Shown here one piece after another: positions 1 through 45,451 of a DNA stretch of 45,451 nt. A model generated the notes under the pieces. The model was not told where the DNA came from, made no database searches, and saw nothing but the letters and a program-made list of their open reading frames with translations. The translations under genes and the position numbers were made by a program. How positions within the stretch are numbered: the first letter of the stretch is position 1; every line of letters begins with the position of its first letter. This stretch comes from Oscillospiraceae bacterium (GTDB lineage Bacteria > Bacillota > Clostridia > Oscillospirales > Ruminococcaceae). The stretch covers positions 1 through 45,451 of the forward strand of contig JAUNSK010000030.1 in NCBI GenBank assembly GCA_030539275.1, read 5' to 3'.

Positions 1-87
1 ATAATTACTACTGTTATTCTGATAGTTATTATTGTTGTTGTTATTCTGTAAGTTCTTGTTGTTTTGATTTACTATATTATTTGACAT
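1..87 (-). CDS. Asn-rich protein, N-terminal fragment (runs off the window)
   Basis: Reading leftward from an ATG at 87-85, 29 codons are open to the window edge. The ATG is preceded by a good ribosome binding site (GAGGTG, complement of 94-99). The visible N-terminus is MSNNIVNQNNKNLQ followed by seven Asn and then YQNNSSNY, so more than half the residues are Asn. No signal peptide or membrane segment is seen. Such Asn/Gln-rich starts occur in clostridial coat-like or low-complexity proteins, but the family cannot be named from this fragment. Confidence 0.6.
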   Translation of the reverse strand, partial: MSNNIVNQNNKNLQNNNNNNNYQNNSSNY

Positions 88-143
88 ATTAATCACCTCG
101 AAATTATTTTGCACATGCGTTTAAATATTATACATAAAATTTT

Positions 144-1424
144 TTATCTTTTTTTAATGCTGTTGATTCCGTAGATTTCTGAACATCTGAGTTCTGACTG
201 AATTCTCAGCAGACGATTATACTTACTTACTCGGTCAGCACGGCAGGGAGCACCGGTTTTGATCTGACCGGCATTAAGTGCAACAGAAAGATCTGCTATA
301 AATGAATCCTCAGTTTCACCTGAACGATGAGAAATAATAGGACAAAAGCCGGCCTGTTTAGCTGTTCTTACTGTATTCATTGTCTCAGTAAGTGTACCTA
401 TCTGGTTGAGCTTGACAAGTATGGCGTTGGCAGCTTTTTCATTTATTCCTCTGTTAAGATGTTCTTCATTTGTAACAAACAGATCATCGCCGACTATCTG
501 GATCTTTCTTCCCATACTTCTTGTCATTGAAGTCCATCCGCTCCAGTCGGTTTCACTCAGAGGATCTTCTATTGAAATAATAGGATACTTGGATGTGAGA
601 TCATTCCAGTAGGAAATAAGTTCTTCAGTAGAATACGTTATTTTTCTCTTAGGCAGAGTATACTTATTGTTGGAGTACCATTCACTGCTGGCCGCATCAA
701 GAGCTATTTTGACATCATTTACAGAGTATCCGGCTTTGCTTATAGCTTCAAGTATTACTTCTATAGCCTCTTCATCAGAAGCAAGATTCGGTGCAAATCC
801 ACCCTCATCACCGACGCCGGCAGACAATTTTTTTGACTTGAGAAGACTTCCGAGAGCATGGTATATCTCACAGCCTGTCCTTATAGCTTCAGAAATACTG
901 CCAGCACCAACAGGCATGATCATAAATTCCTGGATATCAATATTATTTGATGCATGAGCACCGCCGTTTAATATATTCATCATAGGAACAGGTGTAATTT
1001 TTGCAAAAGCACCGCCGAGATATCTGTACAGTGATGTATGGTAATGTGCTGCTGCTGCCCTGGCACAGGCCAGAGAGACAGCAAGCATAGCATTTGCACC
1101 AAGATTCTGCTTGTTTGAGGATGCATCAAGCTCGATCATTGTTTCGTCGATCTTTGACTGATCTGTAACATTTTTTTTGATCAGAGCCGGAGCAATAATA
1201 TGATTTACATTACTGACTGCAGTGAGTACACCCTTTCCGTTAAATCTTGTTTCATCGTTGTCCCTTAGCTCACAGGCTTCAAACATGCCCGTTGATGCAC
1301 CTGAAGGAACTGATGCTGTACCGCATGCGCCCCCGAAAAGATGAACCTCAGCTTTTACTGTAGGATTGCCTCGGGAGTCGATAATTTCGTAAGCACGGAT
1401 GCCTGATATTTTTTCATCTAGCAT
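144..1424 (-). CDS. eno: Enolase
   Basis: Phosphopyruvate hydratase, converting 2-phosphoglycerate to phosphoenolpyruvate in glycolysis; cytoplasmic and Mg-dependent. The 426 residues match the usual bacterial length of about 430. Visible family marks include the N-terminal [17 protein letters not shown], the substrate loop [14 protein letters not shown], the metal ligand in [16 protein letters not shown], the catalytic Lys in LVKLNQIGT, and SHRSGETED near the C-terminus. A binding site (AGGATAATT) precedes the ATG at 1424. It lies 21 bases downstream of the rubrerythrin gene on the same strand, so the two may be cotranscribed. No hairpin terminator is visible after the stop, only T-rich sequence. 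Confidence 0.97.
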
Positions 1425-1445
1425 TTTTAATTATCCTTTCAGTTT

Positions 1446-2045
1446 TTATTTTGTGAATGGTGCCAGCTCTCTGCGGATAAAATAACTCTGTATATATCCG
1501 CATACCGGACAGAATTTAGGCGCTTCTTTTCCAGTATAGATATGACCGCAGTTGAGGCACATCCACTCTGTCTCACTTTGTGATTCAAAGAGCTGGTTGT
1601 TTTCGATTAAGCCGGCATAGTATTCAAATCGTTCACCATGTGTTTTTTCTACTGCTGCGATGAGTCTGAATGCCTCAGAAATATTGAAGAAACCCTCTTC
1701 TCTGGCTATTTTTGCGAACTCCGGGTATACAGGATCATATTCATTGAACTCATTATGAACTGAAGCCCTCAGAAGAGGAAGAAGATTTTTGTCCGTATTC
1801 ACAGGGTATGAACCATCGATCTGTATTTCCTGACCGTTCATCTCACTCAGAAAATCATAGAAAACCTTTGCATGTGCTTTTTCCTGGTCAGCCGTAAATC
1901 GGAACACTTCTTCAATTACATGAACTCTGGATTCACGAGCCTGCATCTGAGCAAATGTATATCTGTTTCTTGCCTGACTTTCACCTGCGAAAGCACGAAG
2001 CAGATTATCTTTTGTCCGGCTTGATTTAAAGTTCTCCACTGGCAT
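1446..2045 (-). CDS. rbr: Rubrerythrin
   Basis: Non-haem di-iron peroxidase that protects anaerobes by reducing hydrogen peroxide. The N-terminal part is a ferritin-like four-helix domain with Glu ligands in FAGESQARNRYTF and EKAHAKVFYDF, a repeat of the ligand pattern in EEGFFNISEAF and VEKTHGERFEYY. The C-terminal part is a rubredoxin-like Fe(SCys)4 domain with CLNCGH and CPVCGY. At 199 residues it is the normal length. The start is supported by a GGAGG site just upstream of the ATG at 2045. It is flanked on the same strand by enolase (21 bases) and a small Cys protein (80 bases), and no terminator separates them. Confidence 0.95.
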   Translation of the reverse strand: MPVENFKSSRTKDNLLRAFAGESQARNRYTFAQMQARESRVHVIEEVFRFTADQEKAHAKVFYDFLSEMNGQEIQIDGSYPVNTDKNLLPLLRASVHNEFNEYDPVYPEFAKIAREEGFFNISEAFRLIAAVEKTHGERFEYYAGLIENNQLFESQSETEWMCLNCGHIYTGKEAPKFCPVCGYIQSYFIRRELAPFTK

Positions 2046-2125
2046 ATTTCCTCCGTTTTTGCAGTTCTTCTTTCAGGATGTAAATATATATCCTGTATAG
2101 TTTATCTTTTCACTGTGTCTCTTTA

Positions 2126-2323
2126 TTATTCATTCTGAGGGCAGCATTTTTTACTGCATATAGCACGTCTGACTGAAAGTGTATCAAGCGTATCACCGAG
2201 CTGTGTAAATACTGCAGCTGCCAGTGCAAGTTCATCATCATCAAGTGCACTTGCTATAACTGAAGCCAGTGTGGATACAGCTGTTGAAAGCTCAAGATCA
2301 CCGCATGTATCACAATAAAACAT
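2126..2323 (-). CDS. Small Cys-flanked acidic/hydrophobic protein
   Basis: A 65-residue protein of unknown function with a good GGAGG site before the ATG. It has a CxxC pair at residues 4 and 7 and Cys at 56, 60 and 61, around a hydrophobic and acidic middle (ALDDDELALAAAVFTQLGDTL). The ends could together bind a metal ion. Small proteins of this shape are common in Clostridia, and the middle resembles a domain-of-unknown-function family seen there, but I cannot confirm the family name. It is probably the first gene of a unit with rubrerythrin and enolase. Confidence 0.7.
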   Translation of the reverse strand: MFYCDTCGDLELSTAVSTLASVIASALDDDELALAAAVFTQLGDTLDTLSVRRAICSKKCCPQNE

Positions 2324-2403
2324 ATATCTCCTCCTTTTAGGTAATAATATATTTTATGAAATTTTTCAAAGACATGACAATATGGAGAAAAACTTGTTTT
2401 CTA

Positions 2404-2433
2404 TTGACGGATTTATATTAAAAATGTTATAAT
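2404..2433 (+). promoter_or_regulatory. Sigma-A type promoter for the 2508 gene
   Basis: TTGACG at 2404-2409 and TATAAT at 2428-2433 are 18 bases apart, with TG at 2425-2426 giving an extended -10. The start codon lies about 75 bases downstream. Confidence 0.65.
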
Positions 2434-2507
2434 AAATTATAACGGCACCAAAATGCTCAAGTATAATTTACATTTTACAGCAAATAAATTGTGCCCGGAG
2501 GATAAAA

Positions 2508-3425
2508 ATGTCTATAAAATTTCATCTGCCTGACTTTGTCAGACATTTCAAACTTAATATGCTTTTATCAGAAATGATGAAAAGAGACCCTCAGTTTTTT
2601 TATGATGACGTAACTATCGGCTCAGTTTACGGAACGTTTCCTACATCTCTCTGGAACGGAGGACGTTCATTCAGCGGAATGATAGAGCCACAGGCGATAC
2701 AGGGAATAATAAGACAGTTTAATGAACGCTCCATTCCTGTCAGATTTACATTTACAAATCCGCATATAAAGCTTGAACATCTCAAGGATCCTTTCTGCAA
2801 TACCTGCATGAAAATGGCGGATAACGGAATGAATGAGGTTATAGTAGTATCCCCGCTGCTTGAGGATTACATAAGGATGACATATCCTAATTTTGAGATC
2901 ACAAGTTCAACCTGCAAACAGCTTGAAGATCTTGATGAGCTGTCACAGGAACTTGAAAAGGATTATAATCTTGTTGTACTTGACTATAACTGGAACAACA
3001 AGTTTGATGAACTTGAAAAGATCCCGCATAAGGAGAAGTGCGAACTTCTTATAAATGCATGCTGTACACCGGCCTGCAAGAGAAGAAAAGAACACTATGA
3101 CTATGTTGGTGATTACCAGATCAAGCTGACTGAGCACATGAAACATCCGAAAGAACCGTTTGATTTCAAGGATTTTGAGTGCCCGCAGATGGGAATGGCA
3201 CTTTATCAGACTACAGGTTATTCCACACATATCAAGCCTGAGGATATATATAACAAATATGTTCCTATGGGATTTGAAAACTTTAAAATAGAAGGAAGAT
3301 CTGTTCCTGATATCAATGTTCTTGAAAATTACATATACTATATGGTGAAACCGGAATTCAGAGACAGGGCAAGACTTTATCTGACACTTATGCTTACACG
3401 TAAGTATAAGTACTTCAATTTCTGA
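2508..3425 (+). CDS. U32-peptidase-like Cys-rich protein of unknown function
   Basis: A 305-residue cytoplasmic protein without signal peptide. A GGAGG site lies 7-8 bases before the ATG. It has a barrel-like alternation of short hydrophobic strands and acidic helices. There is a CNTC motif near residue 97, then INACCTPACKRRKEHY near residues 184-199 and ECPQ near 225. This Cys/His arrangement resembles the Cys-rich part of U32-family peptidases and related hydroxylation factors, where it can hold a metal or Fe-S centre. That comparison is by eye and uncertain. The next gene starts six bases after the stop, so the two are translationally close, although that neighbour is secreted. Confidence 0.75.
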   Translation: MSIKFHLPDFVRHFKLNMLLSEMMKRDPQFFYDDVTIGSVYGTFPTSLWNGGRSFSGMIEPQAIQGIIRQFNERSIPVRFTFTNPHIKLEHLKDPFCNTCMKMADNGMNEVIVVSPLLEDYIRMTYPNFEITSSTCKQLEDLDELSQELEKDYNLVVLDYNWNNKFDELEKIPHKEKCELLINACCTPACKRRKEHYDYVGDYQIKLTEHMKHPKEPFDFKDFECPQMGMALYQTTGYSTHIKPEDIYNKYVPMGFENFKIEGRSVPDINVLENYIYYMVKPEFRDRARLYLTLMLTRKYKYFNF

Positions 3426-3431
3426 TGGTAA

Positions 3432-4532
3432 ATGTATATGGAAGTAAAGAAGAAGCTGGTAAAGTGGATTACTCCGGCTGTACTTGTTATCAGTACTTTG
3501 TGCGGATCGGTTCCTGCGGCATATGCAAAAACACTGAGTTATTCATCACTGGATATTGCCCGCGTTAAAAAGATAATTATGGGATGCTATAACGCTGAAA
3601 GTGCAGATATTGAAAAGTATGATTTCAATAAAGACTCAAAGATTAATATCTTTGAACTTTCAAGGGTTATAAACAATGTTTTAGAGAATAAAACCATTAC
3701 GATCGACACACCTAAACTGAACCTGGAGGCACCTATGATTTTACAATCACCAGAATTACCTACAGGATGTGAGGTTACGACACTGACTATGCTGCTTAAC
3801 TACTATGGCTTTAATGTTTCAAAAACAGTTCTTGCAGACAGTTTTATGCCGAAACTGAATTTTTATTATTATAACGGACAGTTATATGGTGCTGATTATA
3901 TGACAACCTTTCCGGGAAATCCGAGAACTTCATCAGGCTATGGCTGTTATGTTCCATGTATGGTATCAACTGCTTCCAATTATTTTAAAAATGCAGGAGT
4001 TACCGATTATTATCTCAAGGATCTGACAGGTTCGAGCTTTGAAAGTATTCTTGATATTGTCGCAGAAGGAAAGCCGGTAATGGTATGGGCAACAATGAGC
4101 ATGATAGCACCTGTAACAGGAGGTTCATGGCTTACTCCGGAAGGCAAGAGAGTAACATGGACCGGAAATGAACACTGCCTTCTTCTGACAGGCTATGATA
4201 AGAACAGCGGTGTTGTGTATGTCAACGATCCTATGAAGGGGAAGATGACATATAATCTAGGAACGTTCAAGCTGAGATATCAGCAGATGAACAGTTCTGC
4301 TGCATGTCTTATGAAGAACGGGGATAAGCAGCCTGAGCAGCCGCCGGCCCAGACAAAAAAACATTATATCGGCGAGGTAGTTAATTATTCGGGCCTTGTA
4401 TATTACTCAAGCTACGGCGGTTCATCTGTGTATATAAGCGGTACATACAAGATATCTGATATTATTGACGATGAGAGCCGTCCTTACAGGATCCGTCTGG
4501 ATCTGATGGGCTGGGTACCATATGATTTTTAA
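3432..4532 (+). CDS. Secreted C39-like cysteine peptidase with dockerin-like repeats
   Basis: A signal peptide is clear: MEVKKK, then a hydrophobic stretch ending in AAYA. Residues about 40-90 hold two dockerin-type repeats. The second has an intact calcium loop (DFNKDSKINIFEL); the first is degenerate. Residues about 100-300 form a peptidase_C39_2-like papain fold: the catalytic Cys in PTGCEVTT, the His in NEHCLLLTGYD, and the third residue in VNDPMKG. The C-terminal 50 residues look like a small SH3-like domain. The likely role is an extracellular peptidase tethered to a cohesin scaffold, as in cellulosome-forming ruminococci. The start may be ATG 3432 or ATG 3438; the ribosome site is weak, suggesting coupling to the upstream gene six bases away. 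Confidence 0.85.
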   Translation: MYMEVKKKLVKWITPAVLVISTLCGSVPAAYAKTLSYSSLDIARVKKIIMGCYNAESADIEKYDFNKDSKINIFELSRVINNVLENKTITIDTPKLNLEAPMILQSPELPTGCEVTTLTMLLNYYGFNVSKTVLADSFMPKLNFYYYNGQLYGADYMTTFPGNPRTSSGYGCYVPCMVSTASNYFKNAGVTDYYLKDLTGSSFESILDIVAEGKPVMVWATMSMIAPVTGGSWLTPEGKRVTWTGNEHCLLLTGYDKNSGVVYVNDPMKGKMTYNLGTFKLRYQQMNSSAACLMKNGDKQPEQPPAQTKKHYIGEVVNYSGLVYYSSYGGSSVYISGTYKISDIIDDESRPYRIRLDLMGWVPYDF

Positions 4533-4541
4533 TATGATTAC

Positions 4542-4573
4542 AAAAAGGATAAGTCACGCGGCTTATCCTTTTT
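4542..4573 (+). terminator. Rho-independent terminator after the C39-like peptidase
   Basis: AAAAAGGATAAG at 4542-4553 pairs with CTTATCCTTTTT at 4562-4573, with an 8-base loop and a T-run forming the end of the stem. Confidence 0.85.
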
Positions 4574-4663
4574 CTGAGGCATTTTAAGAAATTATGTATT
4601 TATTTGCATAACATATATTTTAATATAACCATGGATTAAAACGCAAAAAATTGCCATAACATA

Positions 4664-4691
4664 TTGACTTAAATCTTAATATCAGTATAAT
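4664..4691 (+). promoter_or_regulatory. Promoter of the carbohydrate-binding dockerin gene
   Basis: TTGACT at 4664-4669 and TATAAT at 4686-4691 with a 16-base spacer, about 50 bases before the start codon at 4742. Confidence 0.6.
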
Positions 4692-4741
4692 TAAATTATA
4701 CAAAAGTTTTAAACAAATTAATAGAACTAAAGGTGATTACC

Positions 4742-6031
4742 ATGCATTATTACAGACGCAGACTTACAATTTTCTTAAGCAGTATATTATCACTTTGTAT
4801 GATTTCACAGACATCAGTTTTTGCGGCTGCCGGAGATATAGACTCTGACAATAACATCTCAAAAGAAGATGTAAACCTTTTCAGATCTTTTCTTACAGGT
4901 GATGAATCAGCTGCTGACATAGACCTGACACTTGCTGACTGCAACGGTGACAGTAAAGCAGATGTACTTGATTATATTCTGCTCAAAGATATGGTATTAA
5001 AATCAGCACAAAAACAAGATCAGACATACATACATCTGGAAGGCAAAACGATTACAATTGATGGAAACAATGCAGTTGCAGATGAAAACAAAAAAATAGT
5101 TACTATTACTGCTTCAGGCAGTTATAGTATTGACGGAACTCTTGAGGATGGTCAGATATGTGTAAATATACCGGATACAGAGGCAGATCCCGGTACTGTA
5201 AAGCTTTTCTTTAATGGTGTGAATATTACCGGTGTAAGTGAAGCACCTCTTTACATAGCTAATGCTGAAAATACTTCAGTAAATCTTGCCCGGGATACAG
5301 TAAATTATCTGTATGACGGACCGGAGTATACGCAGACAGAGGCTGTAGTTTATGCAAAGGATGACATTACATTCAAGGGTGAGGGAACACTCGAAATACA
5401 CGCAGATGCTCATAATGCAGTACATTGCAGCAACGATCTGAAGATAAACGGATGCAGGATGAATATCGAGACTCTGACTGGAGACGCTCTGAGAGGAAAA
5501 AATTCAGTAGAAATAAAGAGCGGTGAAATAAATATCGATTCAAAATCAGATTCAATCAAATCCACAAAAGGAGAAGTAAATATAAGCGGAGGTACTATTT
5601 CTGTAAAGTCAGGAGCAGATGCAGTTCAGGCTGAAACATCGATCAACATCTCAGGCGGAACACTTACAGCCTGCGGTGACAGGGGACTCACAGGGGTAAA
5701 AGATATAAATATTACAGGCGGCACAGTTCTCGCAACTGCAACTGATAATCAGTCAGGAGTTTTCAGCAGTGTGACAATACCTTCTATGCTGCTTGAATAT
5801 TCAGAAGAATGTCCAAAAAATAATGCAGTTATTATCAAAAATACTGATGGAAACATTCTTTATGATCAAAATACCCTTAAAAAATTCAGCTATGCTTTTA
5901 TTGCATCTGATTCACTTGGTACAGATGTAGAATACATTCTGTTTACCGGTGATTTACAGACACATCAGACTGATTCAGATATTTTCACAGCCGGACTTCC
6001 TGCAAGCTATACTGGTCTTATCAATAAATAA
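4742..6031 (+). CDS. Secreted dockerin protein with Cthe_2159-like carbohydrate-binding domain
   Basis: The start is placed at ATG 4742, because AAAGGTG at 4729-4735 is then 6 bases away; a GTG at 4733 would sit inside that site. A signal peptide ends near VFAAAG. A type I dockerin follows at residues about 30-85: GDIDSDNNISKEDVNLFRSF and ADCNGDSKADVLDYILLKDM. The rest (residues about 100-430) is a beta-helix-like series of short repeats, including INISGGTLTACGDRGLTGVK and INITGGTVLATATDNQSG, characteristic of the Cthe_2159 carbohydrate-binding family. No catalytic site is apparent. It is likely a polysaccharide-binding component attached to a cellulosome-like scaffold. An N-terminal dockerin is less common than a C-terminal one. 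Confidence 0.88.
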   Translation: MHYYRRRLTIFLSSILSLCMISQTSVFAAAGDIDSDNNISKEDVNLFRSFLTGDESAADIDLTLADCNGDSKADVLDYILLKDMVLKSAQKQDQTYIHLEGKTITIDGNNAVADENKKIVTITASGSYSIDGTLEDGQICVNIPDTEADPGTVKLFFNGVNITGVSEAPLYIANAENTSVNLARDTVNYLYDGPEYTQTEAVVYAKDDITFKGEGTLEIHADAHNAVHCSNDLKINGCRMNIETLTGDALRGKNSVEIKSGEINIDSKSDSIKSTKGEVNISGGTISVKSGADAVQAETSINISGGTLTACGDRGLTGVKDINITGGTVLATATDNQSGVFSSVTIPSMLLEYSEECPKNNAVIIKNTDGNILYDQNTLKKFSYAFIASDSLGTDVEYILFTGDLQTHQTDSDIFTAGLPASYTGLINK

Positions 6032-6084
6032 TAATTAAAATCTTAATATATCCCATATCTTCAGCAACAAAACGGAGGGATAAT

Positions 6085-6417
6085 ATGAAAAAAAATACTG
6101 ATGCAGTAAAACAGAACTTACTTAGAAAACAAAATATTATTAACAGCTCAGGCGCTTTATGTAACTGGACTTTAGCCCAGAATAAAAAAACTCATACAGT
6201 AAAATCTATTCAGGAAACCGGCGGTTCAGGCAGATGCGGGGCGAAAATCGTGGTCAAAGTAAATGAATCACACACTCACGTATCAGGGCAAACCGGATTT
6301 CAGCTTATTCCGTCCGCAGAGTTCCTGAAGACTCAGAAAAAGCATGTCAGAAGACAGGCTCATGTATATCATGAAGATGCATCTGAATCAGTAAGTTATT
6401 TTCTGAGAAGGAACTGA
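6085..6417 (+). CDS. Small basic orphan protein
   Basis: A 110-residue reading frame preceded by a strong GGAGGGA site. It starts 53 bases after the dockerin gene and ends 54 bases before a strong terminator, so it is probably the last gene of that unit. The product is rich in Lys, Ser, Gln and His, with only two Cys, no signal peptide and no membrane segment. The middle has GGSGRCGAKIVVKVNESHTH. I do not recognise the family. The good ribosome site and terminator position argue that it is real, but the composition gives no functional clue. Confidence 0.6.
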   Translation: MKKNTDAVKQNLLRKQNIINSSGALCNWTLAQNKKTHTVKSIQETGGSGRCGAKIVVKVNESHTHVSGQTGFQLIPSAEFLKTQKKHVRRQAHVYHEDASESVSYFLRRN

Positions 6418-6471
6418 TAGTATTCAGTTCATATTAATATGCCAAATTCTATATTATATCTCTATACTTGC

Positions 6472-6518
6472 AAAAAGCTACGGTCTGCAGTCACAGTGCT
6501 GCAGACCGTAGCTTTTTT
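6472..6518 (+). terminator. Strong bidirectional-type terminator hairpin
   Basis: A 19-base perfect arm at 6472-6490 (starting AAAAAGCTACGG) pairs with 6499-6517, with an 8-base loop and a run of six T at the end. It separates the dockerin unit from the large cluster. Confidence 0.9.
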
Positions 6519-6655
6519 GTATGAACAAGATTTCGTCCGGATTGTGATCAGGAAAAAGAAATAATAAGATATTATATATATTGCATAAAAAAGTTTATTT
6601 ATTTTTCTGTTTAATACAAAATAATATCTTAAACATATAATATTATACAATTTCA

Positions 6656-6684
6656 TTGACATTTTATATATAAAATGATATAAT
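6656..6684 (+). promoter_or_regulatory. Consensus promoter of the 12-gene cluster
   Basis: TTGACA at 6656-6661 and TATAAT at 6679-6684 are both perfect and separated by 17 bases, with TG at 6676-6677 forming an extended -10. Transcription would start near 6691, leaving a leader of about 90 bases to the start codon at 6780. The strength suggests constitutive or repressor-controlled expression; no clear operator palindrome is seen. Confidence 0.8.
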
Positions 6685-6779
6685 CCATAATAAATAGCAT
6701 ATAAATTATGTAAAATTATGCATTACAACGAAAAAATATATTAATTAATAGTCAAAGTATAAAGTTAGGAGGGTTCTTT

Positions 6780-7850
6780 ATGGATATTTATTATTGTCCG
6801 CGGTGTTCCGGAAAGCCGTATACAGATAATCCGAAAAAAGGAACCGTTTGTCCTGTGTGCGGAGCAGCACTGAGATATGAAAATGTTAATATTTCATCAC
6901 TTTCATCCAGGTCAAAGCTTAATTATCCGGAGAAAAAGACCAGGAAAGCTGAAAAAGGCAAAAGCACTTATAAAGACAAAAGGAATAAACTCAGGAAATA
7001 TGATACAAACAAACCATCAGCAGCAAGTGTCAGTACCAGTCCTGAGGAGATAGATGAAAATATTACTCAGATAGGAAGGAAGACCAGGTATATCACCGGA
7101 ATAGTAGAAAATATACGACCCTCGTCAGATGTACACCGTGACCTTTTTACAAAGCTCAGGCACTACATATTTTATTCACAGAGTTTCAGTGATACTCTTT
7201 ACTCATTTGACATGAGATATCTTGATGAGAAAAACCATACTCATCTTGCAAGGGTGAATGTATATGGTGATTACAGCGCTGACAGTCCGACAATATGCAG
7301 CGGAATAGAACATACCGTAACAGGAAGGCCTGCTGTCAGAAATCTGTCAGAGGATGACAAGGACATTTTTTTTGCTAAAGCAGTCCGGAATACTGAAAAT
7401 GCTATAAGATTTATGAAGTCTCCGGCTGCATTTTTTACTTTTGTCTATGTGCTTGTTTTTGTGGCTGCTATTATTTATCAGATATCTGATCCTTTAATGC
7501 ACGGAAAGCTTCTTGATGGAATAAGTAAAATATTTGTTGATTTTGTGCCGTCAGCCAAAGCTGCTGTAAGCATGTTTGCTATATCATTTATTTTTTTCTC
7601 AGCCGTCATGTTTGTGAACCGTACCAGAATGCACATTTACTATAATTTTAATTCAGTGTGTATACTCTCTCTGATGATGACGGTAATGTTTTTTATGAAA
7701 TTTCCGCTTAACGGATTTTCAGGACTTTCAGCAGCTGAAAGTTTTGCTGATGTATTTGCATGTCTGATAACATCATCACTGTGTCTTCTTACAGCTGTTA
7801 TATGTGTATGGCTGATCTGGATAACAGGCTGCCGGATAATCAGACGTTAA
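6780..7850 (+). CDS. Zinc-ribbon protein with four C-terminal membrane helices
   Basis: First gene of the cluster. The N-terminus is a zinc ribbon: MDIYYCPRC and CPVC place Cys at residues 6, 9, 24 and 27. A basic, Lys/Ser-rich linker follows to about residue 95, then a soluble domain of about 110 residues. Four hydrophobic helices lie at roughly 217-236, 263-280, 290-306 and 325-350, so the protein is a membrane anchor with a cytoplasmic head. The first 45 residues are closely similar to the last gene of the cluster (20263), including identical Cys spacing and the following VN..SL..R pattern. AGGAGGG precedes the ATG. The function is unknown; it may dock the cluster's soluble proteins to the membrane. 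Confidence 0.85.
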   Translation: MDIYYCPRCSGKPYTDNPKKGTVCPVCGAALRYENVNISSLSSRSKLNYPEKKTRKAEKGKSTYKDKRNKLRKYDTNKPSAASVSTSPEEIDENITQIGRKTRYITGIVENIRPSSDVHRDLFTKLRHYIFYSQSFSDTLYSFDMRYLDEKNHTHLARVNVYGDYSADSPTICSGIEHTVTGRPAVRNLSEDDKDIFFAKAVRNTENAIRFMKSPAAFFTFVYVLVFVAAIIYQISDPLMHGKLLDGISKIFVDFVPSAKAAVSMFAISFIFFSAVMFVNRTRMHIYYNFNSVCILSLMMTVMFFMKFPLNGFSGLSAAESFADVFACLITSSLCLLTAVICVWLIWITGCRIIRR

Positions 7851-7872
7851 ACATGATCGGGGTGATTGCAAT

Positions 7873-9408
7873 ATGAATATAGGCATCGATCTTGGCACTT
7901 CAAACACTGTGGTCAGCTGGATGAATATATTCGGCTCAATTGAGTTTCTTAAGTTTGATGACGGCTCTGTCCTGCTGCCGTCATGTATATATTCACAAAA
8001 GGGAAAAATTATCGCCGGAAGCGAAGCGGCCGCAATGAGTGAAAAAAATCCTAAAAATTTTATCAGCTGCTCAAAGGTCTACATGGATGACAGACAAAAA
8101 ATATGGACCCTTGACGGGTTAAGATTCAGACCTGATGATGTTGCATTTGAGATTCTTAAGAAAGTAAAAAAGGCACTCATGACACGGTTTCCTGATGAGA
8201 AAGAATTCAATGCAGTTTTGACAGTACCTGCAAAGTTTTCTGAGGATGCAGTCAGAAGAACAGCAGATGCACTGAAAAGATCCGGGATCGGTCTTAAAGA
8301 GATCATAAAAGAACCGGTTGCTGCAGTACTGGCTTATTACGATGAGAGCTTTGACGTTGGTGATATTGTATATGTTATAGATTTCGGAGGCGGAACAACA
8401 GATACTGCACTCGTTAAAATTACTTCTCCTGATAAGCTTTCTGTTATTGCTGCAGCAGGAGACAGGCATCTTGGAGGAAAAGATCTGGATGATATAATCT
8501 ACAGGATGGTAATGACTCAGCTGCGAAGCTGTTGCGGTCAGGACCTTCTTGATGAAACGACTACATGGGGGGTATCGCGAAGAAGCATCTGCAGCAGGGT
8601 AAGACAGATGTCAGGAGAAATAAAAAAAGAGCTTTATAAAAGCTGTATTTCGCAGCCTGATAAACCAGTTGAACGCACTGATGAAAAGATATGCAGCATT
8701 TGTGAACACACAGACACCTGCAGTCTGGGAGGACAGTTTTCGTTCAGTATTTCATATGACGAATACGAGACTCAGGCGAGAGAGATTTTTGACAGATTAG
8801 TAAGGCTTATTACTGATGATCTGTCTGTTTTCGCAGAATCTTCTGTAAGTATCGAAGATGTTGATCATGTTCTTTTTGCAGGTGGAATGTGTACAGACAT
8901 ATATCTGCAGCAGTTTGTCAGAAGAGTATTTGATAACAGTGATATTATTTTTGCGAGCGATGAGGAGGATGACGAAAAATACCTGACTGTGATCGCACGA
9001 GGTGCAGGAATAAAGGCTTGTGATGACAGGATCCATATTGTTAATAAACTAGTCAATTCCATCGGCGTTCTGTGCCGTAGGGATAACAATGAAATGTATA
9101 TTGATCCTGTTATAAAGAGCTGTGCTGATATTGATGAGAGCTTTGTAAGCAGACATACATACACAAACAGTTCAAGATTTGAAACTGAGATGGCATTTGA
9201 GATATATGAGTACAGCGGAGATCCTGACGATCTTAGGGATACTGAATACAGAAAACTCGGTGTTCTGGTATTTAATGATATCATTCCGGCAGATAAGGGA
9301 TGTCAGCGCATCGAGGCGGAGTTTACTTTTGACAGTGACGGACTTATGTGTATCTCTGCATATGATAGGATAAACGGCCGGAATATCAGAGCAGCACTTA
9401 AAATATAG
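7873..9408 (+). CDS. Hsp70/DnaK-like ATPase, lid-less, with Cys-rich insertion
   Basis: The nucleotide-binding domain fills residues 1 to about 380: phosphate-1 GIDLGTSNTVV (4-14), FGGGTTDT of phosphate-2 (about 170-177), GGKDLDD, and the adenosine motif LFAGGM (about 334). A segment near residues 270-290 contains C..C....C (ICSICEHTDTC) with a further upstream Cys, absent from ordinary DnaK, and could bind zinc or Fe-S. The last 125 residues look like a substrate-binding beta domain (FTFDSDGLMCISAYDRINGR aligns with DnaK FDIDADGILHVSAKD...). The protein ends there at 511 residues, with no helical lid and no EEVD-like tail. No DnaJ or GrpE gene is nearby. It is therefore a specialised Hsp70, not the housekeeping chaperone. 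GGGGTGA precedes the ATG. Confidence 0.92.
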   Translation: MNIGIDLGTSNTVVSWMNIFGSIEFLKFDDGSVLLPSCIYSQKGKIIAGSEAAAMSEKNPKNFISCSKVYMDDRQKIWTLDGLRFRPDDVAFEILKKVKKALMTRFPDEKEFNAVLTVPAKFSEDAVRRTADALKRSGIGLKEIIKEPVAAVLAYYDESFDVGDIVYVIDFGGGTTDTALVKITSPDKLSVIAAAGDRHLGGKDLDDIIYRMVMTQLRSCCGQDLLDETTTWGVSRRSICSRVRQMSGEIKKELYKSCISQPDKPVERTDEKICSICEHTDTCSLGGQFSFSISYDEYETQAREIFDRLVRLITDDLSVFAESSVSIEDVDHVLFAGGMCTDIYLQQFVRRVFDNSDIIFASDEEDDEKYLTVIARGAGIKACDDRIHIVNKLVNSIGVLCRRDNNEMYIDPVIKSCADIDESFVSRHTYTNSSRFETEMAFEIYEYSGDPDDLRDTEYRKLGVLVFNDIIPADKGCQRIEAEFTFDSDGLMCISAYDRINGRNIRAALKI

Positions 9409-9422
9409 GGCAGGTGGTACGG

Positions 9423-10217
9423 ATGCTTGACAGGAATTTGCTCAGTGTTATACAAAATGAGCTGAGATCCGGCAAGGCGCCGGAAAAATATAAGGATCCT
9501 CAGGAATTTGTCTGTAATCTGTGCAGGGACAGCAGTTCTCAGATTTATTCATTTGCAATGGATATTTTCAGGAAGATAACAGGAACAGAGTATTTTGAAT
9601 ATAAAAATGTTCCTGAGGATGAATACTTTATGACGTGTGATCTGTCCGGAGAAGACAGCGTTATTAAACTTTCGCCCAGTGACGGAGATATATTTGAAAT
9701 AGCACCTATGCTTTCGATGATGACAATGATCAGGCGTGAACTGAGATGCAGCGCAGAAAATGCAGCCGGCTATGTGGATTCGCTCATCAGTGCATCAGAT
9801 ACCCGGGAAGATAAAGCGCACAAAGCAGACGAAAGCAGCATTAAAATATCCGGCGGTTATGACTACGGGATTATAGTCAATAACAAACGTTCAGGAAGGA
9901 TCATGTTTCAGAAAATGCTCGGAGACGATTATGCACAGGACTATACAATATGTACTGAAAACCAAAGCACTATCAGGATCGCTGTTTCCCGCAGAGAGAA
10001 GAAGTATGAACACATAACCAATCCGTCGACCGTAAGAGGACGTTTTATTGAGCCGTTTGGCATTCTGGATATAGATGCACTGGGATGTGTAAAAATAAAA
10101 ATAAGAATGATTACTTACAATGATATGGATATCTGCTTCAGTTGCACCGGACTTGACTCAGATGACATGGAGATATATGATGTTGAAGACAAATCAATCA
10201 GATTCACAAGAGTGTGA
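9423..10217 (+). CDS. Protein with C-terminal Hsp70 substrate-binding-like beta domain
   Basis: Start placed at ATG 9423, with AGGTGG at 9412-9417; the in-frame GTG at 9414 overlaps that site. It has 264 residues. Residues 1 to about 135 are an unrecognised helical region with CNLC near residue 31. Residues about 145-250 can be aligned by eye with the beta part of an Hsp70 substrate-binding domain: GYDYGIIVNNKRSG corresponds to the SLGIE strand, DYTICTENQSTIRIAVSR to FSTAEDNQ..V.I.V, and DALGCVKIKIRMITYNDMDI to the IEVTFDIDANGI strand. No ATPase domain is present. It may be a detached substrate-binding partner for the Hsp70 14 bases upstream. The match is pattern-based and would need structural confirmation. 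Confidence 0.7.
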   Translation: MLDRNLLSVIQNELRSGKAPEKYKDPQEFVCNLCRDSSSQIYSFAMDIFRKITGTEYFEYKNVPEDEYFMTCDLSGEDSVIKLSPSDGDIFEIAPMLSMMTMIRRELRCSAENAAGYVDSLISASDTREDKAHKADESSIKISGGYDYGIIVNNKRSGRIMFQKMLGDDYAQDYTICTENQSTIRIAVSRREKKYEHITNPSTVRGRFIEPFGILDIDALGCVKIKIRMITYNDMDICFSCTGLDSDDMEIYDVEDKSIRFTRV

Positions 10218-10839
10218 AACAATTCGTTTAAGTCATTTTGTAAGGAGTTCACAGCTTCTTGGACCATATAAACGGTTTGTGATCTGGGTTCAGGGCTGTT
10301 GTTTTTCATGCATCGGCTGTCTTGCAGATAAGATGAGAGACAGTGCTGGCGGTTACGATGCTTTGGTTTCACAGCTTGCCGGGTTAATTTATAGTTCATC
10401 TGATACTGAAGGCATAACGATCAGCGGAGGAGAGCCCTTTCTTCAGGCACAGAAACTTACGCATCTTATAAGGGCAGTACGACTCAGACGTGATATCGGC
10501 GTTATATTATATACGGGTTTCAGTCTTGAAGATCCGGATTTTATAAAGAACGGCCCGGCCGGGGCAAATGAACTTATCAGGTGCTGTGATCTGATAATTG
10601 ACGGGCAGTATAAACAGTCACTGGATGATGACAGATTCGGAATAGGATCGTCTAACCAGAAACTCAATTTTATCACTGACAGGTATCGTGAAGAAGCTGA
10701 GAGGTATTACAGTTCACAGCGTGCAAGAAAGGCTGAGATCATTCTTTCAGCCAGTCAGAGCATAATGGTAGGTGTTCCGTCTGAACGGACACTTGAGCTG
10801 TTTAATGAACTTACATCCGGATGTACGGAGGATAAATAA
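10180..10839 (+). CDS. NrdG/PFL-activase-like radical SAM protein
   Basis: A short radical SAM protein of the 4Fe-4S single-cluster type. The CxxxCxxC motif lies at about residues 39-47 (GCCFSCIGC), followed by SGGEPFLQ near 88 and GSSNQKLNFITDRY near 155, all typical of NrdG-like activases. Such enzymes cleave SAM to make a 5'-deoxyadenosyl radical that installs a glycyl radical or otherwise modifies a peptide. The frame is open upstream to 10120, but GGAG at 10169-10172 best supports ATG 10180 (or 10177), an overlap of 38 bases with the preceding gene. No glycyl-radical enzyme or anaerobic ribonucleotide reductase is nearby, so its target may be a product of this cluster. The stop overlaps the next start (TAATG). 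Confidence 0.85.
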   Translation: MLKTNQSDSQECETIRLSHFVRSSQLLGPYKRFVIWVQGCCFSCIGCLADKMRDSAGGYDALVSQLAGLIYSSSDTEGITISGGEPFLQAQKLTHLIRAVRLRRDIGVILYTGFSLEDPDFIKNGPAGANELIRCCDLIIDGQYKQSLDDDRFGIGSSNQKLNFITDRYREEAERYYSSQRARKAEIILSASQSIMVGVPSERTLELFNELTSGCTEDK

Positions 10840-11696
10840 TGATCGAGATCAAGAGAGAATGTATACTGGTAATTACAGCAGATTCAAAATGCGGTTATTG
10901 TCTTGAACAAGCAATTGAAAATAAAAATCATGACTATACCGGAATGTATAAGCCGCCTTCTTTTGTTTCATTTATAAGCTGCTGTGACAATTCAGACAGC
11001 AGAATTCTGAAGTTTGCAGTAAGCTGCGGTTTGTCGGATATATATGATCTGAAGAGGGTTATAATAAAATTTGATAAACCTATAGATGCAGTTCTCGAAG
11101 TAAAATGCAGCAATGAGACAGTGTATTCTGATAAGTTCTGTGCTGACTCAGTTGAAATAAGTCAGAGTGAAAACAGTGAATTGCTGAAATTAAGATTCTC
11201 AGAGAATGACGACGGAGAAAGTGATGATTCATCGGAGCAAAACGAAAAGAAGGATGAATTACTGAGTCAGAAACAAAGTCTTCAGGACAATATAAATATA
11301 AACAGCGGGGAACTTGAACGCCTTGCCGGTGAAATAAAGGAACTCAGAGAAAAGAATTCAGAAATACTGGAGCAGACTAATGATTTAAGACTGGAAGCTG
11401 AGGAGTATAAAAAAGATCTTGATGAGTATAAAAAGATCAGAAATCTGAAAGAAACATTTGAACGAAATGTAAAGGAGAGCAGTGTCAATGAAGCAGATCT
11501 TGATATGATCTCAACACAGCTCAGATACCTCGGCAATGTCCTTGAGTACTATAAGGATGACACAGGTTACATAACTGTACATCAAAAGCTTGATATGATC
11601 AAAGAAGAGACCCGTAAAATATCTGAGCATATAGCTCTGATGTGTGACAGCAGAGCCAGACGCATTCAGGGGATCATTGAGAAGATAGATATCTGA
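10839..11696 (+). CDS. Coiled-coil protein with N-terminal beta domain
   Basis: A 285-residue protein that starts inside the stop codon of the radical SAM gene (TAATG), implying translational coupling. Residues 1 to about 115 are a Cys-rich globular part (CGYC near 18, CC near 48) with alternating strands. A charged Glu/Asp/Ser linker follows. From about 130 to 215 there is a strong coiled coil rich in Glu, Lys and Leu, ending in a short helical tail (DMISTQLRYLGNVLEYYKD). There is no signal peptide or membrane segment. It may be a structural or adaptor protein in the complex. I do not recognise a family. Confidence 0.8.
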   Translation: MIEIKRECILVITADSKCGYCLEQAIENKNHDYTGMYKPPSFVSFISCCDNSDSRILKFAVSCGLSDIYDLKRVIIKFDKPIDAVLEVKCSNETVYSDKFCADSVEISQSENSELLKLRFSENDDGESDDSSEQNEKKDELLSQKQSLQDNININSGELERLAGEIKELREKNSEILEQTNDLRLEAEEYKKDLDEYKKIRNLKETFERNVKESSVNEADLDMISTQLRYLGNVLEYYKDDTGYITVHQKLDMIKEETRKISEHIALMCDSRARRIQGIIEKIDI

Positions 11697-11729
11697 TTTT
11701 TACAGCTCAGGATGTTTGGAGTGATAATT

Positions 11730-13160
11730 ATGCAGGAACAGACAGTTAATCTGAATAATAAGCTGAGAACTCTCAGATCAGAATATGAACGCAACGCTGC
11801 GCAGATGAACAGGATGCGCGGAGCATACGAACAAAAGGTCAACAACAGACTTGAATCACTGCGTGAGGAGCTGGGCAGGATAATCCTTGAGGATGAGCAG
11901 AAGAACCGGAGTTCATATGAGGATGAATTCAGGATCTATACGCAGAAGGTTGAGGCACAGCTGAAAGAGAGTATTGCAGGCAGCAATATACAGTATAAAA
12001 AGCTTGTGGAGGAAAATGAAAAACTACGCTCTGAGTTTGAGCAGCTTGAAAAAATGCTGGCAGCCAGAGTAAGCTCAATTGATGAGAAAATGGCCAGAGG
12101 TGAGAATACAAGAAAAGAAGAGGCATCAAAAAGAATGGAGCAGACATATAACTGCTTTGCAAAATTTTCTGCCTCATATCCTCACGAATTTTTTATGCCG
12201 CATATAGCCGATGCGCTTCTGATGAGAATGGAGTCATCAAAATCAGACTTCAAAAGAGGTTTTTATGAAGCATGTATGGCTGATTCCTCAGAGATGATGT
12301 TCAATATCGCAGTACTCGAGGATGAGCTTAACAAAAAGCTTGAGGAATACAAAAGATATTTCAGTCAGCTTGAGGCCGGAGTTCTTACTCTCAACGAATT
12401 TTTGTCATCAGTACAATTCAGAACGATCAGAAATGAATATTTTGAGAAAGAATTATTTGAAAATGTTTCAAAGCAGACAGATACTCTTGATTTCTGGAGT
12501 TATGGCAAATACTCTGAAATATGTGAACAGGCAAAGGAGATAAGTGTATTTGTCGATAAAATAAACTCTTCGCCCGGAGCAGATAAGACAGAGAAAATCA
12601 GAAACGTTCTTAAGAACGCAAAGTCCGAAGAAGGCATGTCGCTTGAAAGCATAGAGGAAAGGATACGCACAATCACATCTGCACATAAGACAGCATGCAA
12701 TGTTATGACATATATACATACATCATTTACAGCATCATATATGAGACTGATCCAAACAGGCCGAAGTATTATCAAACAGCTTTCATCCATAAGGAACTGT
12801 GCCATACAGTTCAAGGGTTTTGAAAACTCGGATATCAGAAACGATTATATAATTGAAGCTACTGAACCAGGAAAAGAGATAACAGTACATATATTTGCTG
12901 TTTCACCTGACAGGATCACCGTGGAAAACTGTATAGGAATGTATATCAGACATGTCGGCTCCGGTACACGGGAAAATCTGAGTGATACAGAGACACTGAT
13001 AAAAAAACAGATCATGGAAGCTGCTCCGGGGGTCCCGTTGTTCTTTGAGAGCAACTGCAGTATGGCTCAGTCAGAAACGCAGAAGGTTTTTGATGCCATG
13101 CGTACACAGGCAAATGAAAAAAGGAAAAAGGAAATATCAGCGGCGGAAAGGATGAGATAA
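11730..13160 (+). CDS. Long coiled-coil protein
   Basis: Start placed at ATG 11730, because GGAGTGA (11718-11724) is correctly spaced for it; the in-frame ATG at 11712 has only a weak site. The first 150 residues are a strong coiled coil (ESLREELGRI, EENEKLRSEFEQLEKML). The rest is mostly helical with a beta-containing segment near residues 370-430 (AVSPDRITVENCIGMYIRHV). A short basic tail ends in SAAERMR. There are no membrane segments. It is followed after one base by another coiled-coil gene of nearly equal size; the two may form a hetero-oligomer. The function is unknown. Confidence 0.8.
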   Translation: MQEQTVNLNNKLRTLRSEYERNAAQMNRMRGAYEQKVNNRLESLREELGRIILEDEQKNRSSYEDEFRIYTQKVEAQLKESIAGSNIQYKKLVEENEKLRSEFEQLEKMLAARVSSIDEKMARGENTRKEEASKRMEQTYNCFAKFSASYPHEFFMPHIADALLMRMESSKSDFKRGFYEACMADSSEMMFNIAVLEDELNKKLEEYKRYFSQLEAGVLTLNEFLSSVQFRTIRNEYFEKELFENVSKQTDTLDFWSYGKYSEICEQAKEISVFVDKINSSPGADKTEKIRNVLKNAKSEEGMSLESIEERIRTITSAHKTACNVMTYIHTSFTASYMRLIQTGRSIIKQLSSIRNCAIQFKGFENSDIRNDYIIEATEPGKEITVHIFAVSPDRITVENCIGMYIRHVGSGTRENLSDTETLIKKQIMEAAPGVPLFFESNCSMAQSETQKVFDAMRTQANEKRKKEISAAERMR

Positions 13161-13161
13161 T

Positions 13162-14610
13162 ATGAGCGGAATAAGTACCGGATCAATTTTCTATAAACCT
13201 GCAATGATGATCTTATCAGCTGCAAATGCATCTGAAAAACTTCTCAAAGCCTCGGCTGCTTCTGTTTTTGCCGGTTCTCAGGCCGTACGCAGGTATAATC
13301 TTAGTCAGAGTGCAACAGACGAGATCCTGACAGACAGGCTTGCACAGAAGTATATCTGCGAGCTTAAAAATGATATAACAGTTCAGAGCTCTGGTTTTGA
13401 GAAAAGTCTTGATGCTTCATATAAAGCTATAAGTGAGGCGCATGAAAGCATTGCCCGCAGTTCCAGGGAGCTTATGTCACAGGGACTTAAAGATTTCAGG
13501 GATATGCTGAGTGTCAGTGCTGCAGGTTTAAATGAACGTGTTGACAATATCAACACAGCATTTCAGAAAAAATACATAGATGTAATAAACAGTTCAGATG
13601 CAAGGCTTACAGTCTCCATGAACAATCTGAAGATGTCTGTAGCAGAGTATGCAGAGGATCTTGAGCATACAGCTCATCAGAAAAGTGAATATGAAAAACA
13701 GCAGGCCCTCAGCGTGCTGGAGGATGCTCAGAAACTTATTGACTGCGCCGTGAAAAAAAACAGACTTGATGTGAGAATACAGCAGGCACAGCTTGAGCAG
13801 GCGAAGTCAGATCTTGGTCAGGGAAATTATCAGTCATCAATGAGTCTTTCGTCAACGGTTATCACACAGTTGTATATGAAGATGCTGAGAAGCGATGCGG
13901 ACAATAAGCAGAAAAATTTTTACCGGCAGAACGGTGTTTTTCTTGCAGGTGAAATAAAAGAATTTCTGGATCAGCTGAAGGAGACCCAGTTCAGAAGTGA
14001 TGCTGAAAGTGACGAAGTATCAGTCATTGATCTTACTCAGTTTATGAAAAAAGATTATGAGGAATACTTATTAAAACTTGATATATACGAAAAATCAATT
14101 CTGTCTGAAAGTTCGGATATCATCAGTATAAAGAATGCAGTATTTGCACTGAATGACCTGTATACGAAAATAACCGCAAGTGTTGCCGAGGCTTTTGCAT
14201 TAATGATCTATAGTCTTAAAAGAGTAGAGACTGAAAAAAAGATACACAGCATTCTTAAAGAAAAAGGTTTTTTACTAGTTAAAACCTGCTATACAGACGG
14301 AGATCCGGTCAAGGCAGGTGAGAGACATTATGTATGTTCTCTTACAGATGAGGAACTGACACTTTCAGTTGTGCCCTGTATTGATGAGGATTATGAAGTA
14401 CGTACAAATCTGATAATGGCAAGTGATTCACCAGACTGCAGTGAGGAAAGCAGAAAACAGTACAGGGATGAGATCCTTGAACTGCTTAAAAAAGATGACA
14501 GCGTAGAATCCGCTGAAATGAGCTGCAGCGAAAGTACAAGAAACGTTAATGCATCTGACACACAACAGTATAATATTAAAATAAAGAATCCTGTAGAATA
14601 CAGACAATAA
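13162..14610 (+). CDS. Second long helical/coiled-coil protein
   Basis: A 482-residue protein beginning one base after the preceding stop; its ribosome site (AAGGATGAG) lies inside that gene. The N-terminal 45 residues are Ala/Ser-rich and mildly hydrophobic (MMILSAANASEKLLKASAAS), perhaps a membrane- or partner-binding helix. Residues about 60-260 are amphipathic helices with heptad character, including QQALSVLEDAQKLIDCAV. Residues about 370-430 form a small mixed domain with Cys (LVKTCYTDGD, VVPCIDEDYEV), and the tail is acidic and Ser-rich. There is no recognised domain. Order and size suggest a partner of the preceding protein. Confidence 0.8.
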   Translation: MSGISTGSIFYKPAMMILSAANASEKLLKASAASVFAGSQAVRRYNLSQSATDEILTDRLAQKYICELKNDITVQSSGFEKSLDASYKAISEAHESIARSSRELMSQGLKDFRDMLSVSAAGLNERVDNINTAFQKKYIDVINSSDARLTVSMNNLKMSVAEYAEDLEHTAHQKSEYEKQQALSVLEDAQKLIDCAVKKNRLDVRIQQAQLEQAKSDLGQGNYQSSMSLSSTVITQLYMKMLRSDADNKQKNFYRQNGVFLAGEIKEFLDQLKETQFRSDAESDEVSVIDLTQFMKKDYEEYLLKLDIYEKSILSESSDIISIKNAVFALNDLYTKITASVAEAFALMIYSLKRVETEKKIHSILKEKGFLLVKTCYTDGDPVKAGERHYVCSLTDEELTLSVVPCIDEDYEVRTNLIMASDSPDCSEESRKQYRDEILELLKKDDSVESAEMSCSESTRNVNASDTQQYNIKIKNPVEYRQ

Positions 14611-14634
14611 AAATATTTACAGAGGTGGTACGGT

Positions 14635-17307
14635 ATGGAAAACTCGATATTTGAATATTCATCATACAGAATATTCTGCATTTTCGGAAACATAACTGAC
14701 TCATTCTGTACCCCAGATCTGCAGGTGATGTGTTTTGAAGAGTATCTTTGCAGGTATCTCAGAAATACAGGCTACAAGTGTGTTGTATTTTATTCGGGAG
14801 GAGGCATGGGACTCTATTTTATGGACCAGGAGAGTGCCGGTATTTACTCCGGACTTATCAATAAAAACGCCCCGTCCTCCGATGACTCAGAAGAAGACTT
14901 ATTCAATGTTTTCGCTGTTAAGAAGAAAAAGCAGGAAATCAGCGATGATAAGAAAAACTCCGGGATAAGAATGCGGTATCCGATGGAGAGTGATGCAGAT
15001 TTCATTCATAAGACAGAGGCACTGATGAAATCTGCATCAACGAGAACAGCAATAGTATTTACAAGTCTTGATGACTTTGTGAACCGGACTGATTCAACGA
15101 GCAGAAGAAACTACAACAGACTATTTGAAACATGGAAGTCTATGACAAGCGACAACCGTAATATATGCATATTTCTTTCAAAGGGACTTGGCTCTTCGCA
15201 GATGCAGCAGATGCTCTCAAATAACAGTGAACTGTCTGTGTCATCACTGTTTCTGACAGAAAATGAAGAAGGCAAGAAGATGTTTAACTCCAACTGCTGC
15301 ATATCTGTAAACAAGCCGGGAAGTGATGAGATACGAAATCTTCTGTTAAAACTGGCTATATGCGGAAAAAGATTCCCGGATGAGAATAAGACCCGCTTTC
15401 TGAACCTTGAATGGAATGAGGATAAGATAGACAAGATCGTAAGCGAGATGCTGCTGTGCTGCAACCGCTATGAAAATGGCCTCAATACATTTATGGACAG
15501 GTTAGGGGTTTATATGAAGAAAGGCAGTTCATCTGTAACTGAGTTTACGTCTGACTGCGTCAGACAGATGTATTCACAGTATCACACAGATGACTGCGCG
15601 GATGATCCGTTAAAATTTCTTGAATCCCGGAAAGACAGCGGCTGGGAAAATGCATACAGTGTTATAAAACGAAATCTTGATGAATTTGATAATTATAAGG
15701 CTTCTCATAATAATGATAATTTTCTCACAGAAATGTCTGCGGACATGCTGAGCCTTGAACGGTTTGAAAATCTGAATAGGGAAGCTTTCGGGTACAAGGT
15801 TCCGAATTTTGTAATACAGGGAAATCCGGGAGTAGGAAAAACTGAAATTGCAAAGCTTATAGGACGCATTCTGTTCAGGAACAAAATACTGAAGTCAGGA
15901 CATACGGTATGTGCATCAAGGGACACACTGGTTGGTCAGTACGTTGGATCATCTGCAATCAACACTGTAAATGCAGTTGAGCGTGCAAATGAAGGAGTGC
16001 TGTTTATTGATGAGGTTTATTCGCTTATCAGCAGGAGTGACAGTTCACAGGGCGAAAACTACTGTGCAGAAGTGATTAATACACTGGTTGCGGCAATGAC
16101 TGATCCTAAGTATCATTTTTGTGTTGTGATCGCAGGGTACAAGTCACGGATGAATGATTTCTTTAAAATGAACGAGGGACTTCCTTCGAGATTCAATATG
16201 CGCAATGTTATTACGATAGAGGACTACAAACCGCCCGTTCTTGAAAAAATATTCAGGAACTATCTGTCGGACAATAATATAAGTCTTGATGATAAAGCAG
16301 ATTCAGACCTGTCCTGTTACTTTGTAAACTTCTATAAGGAACGTGACCGGAATTCATTCGGCAATGCGAGAGATGTGATAAATCTTGCAAAAAGCGTTAT
16401 CAGCAATGCACAGATGCGATGCCGGTCGCAAAAGACTGTAATTACTCAGGATGATTTTGAGGGGACAAAGAATCTGTTCAACGGGTTTGGTGCTTCTACA
16501 CGTGAAGAAGCATATAAACAGCTCAGACAGTATACAGGCATGGAGTTTCTTGAAAAGATGTTTGATGACCAGTGCAGTCTCTATGATGAATGCATGGATA
16601 AAAATATTGAGTATCCGGGTCCTGAGCATATGATATGGGTCGGAAATCCCGGTACAGGCAAGTCAACCGCAGCAAAGCTTACAGCACAGCTTTATTATGC
16701 AACAGGAATTCTGGGCGGACGTGAACCTGTGATAGTTGATGCATCTTCACTCATAGGAACTCATGTCGGCGATTCACAGAAACTTGTCAGGGAAAGAATG
16801 GACGAGGCAAAGCAGCACAATACAGTCCTGGTAATAGAGGAGGCTTACCAGCTTTCAAAGGACGAACATTACGGACATGCTGCACTTAATGCAATGATGA
16901 ATGCCATGACAGAAGAGCGGCGTGACTTCAACGTTGTATTCATTGTTTACAAAAGTGAATACAAGGAATTTGCAGCTGCCAATGCCGGAATTTTATCAAG
17001 GTGTGTAAGATATGACTTCAATGACTATACACCGGTCCAGCTTACTGAGATATTTAAAAAAATGTGCAGGGATTCAAGGGATACATATGATGAAGAAACA
17101 TTAGCAAAAGTATCGGATTTTCTCAAAAAACTTTATGAAAACAGAAATGACAAAACAGGAAATGCAAGGGCGGTAAGCAGGCTGCTGTCAGAAATGAGAA
17201 AGAGACGTTATCCGCGAATAAGAAAATTAACCGGGGTACCTGCTGATGAAAAGTATTGTTTCAGGGCAGCTGATGTTCCGGATTTCAGATGTGAGGAGTG
17301 GTTATAG
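14635..17307 (+). CDS. Tandem CbxX/SpoVK-type AAA+ ATPase
   Basis: An 890-residue protein. The first AAA+ module has Walker A GNPGVGKT (about 396-403) and Walker B VLFIDEVYSL (about 455). The second has Walker A GNPGTGKS (about 670-677), but its Walker B reads VLVIEEAYQL, with Glu in place of the usual Asp. Both resemble the CbxX/CfxQ and SpoVK group, which remodels protein complexes as hexamers. Residues 1 to about 370 are a separate domain with Rossmann-like strands (AIVFTSLDDF, NICIFLSKGLG) and a disordered charged insertion, but no Walker A; it may be a degenerate NTPase fold. GAGGTGG precedes the ATG. The next gene starts directly after the stop. It is likely the motor of the cluster. 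Confidence 0.93.
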   Translation: MENSIFEYSSYRIFCIFGNITDSFCTPDLQVMCFEEYLCRYLRNTGYKCVVFYSGGGMGLYFMDQESAGIYSGLINKNAPSSDDSEEDLFNVFAVKKKKQEISDDKKNSGIRMRYPMESDADFIHKTEALMKSASTRTAIVFTSLDDFVNRTDSTSRRNYNRLFETWKSMTSDNRNICIFLSKGLGSSQMQQMLSNNSELSVSSLFLTENEEGKKMFNSNCCISVNKPGSDEIRNLLLKLAICGKRFPDENKTRFLNLEWNEDKIDKIVSEMLLCCNRYENGLNTFMDRLGVYMKKGSSSVTEFTSDCVRQMYSQYHTDDCADDPLKFLESRKDSGWENAYSVIKRNLDEFDNYKASHNNDNFLTEMSADMLSLERFENLNREAFGYKVPNFVIQGNPGVGKTEIAKLIGRILFRNKILKSGHTVCASRDTLVGQYVGSSAINTVNAVERANEGVLFIDEVYSLISRSDSSQGENYCAEVINTLVAAMTDPKYHFCVVIAGYKSRMNDFFKMNEGLPSRFNMRNVITIEDYKPPVLEKIFRNYLSDNNISLDDKADSDLSCYFVNFYKERDRNSFGNARDVINLAKSVISNAQMRCRSQKTVITQDDFEGTKNLFNGFGASTREEAYKQLRQYTGMEFLEKMFDDQCSLYDECMDKNIEYPGPEHMIWVGNPGTGKSTAAKLTAQLYYATGILGGREPVIVDASSLIGTHVGDSQKLVRERMDEAKQHNTVLVIEEAYQLSKDEHYGHAALNAMMNAMTEERRDFNVVFIVYKSEYKEFAAANAGILSRCVRYDFNDYTPVQLTEIFKKMCRDSRDTYDEETLAKVSDFLKKLYENRNDKTGNARAVSRLLSEMRKRRYPRIRKLTGVPADEKYCFRAADVPDFRCEEWL

Positions 17308-18345
17308 ATGAACAATATCAAGATCTCGATGCTTGGTGTCAGCGGTTCCGGCAAGACAGCTTTTCTGTCAGGAATATGTGATACTTTCATTTCAGACAAT
17401 ATTCAGGTCGGTGATAAAAACGATGAAAATATAATGCATCTTTACAGGATACTGCCGTATAATGCTGACGATCTTTCAAGAACCAATGTCGGGGATATAA
17501 GACGGTTTTCCATAAGAAGCAACAGGAGCTTTACTTCAGTAAGCACCGAGGATACCAGCAGATATATGCTGAGTCTTTATGATGACTGTGTAAGCACTCA
17601 CGAACAGCTCTGCACTATAAGCTTTATTGATTATAAAGGCGGTTTCATAGAGGAACTGGTCAATGAACATTCAGATGAGGCTGTTGCGGACGTACGGGAT
17701 GAGATATTATCAAGTAATGTAATACTGATCTTTGCTGATGCGATCAAACTTTCTCTCAACGATAATCCGGGGCAGTACAACAGCATGTTCGGCAACGAGG
17801 ATATAAATACTTTCTTTAATACAAATACTTTTACAAACAGCAGTGTGACGGTTCTGTTCATTCTTACGAAGGATGACAACGTGCATGTATCTGACGATGA
17901 TGAGCTTCTGACAGAAAGATTAAGAAAAGCATTTGAGCCTGCTATTAAGATAATGGAACACAATAAATGGAATATAGGCATTATACGGACATCAGCCATA
18001 GGAGTTAATTCTGCGGATCCTGAAAGCAACAGACTGTGCGAGGATGCAATGATACGTCCGTACGGAATAGACAGTGTGATATTTTACAGCATATACAGGT
18101 GTTTCGGTGAAGAGGTCACAGCTCTGTGCATCAAGATAGATGAACTTGAAAAACTGCCTCTTATCGCAAGAATATCCAAGGAAACAAAAAATAAGCTTAA
18201 GATTCTCAGATCACAGCTTGACGAAACCAGATGCATCTACGAAAGTATCAGAACGGCGTATAACAATCTTTATATAACAGACTCGCTTATCTGGGAGCAT
18301 TCATCAAAGACAACCGGAGTAAACGTTGTTTCGCAGACCAGATAA
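17308..18345 (+). CDS. P-loop GTPase
   Basis: A 345-residue protein starting immediately after the AAA+ stop codon. It shows G1 GVSGSGKT (residues 10-17), a DxxG-type G3 in FIDYKGG (about 108), TKDD as G4 (about 187) and TSAIG as G5 (about 231), so it should bind GTP rather than ATP. A basic/Ser region with several Arg-Ser pairs (about 65-85) may contain the switch I Thr. The C-terminal 60 residues are helical. The overall plan is a TRAFAC-type small GTPase enlarged by helices; I cannot assign a subfamily. It may act as the switch that couples the AAA+ and Hsp70 proteins to the membrane protein. Confidence 0.85.
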   Translation: MNNIKISMLGVSGSGKTAFLSGICDTFISDNIQVGDKNDENIMHLYRILPYNADDLSRTNVGDIRRFSIRSNRSFTSVSTEDTSRYMLSLYDDCVSTHEQLCTISFIDYKGGFIEELVNEHSDEAVADVRDEILSSNVILIFADAIKLSLNDNPGQYNSMFGNEDINTFFNTNTFTNSSVTVLFILTKDDNVHVSDDDELLTERLRKAFEPAIKIMEHNKWNIGIIRTSAIGVNSADPESNRLCEDAMIRPYGIDSVIFYSIYRCFGEEVTALCIKIDELEKLPLIARISKETKNKLKILRSQLDETRCIYESIRTAYNNLYITDSLIWEHSSKTTGVNVVSQTR

Positions 18346-18367
18346 CAGAATGTACGAGGTAATATAA

Positions 18368-19366
18368 ATGGAATATGATATTTTTCTATATGGAAGGACC
18401 AGAACAAGGGATTACTATGATATGTACATACCAAAATGGCTGACACCTCAGAGTGACGGATATAAGGACTACAGAAAAATAATCAGCCATATCTTCAAGA
18501 TCAGGGATTCAATCCCTGAAAAATCTTCAGGGATCCTGAAGAAGACTGCTGACAGTTTTTATTTTTATATATTTGATGACTTCTGTATCCTGTGCAGATG
18601 CTGTTATATTGCCAGTGAAGATGAATACGGCCGCTCAATATGTTCTACAGAAGGTTTTATCTGCAGAAAATGTGATCTTAAAAGCTTCTGGCTGATGATC
18701 CCCGACATGATACTGACTATGCTCAATATGAGCAAAACATATTATCAGTCGTATATGGATGGTGTAACCGGGTCAGGAAAGCTTCCGTCGATCAACTGTT
18801 ATGAAAATATTGAACAGACTGTAAATATTCTGTCATCAGATCCTGTTTCAGCTAAGGCAGAAAATCTTATGACAGACTGCAGCATCAAAATACAGCTCAT
18901 GGGACTGATACACGCAATGTGTGAACGGATAGTGCCGTTTACATTTGTAGTAGGAAGTCAGGATAAAAAACTGTACAGCTACAGCTCCCAGTACAGCGTG
19001 CCTGAGATGTCAATGTTTTTTACATTTGATGAAATGACCAGTGTTACAGAGTTCAACACATGGAAATCAGATTATAAGCCGTTCCGGTCTTCATATGCAG
19101 TTGAAAATGAACACGACAGCAGGATAAGGATATATCTTGTACTGTCAAGGATCGGTTCCGGGAGATTTCATTACAGACTTGCTGCAGGAAGTTCTTCTGA
19201 TGACAATACGGTAAAGCCGGAGTATTTAAGCTATGAGGGTGAATTTGAACGCAGCGTAAATATCTCATGCCTTAAGGACATGTACCGCGCCGTCAGGGGT
19301 TATCTTGAAGCCCGTGACTGGACAGTAAGTGATACAAGCAAATATATCTTTGAAAAAAAGAGGTGA
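18368..19366 (+). CDS. Cluster protein with shared EF.RSV module
   Basis: A 332-residue protein without signal peptide; a CGAGGTAA site precedes the ATG. The N-terminal half (DIFLYGRTRTRDYY; SFYFYIFDDFCILCRCCYI) can be matched loosely to the next gene's N-terminal half. The C-terminus contains a 27-residue segment (EFERSVNIS through GYLEARDW) that aligns without gaps to the protein at 20263 (EFTRSVDIS through RYLARNGW), with about 12 identities. Cys residues are frequent in the middle (CRCC, CRKC). The family is not recognised. Position beside the GTPase suggests a GTPase-associated role, which is inference only. Confidence 0.75.
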   Translation: MEYDIFLYGRTRTRDYYDMYIPKWLTPQSDGYKDYRKIISHIFKIRDSIPEKSSGILKKTADSFYFYIFDDFCILCRCCYIASEDEYGRSICSTEGFICRKCDLKSFWLMIPDMILTMLNMSKTYYQSYMDGVTGSGKLPSINCYENIEQTVNILSSDPVSAKAENLMTDCSIKIQLMGLIHAMCERIVPFTFVVGSQDKKLYSYSSQYSVPEMSMFFTFDEMTSVTEFNTWKSDYKPFRSSYAVENEHDSRIRIYLVLSRIGSGRFHYRLAAGSSSDDNTVKPEYLSYEGEFERSVNISCLKDMYRAVRGYLEARDWTVSDTSKYIFEKKR

Positions 19367-19374
19367 AATGAATA

Positions 19375-20250
19375 TTGGATTCGTATATATTATTTACACC
19401 GTTTTCAGCTTCATACGATACTGAAGACGGATATCAGTACTGCATACAGAAAGGCAGCAGTGAAGTTGAGAAAACAGTTGCACATTTTTTTAAAAATATT
19501 GTGACAAACAAGGCAGATGAACATCACAACAAAGAAATGACAGACGGCATAATGTATTACATATGTCTTGAGGACTGTGCGATTTTATTTAAGATCATAT
19601 ATACAGAAGGCGGTTTTTCACTTACAGGAATGTATTTTGATATGAAGATGATACTGTTATCGTGGCACAATATTAAGGATCTGATGATATATCTGACTGC
19701 AAATGATGACATTTCACCGGAAAGAAGGGTTGACTGTGATGATATTCCTGAGCATTATGATCATTATCTTTCTGAGTCATTCAAAGTTACATGCAGACTT
19801 GTCGAAAGACAGTCTTCACTGTCGCTGATCCCACGGTCATTTATAACCGGAAGGTTTCCTCCTGAATTTTACGGAGTAAGCGAGAAAGATATTCTTTTTG
19901 TACAGGCACAGTACGGCAATGCAGCAAATGAAAAAAATATTCCTAAGCCTGTAAGGACCTGTCCCGAGTGTATTCCGTATGACAAGGATTCTGAGAGTTC
20001 ACAGGCACAGCCATATGTTGTCGAATATACAGATCCGCCGAAAAAGAAGCTGATGGCTTCTGTACGCAGCATCTGTTCACCAAAACATAATAAGAACCTG
20101 GAATTTATTAAATATATGGCAGTAAAAAATAAAAATGACAGCTCTGATTCAAAACGTATAGAAGAACTGTCTGACACTTTTTATGATATAAATAACAAGC
20201 AGACGGCTATGTTTGAACTTGAGAAAATAATTGACTTTACCAGAAAATGA
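19375..20250 (+). CDS. Cluster protein, TTG start
   Basis: The frame begins at TTG 19375, 8 bases after an AGAGGTGA site that includes the previous stop. A nearby ATG at 19368 is in another frame, so TTG is the most plausible start. The 291-residue product has an N-terminal half resembling the preceding protein (MYYICLEDCAILFKIIYTEGG compared with FYFYIFDDFCILCRCCYI). Its YVVEYTDP near residue 215 corresponds to YFIEYTNP in the following protein. The last 70 residues are basic then helical. No enzyme motif is seen. The three consecutive genes appear to share rearranged modules. Confidence 0.7.
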   Translation: MDSYILFTPFSASYDTEDGYQYCIQKGSSEVEKTVAHFFKNIVTNKADEHHNKEMTDGIMYYICLEDCAILFKIIYTEGGFSLTGMYFDMKMILLSWHNIKDLMIYLTANDDISPERRVDCDDIPEHYDHYLSESFKVTCRLVERQSSLSLIPRSFITGRFPPEFYGVSEKDILFVQAQYGNAANEKNIPKPVRTCPECIPYDKDSESSQAQPYVVEYTDPPKKKLMASVRSICSPKHNKNLEFIKYMAVKNKNDSSDSKRIEELSDTFYDINNKQTAMFELEKIIDFTRK

Positions 20251-20262
20251 TTGGAGAATCAT

Positions 20263-21096
20263 ATGGAAATATACTACTGTGACAGCTGTAAGAACAAACC
20301 GTATACAACTGACCTGAAAAGATATACAGGATGTCCTGTCTGTTCATCAAAGCTTATATATGCAGATGTTAATCCTGACTCTCTCAGAACAAGACCTGTA
20401 ATAGGGCAGACGGGAAAGACAGTTCTGGATCCTTCATGTGCTATGAGTATATCACAGACAGGTAATATGTTCAATATCAGATCATCAGATGAGTTCTATA
20501 TGTACATGAACTTTGAAAAAAAGAAGTATGAGACGTTTGATTGCAGATTTCTGCTGGGTGATACACCTGATCAGAACGGAGTTATAAATTCTGTTCCTGT
20601 ATTGGGACCTGTAATAGAATTTACCCGGTCCGTTGATATTTCTGAGCTTGAGATCTACCATGAATGCATAAGAAGATATCTTGCCCGAAACGGATGGGAG
20701 AGATATCCCGGATCATATTATTCATACAGAACCAATAATCCAGGAATCATACATCAGGTGCGGTGCAGCGATACAGATATGACGGATGCATCCGGTTTTG
20801 AATATAATAAGTTCAACAGTGCCTCATACTTCATCGAATATACCAATCCTTCTTTTGCAGATGTAAAACTTTCAAATCCGTTCAGACATAAACAGGATCA
20901 TGAGTCTATGAGCGTCAGAAACGTCTACGGTATGAAAAAATCAATGTTTCTGCAGGGTATGTTTTTCAGGTCGAAAGACGGATATATCAAAAAGGAACTC
21001 GAAGCACTTGCAGGGGCAATGGCAGTTTTGTATGATTCGCCATATTCTAATCTGATAAGGTATGACAGAATAATGCGTGAGTGGTGCAGCGTATGA
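20263..21096 (+). CDS. Zinc-ribbon protein closing the cluster
   Basis: ATG 20263 is chosen: TTGGAGA lies just upstream, and the resulting start MEIYYCDSC matches MDIYYCPRC of the first cluster gene. Cys at 6, 9, 24 and 27 form the same zinc ribbon. Residues about 115-145 hold the EF.RSV.IS module shared with the 18368 protein, and YFIEYTNP near residue 190 is shared with the 19375 protein. Unlike the first gene it has no membrane helices; it has 277 residues. It looks like a soluble adaptor built from modules of its neighbours. No convincing hairpin terminator follows. Confidence 0.8.
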   Translation: MEIYYCDSCKNKPYTTDLKRYTGCPVCSSKLIYADVNPDSLRTRPVIGQTGKTVLDPSCAMSISQTGNMFNIRSSDEFYMYMNFEKKKYETFDCRFLLGDTPDQNGVINSVPVLGPVIEFTRSVDISELEIYHECIRRYLARNGWERYPGSYYSYRTNNPGIIHQVRCSDTDMTDASGFEYNKFNSASYFIEYTNPSFADVKLSNPFRHKQDHESMSVRNVYGMKKSMFLQGMFFRSKDGYIKKELEALAGAMAVLYDSPYSNLIRYDRIMREWCSV

Positions 21097-21189
21097 TTAT
21101 ATATGAGGATAAAACCGGATATTAACCGATCATTCTGAAATGACATGTAAAAGAGTATACTGTAATTATTAAATGGTGTCTTTTAGTGG

Positions 21190-21218
21190 TTGATTTTAAA
21201 TATAACGGATGATATAAT
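21190..21218 (+). promoter_or_regulatory. Promoter of deoC-deoB
   Basis: TTGATT at 21190-21195 and TATAAT at 21213-21218, spacer 17 bases, with TG at 21210-21211 as an extended -10. The start codon is about 97 bases downstream. Confidence 0.65.
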
Positions 21219-21314
21219 AGTAATATTAAACAATATTAATCAGTGACTGCAGTATAGATTTGCATATTCTGCTGACGCTGCTTTCTATATGCTTTTGAAG
21301 GGATTGGATTTTTT

Positions 21315-21968
21315 ATGAATAAGGAAATTATTTTAAGCAAGGTAGATCATACGCAGCTTAAACCATATGCAGACTTTTCAGACATAAAAAAGCTCTGTGA
21401 GGAAGCAATAGCAAATAATATGGCATCTGTATGCATTCCTCCTTCGTATGTAAAAAGAGCCAAGGAAATTTACTCAGATGATCTGACTGTCTGTACAGTT
21501 GTAGGATTTCCGTTAGGATACAGTACGACACGTGTCAAGGTTTTTGAAACCAGATGTGCTGTCGAGGATGGTGCAGATGAGATAGATACTGTTATAAATA
21601 TCGGAGACGTAAAAAACAAGGATTTTGATAAGATAGAAAATGAACTCCGGCAGATCCGTGCGGCCTGCAAGTCAAAGATAATGAAAGTCATAATAGAGAC
21701 CTGCTATCTTACAAAAGAAGAAAAAATAACTCTGTGCAGGATCGTTACAGATGTTGAGGCAGATTTTATCAAAACTTCTACTGGGTTCGGAACAGGCGGA
21801 GCAACGCTGTCTGACATAGAACTGCTGAGAAACAATATCGGTTTTGATGTAAGAATAAAAGCTGCCGGCGGCATAAGAACCAAAGAAGAGTTTATGGATT
21901 TTGAAGAAGCAGGATGTGACAGGATTGGCTCCAGCAGTGCATTGACGGTTCTGAGAGGAGATTTCTGA
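21315..21968 (+). CDS. deoC: Deoxyribose-phosphate aldolase
   Basis: Cleaves 2-deoxyribose 5-phosphate to glyceraldehyde 3-phosphate and acetaldehyde in deoxynucleoside catabolism. The 217 residues are normal for the family. KVIIETCYLT, the Schiff-base Lys in DFIKTSTGFGTGGAT (about 153), and the second Lys in RIKAAGGIRT (about 181) are all present. An AAGGGATTGG-type site precedes the ATG. It is followed 22 bases later by deoB, which supplies its substrate. Confidence 0.95.
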   Translation: MNKEIILSKVDHTQLKPYADFSDIKKLCEEAIANNMASVCIPPSYVKRAKEIYSDDLTVCTVVGFPLGYSTTRVKVFETRCAVEDGADEIDTVINIGDVKNKDFDKIENELRQIRAACKSKIMKVIIETCYLTKEEKITLCRIVTDVEADFIKTSTGFGTGGATLSDIELLRNNIGFDVRIKAAGGIRTKEEFMDFEEAGCDRIGSSSALTVLRGDF

Positions 21969-21990
21969 TACATAAAGATTCCTGGAGGTA

Positions 21991-23166
21991 ATGAATATGA
22001 ATAGTATTGACAGAGTATTTCTGATTGTGCTCGACAGCGCAGGAGTGGGCAGTCTGCCTGATGCAGCAGCATTCAATGATACAGGAGCCTGTACGATCGG
22101 ATCCTGCTATAAGACAGGCAAGTTAAGTCTTGAAAATATGAAATCCATGGGGCTGTATAATATTGATTCGGTAGATTTCGGAGAACCGGCTGCGAATCCG
22201 GGCGGTGCATATGGAAAACTTATTGAAATGTCTAAGGGAAAAGACACTACAACTGGTCATCTCGAAATAGCTGGACTGATATCCGAAAAACCGTTCCCGG
22301 TTTTCAGTAACGGCTTCCCGGACGAGATAATAAATAAGTTTGAAAAAATGACAGGCAGGAAGGTGCTTTGCAATAAACCATATTCAGGTACAAAGGTAAT
22401 TCATGATTACGGTGTAAGACACATGCAGACCGGAGGACTGATAGTCTATACGTCTGCTGACAGTGTTTTTCAGATAGCAGCTCATGAGGATATAGTAAAC
22501 AGGGAACAGCTGTATGATTACTGCAGAATGGCAAGAAAGCTTCTGAGCGGAAAATATGCAGTTGCCAGGGTAATTGCAAGACCGTTCAAAGGAGTATATC
22601 CTGACTTTGAAAGAACATCAGGACGTCATGATTTTTCACTGGAACCACAGGGAAAAACAGTACTTGATGCTCTTGAGAGCGGAGGCTATGACACGATAGG
22701 AGTAGGCAAGATATATGATATCTTCGCCGGCAAGGGTATAAGCTCGTCAGTCAGAACAGTCAGCAATGACGACGGCATGGAAAAAACTATGTATTTTGCG
22801 GATGAAGATTTCAACGGCCTGTGCTTTGTAAATCTTGTAGACTTTGATATGCTGTACGGACACAGAAGAGACTCAGCAGGATATACAGAGGCTCTTAACA
22901 GATTTGATACATGGCTTGGAGGGTTTGTTTCGAGGCTCAGGGAAAACGATATTGTCATGATCACTGCAGATCACGGATGTGATCCTGAATTTCAGGGAAC
23001 AGATCATACAAGAGAGTATATTCCGCTGCTGGTCTACGGAAAAAAAGTTAAGCCTGTAAATCTTGGTGTGTTATCCACGTATGCAGATATAGCTGCTACG
23101 CTTAAAGATATTTTTGCAGTTGATTTTGATTGTCCGGGAAAAAGTTTTATGGATAAAATTTTATAG
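21991..23166 (+). CDS. deoB: Phosphopentomutase
   Basis: Interconverts (deoxy)ribose 1-phosphate and 5-phosphate, linking nucleoside phosphorylase products to DeoC. It is an alkaline-phosphatase-superfamily enzyme with two Mn ions. Visible marks: VLDSAGVGSLPDA at the N-terminus, the phospho-Thr loop TTGHLEIAG near residue 88, and the metal ligands in ITADHGCDPEFQGTDHTREY near 325-345. At 391 residues it is full length. GGAGGT precedes the ATG. A strong terminator follows at 23222-23261. Confidence 0.95.
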   Translation: MNMNSIDRVFLIVLDSAGVGSLPDAAAFNDTGACTIGSCYKTGKLSLENMKSMGLYNIDSVDFGEPAANPGGAYGKLIEMSKGKDTTTGHLEIAGLISEKPFPVFSNGFPDEIINKFEKMTGRKVLCNKPYSGTKVIHDYGVRHMQTGGLIVYTSADSVFQIAAHEDIVNREQLYDYCRMARKLLSGKYAVARVIARPFKGVYPDFERTSGRHDFSLEPQGKTVLDALESGGYDTIGVGKIYDIFAGKGISSSVRTVSNDDGMEKTMYFADEDFNGLCFVNLVDFDMLYGHRRDSAGYTEALNRFDTWLGGFVSRLRENDIVMITADHGCDPEFQGTDHTREYIPLLVYGKKVKPVNLGVLSTYADIAATLKDIFAVDFDCPGKSFMDKIL

Positions 23167-23221
23167 GCTTATAATGTATATACTCGCATTTTGTCATAAT
23201 AAATTTTAAAGCATATAATGG

Positions 23222-23261
23222 TAGTACAGGAACCACGTGTTTGTTCCTGTACTATTTTTTT
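23222..23261 (+). terminator. Terminator of deoC-deoB
   Basis: A 12-base stem (TAGTACAGGAAC, 23222-23233, pairing with 23243-23254), a 9-base loop and seven T. Confidence 0.88.
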
Positions 23262-23279
23262 ATGAGAGGGGAAAAACTA

Positions 23280-24020
23280 ATGCCTATCATTTTTCTGAGT
23301 CCGTCGACTCAGGAATCAAATCCATATCTGGGTGGTGGTACTGAAGAGGAATATATGAATATTCTTGCTGACAGAATGGAACCATATCTGCGTTCAAGCG
23401 GAATAAGGTATGTAAGAAATGATCCTGACCGACAGGCAATCGGTGCAATAAATGATTCAAATGCAGGTACCTATGACGCACATATAGCCCTTCATACAAA
23501 TGCAGCTCCTGAGAATCTTGCTGGAAAACTCAGAGGCATAGATGTATATTATGCTCCTAACAGTCAGAGCAGTCAGAGACTGGCAAATACAATGGCCAAC
23601 AATTTTGAGAGTATATATCCTCTGCCTGACAAAGTCCGTGCTCTTCCCACAGACTTTCTGGGTGAGGTTCTTAGAACAAAAGCTCCTGCTATTCTTGCTG
23701 AAATAGGTTATCATGACAATCTTGAAGATGTTACCTGGCTTAAGAACAATCTGACTAAGATAGCTGCTAATATAGTTCAGTCGATCGCTGATTACTTCGG
23801 TATTCCTTTCGTTGAGGCAGGACCGGTGCAGAGTGCCGTAGTAGTAACTGATTATAATTCAGGACTTAATATAAGGGACTTTCCGTCCACAAGTTCAGCT
23901 ATCATAGGCTACATTCCGAACGGTTCTACAGTAGAGGTTTACGGTCAGGCTGATGACTGGTATGTTGTCGGATATAATGGCGTTATCGGCTATGCTTATT
24001 CACCGTTCATAGTAATATAG
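23280..24020 (+). CDS. N-acetylmuramoyl-L-alanine amidase-like protein with SH3b domain
   Basis: ATG 23280 follows GAGAGGGG by about 8 bases; upstream ATG codons in frame lie in the terminator. There is no signal peptide. Residues 1 to about 175 are an amidase_3 fold, with a Glu in GGGTEEEYMN, HTNA near residue 73 and the catalytic Glu in AEIGYHDN near 140. The usual first zinc ligand (His in DPGHGG) is replaced by LSPSTQ, as in a clostridial subfamily. Residues about 185-247 are a bacterial SH3 domain (GLNIRDFPSTSSAIIGYIPN). The 247-residue protein may be exported another way or act at sporulation or lysis. Function as a peptidoglycan amidase is likely but not certain because of the missing His. 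Confidence 0.82.
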   Translation: MPIIFLSPSTQESNPYLGGGTEEEYMNILADRMEPYLRSSGIRYVRNDPDRQAIGAINDSNAGTYDAHIALHTNAAPENLAGKLRGIDVYYAPNSQSSQRLANTMANNFESIYPLPDKVRALPTDFLGEVLRTKAPAILAEIGYHDNLEDVTWLKNNLTKIAANIVQSIADYFGIPFVEAGPVQSAVVVTDYNSGLNIRDFPSTSSAIIGYIPNGSTVEVYGQADDWYVVGYNGVIGYAYSPFIVI

Positions 24021-24084
24021 GGTTAATAACTGTTAATAATTCTCTGCGACCGCGTGAAATGAAAAACGTGTAAATATTTACTTG

Positions 24085-24113
24085 TTGACATATACCCCCC
24101 GGCAGTATATAAT
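24085..24113 (+). promoter_or_regulatory. Consensus promoter of csoR-copA
   Basis: TTGACA (24085-24090) and TATAAT (24108-24113) are both perfect with a 17-base spacer. The spacer contains one arm of the operator palindrome. Confidence 0.85.
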
Positions 24114-24133
24114 AAATACTACCGGGGGGTATA
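24091..24133. promoter_or_regulatory. CsoR-type operator, large palindrome
   Basis: TATACCCCCCGG at 24091-24102 is the perfect inverted repeat of CCGGGGGGTATA at 24122-24133. Inner arms AGTAT (24104-24108) and ATACT (24116-24120) extend the symmetry with a single mismatched pair. C/G-tract palindromes of this kind are the known binding sites of CsoR copper sensors. It covers the promoter spacer, the -10 element and the transcription start, so binding should block RNA polymerase. Confidence 0.85.
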
Positions 24134-24202
24134 ATTATTTTATATATACTTTTCCGGGTATAATAAAACTTATGAAACGCAATCAGATAAAAGGAGATAA
24201 CA

Positions 24203-24505
24203 ATGGACGAATTTACTGATATGTCTGAAAAAAAGACTATAAGAAGTGAGGATAAAAAGCGTTCTCTTATAAACAGGCTGAAGCGGATCGAAGGTCAGAT
24301 AAGAGGACTTGAAAAGCTTATTGATAATGATGCGTACTGCTGTGATATCCTTCAGCAGTCTGCAGCAGCCGGTGCAGCTATAAACGCCTTTAATAAAGAA
24401 CTTCTTGCAAATCATATTCACGGTTGTGTTGCCAGGGATATAAGAGCAGGAAAGGACGAGACTGTCGATGAACTTGTTGCTGTTATACAGAAGCTTATGA
24501 AATAG
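24203..24505 (+). CDS. csoR: CsoR-family copper-sensing repressor
   Basis: A 100-residue all-helical DUF156/CsoR protein. It carries the Cys-His-Cys copper triad: Cys46, His71 and Cys75, with spacings of 25 and 4 as in known CsoR proteins. The conserved start NRLKRIEGQIRGLEKLI is intact. GGAGA precedes the ATG. The protein releases DNA on Cu(I) binding and derepresses its own operon; the palindrome at 24091-24133 is the obvious site. The copper exporter begins 36 bases downstream. Confidence 0.93.
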   Translation: MDEFTDMSEKKTIRSEDKKRSLINRLKRIEGQIRGLEKLIDNDAYCCDILQQSAAAGAAINAFNKELLANHIHGCVARDIRAGKDETVDELVAVIQKLMK

Positions 24506-24541
24506 CAGCAGTAAAAAAACTCAGAGAAAGCAGGTGTAAAA

Positions 24542-27055
24542 ATGAAACAGTTTGATGTGACGGGAATGAGTTGTGCGGCATGCAGTACGCGGGTTGAAAA
24601 GGCAGTTTCAAAAGTATCAGGTGTACAGTCCTGTTCGGTAAACTTACTTACTAACTCAATGGGAGTAGAAGGTACCGCAGCCGAGGCCGATATTATCAAG
24701 GCTGTCAGGGACGCAGGTTACGGTGCATCATTGCATGGAGGATCTCAGACGGATAAGACCCGGACCGGTAGAGATGATCACGCTGATACACAGACTCCGG
24801 TACTTAAGCTGCGTCTGATCTCATCAGTAATTATCCTGCTGATCCTTATGTACTTTTCGATGGGACATATGATGTGGGACTGGCCGCTTCCTGTCTGGAT
24901 TGAAAACAATCATATTGCCATGGGAATTATACAGCTTCTTCTTTCGGCAGCGGTGATGGTCATAAATCAGAAGTTTTTTATTAACGGTTTCAGAAGTCTG
25001 TTGCGAAGGTCTCCGAATATGGATACGCTGGTAGCTCTCGGATCGTCAGCATCATTTGTATGGAGCACAGCAGCACTTCTGCTAATGACTGATGCTCAGC
25101 TAAGCTCTGACCACGAAGCCGTTATGAAATATATGCACGAGTTCTATTTTGAATCCGCTGCAATGATAGTGACTCTGATAACTGTCGGAAAAATGCTCGA
25201 AGCAAGATCAAAGGGAAAAACAACTGATGCCCTGAGAAGTCTTATGTCACTGGCTCCTGCTCAGGCAGTACTGATGAGGGGTTCGCAGGAAGTTACCGTT
25301 GATGTCAGTCAGGTCAGAAAAGGGGATATTTTTATTGTACGTCCGGGACAGAGTATTCCCGTTGATGGTATTGTTCTTGAGGGAAGCAGTGCTGTCAGTG
25401 AGGCGGCACTTACAGGAGAAAGCATACCTGTGGACAAGACCAAAGGAGATCGTGTAAGTGCTGCGACTCTTAACCAGTCTGGTTTTATCCGATGTGAAGC
25501 TGTGCGTGTAGGAGAGGATACAACACTTTCACAGATCATCAGGATGGTAAGTGAAGCAGCAGCTACAAAAGCACCTGCTGCAAAAATTGCGGACAGGGTT
25601 TCAGGAATATTTGTGCCTGCTGTAATCATATTAGCTGTTGTTACGACAGTGATATGGCTGATTCTGGGACAGGAGTTTGGTTTTGCACTGGCACGCGGAA
25701 TATCCGTTCTCGTGATCAGCTGTCCGTGTGCACTTGGACTTGCCACTCCTGTAGCAATTATGGTGGGAAACGGAGTCGGAGCGAGAAATGGAATACTGTT
25801 CAAAACTGCCGTTTCTCTTGAAAACACAGGGAAAATCAATATTGCCGCACTTGACAAGACAGGTACCGTTACAAGCGGTCATCCGAAGGTCACAGATATT
25901 ATCCCTGCCAGCGGTTATAATGAAAATGAGCTGCTTTCTCTTGCACTTGCACTTGAAACAAAAAGTGAACACCCTCTTGCTCAGGCAGTAGTTGAAAAAG
26001 GAAATGAACTGGGACTTGCTGTACGGGGTGTAACAGATTTTAAGGCAATGCCCGGAAATGGTCTGTCAGCAAAGCTTGACAGTACACTGCTTATCGGGGG
26101 AAGCCTTAAATACATCTCATCTATAACTGATATCCCGCTGCAGATGAGCCAGGAAGCAGATGAACTCTCATCTGACGGCAAAACTCCGCTGCTGTTTATG
26201 GAAGGTGACAGGTTTGCAGGAATCATAGCTGCAGCAGACACGATCAAGGAAGACAGTGCACGTGCCGTTAAAGAACTGAAGGATATGGGCATAAAGGTAA
26301 TTATGCTTACTGGAGATAATGAGCGTACTGCAGGAGCAGTCGGTGCTCAGGCAGGAGTTGATGAAGTGATAGCAGGAGTGCTTCCGGATGGAAAAGAAAG
26401 CGTGATCAGACAGCTTATGAAAAAAGGAAAGGTGGCTATGGTAGGTGACGGAATAAATGATGCACCTGCGCTGACAAGAGCAGATATAGGAATAGCAATA
26501 GGTGCAGGTACGGATGTTGCTGTTGATGCAGCTGACGTTGTTCTTATGAAAAGCAGCCTTGCTGATGTACCGGCAGCCATCCGTCTGAGCCGGGCAGCAC
26601 TCAGAAACATTCATCAGAATCTGTTCTGGGCGTTTTTCTACAACGTTATAGGAATACCTGTTGCAGCAGGCTGCTTTGTGGCTCTTGGACTGACACTCAA
26701 TCCTATGTTCGGCGCAGCAGCAATGAGCTTATCAAGCCTGTTTGTTGTATCTAATGCACTCAGACTGAATTTATGCAGGATACATGATGCAGGGCGTGAC
26801 AGAAAAATTAAAATCAGGACTGAAAGGAACAGGAAAAAAGAAATGATCAGAACTATCAATATCAAAGGTATGATGTGCGGACATTGTGAAGCACGTGTAA
26901 AAAAAGCACTTGAAGGACTTGAGGAGGTTGAATCAGCTGAAGTAAGCCATGAAAAAGCAACAGCAGCAGTAACGCTGCGATGTGAAATATCAGATGAAAA
27001 GCTTAAGTCTGCAGTTGAGGATCAGGATTATGAGGTTACTTCAATTGTGCATTAG
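24542..27055 (+). CDS. copA: Cu(I)-exporting P1B-type ATPase with N- and C-terminal HMA domains
   Basis: An 837-residue membrane pump. The N-terminal heavy-metal domain has GMSCAAC. Membrane helices follow from about residue 90. The transport motif SCPCALG lies at about 393-398, the phosphorylation motif DKTGTVTSG near 437, and the hinge GDGINDAPAL near 636. The ATPase ends near residue 750; after a basic linker there is a second HMA domain (about 773-837) with MMCGHCEARV, resembling a fused CopZ chaperone. Placement after csoR supports copper or silver efflux. The C-terminal HMA fusion is less common than N-terminal tandem copies. A terminator follows at 27119-27150. Confidence 0.95.
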   Translation: MKQFDVTGMSCAACSTRVEKAVSKVSGVQSCSVNLLTNSMGVEGTAAEADIIKAVRDAGYGASLHGGSQTDKTRTGRDDHADTQTPVLKLRLISSVIILLILMYFSMGHMMWDWPLPVWIENNHIAMGIIQLLLSAAVMVINQKFFINGFRSLLRRSPNMDTLVALGSSASFVWSTAALLLMTDAQLSSDHEAVMKYMHEFYFESAAMIVTLITVGKMLEARSKGKTTDALRSLMSLAPAQAVLMRGSQEVTVDVSQVRKGDIFIVRPGQSIPVDGIVLEGSSAVSEAALTGESIPVDKTKGDRVSAATLNQSGFIRCEAVRVGEDTTLSQIIRMVSEAAATKAPAAKIADRVSGIFVPAVIILAVVTTVIWLILGQEFGFALARGISVLVISCPCALGLATPVAIMVGNGVGARNGILFKTAVSLENTGKINIAALDKTGTVTSGHPKVTDIIPASGYNENELLSLALALETKSEHPLAQAVVEKGNELGLAVRGVTDFKAMPGNGLSAKLDSTLLIGGSLKYISSITDIPLQMSQEADELSSDGKTPLLFMEGDRFAGIIAAADTIKEDSARAVKELKDMGIKVIMLTGDNERTAGAVGAQAGVDEVIAGVLPDGKESVIRQLMKKGKVAMVGDGINDAPALTRADIGIAIGAGTDVAVDAADVVLMKSSLADVPAAIRLSRAALRNIHQNLFWAFFYNVIGIPVAAGCFVALGLTLNPMFGAAAMSLSSLFVVSNALRLNLCRIHDAGRDRKIKIRTERNRKKEMIRTINIKGMMCGHCEARVKKALEGLEEVESAEVSHEKATAAVTLRCEISDEKLKSAVEDQDYEVTSIVH

Positions 27056-27118
27056 TATACAATAAACACTCAAAACTGCTGTATCTGATCTTAAGTATGA
27101 ATAACTTTCTGATAAAAC

Positions 27119-27150
27119 ATGAGCCATACACCGGATGGTGTATGGCTCAT
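27119..27150. terminator. Shared terminator between copA and the carboxypeptidase
   Basis: ATGAGCCATACACC (27119-27132) pairs perfectly with GGTGTATGGCTCAT (27137-27150) around a 4-base loop. T-rich sequence lies on the right and A-rich on the left, so it can serve both convergent genes. Confidence 0.82.
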
Positions 27151-27163
27151 TAAATTTTTAGTT

Positions 27164-28126
27164 TTACTTCTCAACTGTTATAATAAATCCGTCTTCGTTG
27201 TTGCCTGATATCGTGTAAGGATTTACGCACGGTACATATACATCGTTTACGTCCTTTGCGGCTTTGATGTAATATATCTCATAGGATTTTGAATAGCAGG
27301 AAAATGAAAGTGTCTTTTCACCAAATGAATATTTTTTCAGTTCATTCAGATATTCCTCAAGAGTAAGGTTGTTTTCAGTCATATAATAAGCATGAGGAAT
27401 ACCAACATACCGGAAATGATTATCCTGTTCTTTATCACAGGATTCAGAGTATCTGCTGCCTGGATATCTGCTTATAAAACCATATTTCATACAGTTTTCA
27501 GTGATCCATGTGTAGTCACCCGTACTGGTGAACAGCGTACCCTCTTCTTTATCCGGATAGATGCCAAGGTCAAAAGCAAGTCCTGACTGGTGTTCGGAAT
27601 AACCACCCTTGCATATTTTTTTTGAGTTTTCAAGTGCCTGGTTATACATAATATTCTGATGATCCTCAGAAATATAAGCGTTAAGAACCATAATATCGTT
27701 TTTGGACTTTTCTGAATAAAATCCGCTCATCATACTGCTGAAGCATTTTGCAGTCAGGGATTCCATCTTAAGGTCCAGACTTTTAAGTTTAAAGTATGTG
27801 CTTTTCATATCATCCAGGTTAGCAAGGGTTGTATCGAAGGAATCCTGTTTTTTATAAATGTGATCATCGTCAATAAGCAGAAGCGTTCCCTTATAAATAT
27901 CATCCTTGTTCAGAAATATCTTTTCAAATTCGATCTTGCCGTTTTTTGTTGAGAGAGATCCGGAGGTTTTTGTGTCAGTTACCGGTTTATCCTTTTGGGA
28001 AGACTTTTTGCCTATGCGAATAAAAATGATCGAAGCGCAAATAATGACCAGTACTAATACTGCAATAATTATTCTGTCATACCTAATACGTCTCTTTTTA
28101 CCGGTATTACCGGCTGAAATGTTCAT
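27164..28126 (-). CDS. VanY-like D-alanyl-D-alanine carboxypeptidase (M15B)
   Basis: A 320-residue protein with a basic N-terminus and one membrane helix (about residues 19-38: IIIAVLVLVIICASIIFIRI), so it is anchored with its catalytic domain outside. The peptidase part has the zinc motifs SEHQSGLAFDLGIY (about 200) and DNHFRYVGIPHAYY (about 250), typical of VanY/M15B enzymes that trim the terminal D-Ala from peptidoglycan peptides. An extra region of about 100 residues links the helix to the peptidase. No van regulatory genes are nearby, so a role in wall maturation is more likely than glycopeptide resistance. Confidence 0.9.
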   Translation of the reverse strand: MNISAGNTGKKRRIRYDRIIIAVLVLVIICASIIFIRIGKKSSQKDKPVTDTKTSGSLSTKNGKIEFEKIFLNKDDIYKGTLLLIDDDHIYKKQDSFDTTLANLDDMKSTYFKLKSLDLKMESLTAKCFSSMMSGFYSEKSKNDIMVLNAYISEDHQNIMYNQALENSKKICKGGYSEHQSGLAFDLGIYPDKEEGTLFTSTGDYTWITENCMKYGFISRYPGSRYSESCDKEQDNHFRYVGIPHAYYMTENNLTLEEYLNELKKYSFGEKTLSFSCYSKSYEIYYIKAAKDVNDVYVPCVNPYTISGNNEDGFIITVEK

Positions 28127-28423
28127 CAGACCATTCCTTCCTTATGTAACAAAATATATAATATCATTTATTATATGATAACATATAATAAAATGAAAGT
28201 AAATGATAATGTTGTATGAAAAAAAGATAAATATTAAGTATAAATGATATTTTAATAATACAATACTTACTTTTTTACAACTTGGTTGTATGATTTTTAT
28301 TTTTAAATGTACTAAAATACAGATATAGTATTGATTTTTAATTATAAAAATGATATTATATTAATAACGTTTTGTCATTTAGTTGTCAGATGTTATTTTT
28401 AATATGAAAGGAATGATACTATC
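28127..28423. other. Intergenic stretch of about 300 bases
   Basis: Very AT-rich and divergent between the carboxypeptidase and the SCP2-like gene. It holds a plausible plus-strand promoter at 28331-28359; no gene or clear structure is seen elsewhere. Confidence 0.6.
28331..28359 (+). promoter_or_regulatory. Promoter of the SCP2-like gene
   Basis: TTGATT at 28331-28336 and TATTAT at 28354-28359, spacer 17, with TG at 28351-28352. The start codon is about 65 bases downstream. Confidence 0.5.
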
Positions 28424-28744
28424 ATGGCTGCAGAGCACATCAATGAAATAGTAACGCAAATCAGAGAAAAGCTGTCAAAAACGGATTTAAGTTGTCTGCC
28501 TGAAAAGCTTGCGGTTCAGTTTAATCTGACCGGCAGGATCTCCGGAATATTTTACATAGAGGTGCTAGGCGGAAATCTTTCTGTTGAACCTTATGAATAT
28601 ATTGACAAAGACGGTTCTGTGAGTATTACTATTACAAATCTGAAAAAACTTATAGCCGGAAAATTACCTGCTGATGACAGCAAGATATCCGTTGAGGGAA
28701 ATGAACAGAAGGTAAGAACGATACTTGGTTTATTCAGCAATTAG
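28424..28744 (+). CDS. SCP2-like sterol-carrier-domain protein
   Basis: A 106-residue single-domain protein with an AAAGGA site before the ATG. The pattern AVQFNLTGRISGIFYIEVLGG, VEPYEYIDKDGSVSIT and ITNLKKLIAGKLPA, ending in KVRTILGLF, is that of stand-alone bacterial SCP2 proteins, which form a hydrophobic cavity for lipids or acyl chains. There is no enzyme partner nearby. It is a single-gene unit bounded by a promoter and a terminator. The ligand is unknown. Confidence 0.82.
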   Translation: MAAEHINEIVTQIREKLSKTDLSCLPEKLAVQFNLTGRISGIFYIEVLGGNLSVEPYEYIDKDGSVSITITNLKKLIAGKLPADDSKISVEGNEQKVRTILGLFSN

Positions 28745-28764
28745 AAAAACATTTTTAATATTAC

Positions 28765-28797
28765 AAATCAGTTCTGTTAATACAGGCTGATTTTTTT
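28765..28797 (+). terminator. Terminator after the SCP2-like gene
   Basis: AAATCAG (28765-28771) pairs with CTGATTT (28787-28793), an inner CTGT/ACAG extends the stem, and a run of seven T follows. It lies only 24 bases before the next small gene. Confidence 0.7.
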
Positions 28798-28820
28798 GTG
28801 TAAATTATCAGGAGAAAAAT

Positions 28821-29000
28821 ATGAAAAAAACAAACTGTGAATTATGTGTTAATTATGTATACGATGAAGATTCGGATACATATACTTGTATAGTAGACCT
28901 TGATGAAGATGAGATGTACAGATTTATAAACAGTACGAATTATAACTGTCCTTATTTTCGTCTTGATGATGAGTATGGAGTAGTAAGAAAACAAATGTAA
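28821..29000 (+). CDS. 59-residue Cys protein (DUF6472-like)
   Basis: A short reading frame with GGAGA before the ATG. It encodes 59 acidic residues with Cys at 6, 9, 23 and 43 (TNCELCVNY, YTCIVDLDEDEMYRF, NCPYFRLDDEY). The four Cys could bind zinc. The pattern resembles a small clostridial family that I recall as DUF6472; the name is from memory and not verified. There is no signal peptide. It ends in VRKQM. Its position just after a terminator suggests either read-through or its own promoter within 28744-28810, which I cannot identify. Confidence 0.8.
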   Translation: MKKTNCELCVNYVYDEDSDTYTCIVDLDEDEMYRFINSTNYNCPYFRLDDEYGVVRKQM

Positions 29001-29375
29001 TTTTATTATAAAAGCATCATTACGCATTGTTTGTAATTAAAAAAATGATATTTTTTTGTAACATTGTCTAATAATTTACGCTTTTGTTACGCTATATGTA
29101 TTATACTATAAACAAGTTAAGAGACAAGGCAGTAAATGACTCCTGTGTCGTTTGAAAAAATGATTCAGCTGCACTCTGCAAATGTTACATATTTATAAAA
29201 AATACTTGTTTATACTATTTTACTACTTATCATTCCAGATCGTTAATAACTGTCAGCCAATAATATTCTGCTTTAAACATACTAACTTTCCTTCTTATAT
29301 ACCTTGCAACAGCGGCATGGGAGTGGTTTACTGCCTGCTCTTACTTAAAAAATTCTGCTTACAGGGGGAATGATT
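29001..29375. other. Intergenic stretch of 375 bases
   Basis: No supported gene. A frame at 29182-29373 lacks a ribosome site and has unusual composition. A weak imperfect hairpin (GACAAGG with CCTGTGTC, about 29123-29150) is visible, but nothing marks it as a known RNA. An AT-rich block at 29090-29112 could contain a -10 element without a good -35. Confidence 0.5.
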
Positions 29376-29603
29376 ATGACGTATTTCAATTGTGTACAAA
29401 AACTCAGCAATGATGATAAGAATAAACTTATATCTCCCGACAGTCCGCGAATAGTTCGGGAAATAGCAGAAAAGATAGGAATAGCGCTTTCAGACTACCA
29501 GTCAGATATCGTATTTTCTAACATCAGAAATACCAGCCGGTATAATGTGGATAATGACAGGATTTTAATGGCGGCAGGATATATTTATACAGAGGCAATC
29601 TGA
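29376..29603 (+). CDS. Small protein of unknown function
   Basis: ATG 29376 sits 6 bases after GGGGG (29364-29369); the in-frame ATG at 29370 would overlap that site. The product has 75 residues, mostly helical and polar (LSNDDKNKLISPDSPRIVRE, IALSDYQSDIVFSNIRNTSR), ending in MAAGYIYTEAI. There is no signal peptide, Cys pair or known motif. It is separated from the regulator gene downstream by a hairpin and promoter, so it is probably its own transcript. Confidence 0.65.
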   Translation: MTYFNCVQKLSNDDKNKLISPDSPRIVREIAEKIGIALSDYQSDIVFSNIRNTSRYNVDNDRILMAAGYIYTEAI

Positions 29604-29613
29604 TTAAATTATA

Positions 29614-29642
29614 TTGGCAAAAAGTAAAATAAGTGATATAAT
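29614..29642 (+). promoter_or_regulatory. Promoter of the regulator/dynamin operon
   Basis: TTGGCA (29614-29619) and TATAAT (29637-29642), spacer 17, with TG at 29634-29635. Its predicted start lies inside the hairpin at 29645-29675. Confidence 0.6.
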
Positions 29643-29644
29643 AT

Positions 29645-29682
29645 AACCATGAATCGAACAGAATGATTCATGGTTATTTTTT
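29645..29682 (+). terminator. Terminator hairpin overlapping the operon's transcription start
   Basis: AACCATGAATC (29645-29655) pairs with GATTCATGGTT (29665-29675) around a 9-base loop, followed by a run of T to 29682. It ends transcripts from the small gene upstream. RNA started at the promoter just before it would lack part of the left arm. Confidence 0.75.
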
Positions 29683-29711
29683 GGGGATGACATACAAATC
29701 AGGGGGATAAT

Positions 29712-30503
29712 ATGAGGATGATTTATGTTGACAAAGCCGTCGGTTGGTCAGATGATCTGAAAAGTATTTTTTCTGATTTTTCAGACATTGAACTTGCCGG
29801 CATATTTTCTGATTTTACGGAATCAGAAAAATATATATCTGCAAATCATACAGATATAGCATTTATGTGCTTTGATGAAGATAAAAGCCACGCAGATGAA
29901 ATTCTTGACCGGTTTAAAAAAAATTCACCGGATATAAAAATAATTTTTGTTTCTCTGGACAAGGAACTTGCATACGATGCGCTCAATACAGGGGCTGCAG
30001 GATATCTGCTCAAACCATTTACACGAAGTGATGTAAAGAGGATACTTGAGCATAACAACATCCTGAAGTCACAGTCAGTACCTCAGATATATATTAAAAC
30101 CATGCCTTATTTTGATGTTTTTATTAATGGTAAGGTATTTCCGATCTCAAGTGCTAAAGCAAAGGAAATGCTTGCTCTTCTGGTTGACAGGAACGGCGGT
30201 ACAGTCAGCAGCGGGCAGGTTATTTCGTGCCTCTGGGAAGACAGGGCAGATGATGAGAAAACACGTGCATTATGCCGGATGACGTTCAAACGGCTGAGGG
30301 ATGTGCTTTTGGGAGCCGGAATAGCAGATCTTCTCGCAACAAATAATTCACAGCACTATATAAATACGGAAATGTTCGACAGTGATTACAGACGGATACT
30401 AAGAGGAGATGCCGGGGCATTAAGAGAATATAACGGTGATTACATGTCTGAATATTCGTGGGCTGAGGAGACAAATGCAAAACTCAGCCGTTATCTCGGC
30501 TGA
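29712..30503 (+). CDS. Receiver plus SARP-like winged-helix regulator with atypical receiver
   Basis: A 263-residue protein. Residues 1 to about 112 have a response-regulator receiver fold with Asp7, Ser81 and the conserved Lys101 in LLKPF. However, the residue aligned with the phospho-acceptor Asp is Cys53 (DIAFMCF compared with the usual DLVLLDI). Residues about 130-263 are a winged-helix DNA-binding domain of the SARP/OmpR type with the clostridial ending YNGDYMSEYSWAEE. AGGGGGA precedes the ATG. No histidine kinase is adjacent. The product may regulate its own operon with the two dynamin-like genes through a non-phosphorylation signal. Confidence 0.87.
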   Translation: MRMIYVDKAVGWSDDLKSIFSDFSDIELAGIFSDFTESEKYISANHTDIAFMCFDEDKSHADEILDRFKKNSPDIKIIFVSLDKELAYDALNTGAAGYLLKPFTRSDVKRILEHNNILKSQSVPQIYIKTMPYFDVFINGKVFPISSAKAKEMLALLVDRNGGTVSSGQVISCLWEDRADDEKTRALCRMTFKRLRDVLLGAGIADLLATNNSQHYINTEMFDSDYRRILRGDAGALREYNGDYMSEYSWAEETNAKLSRYLG

Positions 30504-30534
30504 CTTACATATATCTTTTACGAAAGGATTGCAG

Positions 30535-32298
30535 ATGAGACCAACTGATGTTGTAAAAGACAAAAAGCTTTTAAGTATTCTGGACAGATATTCAGACAGT
30601 ACCGGTCCGGGAATGGGTACTGTTCTCAGACGTACTATTGAAAATCTGATAAATACAGAGGTGGTCATTCCGGTAATAGGAATGCAGGGAACCGGAAAAA
30701 GTACACTGATAAACGCTGTGATCGGTGAAGATATTCTGCCGTGCGGATGCAATGAAACAACATGTATCCCTATCGAAATAAAATATTCTCATCAGTCTTA
30801 CGCTGTCATTTTCTTCAATGATGACCGTACTCCTCTGAGGATATTTACGCATGATGAACTAAGAAGCTATGCTGATAATAATGAAAATCCGTCAAATATA
30901 AAAAACGTATCTCATGCAGTAGTTTTCAGCAATGCGGGGATACTGAAAAACAACGTGGTATTTGTTGATCTGCCGGGAGCAGGTGGACTTACCGGAGTAA
31001 GCAATACAGCTACTCTCAGGTACATTCAGAGTCTCTCATTTGCAGTTTTTCTTCTGCCGGTCGTACCAACGATAAGAAAAGCAGATGAGACGCTTATAAA
31101 GCTGGCATGGATGCAGTTTTCATCAGCAGTTTTTGCTGAAAACAGCTGGGATGACAACAGGAGGGAGATCAGTGAATCAGTTGACTTCAATAAAAAAGTT
31201 CTTGAGGAAATAGCACAGTCACTTCACTGCAGATTTGATAATGATATAACAGTGATCAATGCTGAAAAGGCTGTAAACGGCCAGCTAGAGAATGATACAA
31301 GAAAAGTTCAGACTTCAAATATTGCCGCTCTTGTCGATAAACTTAAGTCAGTTATAGATAACTGGGAGAAAACAAAACAGGATAACTTTATTTACCGGTA
31401 TAGAAATATGCTGGCATACTGTAAAAAAGAGATAAGTGACAGGATAAATGACTTTACAAACTCTGAAAATGATTCACAGGAGAGGCTTGAAGCGGAGAGA
31501 AAGCTTTTTGAGACTGCAACCGATGAGCTCGAGAAAAAAGCAGATACCATAATAACATTTATAAATAACAAGCGCACAGAGATATATGATATGATATCAG
31601 AGTGTGCAAGAGTATGCTGTGAAAATATACGCAGCGAGACCTTCAGGGTCATTGACTGCGGGGTAGTAGACGGTGATCAGCTTTCAATAGTATTTAATGA
31701 TTACAGGAAAAAATTTGTCTCACAGGCTTATTCAAAGGTTCTCGAAGAGATTATTGAGATAAGGCGTACACTCAGCAGCTATGCAAAGGATTTTGATGAT
31801 CTGATATCAAAAGAAAATGCAGTTTCATTCAGATCAATGAGTTTTAACAGTGACCAGACGTTCAAGTATGAGAAGGGACTGAGAGTCGGTATAAATATCG
31901 CAGGAGGACTTAGCGGTTTTGTAGTCGGTGCACTGATCGGCGGTCCGGCATTTTTCTTCATTATGGCTGCTGCACTTTTCTTCGGCGGATGGCTGGGACA
32001 TTATTCATATTCTCAGATTACTGCCCAGCGTGCAGTAAAAGCAAAGGAAACTCTCGGCCCTTATCTCGAATCCGTTGAGAAAAACTTCAAAAGTGAAATG
32101 AAGGATGCGATAGATGAAATAGCTGCCCAGGCATCAGAGAAGCTGGAGAATTATATAAGTGAAAGAAGAAAACATATAGCTTCATTGTATAGTCTGAAAG
32201 TCAGACAGCTTTCACTTGATAATGATAAAAATAATCTGATCATACTTGAGCAGGATCTGAAATACATATGCACCAGGGAGCGGTCAGCCTATGAATGA
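30535..32298 (+). CDS. Dynamin-like GTPase with membrane hairpin
   Basis: ATG 30535 follows GAAAGGA by 6 bases; the frame is open upstream but overlaps the regulator gene. The 588-residue product has G1 GMQGTGKST (about 49-57), a Thr-rich switch I region (CNETTCIPIE) and G3 VDLPGAGG (about 145). A canonical N/TKxD is not obvious. A long helical region follows, then two adjacent hydrophobic helices (about 457-492, GGLSGFVVGALIGGPAFFFI and the next strand) form the membrane-binding paddle seen in bacterial dynamins. The C-terminus is coiled coil. Bacterial dynamins remodel membranes and some protect against phage or pore damage. It overlaps the next gene by 8 bases. Confidence 0.85.
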   Translation: MRPTDVVKDKKLLSILDRYSDSTGPGMGTVLRRTIENLINTEVVIPVIGMQGTGKSTLINAVIGEDILPCGCNETTCIPIEIKYSHQSYAVIFFNDDRTPLRIFTHDELRSYADNNENPSNIKNVSHAVVFSNAGILKNNVVFVDLPGAGGLTGVSNTATLRYIQSLSFAVFLLPVVPTIRKADETLIKLAWMQFSSAVFAENSWDDNRREISESVDFNKKVLEEIAQSLHCRFDNDITVINAEKAVNGQLENDTRKVQTSNIAALVDKLKSVIDNWEKTKQDNFIYRYRNMLAYCKKEISDRINDFTNSENDSQERLEAERKLFETATDELEKKADTIITFINNKRTEIYDMISECARVCCENIRSETFRVIDCGVVDGDQLSIVFNDYRKKFVSQAYSKVLEEIIEIRRTLSSYAKDFDDLISKENAVSFRSMSFNSDQTFKYEKGLRVGINIAGGLSGFVVGALIGGPAFFFIMAAALFFGGWLGHYSYSQITAQRAVKAKETLGPYLESVEKNFKSEMKDAIDEIAAQASEKLENYISERRKHIASLYSLKVRQLSLDNDKNNLIILEQDLKYICTRERSAYE

Positions 32299-34066
32299 AG
32301 TGATGAACAACAAGTTAAGTGATATTAAAAAACTTGCAGTAATGACTGGTACAAAAAGCATAATAAGTTTCTGCGATGATGTATTGGAATATATTGAACA
32401 TACTTCAGGTACAGTTACATTTGCAGGTGAGACCGGCAGCGGCAAATCATCAGTGATCAATTCGGCAGCAGGGTCAGATATACTGATGTCATGTTCGAGT
32501 TCATCACATTTTGTAGTAAGTGAACTTCAGATCGACCAGAGTGTCTGTATTCCCGAATATTATCAAAGAAACAGCGGCGGCTCATATGATAAAATAAATC
32601 CGTGTGAGTATACAAAAATGTTGCGTGAAAATCAGACGGATAAGCAGATGCATGAGTTTAAGATCAGTATGATGAGCAGGTATCCGAAGCTTGGAGGTAT
32701 AAGATTTTTTGATTTGTTCGGATATGACAGCATACTTAGTATGCCTCAGGAACGGTTCAGCCATATCATAGCAGAAAGTGATATAATTGCTTATACGGTA
32801 AGCTACAGGAGCGGATTTCAGCAAAACGATCACCAGTATCTCAAAAAAATATATGAATCTGCAGGTAAGTCATGTCGTTTTATACTGATAATCAACAGGT
32901 GCAGCGGTCACCCGTCTTCTAATGATAAACGAGTAAAAGAGATAACCGGTTATGTGTCTGATATCCTGCATACCGTTCCTGAAGTGTTCTTAATTTGCGC
33001 ACAGAAGATTGATGATTCAGGTGAGCTTCTTGCTCAGACAGAAGAAATAAGAGATTTTATCTGCAGTGAGCTTAACAGTGATATAAGAAAAGAAACTGTC
33101 GAAAAGATCTGTGACAGATATATATCTGAACTGTTTTATCGATGTGATTATGAAATAAGACACCGCGCAGATATACAGGGAAAAACCAATCCTGAGGAGA
33201 CTGAGAGTAAAGCAGTCGATACTGCTGCTGCGATAGAAAAGTACATATTTGACGAGATCGTGCCGACTTATGAGCAGCTTCAGATGACACTCCATACAAA
33301 GATAAATGCAGATGCAGCTGAAATAACACAGAAGATCTCGGATGAGATAGAGAACTCCGAGTTTATAAATATGGACCAGATGATACCGTTTATAGAAAAG
33401 CATATGCTTCCGTTTATGGCTGATGAAAAAACCTGTGAACTTAAGTATTATATAGAGGTCCAGCTTAAACATCTTAACAAGAAAATGAGCAATTACCTCT
33501 CGAGCAGGATTACAGACCTCGATGACAGTATATCACAGATATCAGAATCTGTATCTGAAGCACCGGTTACAGATTACAGGATAAAGATAACTTCTATGGC
33601 ACTCTCACGCAGTTTCTCAAAGTATGTAACGGCACTGGGCGGTTCGGGTAGCGTCATAGCAGGAGCAGCTTCACATACGCTGCACTCTATAGGTGAATTT
33701 CTTAGCAATACTTTTGCAGCAGAAACACACAGCGCTCTGAGCACAGCTCTCAGACATATAGGTACATCATCTGTGAATGCACTGACAGGTGCAGGAGTTG
33801 CTATTTCAGAGCTCACATCAGTAGCTATAGAGTACAGTACATGGAAGTTCAAGATGAAGAAACGTGTTCTCAGGACGACAGAGGAATGGCGTTTAAACCT
33901 GAGCGAGAGTATGACAGAAGAACTGGAGAAGCTCAAGGAAAAAAATATTTCAATTTTAAAGGAGTGCCTCAATGAGTACTTAGGTGCTTATAACTGTGAC
34001 TGCTGCAGGTCCGATGAACTAATGCAGCAGCTAAGGCAGCTGGAGGAAAAATATGATTTTAAATAA
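32291..34066 (+). CDS. Second dynamin-like GTPase with divergent G4
   Basis: A 591-residue protein whose start overlaps the preceding stop, implying coupled translation. G1 GETGSGKSS is at about 46-54 and DLFG is a DxxG G3 near 140. The strand where N/TKxD is expected reads ILIINRCSG (about 198-206), so guanine recognition may be altered. The middle is helical. A weakly hydrophobic, Gly/Ala-rich segment near 446-510 could be the membrane contact. The tail is helical with CDCC. It pairs with the upstream dynamin, as in other tandem bacterial dynamins that work as hetero-oligomers. It overlaps the next gene by 14 bases. Confidence 0.8.
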   Translation: MNEVMNNKLSDIKKLAVMTGTKSIISFCDDVLEYIEHTSGTVTFAGETGSGKSSVINSAAGSDILMSCSSSSHFVVSELQIDQSVCIPEYYQRNSGGSYDKINPCEYTKMLRENQTDKQMHEFKISMMSRYPKLGGIRFFDLFGYDSILSMPQERFSHIIAESDIIAYTVSYRSGFQQNDHQYLKKIYESAGKSCRFILIINRCSGHPSSNDKRVKEITGYVSDILHTVPEVFLICAQKIDDSGELLAQTEEIRDFICSELNSDIRKETVEKICDRYISELFYRCDYEIRHRADIQGKTNPEETESKAVDTAAAIEKYIFDEIVPTYEQLQMTLHTKINADAAEITQKISDEIENSEFINMDQMIPFIEKHMLPFMADEKTCELKYYIEVQLKHLNKKMSNYLSSRITDLDDSISQISESVSEAPVTDYRIKITSMALSRSFSKYVTALGGSGSVIAGAASHTLHSIGEFLSNTFAAETHSALSTALRHIGTSSVNALTGAGVAISELTSVAIEYSTWKFKMKKRVLRTTEEWRLNLSESMTEELEKLKEKNISILKECLNEYLGAYNCDCCRSDELMQQLRQLEEKYDFK

Positions 34067-35174
34067 AATAAAGGACTTTGCAAAAAGTCAGGCGGTTCTG
34101 ACTGCAGCGATGGCAGCAGCAGTGATCTCATGCTTTTTTGTTCATCCGGACATAAAATATCTGGACTATATTGACCTGAAAGTAATTTCACTGCTGTTTT
34201 GTCTTATGGCTGTCGTTGCCGGACTTATGAAAATGAATCTGTTTGACATTATATCGCACAATATAATCCGTATTACCTCTGACATGAAAAAGCTTACACT
34301 GTTTATCGTAAACATTACTTTTTTTCTGTCTATGTTTCTGACTAATGATGTCGCTCTCATAGCTGTTGTACCATTTACTATCGGTCTGTTTGCACAGGCA
34401 GGCAATAAAAATCTTCTGAAAGTAATAATCCTTGAAACTGCAGCTGCAAATCTGGGGAGTATGCTGATGCCGTTTGGAAACCCGCAGAATCTGTATCTGT
34501 ATTCTCACTACGATCTCGCTCCCGGTGAATTCATAATGTTTCTTCTTCCATCAGCAGTATTAAGCATTATTCTTGTAAACATAAGTACACTAATTTTGGT
34601 GCCGTCTCAAAATATTATTTCTGAGAGTACAGGTAAAACTAAGATAAAAGACACAAGAAGATTTGTGATATATATATTGCTGTTCGTTTTATGTGTGCTT
34701 ACAGTTTTGCGTGTAGTGAGCCCTCTGGTATGTCTGTGCTGTGTAGTAACTGCAGTTCTGATGTGTGATTATAAGCTGCTTGCCAGGGTAGATTATGGTC
34801 TGCTTGCAACTTTTGCCGCGTTTTTTATTTTTGTAGGCAACCTTACACGTATTGACTTTATCAGTGAGAATATTTCACGGATAATAGGCGGAAATGAATT
34901 TTTGTGTGGACTGCTGCTGAGTCAGTTTATAAGCAATGTCCCTGCAGCTATCATGCTGTGCGAATTTACTGACAATGCCCGCGGGCTGCTCCTTGGAGTA
35001 GATATAGGCGGACTTGGAACGATCGTTGCATCACTGGCAAGCGTTATTTCATATAAATACTATCTGAAAACGAAAAATGCAGATTCAAAATCATACATAC
35101 TGGGGTATCTTTGTCTGAGTGCAGTCTTTCTGATATTTCTTGTAACTGGCGTGTTTATAACAAAAATGAACTGA
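34053..35174 (+). CDS. SLC13/ArsB-type anion transporter
   Basis: A 373-residue integral membrane protein with about ten hydrophobic helices. Family marks are the two-fold TNDVALIAVVPF and PFGNPQNLYLYSH motifs near residues 95-150 and SNVPAAIMLCEF near 290. These are typical of the ion-transporter superfamily that includes ArsB, NhaD and SLC13 dicarboxylate or citrate carriers. The substrate cannot be read. Its GGAGG site lies inside the preceding dynamin gene, and it overlaps that gene by 14 bases, so it belongs to the same operon. Confidence 0.85.
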   Translation: MILNKIKDFAKSQAVLTAAMAAAVISCFFVHPDIKYLDYIDLKVISLLFCLMAVVAGLMKMNLFDIISHNIIRITSDMKKLTLFIVNITFFLSMFLTNDVALIAVVPFTIGLFAQAGNKNLLKVIILETAAANLGSMLMPFGNPQNLYLYSHYDLAPGEFIMFLLPSAVLSIILVNISTLILVPSQNIISESTGKTKIKDTRRFVIYILLFVLCVLTVLRVVSPLVCLCCVVTAVLMCDYKLLARVDYGLLATFAAFFIFVGNLTRIDFISENISRIIGGNEFLCGLLLSQFISNVPAAIMLCEFTDNARGLLLGVDIGGLGTIVASLASVISYKYYLKTKNADSKSYILGYLCLSAVFLIFLVTGVFITKMN

Positions 35175-35197
35175 TAAAAGAGGAGCTGGAGATTATT

Positions 35198-36037
35198 ATG
35201 ATTCATGAACTTGATTCATTACAATTCCGAAATGAGTATATCAATAATATACCGGATGAAAAAAGCAGAATAATATGCATGTCAGGAGCCTCACTGCTGG
35301 TGAGAACTGATACTGAAGAGATTGTTTTTCCATCGGCACGGGATATGTATCTGACAGGCAAGTCACCTGTGTATCTGTTCAGTGTCGGTGAAATAAAGTA
35401 TTTTTACAGCGCTGATGAGAAGCTTAAAGATAAGAGTTTATTCGGGTATCTGAGTGTTTCAAAACAGTTAAGATACATGTCACCTAAACATGAGGTGTTT
35501 GCAGCATTTACAGCATACCATCTTATTAACTGGTACCTGAATAACAGATTCTGCGGAAGATGCGGCAGCTCAACTGTACACAGTCAGGCACAGCGGATGC
35601 TGTACTGCCCACAATGCAAAAATGAAATATATCCTAAAATTTCTCCGGCTGTAATTGTAGCTGTTACTAATGGAGACAAGCTGCTGATGACACGCTATGC
35701 AGACCGTGACTATAACAGACAGGCACTGGTTGCAGGATTTACCGAAATAGGCGAGACATCAGAACAGACTGCAGCAAGAGAGGTCATGGAGGAAACCGGG
35801 CTTAAAATCAAAAACATCAGATACTATAAAAATCAGCCATGGGGTATGACAGGAACTCTTCTTACAGGATTTTTTGCGCAGCTTGATTCAGATGATAAGA
35901 TAACACTGGATACCTCAGAACTGTCTGAAGCAGGATGGTATTCACGCGAAGAAATAAATGCTGTAAATGAAGATTTCAGTCTTACAAATGAAATGATCTG
36001 GGCTTTTAAAAATGCAGCAGAGTTTACGAATAAATGA
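35198..36037 (+). CDS. nudC: NudC-like NAD(H)/RNA-cap Nudix hydrolase
   Basis: ATG 35198 is chosen because a GGAG-rich stretch precedes it; an earlier in-frame ATG overlaps the transporter. The 279 residues contain a zinc ribbon with two CxxC pairs (FCGRCGSS and YCPQC, about 122-145). The Nudix box GFTEIGETSEQTAAREVMEE is complete. NQPWGMTGTLLTGF corresponds to the NudC signature SQPWPFPxS. NudC enzymes cleave NADH to NMNH and AMP and remove NAD caps from RNA. It is the last gene of the run from 29712, 23 bases after the transporter. Confidence 0.9.
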   Translation: MIHELDSLQFRNEYINNIPDEKSRIICMSGASLLVRTDTEEIVFPSARDMYLTGKSPVYLFSVGEIKYFYSADEKLKDKSLFGYLSVSKQLRYMSPKHEVFAAFTAYHLINWYLNNRFCGRCGSSTVHSQAQRMLYCPQCKNEIYPKISPAVIVAVTNGDKLLMTRYADRDYNRQALVAGFTEIGETSEQTAAREVMEETGLKIKNIRYYKNQPWGMTGTLLTGFFAQLDSDDKITLDTSELSEAGWYSREEINAVNEDFSLTNEMIWAFKNAAEFTNK

Positions 36038-36144
36038 CGATGGATTTAATTTTTTCGCATTTAAGCCGGTATCATTATTAAAATCTTACACATAATTATA
36101 TCTGAGGATATATTGTAAAGAAATAAAAATCGGGGAGAAAAAAA

Positions 36145-36729
36145 GTGCGCAGAATAATATGTATTATCGGAAAAAGCGGTGCAGGAAAGGATACTGCTCT
36201 GGCGGAACTTCTAAAAAGAAATAAACAGGATATCAGACCGGTGGTTACTTATACAACAAGACCCCGACGTTCGAGTGAAGCTGACGGCAGAGAGTATTAC
36301 TTTGTTGATGATGAAGTGTTTGCAAAGCTTAAGGAGCAAAATAAGATTATCGAGAGCCGTACATACCATACGTTTAAAGGCGACTGGACTTATTTTACCT
36401 GTGAAAGCTGTTTTACTGACGGTCAGTATAATGTAATGATCGCTACACCGGAGGCAGTGGATAAGCTGTGCGGATATTTCGGTGAAGAGGAGATACATGT
36501 AATATTCCTGACTCTCGACAACAAAAAAAGGCTTCTTCGATGTATAGACAGGGAAGAAGCACAGGCAAAACCTGATTACAGTGAGGTATGCAGGAGATAT
36601 CTCGCGGATGACAGGGATTTTGCTGATGAACAGATAAACAAGTATAAAAATATTTATCGGGTAGATACTGATGATGATATAAGCAATATAGCTGATAAAA
36701 TTCTTGATGTAATAAAAAGCATCGGTTAA
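36145..36729 (+). CDS. Guanylate-kinase-like P-loop kinase
   Basis: A 194-residue protein with GTG start and GGGGAG upstream. It has P-loop GKSGAGKDT (about 9-17), the guanylate-kinase pattern TYTTRPRRSSEADGREYYFV (about 40-59) and a later IFLTLDNKKRLLRCIDRE. The Asp in the P-loop (GKDT) and moderate length suggest a divergent nucleotide kinase related to Gmk; the substrate may not be GMP. It stands alone before a convergent terminator. Confidence 0.85.
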   Translation: MRRIICIIGKSGAGKDTALAELLKRNKQDIRPVVTYTTRPRRSSEADGREYYFVDDEVFAKLKEQNKIIESRTYHTFKGDWTYFTCESCFTDGQYNVMIATPEAVDKLCGYFGEEEIHVIFLTLDNKKRLLRCIDREEAQAKPDYSEVCRRYLADDRDFADEQINKYKNIYRVDTDDDISNIADKILDVIKSIG

Positions 36730-36734
36730 AATAA

Positions 36735-36763
36735 AAAAACAGAGGCATCTGCCTCTGTTTTTT
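36735..36763. terminator. Shared terminator between the kinase gene and rex
   Basis: AGAGGC (36741-36746) pairs with GCCTCT (36751-36756) around ATCT. Flanking A- and T-runs lengthen the stem and give a T-tail in both directions. Confidence 0.85.
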
Positions 36764-36779
36764 TATTTTATGTTTAGAT

Positions 36780-37454
36780 CTATTTATTTGAAGTGTGTAA
36801 AGTATTTGATTTTGATAGCTCGTCATTCTTAACACGAAGTCCATATGAGAGAACCATAAGGCTGTCACCAAGATGAACATTTTCAACTATTACATCATGA
36901 TTGCTGAGTCTGAAATCGTAGTGGCTGAAGTTCCAGAATGCTTTGATGCCAAGTGAGATAAGCTTTTCAGAAAGCTTATCAGCTGCATTTTTAGGAATAC
37001 ATAAAACAGCGATCTCAGGATGATTTGTGCTGCAGAACTTGTCTATTTCTGTGATATCTGAAACTGTAACTGATGTGATCTCAGAACCTACGATAGCCGG
37101 ATCATTATCAAAAATTCCTATCAGATTAAAGCCCATCTTATCAAAATTTATATGAGATGCGAGCGCTTTTCCAAGATTTCCTGCTCCTATCAGTATTGCT
37201 TTGCTTTTTACATCAAGACCAAGAATTTTTCCTATCTCATATCTGAGATCACGAATATTATAGCCATAGCCCTGCTGGCCAAAGCCGCCGAAGCAATTGA
37301 GATCCTGACGGATTTGTGAAGCAGTTAGTCCCATTCTTTCAGATAATTCTCTGGACGATATCTTTGTAATTCCCATAGCATCCAGGTCACCTAAAAAACG
37401 GTAATAACGCGGAAGTCGTTTAATAACAAGACTGGAAATTGAATCTTTAGACAT
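36780..37454 (-). CDS. rex: Redox-sensing transcriptional repressor Rex
   Basis: A 224-residue protein. The N-terminal winged helix has the Rex signature VIKRLPRYYRFL, TASQIRQDLNCFGGFGQQGYGY. The Rossmann domain has GAGNLGKAL for NAD(H). The C-terminal part (FWNFSHYDFR, VHLGDSLMVLSYGL) is typical. Rex binds DNA when NADH is low and releases when NADH rises. It lies 74 bases downstream of icd on the same strand, and a Rex-type operator is present at 40840-40857 ahead of acn, so it may belong to the operon it controls. Confidence 0.96.
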   Translation of the reverse strand: MSKDSISSLVIKRLPRYYRFLGDLDAMGITKISSRELSERMGLTASQIRQDLNCFGGFGQQGYGYNIRDLRYEIGKILGLDVKSKAILIGAGNLGKALASHINFDKMGFNLIGIFDNDPAIVGSEITSVTVSDITEIDKFCSTNHPEIAVLCIPKNAADKLSEKLISLGIKAFWNFSHYDFRLSNHDVIVENVHLGDSLMVLSYGLRVKNDELSKSNTLHTSNK

Positions 37455-37528
37455 TGGAATACCTGCCTCTCTGATATATATACATATCGGAATAATCCAT
37501 ATGTATGCTGTATGATTTATCTTTTTGA

Positions 37529-38740
37529 TTACATTAATTTCTGAAGTCTTTCATTTATTGCATGAAGGAATTCTTCTGAATTAACTTTCTTCTTGTTTTC
37601 AAGCTTTGAAATAAGGTAAAGGTCACCTGTCATTATTCCGTCTTCAATAGTATCGATTGTTGCTTTTTCAAGGTTGTCAGCATACTTTATAAGCTCAGGA
37701 ATATTGTCAAGTTCTCCTCTCTTTCTCAGTGCACCGCTCCATGCAAATATTGTAGCAACAGAGTTTGTTGATGTTTCTTCTCCTTTAAGATGCTTATAGT
37801 AATGTCTCTGAACAGTACCGTGAGCAGCTTCATATTCATAAATTCCGTCTGGTGATACAAGTACTGAAGTCATCATAGCAAGACTGCCGTATGCAGTTGA
37901 TACCATATCTGACATAACGTCACCATCGTAGTTCTTGCATGCCCAGATATAGCCGCCGTTTGAACGGATAACACGTGCAACAGCATCATCTATAAGAGTA
38001 TAGAAGTATTCGATTCCTGCCTGTGCAAATTTCTCTTTGTATTCATTATCGAAGATTTCCTGGAAAATATCCTTGAATCTGTGATCGTATATTTTTGAGA
38101 TAGTATCCTTTGTTGCAAACCATACGTCCTGTTTAAGATCAAGACCATAGTTGAAGCATGCTCTTGCAAAACCTGCGATACTCTTATCAATATTATGAAG
38201 ACCCTGGATAACACCGTCTGTATCAAAGTCATGTATAAGCTGTCTTGACTCATTGCCGTCCTTGTCTGTAACTACAAGTTCAGCTTTGCAGCCGCCCATG
38301 ACCTTCATTTCTGTGTTCTTGTAAACATCTCCGTATGCATGACGCGCAATTGTTATTGGCTTTGTCCATGTAGGAATATAAGGTGTAACACCGTTTACAA
38401 GGATAGGAGTTCTGAATACTGTACCGTCAAGTATTGAACGGATAGTACCGTTAGGTGACTTCCACATTTTCTTGAGGTTGTATTCAGGCATTCTAGCTGC
38501 GTTCGGAGTGATAGTAGCACATTTTACAGCAACGCCATATTTTTTAGTTGCTTCTGCACTGTCTAGTGTAACCTGGTCATCTGTTTCATTGCGGTGAACA
38601 AGACCAAGATCATAGTACTCTGATTTAAGATCTACATATGGTAAAATGAGTATGTCTTTAATATACTTCCAGAGTATTCTGGTCATTTCGTCTCCGTCCA
38701 TTTCGACGAGCGGAGTAGTCATTTTAATTTTATCAGTCAT
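37529..38740 (-). CDS. icd: NADP-type isocitrate dehydrogenase
   Basis: Oxidises isocitrate to 2-oxoglutarate with CO2 release. The 403 residues have the eukaryote-like (type II) features [27 protein letters not shown], and [25 protein letters not shown]. It begins 11 bases after acn, so the two are one operon that turns citrate into 2-oxoglutarate for glutamate synthesis. No citrate synthase gene is in view. Confidence 0.96.
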
Positions 38741-38751
38741 AAAAAATTCTC

Positions 38752-40692
38752 CTATTTATTTAAAGATTCTCTTGTATAGTCAAGTAAGCCGCCTGCGAGT
38801 ATAATATCCTTGGCACGTCCGCTGAGTTCGCATAATACAGGGATTTCAACTCCGGTTGTCTTATTTTTAAGTGTTATATCTGCCTGAGAATTTTCTACAG
38901 ACTTTCTTATATCTTCAATAGCAAGCTCATCACCCATTGAGATCTTGTCATAATCATTTTCGTCAGCAAATGTAAGAGGAAGGATACCTGCGTTAATAAG
39001 GTTTGCTCTGTGGATTCTGGCAAATGATTTAACAAGTACTGCCTTAACACCAAGATAGAGAGGAGCAAGAGCTGCATGTTCTCTTGATGAACCCTGTCCG
39101 TAGTTTGCACCTCCGACAATTATGCTCTTTCCGGCAGCGAGTGCTCTTTCAGGGAACTGTTCATCACATACTGTGAAGCAGAATTTTGAGATAGCAGGAA
39201 TATTTGAACGAAGAGGAAGGATCTTTGCACCTGCAGGCATGATATGGTCAGTTGTTATATTATCCTCAACCTTGAGAGAGCAAACAGCATCAATACTGTC
39301 ACTGAGCGGAGCAGTCTGAGGGAAAGGCTTGATGTTTGGTCCTCTGAGTATTTCAACGCTGTCCATGTCGGCTTCTGCTGCAGGAGGAACGATCATATTG
39401 TCATTTACAGTAAATGTTTCAGGAAGCTTGAATTCTGGCATTTCACCGATATCTCTCGGATCAGTAAGTACACCGGTTATTGCAGAGATAGCAGCCATTT
39501 CAGGTGATACAAGATATATCTGGCCATCCTTTGTTCCGCTGCGTCCGAGGAAGTTTCTGTTGAATGTTCTGAGTGAGATACCCTTTGAGTTAGGGGACTG
39601 ACCCATGCCTATGCACGGACCGCATGCGCTTTCGAGGATTCTTGCACCTGCGTCTATCATTATTGAAAGAAGGCCGTTCTGGGCGAGCATGTTAAGTACC
39701 TGTTTTGATCCCGGAGCGATAGAGAGTGATACATCAGGATTGACAGTTTTTCCTTTAAGTATATGTGCAACCTTCATCATATCAAGCAGGGATGAGTTTG
39801 TGCAGGAGCCGATACAAACCTGATCTATCTTGATATTGCCTATTTCCTTGACTGACTTAACGTTGTCAGGCATATGAGGGCATGCAGCAAGAGGAACAAG
39901 TTCACTTAAGTTAATATTGATTTCCTCGTCATACTGAGCATCTGCATCAGCACTGAGCGGTACCCATACCTCTTCACGCTGCTGAGCTTTAAGGAAGCTT
40001 CTTGTAACTTCATCTGAAGGGAAGATACTTGTTGTTGCACCGAGTTCTGCACCCATGTTTGTAATAGTAGCTCTTTCAGGCACACTGAGAGTGGAAACGC
40101 CTTCTCCGCAGTACTCAATAACTTTACCTACGCCGCCCTTAACGGACATTCTTCTGAGAACTTCGAGAATAACATCCTTAGCAGCTACCCATGGACTCAG
40201 CTTTCCGGTAAGTTCAACCTTTACGATCTTAGGGCATGTGATATAGTATGCGCCGCCTCCCATTGCTACAGCAACATCGAGTCCGCCGGCACCTATAGCT
40301 ATCATACCGATACCGCCGCCAGTCGGTGTGTGGCTGTCAGAACCGATAAGTGTCTTTCCGGGTATTCCAAATCTTTCCAGATGAACCTGGTGGCAGATAC
40401 CATTGCCTGGTCTTGAGAAATATATACCGTGTTTTTTGGCAACGCTTCCGATAAATCTGTGGTCATCTGCGTTTTCAAAACCGCTTTGAAGTGTATTATG
40501 GTCAATATATGCTACAGAACGTTCAGTTTTTACTCTCGGAACACCCATTGCTTCAAATTCAAGATAAGCCATAGTGCCGGTTGCGTCCTGTGTAAGTGTC
40601 TGGTCAATTCTTATGCCAATCTCTGTACCCTTGATCATCTCACCGTCGACAATATGGTTTTTAAGTATCTTTTCGGTTAAAGTCAATCCCAT
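38752..40692 (-). CDS. acn: Aconitate hydratase (short clostridial type)
   Basis: Converts citrate to isocitrate with a [4Fe-4S] cluster. Start at ATG 40692 (MGLTLTEK), with CGGAG correctly spaced; the frame extends nine codons further without support. The 646 residues are the short form common in Clostridia. Cluster Cys are visible in CIGSCTNSS (about 300) and [17 protein letters not shown] (about 365). The swivel domain has [16 protein letters not shown]. It is the first gene of acn-icd and carries a Rex site in its promoter. Confidence 0.95.
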
Positions 40693-40816
40693 TTTTACTC
40701 CGTTTCTCCGCAGTTGCAAAACAATTTATAATATTTAATAACTTACAAAAATAACAGTTGAATATTTTTCTGCGGTACAATATTCAAAGTGTATAATTGA
40801 AAATATACTACATTTT

Positions 40817-40846
40817 ATTTTACCACTATACATAGGTCGTTGTCAA
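40817..40846 (-). promoter_or_regulatory. Promoter of acn-icd
   Basis: On the minus strand, TTGACA (complement of 40841-40846) and TAAAAT (complement of 40817-40822) have an 18-base spacer with TGG just before the -10. The -35 lies within the Rex-type palindrome. Confidence 0.6.
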
Positions 40847-40857
40847 TTAATTCACAA
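40840..40857. promoter_or_regulatory. Putative Rex operator
   Basis: TTGTCAATTAATTCACAA matches the Gram-positive Rex consensus TTGTGAA-N4-TTCACAA except for one base (C at 40844). It covers the -35 element of acn, and rex itself is encoded 3.4 kb downstream on the same strand. Confidence 0.8.
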
Positions 40858-41111
40858 CAAATTATTGAAAAATAACATACTTTATTGTGCTAATTTGCGT
40901 CAGATAGAATAAGAAAGTCTGTATTTCGCAGATATGATCCTGACGGTTTAAATATGTAAATGTACTTTCATGCTTGATTTTAAAAAACACTGTCATTTCA
41001 TGTAATGCCGGATATATACAGAACCGGATACAGTATTGAGTCAGTGAAATAAATTTAATACGTCAGGTATATGATTCTAAGAACTCATAAAAACATAAAA
41101 AACATTATTTG

Positions 41112-41140
41112 TTGAATATATATACTCCTAATGGTATAAT
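41112..41140 (+). promoter_or_regulatory. Promoter of the SDR-lipoprotein unit
   Basis: TTGAAT (41112-41117), 17 bases, TATAAT (41135-41140), with TG at 41132-41133. The start codon is about 36 bases downstream. Confidence 0.65.
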
Positions 41141-41175
41141 ACTAATATATTGTAAAAAATAAAGGTGGTATATAC

Positions 41176-41931
41176 ATGGTTGCACTGGTTACAGGGGCAA
41201 GTTCAGGAATAGGACGCGATATAGCATGCTGGCTTAGCCGTATGGGTTATGATCTGATAATTACTTCAAGAGACAAAGAGAAACTGATGATGCTCAAAAT
41301 GATGCTTCCGACAAATGTAAGAGTAATAAAGGCGGATCTCTCAAAACAGGATCAGGTACAGAAACTTTATGATGCATGTAAAGGATTTGATATCGATATA
41401 CTCGTCAACAATGCCGGTTTCGGCGCGGTAGGGAAATTTGACAGTATTCCTCTTGAGACAGAAAGAGATATGATAAATCTAAATATATATGCAGTACATG
41501 CACTTACAAAACTCTTCCTGAAGGATTTTAAGAGAAAAAACAGGGGACACATTCTGAATGTCGGATCTACTGCTGGTTTTTATCCGGGACCTCTTATGAG
41601 TACGTATTATGCTACAAAATCATATGTAGTCAGATTATCTCAGGCGATAAATACTGAGCTTAGGGAGGAGTCAAGCGGCGTAACCATAAGTGTTCTCTGT
41701 CCGGGACCGGTTGATACAGGCTTCAATAAGCGTGCCGGAGCCGAAAATGCATTCAGACCGGCTGACAGTGAACTTGTTGCAAGATATGCTGTCGAGCAGA
41801 CACTCAAGGGGACATTTATGATTATACCGACACTTAAAATGAAAGCTGCGACAGCGGGAATGAGTATGATCCCATCAGGTATCCAGAGCAGGATAATATA
41901 TAAAATACAGAACAAAAAGCTCAGAAAATAA
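41176..41931 (+). CDS. Short-chain dehydrogenase/reductase
   Basis: A 251-residue Rossmann oxidoreductase of the classical SDR type. The NAD(P) motif TGASSGIG is at residues 6-13, NNAGFG near 78, the catalytic Ser in NVGSTAGFYP, and YYATK near 138-142. AAGGTGG precedes the ATG. The substrate is unknown; the sequence type (YGLTK replaced by YYATK, DLS..DQV) resembles the group annotated as DltE/YdfG-like acyl or hydroxy-acid reductases. It is followed after 25 bases by a large lipoprotein. Confidence 0.9.
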   Translation: MVALVTGASSGIGRDIACWLSRMGYDLIITSRDKEKLMMLKMMLPTNVRVIKADLSKQDQVQKLYDACKGFDIDILVNNAGFGAVGKFDSIPLETERDMINLNIYAVHALTKLFLKDFKRKNRGHILNVGSTAGFYPGPLMSTYYATKSYVVRLSQAINTELREESSGVTISVLCPGPVDTGFNKRAGAENAFRPADSELVARYAVEQTLKGTFMIIPTLKMKAATAGMSMIPSGIQSRIIYKIQNKKLRK

Positions 41932-41956
41932 AAACCGTGTAAAAGAGAGGAAACAG

Positions 41957-44900
41957 ATGATAAGGAAAGACCTGTTGAAGCGGATACTTGCAGGGGCAGT
42001 ATCTGCTTCACTGATTTGCACTGCATTTTCATGTCAGAGCAAACAGGAAGATATAAAACAAAACAGACTGACAAAAAACGATAAAAGGGTAACAGATTAT
42101 TTTGAATATAAGGATATGGATATTCCGGCAGGACTTGATACGATCATGGATATTCATAGCTGCAGCAGCAAACTGTTCATCAGCGGCATGAAGTATTCTG
42201 ATGAAAAACTTGCAGAATTTTATACTCTCCGGACTGATGAGGGAAAACTGACTGAGTATGAGCCTCAAATACCTGCTTATCCGTCGGCTTTTACTGCGGC
42301 GGGAGGGATGACCTATTCATATGTTATATCAGAAGACGGTAAGTCTATGATTTATGTTCATGACGGTGACAACAGGTGCACAAGAAAAATAAATGTATCA
42401 GGATCACAGTCAACGATGATATACGGTATTGCTGCAGGTCCTCAGGGAAATATATATATCGAGACCCTTACTGCTAAAGGTCTTGACTTGTTATCAGAGA
42501 TAATTGTGTATGATCCTGACGGTATTGAACTGAGCCGGATCAATACCCGTGAAGTCTGCGGACAGTCATCAGATGGTATTACGCTTTATTCTGTACTATC
42601 AGCTGATGAAGCAGGTTATCTGTATACTGTAAGAACTGATATTGATTCTGTTACAGGTGAAAGTAGATCATGTACAATATATAAACTTGACAGTGATCTG
42701 AAAATGCAGCTTGAAATAACTGACTTTTATAAATCCGGAACACTTACAAATATGTTTGTTACACAGGATGGTCATATTGCAGCAGTGATACTTGACAATG
42801 ATACAAATACTCTGCATATAAATATAATTGATTCACAGACCGGAGGCTGTGAGGCAGAGTATGAAATTAATAATGCATATACAGGATGCCGGGGAAGAAA
42901 TGCTGAAGAGATAATTTACTGTACAACTGATGAAATCTGTGCTTTCAGTCTCAGTGACCGGAGTTCACAGCTGCTTTACAGCATGACCGGCCCGGATGCA
43001 CCGGCAGGGTTCAGAAATGGCAGTGTCGGGGTCGTCACTGACGATGACAGGATAATTCTTTACTGTGCTCAGAAAAATTCCGGTTCGTACTGCATTCTGT
43101 CTTCAGACAGTACCGGGAATGTTTCCGGGATTCTGTCCGTAAAACCAGGTATCAATTCAGTAAATGACACGTTCTGTATTTCGCATGATGAAACAATATG
43201 TTACAGTGAGATCATAGATAATACAGATCCTGAATCGGAAGGATACTGTGAGGACAAGCCCGCATATACACTGCTTATTCATGTTGCAGACAATGAAGGC
43301 ATGCAGCTGAGCCAGTTTGAAGCAGGTGACTTTGACTCATATCCTGTTATAGATAATATGGCTTGTGACAACAGCAGAATATATTTTACGGTATCATCGC
43401 AAACCCGGAATGATCACTGTGTTTATATTTATGATATTTACGGAAACAAGGTGACTGCTGCTGAAGATAATAATATAAATATCCGCTCTTTGGTTTCCGG
43501 TCGTGACAATGTAATTTATGCACTGGTATCAGACAGTACAGATAATTATTACCTCGTATCAGTAAGTCCGAAAGGTGAGCTGAGTGAACGGATAGATACA
43601 GGATTTGTTCCGGATAGCTTTACAGATATCATGCCTGGAAACGACAGATATGATATACTGTACAGCAGTCTGACAAATGTCTGTGGATATAACTTTCAAA
43701 CAGAAGAATCAGATGAAATAATCAGCTGGACAGACTCTGAGATATGCTGCATATGCAGGAATACTGCTGTCATTGACAGTGACAGCATAGCCTGTATAAA
43801 AGACGATGGGGGCGGCATGACAGGTAAATCTTCTCTTGTTATGCTGTCGCGGTCAGATGATTCCATGCTTGAACATGTAAACAGTAAAAAAGTGATTACA
43901 GCAGCTGCATATTATCCGGATGAGGATGTTATATCAGAAACAGCACTCTTTAATAAAAACAGTGACAGCTGCAGAATCAGTCTTAAAGATTATTCCGTTT
44001 ACAATACACAGGATGATTCAGGCCGCGGTCTCAGCAGGCTTAGTGATGATATACTGTCAGGCAATACGCTGGATATTATTTTTGCAGGAACAAATATCAG
44101 CCTGAGAAGTTTTGCGGCCGGTGGCCTGCTGGCTGATCTTAATGTATTTCTTGATAAGGATACAGATATAAAAAGGGAAGATTATCTTGAGAATATTTAC
44201 AATATGTCTTCACTTGACGGTAAACTGTATCAGATAATACCTGATTTCAGCATTGCTTCAATTATAGGAAAGGAATCAGTAGTCTCGCAGGGCGGGTGGA
44301 ATATAAAAGAGCTTATTGGTTTTGCAAAGTCTTATAAAGGTGATGACATGTTCTATATGATGAAAAGTTCAGACCTTGAGAAATTGCTTATAGGGCCGTG
44401 TATGAATGAATTTGTTGATGCATCAGGCAGATCGTGTTCATTTGATTCAGAAGGTTTTAAGGAGCTTCTTGAATTCATCAAAAATTATTCATCACAGTCA
44501 GTTGACGAAACAGCATATAAGAAACATTATTCTGAAAGATTTATTTCTGACAGATGCGCAGCAGAATATGTCAGTATCAGTGGGTTTTCAGAGTTTGGTA
44601 ATATTCAAAAGGCTGTTATGCATGAGAATGCATCACTAAAAGGACTGCCGCGCACCGCTGCAGGTAATTCGTCGGTAATTTATGAAAGCAGCATTGCTGT
44701 TTTTGAGGATAGTGAAAATAAAGATATGGCATGGCAGTTTGTAAGAGGATTTCTGCTTGACAATTATCAGAATAAAACAGCAGATTCAGATGATCCTGCA
44801 GGTTTCCCGGTAAAACTGTCAGCTCTTGAGCGGATGAGGGAAAAAGCTCAGGATCCACAAAACAATGCATACAGCGGGTATGATGTATGTGGTGATACAG

Positions 44901-45106
44901 TAAATACAGCAGCGATCTCAGATGAAGATGCTGATATGCTGACTGACCTTATTAAAAGCACAGATACTCAGATAAGCTATGATCAGTGCATTATGGATAT
45001 TATTTCGGATGAAGCGCGTGCTTATTACGATGAGACAGATGATCTTGATCATACTGTCGCCGGAATCCAGAGAAAAGCAGCCAGATATCTTGAAGAAAAA
45101 TACTGA
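41957..45106 (+). CDS. Large lipoprotein with propeller-like N-terminus and solute-binding C-terminus
   Basis: A 1049-residue exported protein. The N-terminal signal ends at AFSC (Cys26), a modest lipobox, so it is probably membrane-anchored outside the cell. Residues about 40-640 are repeating beta-rich units resembling a propeller (GYLYTVRTD, NVIYALVSD, RIYFTVSSQ). Residues about 690-1049 resemble an ABC transporter type 1 solute-binding protein: DIIFAGTNISLRSFAAGGLL, LDGKLYQIIPDF, WNIKELIGFAKSY and SSIAVFEDSENKDMAWQFVR. No permease or ATPase gene is adjacent. GAGAGGAAA precedes the ATG. It may sense or bind sugars or peptides, perhaps with distant permeases. A terminator follows. Confidence 0.87.
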   Translation: MIRKDLLKRILAGAVSASLICTAFSCQSKQEDIKQNRLTKNDKRVTDYFEYKDMDIPAGLDTIMDIHSCSSKLFISGMKYSDEKLAEFYTLRTDEGKLTEYEPQIPAYPSAFTAAGGMTYSYVISEDGKSMIYVHDGDNRCTRKINVSGSQSTMIYGIAAGPQGNIYIETLTAKGLDLLSEIIVYDPDGIELSRINTREVCGQSSDGITLYSVLSADEAGYLYTVRTDIDSVTGESRSCTIYKLDSDLKMQLEITDFYKSGTLTNMFVTQDGHIAAVILDNDTNTLHINIIDSQTGGCEAEYEINNAYTGCRGRNAEEIIYCTTDEICAFSLSDRSSQLLYSMTGPDAPAGFRNGSVGVVTDDDRIILYCAQKNSGSYCILSSDSTGNVSGILSVKPGINSVNDTFCISHDETICYSEIIDNTDPESEGYCEDKPAYTLLIHVADNEGMQLSQFEAGDFDSYPVIDNMACDNSRIYFTVSSQTRNDHCVYIYDIYGNKVTAAEDNNINIRSLVSGRDNVIYALVSDSTDNYYLVSVSPKGELSERIDTGFVPDSFTDIMPGNDRYDILYSSLTNVCGYNFQTEESDEIISWTDSEICCICRNTAVIDSDSIACIKDDGGGMTGKSSLVMLSRSDDSMLEHVNSKKVITAAAYYPDEDVISETALFNKNSDSCRISLKDYSVYNTQDDSGRGLSRLSDDILSGNTLDIIFAGTNISLRSFAAGGLLADLNVFLDKDTDIKREDYLENIYNMSSLDGKLYQIIPDFSIASIIGKESVVSQGGWNIKELIGFAKSYKGDDMFYMMKSSDLEKLLIGPCMNEFVDASGRSCSFDSEGFKELLEFIKNYSSQSVDETAYKKHYSERFISDRCAAEYVSISGFSEFGNIQKAVMHENASLKGLPRTAAGNSSVIYESSIAVFEDSENKDMAWQFVRGFLLDNYQNKTADSDDPAGFPVKLSALERMREKAQDPQNNAYSGYDVCGDTVNTAAISDEDADMLTDLIKSTDTQISYDQCIMDIISDEARAYYDETDDLDHTVAGIQRKAARYLEEKY

Positions 45107-45112
45107 TACAGC

Positions 45113-45153
45113 AAAAGCTCAGGCTGAATAACTTTCATTCAGCCTGAGCTTTT
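45113..45153 (+). terminator. Terminator of the SDR-lipoprotein unit
   Basis: A 17-base perfect arm (45113-45129, starting AAAAGCTCAGG) pairs with 45137-45153 around a 7-base loop, ending in four T. Confidence 0.88.
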
Positions 45154-45161
45154 AAAATCAA

Positions 45162-45190
45162 ATGCCATCCTCCAGTAAGGAGGATGGCAT
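45162..45190 (-). terminator. Terminator of the dockerin gene on the minus strand
   Basis: ATGCCATCCTCC (45162-45173) pairs with GGAGGATGGCAT (45179-45190) around a 5-base loop. On the minus strand it is followed by TTGATTTT, and it sits 20 bases after the stop codon of the dockerin gene. Confidence 0.75.
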
Positions 45191-45209
45191 AAATAATATT
45201 TTAATCAGA

Positions 45210-45451
45210 TCAATTCAGCATATTCTTGAGCTTGATAACGTCGATAATAGAAAGATTTCCGTCTTTATTAAGATCTGCATTTGTCAGGCATTCAGGTGTA
45301 AGATTTACCTTATTAAGGATAGCCTGAATAAGTTTTACAACGTCAGTTGCAGTTACTGAACCGTTTCCGTCAACATCACCCGGCAGTAATCCACCGCCTA
45401 GTTCTGTAGTAGTAACAGGCTTTGTAGTTGTTGTGGCTTTTGTAGTTGTTG
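45210..45451 (-). CDS. Dockerin-bearing secreted protein, C-terminal end only
   Basis: Reading leftward from the window edge, the frame gives a Thr-rich linker (TTTKATTTTKPVTTTE), then two type I dockerin repeats: GDVDGNGSVTATDVVKLIQA and ADLNKDGNLSIIDVIKLKNM, ending LN-stop at 45212-45210. Both calcium loops are intact. The catalytic or binding part lies outside the window; such linker-dockerin tails are usual on cellulosomal glycoside hydrolases, but the activity is unknown. Confidence 0.9.
   Translation of the reverse strand, partial: TTTKATTTTKPVTTTELGGGLLPGDVDGNGSVTATDVVKLIQAILNKVNLTPECLTNADLNKDGNLSIIDVIKLKNMLN

Follow-up and report, generated by a model that had tools for sequence, protein, structure and literature searches.

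A conserved gene cassette encoding an Hsp70, a tandem AAA+ ATPase and a GTPase in Ruminococcus-like gut bacteria

Analysis of a 45,451 nt stretch of DNA from an Oscillospiraceae bacterium (the window) revealed a cassette of twelve genes, designated A to L, whose order is kept in 10 of the 11 genomes of a genus of Ruminococcus-like gut bacteria and whose core is shared with two distant relatives. One inherited unit of gut bacteria brings together a GTPase, AAA+ remodelling, an Hsp70 and, in some genomes, a radical SAM enzyme. We tentatively favour, at slightly short of an even chance, the reading that the cassette encodes a membrane-associated, GTPase-switched protein-remodelling machine of the Hsp70/CbbX type.

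Gene order and surroundings of the cassette

The cassette consists of twelve plus-strand ORFs at positions 6780-21096 of the window, which are separated by 0-24 bp or overlap by 98 and 1 bp, in agreement with a preliminary description of twelve same-strand, mostly touching genes. That description also placed the genes behind a single consensus promoter. A perfect sigma-70 promoter with an extended -10 element (TTGACA-17-TATAAT with TG; plus strand, 6656..6684) is indeed present and is the sole 12/12 site between 6000 and 22000, but it is not conserved: in the 400 bp that precede each of six orthologous cassettes, the best matches scored 8-10/12 and no promoter exceeded 10/12, which makes the strong promoter a feature of the window genome. 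5' of this promoter (~6472-6519) lies an inverted repeat followed by a T tail, which would be predicted to terminate the upstream transcript. No tRNA was found in the window.

Orthologues in the genus are 23-69% identical to the proteins of the window. The proposed co-occurrence of the genes in the same order was found across 10 of 11 genomes, where homologues scattered without a conserved neighbourhood would have spoken against a functional unit. The GTPase I was found in 8 of the 11 genomes, and a search for B added G428 and G435; the cassette-free member, G430, has neither. Three of the cassette copies are incomplete. G434 is cut at both contig ends, G435 carries A-C and E-H up to a contig end, and G428 lacks the GTPase end: there, A-C and E-H are followed by type II-A CRISPR-Cas genes in place of I-L. 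No GTPase was found in the G428 genome (85% complete), so the switch may be dispensable.

By eye, the 5' flank holds a homoserine kinase gene in G432 and G428; G429 and G431 have a response regulator there, and other genes take this place in G427, G433 and G081. In the window, deoC and deoB were seen by eye downstream of the cassette. A deoC-deoB-amidase neighbourhood in G434 and a deoC-deoB pair in G429 stand without the cassette. Either the cassette has changed position, or it was acquired repeatedly, or the genes around it were rearranged; within sub-lineages its place is stable. The presence of several orphans and the variability of D and K could be taken to mean that the cassette is a chance run of unrelated genes resembling an operon. 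This is extremely improbable, and is refuted by a gene order that 10 of 11 genomes retain despite their differing flanks; in addition, D-like, F-like and G-like genes are linked in the distant relative G370.

Proteins encoded by the cassette

Database searches (Pfam for all twelve proteins; NCBIfam and PADLOC for the ten proteins A-J) placed A, C, E, F, G, J, K and L in no family above cut-off in Pfam or, for those among A-J, in NCBIfam. B (plus strand, 7873..9408) is an Hsp70, as predicted (PF00012, 7e-41, residues 3-503). An alignment showed that GIDLGT and D[FI]GGGT, the phosphate-binding motifs of the ATPase domain, are each present in 8/8 genus members, as is a CxxCx5C insert. B is short and therefore probably lacks the helical lid. 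A Cys motif seemingly common to B and the Hsp70 of the distant relative G197 was dropped following inspection by eye; the region is an ordinary helix in G197. No B homologue was found in plasmids at E<=1e-30.

C (plus strand, 9414..10217) had been described as a separate Hsp70-like substrate domain, an account that missed a kinase-like N-terminal half and that remains tentative for the beta-rich C-terminal half. Pfam Pkinase matches four of seven C orthologues (best 5.4e-4; none for the C protein of the window), and a profile built from the seven orthologues gave 38 PDB matches, 34 of them to named kinases or kinase-like proteins, although these are weak (best 0.05). The kinase matches begin past the catalytic loop and the length of C leaves room for a C-lobe alone; lacking the N-lobe and catalytic loop of a whole protein kinase catalytic domain, C should not be a kinase. 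In an AF2 model (pLDDT 80.6, pTM 0.51), the first half is helical and the second strand-rich. A Foldseek search with this model gave no match at E<=0.001; DnaK and BiP are among its first four rows (0.0013-0.0044, rmsd 16-23), and the rest of the best 50 of 1884 matches (E<=10) are almost only kinases. The Foldseek output carries no residue ranges, and we infer that the strands of the C-half are the part matching Hsp70s. However, hhalign scored the beta half against the substrate domain of B at only 0.9% (0.1% for other operon domains used as controls; 1.4% for the N-half), and this value and the high rmsd make an SBD-beta reading tentative. There is therefore moderate support for a kinase C-lobe in the N-half of C, while the C-half is possibly, on weak similarity, SBD-beta-like. 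A kinase-lobe protein of G370, which itself matches Pkinase (1.4e-4), scored 2.4% against C in hhalign. C suggests an adaptor built from half a kinase.

Three coiled-coil proteins follow, as the preliminary description had it, recognised by eye and by weak coiled-coil matches: E (plus strand, 10839..11696), with an N-terminal domain and a coiled coil; F (plus strand, 11712..13160), a core part of the cassette with a long coiled coil and a C-terminal domain; and G (plus strand, 13162..14610), a coiled-coil paralogue of F (hhalign 86%, 4.8e-6). In hhalign comparisons, F aligns with F-like proteins in G370 (99.3%, 1.9e-20) and G197 (94.7%, 6.3e-8). G aligns with a G-like protein of G370 (99.0%, 4.4e-18) and scores 52.7% against the F-like protein of G197; F-like proteins are present in both relatives and a clear G-like one in G370 only. 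E has no match in the coiled-coil protein that takes its place in G370 (0.6%). When an F profile was run on 217 genomes, a sample that may not include G370, G000 and G197 matched; a weak partial match in G015 was taken as chance.

H (plus strand, 14635..17307) is the tandem AAA+ ATPase anticipated from the sequence, with an N-domain followed by two AAA domains of the CbbX/SpoVK/EccA type (AAA, 2.3e-32). Its first AAA domain matches the structures of the Rubisco activase CbbX (2e-31) and EccA1 (3.7e-29), and its closest NCBIfam profiles are SpoVK (3.6e-75), EccA and CbbX. H resembles these ATPases in such matches but differs from them in having two AAA domains plus an extra N-domain and in scoring below the cut-offs (252 versus 423 bits for SpoVK, 222 versus 467 for EccA and 212 versus 459 for CbbX). 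Both Walker A motifs are intact in 7/7 orthologues, whereas the second Walker B (D2) reads EE instead of DE in all seven; this count omits G427, whose H is broken. Judged by eye from an alignment, the N-domain appears to be AAA-like without a P-loop. Among 297 genomes of the order, three have it (G000, G197 and G370), while a search of 348 genomes of the phylum returned the genome of the window and one weak partial match (G1132, 23.5 bits), which was taken as chance. A plasmid, phage or viral origin was considered and rejected; H-like AAA matches on 24 plasmids cover less than 80% of H (28-31% identity among the 15 matches listed), and screening viral contigs with a sequence pattern turned up no relative of H.

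The GTPase I (plus strand, 17308..18345), a further component that the preliminary description had named, features GxxGxGKT, DYKG and TKDD motifs that are intact in 8/8 genus members. I is weakly similar to DO-GTPase2 (PF19993, 1.9e-4), at 21.6 bits against a cut-off of 27, and has no match in a plasmid or a phage collection at E<=0.01. J (plus strand, 18368..19366) has an AF2 model with a pLDDT of 67.9, in which ten-residue blocks of the first 130 residues score 71-91. Foldseek gave no match for J at E<=0.001; TagF was best (0.012), followed by GATOR1 and KICSTOR-GATOR1 entries (0.016-0.25) with one unrelated protease between. Longin domains, recognised by the order of their strands and helices, are of a kind that binds small GTPases. 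The strand and helix order of J and its best PDB matches suggest that its N-domain may be longin-like and a candidate GTPase partner, a lead drawn from a structural model. A GAP1 reading of J was discarded, as Pfam gave it no support across 11 J/K members at E<=5.

J, K and L had been viewed as three modular orphans, and none has a family above cut-off, but K (plus strand, 19375..20250) is not always a protein of its own. It is a separate gene in the window, G429, G431 and G434, whereas in G427, G433, G081 and G432 J itself is longer, and the added stretch can be aligned to the C-terminal part of K. L (plus strand, 20251..21096) combines an orphan domain with a zinc ribbon shared with A (52% over 44 aa). 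A (plus strand, 6780..7850) carries an N-terminal zinc ribbon, two CxxC pairs, a middle domain and, in a simple hydropathy scan, four hydrophobic segments, consistent with the proposed four-helix membrane zinc-ribbon protein. A is likely a membrane anchor, judging by these predicted features.

Distant relatives and the radical SAM protein

Outside the genus, the GTPase is rare: of 105 genera searched in the family, a single one has I, and so does a single genome among 392 of the class, a class sample that may not include G197 or G370. These two distant members of the order carry related systems that share H with its N-domain and the D subfamily, and no GTPase was found in the locus of either. 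G197 encodes, at one locus, an Hsp70, a coiled-coil protein, D-like and F-like proteins, a small protein, a zinc-ribbon/LRR protein and an AAA protein with a trypsin-like domain. It is the only genome outside the genus with an Hsp70 at the locus, G370 showing only a DnaK-like match. The parts in G370 are spread over three contigs, which we infer to form one system. On one, D-like, coiled-coil, F-like and G-like genes follow luxS; the others carry the AAA gene, which starts next to unrelated genes and is followed by genes for the kinase-lobe protein, a kinase, a vWA protein and PP2C. A vWA protein, a kinase and PP2C constitute the TerY-type triad, which is not in the window and has all its members in G370, pointing to known chaperone/GTPase/kinase NTPase systems. 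A tree built from concatenated B, F, G and H proteins has weak deep nodes (63 and 69) around a long G370 branch; it leaves out G197 and represents G427 without H, G433 without G, G370 without B and G435 with part of H missing. The shared core of F, H and often D and G can serve as a set of markers for finding further members.

D (plus strand, 10162..10839) was described as a radical SAM activase. Its membership of the radical SAM proteins is clear (PF13353, Fer4_12, 8.7e-23), but the activase label is unsupported. D shares the Fer4_12 family and the CxxxCxxC motif with NrdG/PflA activases, yet it falls below the NCBIfam NrdG equivalog cut-off (79.5 versus 126.1 bits), its subfamily stands apart from ordinary NrdG-like proteins in a tree with moderate support (89/92), and one glycyl-radical motif pattern matched none of the twelve proteins, leaving D without a candidate partner by that pattern. 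A D profile searched against 247 genomes scored 395 bits in G000, 344 in G197 and 252 in G370, with the next match at 123 bits. As G197 contributed to the D and H profiles and G370 to the H profile, only the radical SAM match in G370 is independent. The D-like gene of G370 adjoins its F-like and G-like genes.

Within the genus, D is accessory and not the fixed cassette component that it had seemed. Of the ten cassette genomes, two carry D in the cassette (G000 and G434), five carry it elsewhere in the genome and three have no detectable D (G428, G432 and G435). D is also missing from the cassette-free G430, but the idea that D follows the cassette through the genus was rejected, because G428 and G435 carry the cassette without it. 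Three unlinked D copies form their own branch in the tree, which lacks the G431 copy (missed by a motif filter), and the G429 copy has no clear placement. It is a guess that unlinked D works in trans.

Possible functions and relation to known systems

From the genes, their domains and their order, a physical complex with a membrane seat, GTPase control and client remodelling can be envisaged. A would anchor the machine to the membrane, and the coiled-coil proteins F and G, with E, would form a scaffold. H would remodel a client or a scaffold protein, while the short B, helped by C as a kinase-lobe-like adaptor with a beta domain, may hold or present clients. I, with J/K and the zinc-ribbon protein L, could be a switch through which a signal from the membrane or from stress reaches the ATPases, and D, where present, might modify a component or client. 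In favour of such a machine are the gene order kept amid several different flanks, the H N-domain and D subfamily shared with G197 and G370, the CbbX and EccA1 matches of H, the kinase-lobe signals in C, the kinase-lobe protein, kinase, vWA protein and PP2C of G370, the intact GTPase motifs and the four predicted TM segments of A. The weak longin match of J (best E 0.012), the low hhalign values of C (2.4%) and E (0.6%) against their G370 counterparts and of the beta half of C against B (0.9%), the lack of a GTPase in G428 and in the loci of both relatives, and an Hsp70 at only the G197 locus outside the genus are counterpoints. A more specific version, which we regard as doubtful, is a new kind of multi-ATPase machine in which the short B, the kinase-lobe adaptor C and H, as a CbbX-type remodeller with a degenerate AAA-like third domain, work on coiled-coil F/G assemblies at the membrane, controlled by a GTPase with longin-type partners and tuned by D as a dedicated radical SAM enzyme. 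If true, this would give bacteria a counterpart of the membrane signalling hubs that GTPases control.

The preliminary description had offered both remodelling or modification of a protein at the membrane, which the single-machine reading takes up, and a conflict or stress system, for which the support is indirect: the kinase, vWA protein and PP2C in G370, the trypsin-like domain on the G197 AAA protein beside an LRR protein, and CRISPR-Cas beside one copy. An anti-phage or conflict system, in which infection is sensed and remodelling releases an effector, is in our estimate unlikely, though it deserves consideration. Excerpts of PMC7159879 count DO-GTPase systems, some of which include an Hsp70, among conflict systems, and in G428 the type II-A CRISPR-Cas genes (cas9, cas1, csn2 and a cas2-like frame seen by eye) start 357 bp after H. 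However, CRISPR adjoins that copy only, among flanks that were viewed in part and by eye and that are almost absent from G434 and G435. The twelve proteins include no nuclease, NADase or pore family, the PADLOC matches of the ten proteins searched are either weak or of a generic AAA, radical SAM or coiled-coil kind, and a share of 10 of 11 genomes in the genus would be large for a defence system.

That same prevalence, the membrane protein A and the proximity of H to SpoVK, EccA and CbbX would suit a housekeeping chaperone for envelope or surface assembly, for which excerpts of PMC10659427, where SpoVK activates MurG, provide a precedent. We consider this improbable given the restriction of I to one of the family genera and one of the class genomes sampled, the differing flanks and the variable accessory parts. 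The membrane-associated, GTPase-switched machine remains our tentative preference.

No description of this gene set was found in the open-access literature, a scope outside which most subscription papers fall, and to that extent the proposal that no described pathway has this set holds. The closest systems share parts with the cassette. The DO-GTPase/GAP1-N2/HSP70/GrpE systems, described in excerpts of PMC7159879 as containing Hsp70/GrpE or kinase, PP2C and vWA proteins, likewise have a single operon in which an Hsp70 and a TRAFAC-type GTPase occur together with zinc ribbons and a TM protein, and I has its weak DO-GTPase2 similarity. The cassette differs in placing a zinc ribbon and TM segments on A and not on the GTPase, in adding a CbbX-type AAA+ protein and the coiled-coil F/G, and in having no GAP1 (Pfam, E<=1), GrpE with HSP70, DnaJ fusion or tubulin family among the twelve proteins. 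The systems in excerpts of PMC11090510, where SpoVK-type ATPases lie between vWA genes and Ter systems are cited (Anantharaman et al., 2012), share the SpoVK-type tandem AAA. G370 has vWA, kinase and PP2C genes beside its AAA gene, whereas the window has no vWA protein, PP2C, full kinase or McrC family match. It also differs from MoxR-vWA ternary systems, as its twelve proteins include no vWA protein and its AAA is of the CbbX/SpoVK type, not MoxR. With GAP1, vWA, MoxR and GrpE/DnaJ absent, the cassette lacks the tested defining features of the systems in the excerpted text of PMC7159879 and PMC11090510 while sharing other parts with them. The cassette would add a further variety to the chaperone/NTPase systems that are linked with kinases, vWA proteins and proteases, which suggests that kinase/chaperone/NTPase systems assort into more forms than the excerpted literature describes.

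The cassette and its flanks

Alignment of genus members identified a CxxCx5C insert within the Hsp70 B (window 7873-9408, residues 274-283), which is present in all eight of the aligned proteins and is a possible metal site. Immediately upstream of the cassette, the window encodes a C39-like peptidase and a Cthe_2159-type carbohydrate-binding protein, each bearing a dockerin (3432-6031). A receiver-domain-like protein followed by two consecutive dynamin-family GTPases is encoded at 29712-34066.

Three cassette genes in related genomes are each split into two frames: those for the tandem AAA+ protein H and the kinase C-lobe-like protein C in G427 (L046, 6690-9372 and 13160-14036, respectively), and likewise that for the coiled-coil protein G in G433 (L051, 9899-11331). 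These splits could reflect either sequencing error or decay. In G428, type II-A CRISPR-Cas genes (cas9, cas1, csn2 and, by eye, a cas2-like frame; L129, 13901-19739) begin 357 bp downstream of gene H and occupy the position of the GTPase in other genomes.

AAA+ loci of two distant relatives

In G197, a trypsin-like peptidase is fused to the tandem AAA+ protein (L045, 8424-11756), and this fusion adjoins an LRR zinc-ribbon protein. The AAA gene of G370 is followed immediately 3' by genes for a kinase C-lobe protein, a kinase, a vWA protein and a PP2C (L059, 603-4893); the PP2C has a coiled coil, assigned by eye, at its C terminus.

Stand-alone D-type radical SAM genes

Outside the cassette, a D-type radical SAM gene and an Hsp20-like gene (assigned by eye) are arranged tail to tail in three genus genomes (L096, 9699-10331; L097, 9536-10255; L098, 1052-1711). 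A stand-alone D gene is also close to a gene for a 928-aa protein (L094, 1191-3977) that also has an NTPase part, by eye, and whose kinase-like N-terminal part matches PD-T4-6 and MkoA in PADLOC (~1e-10).
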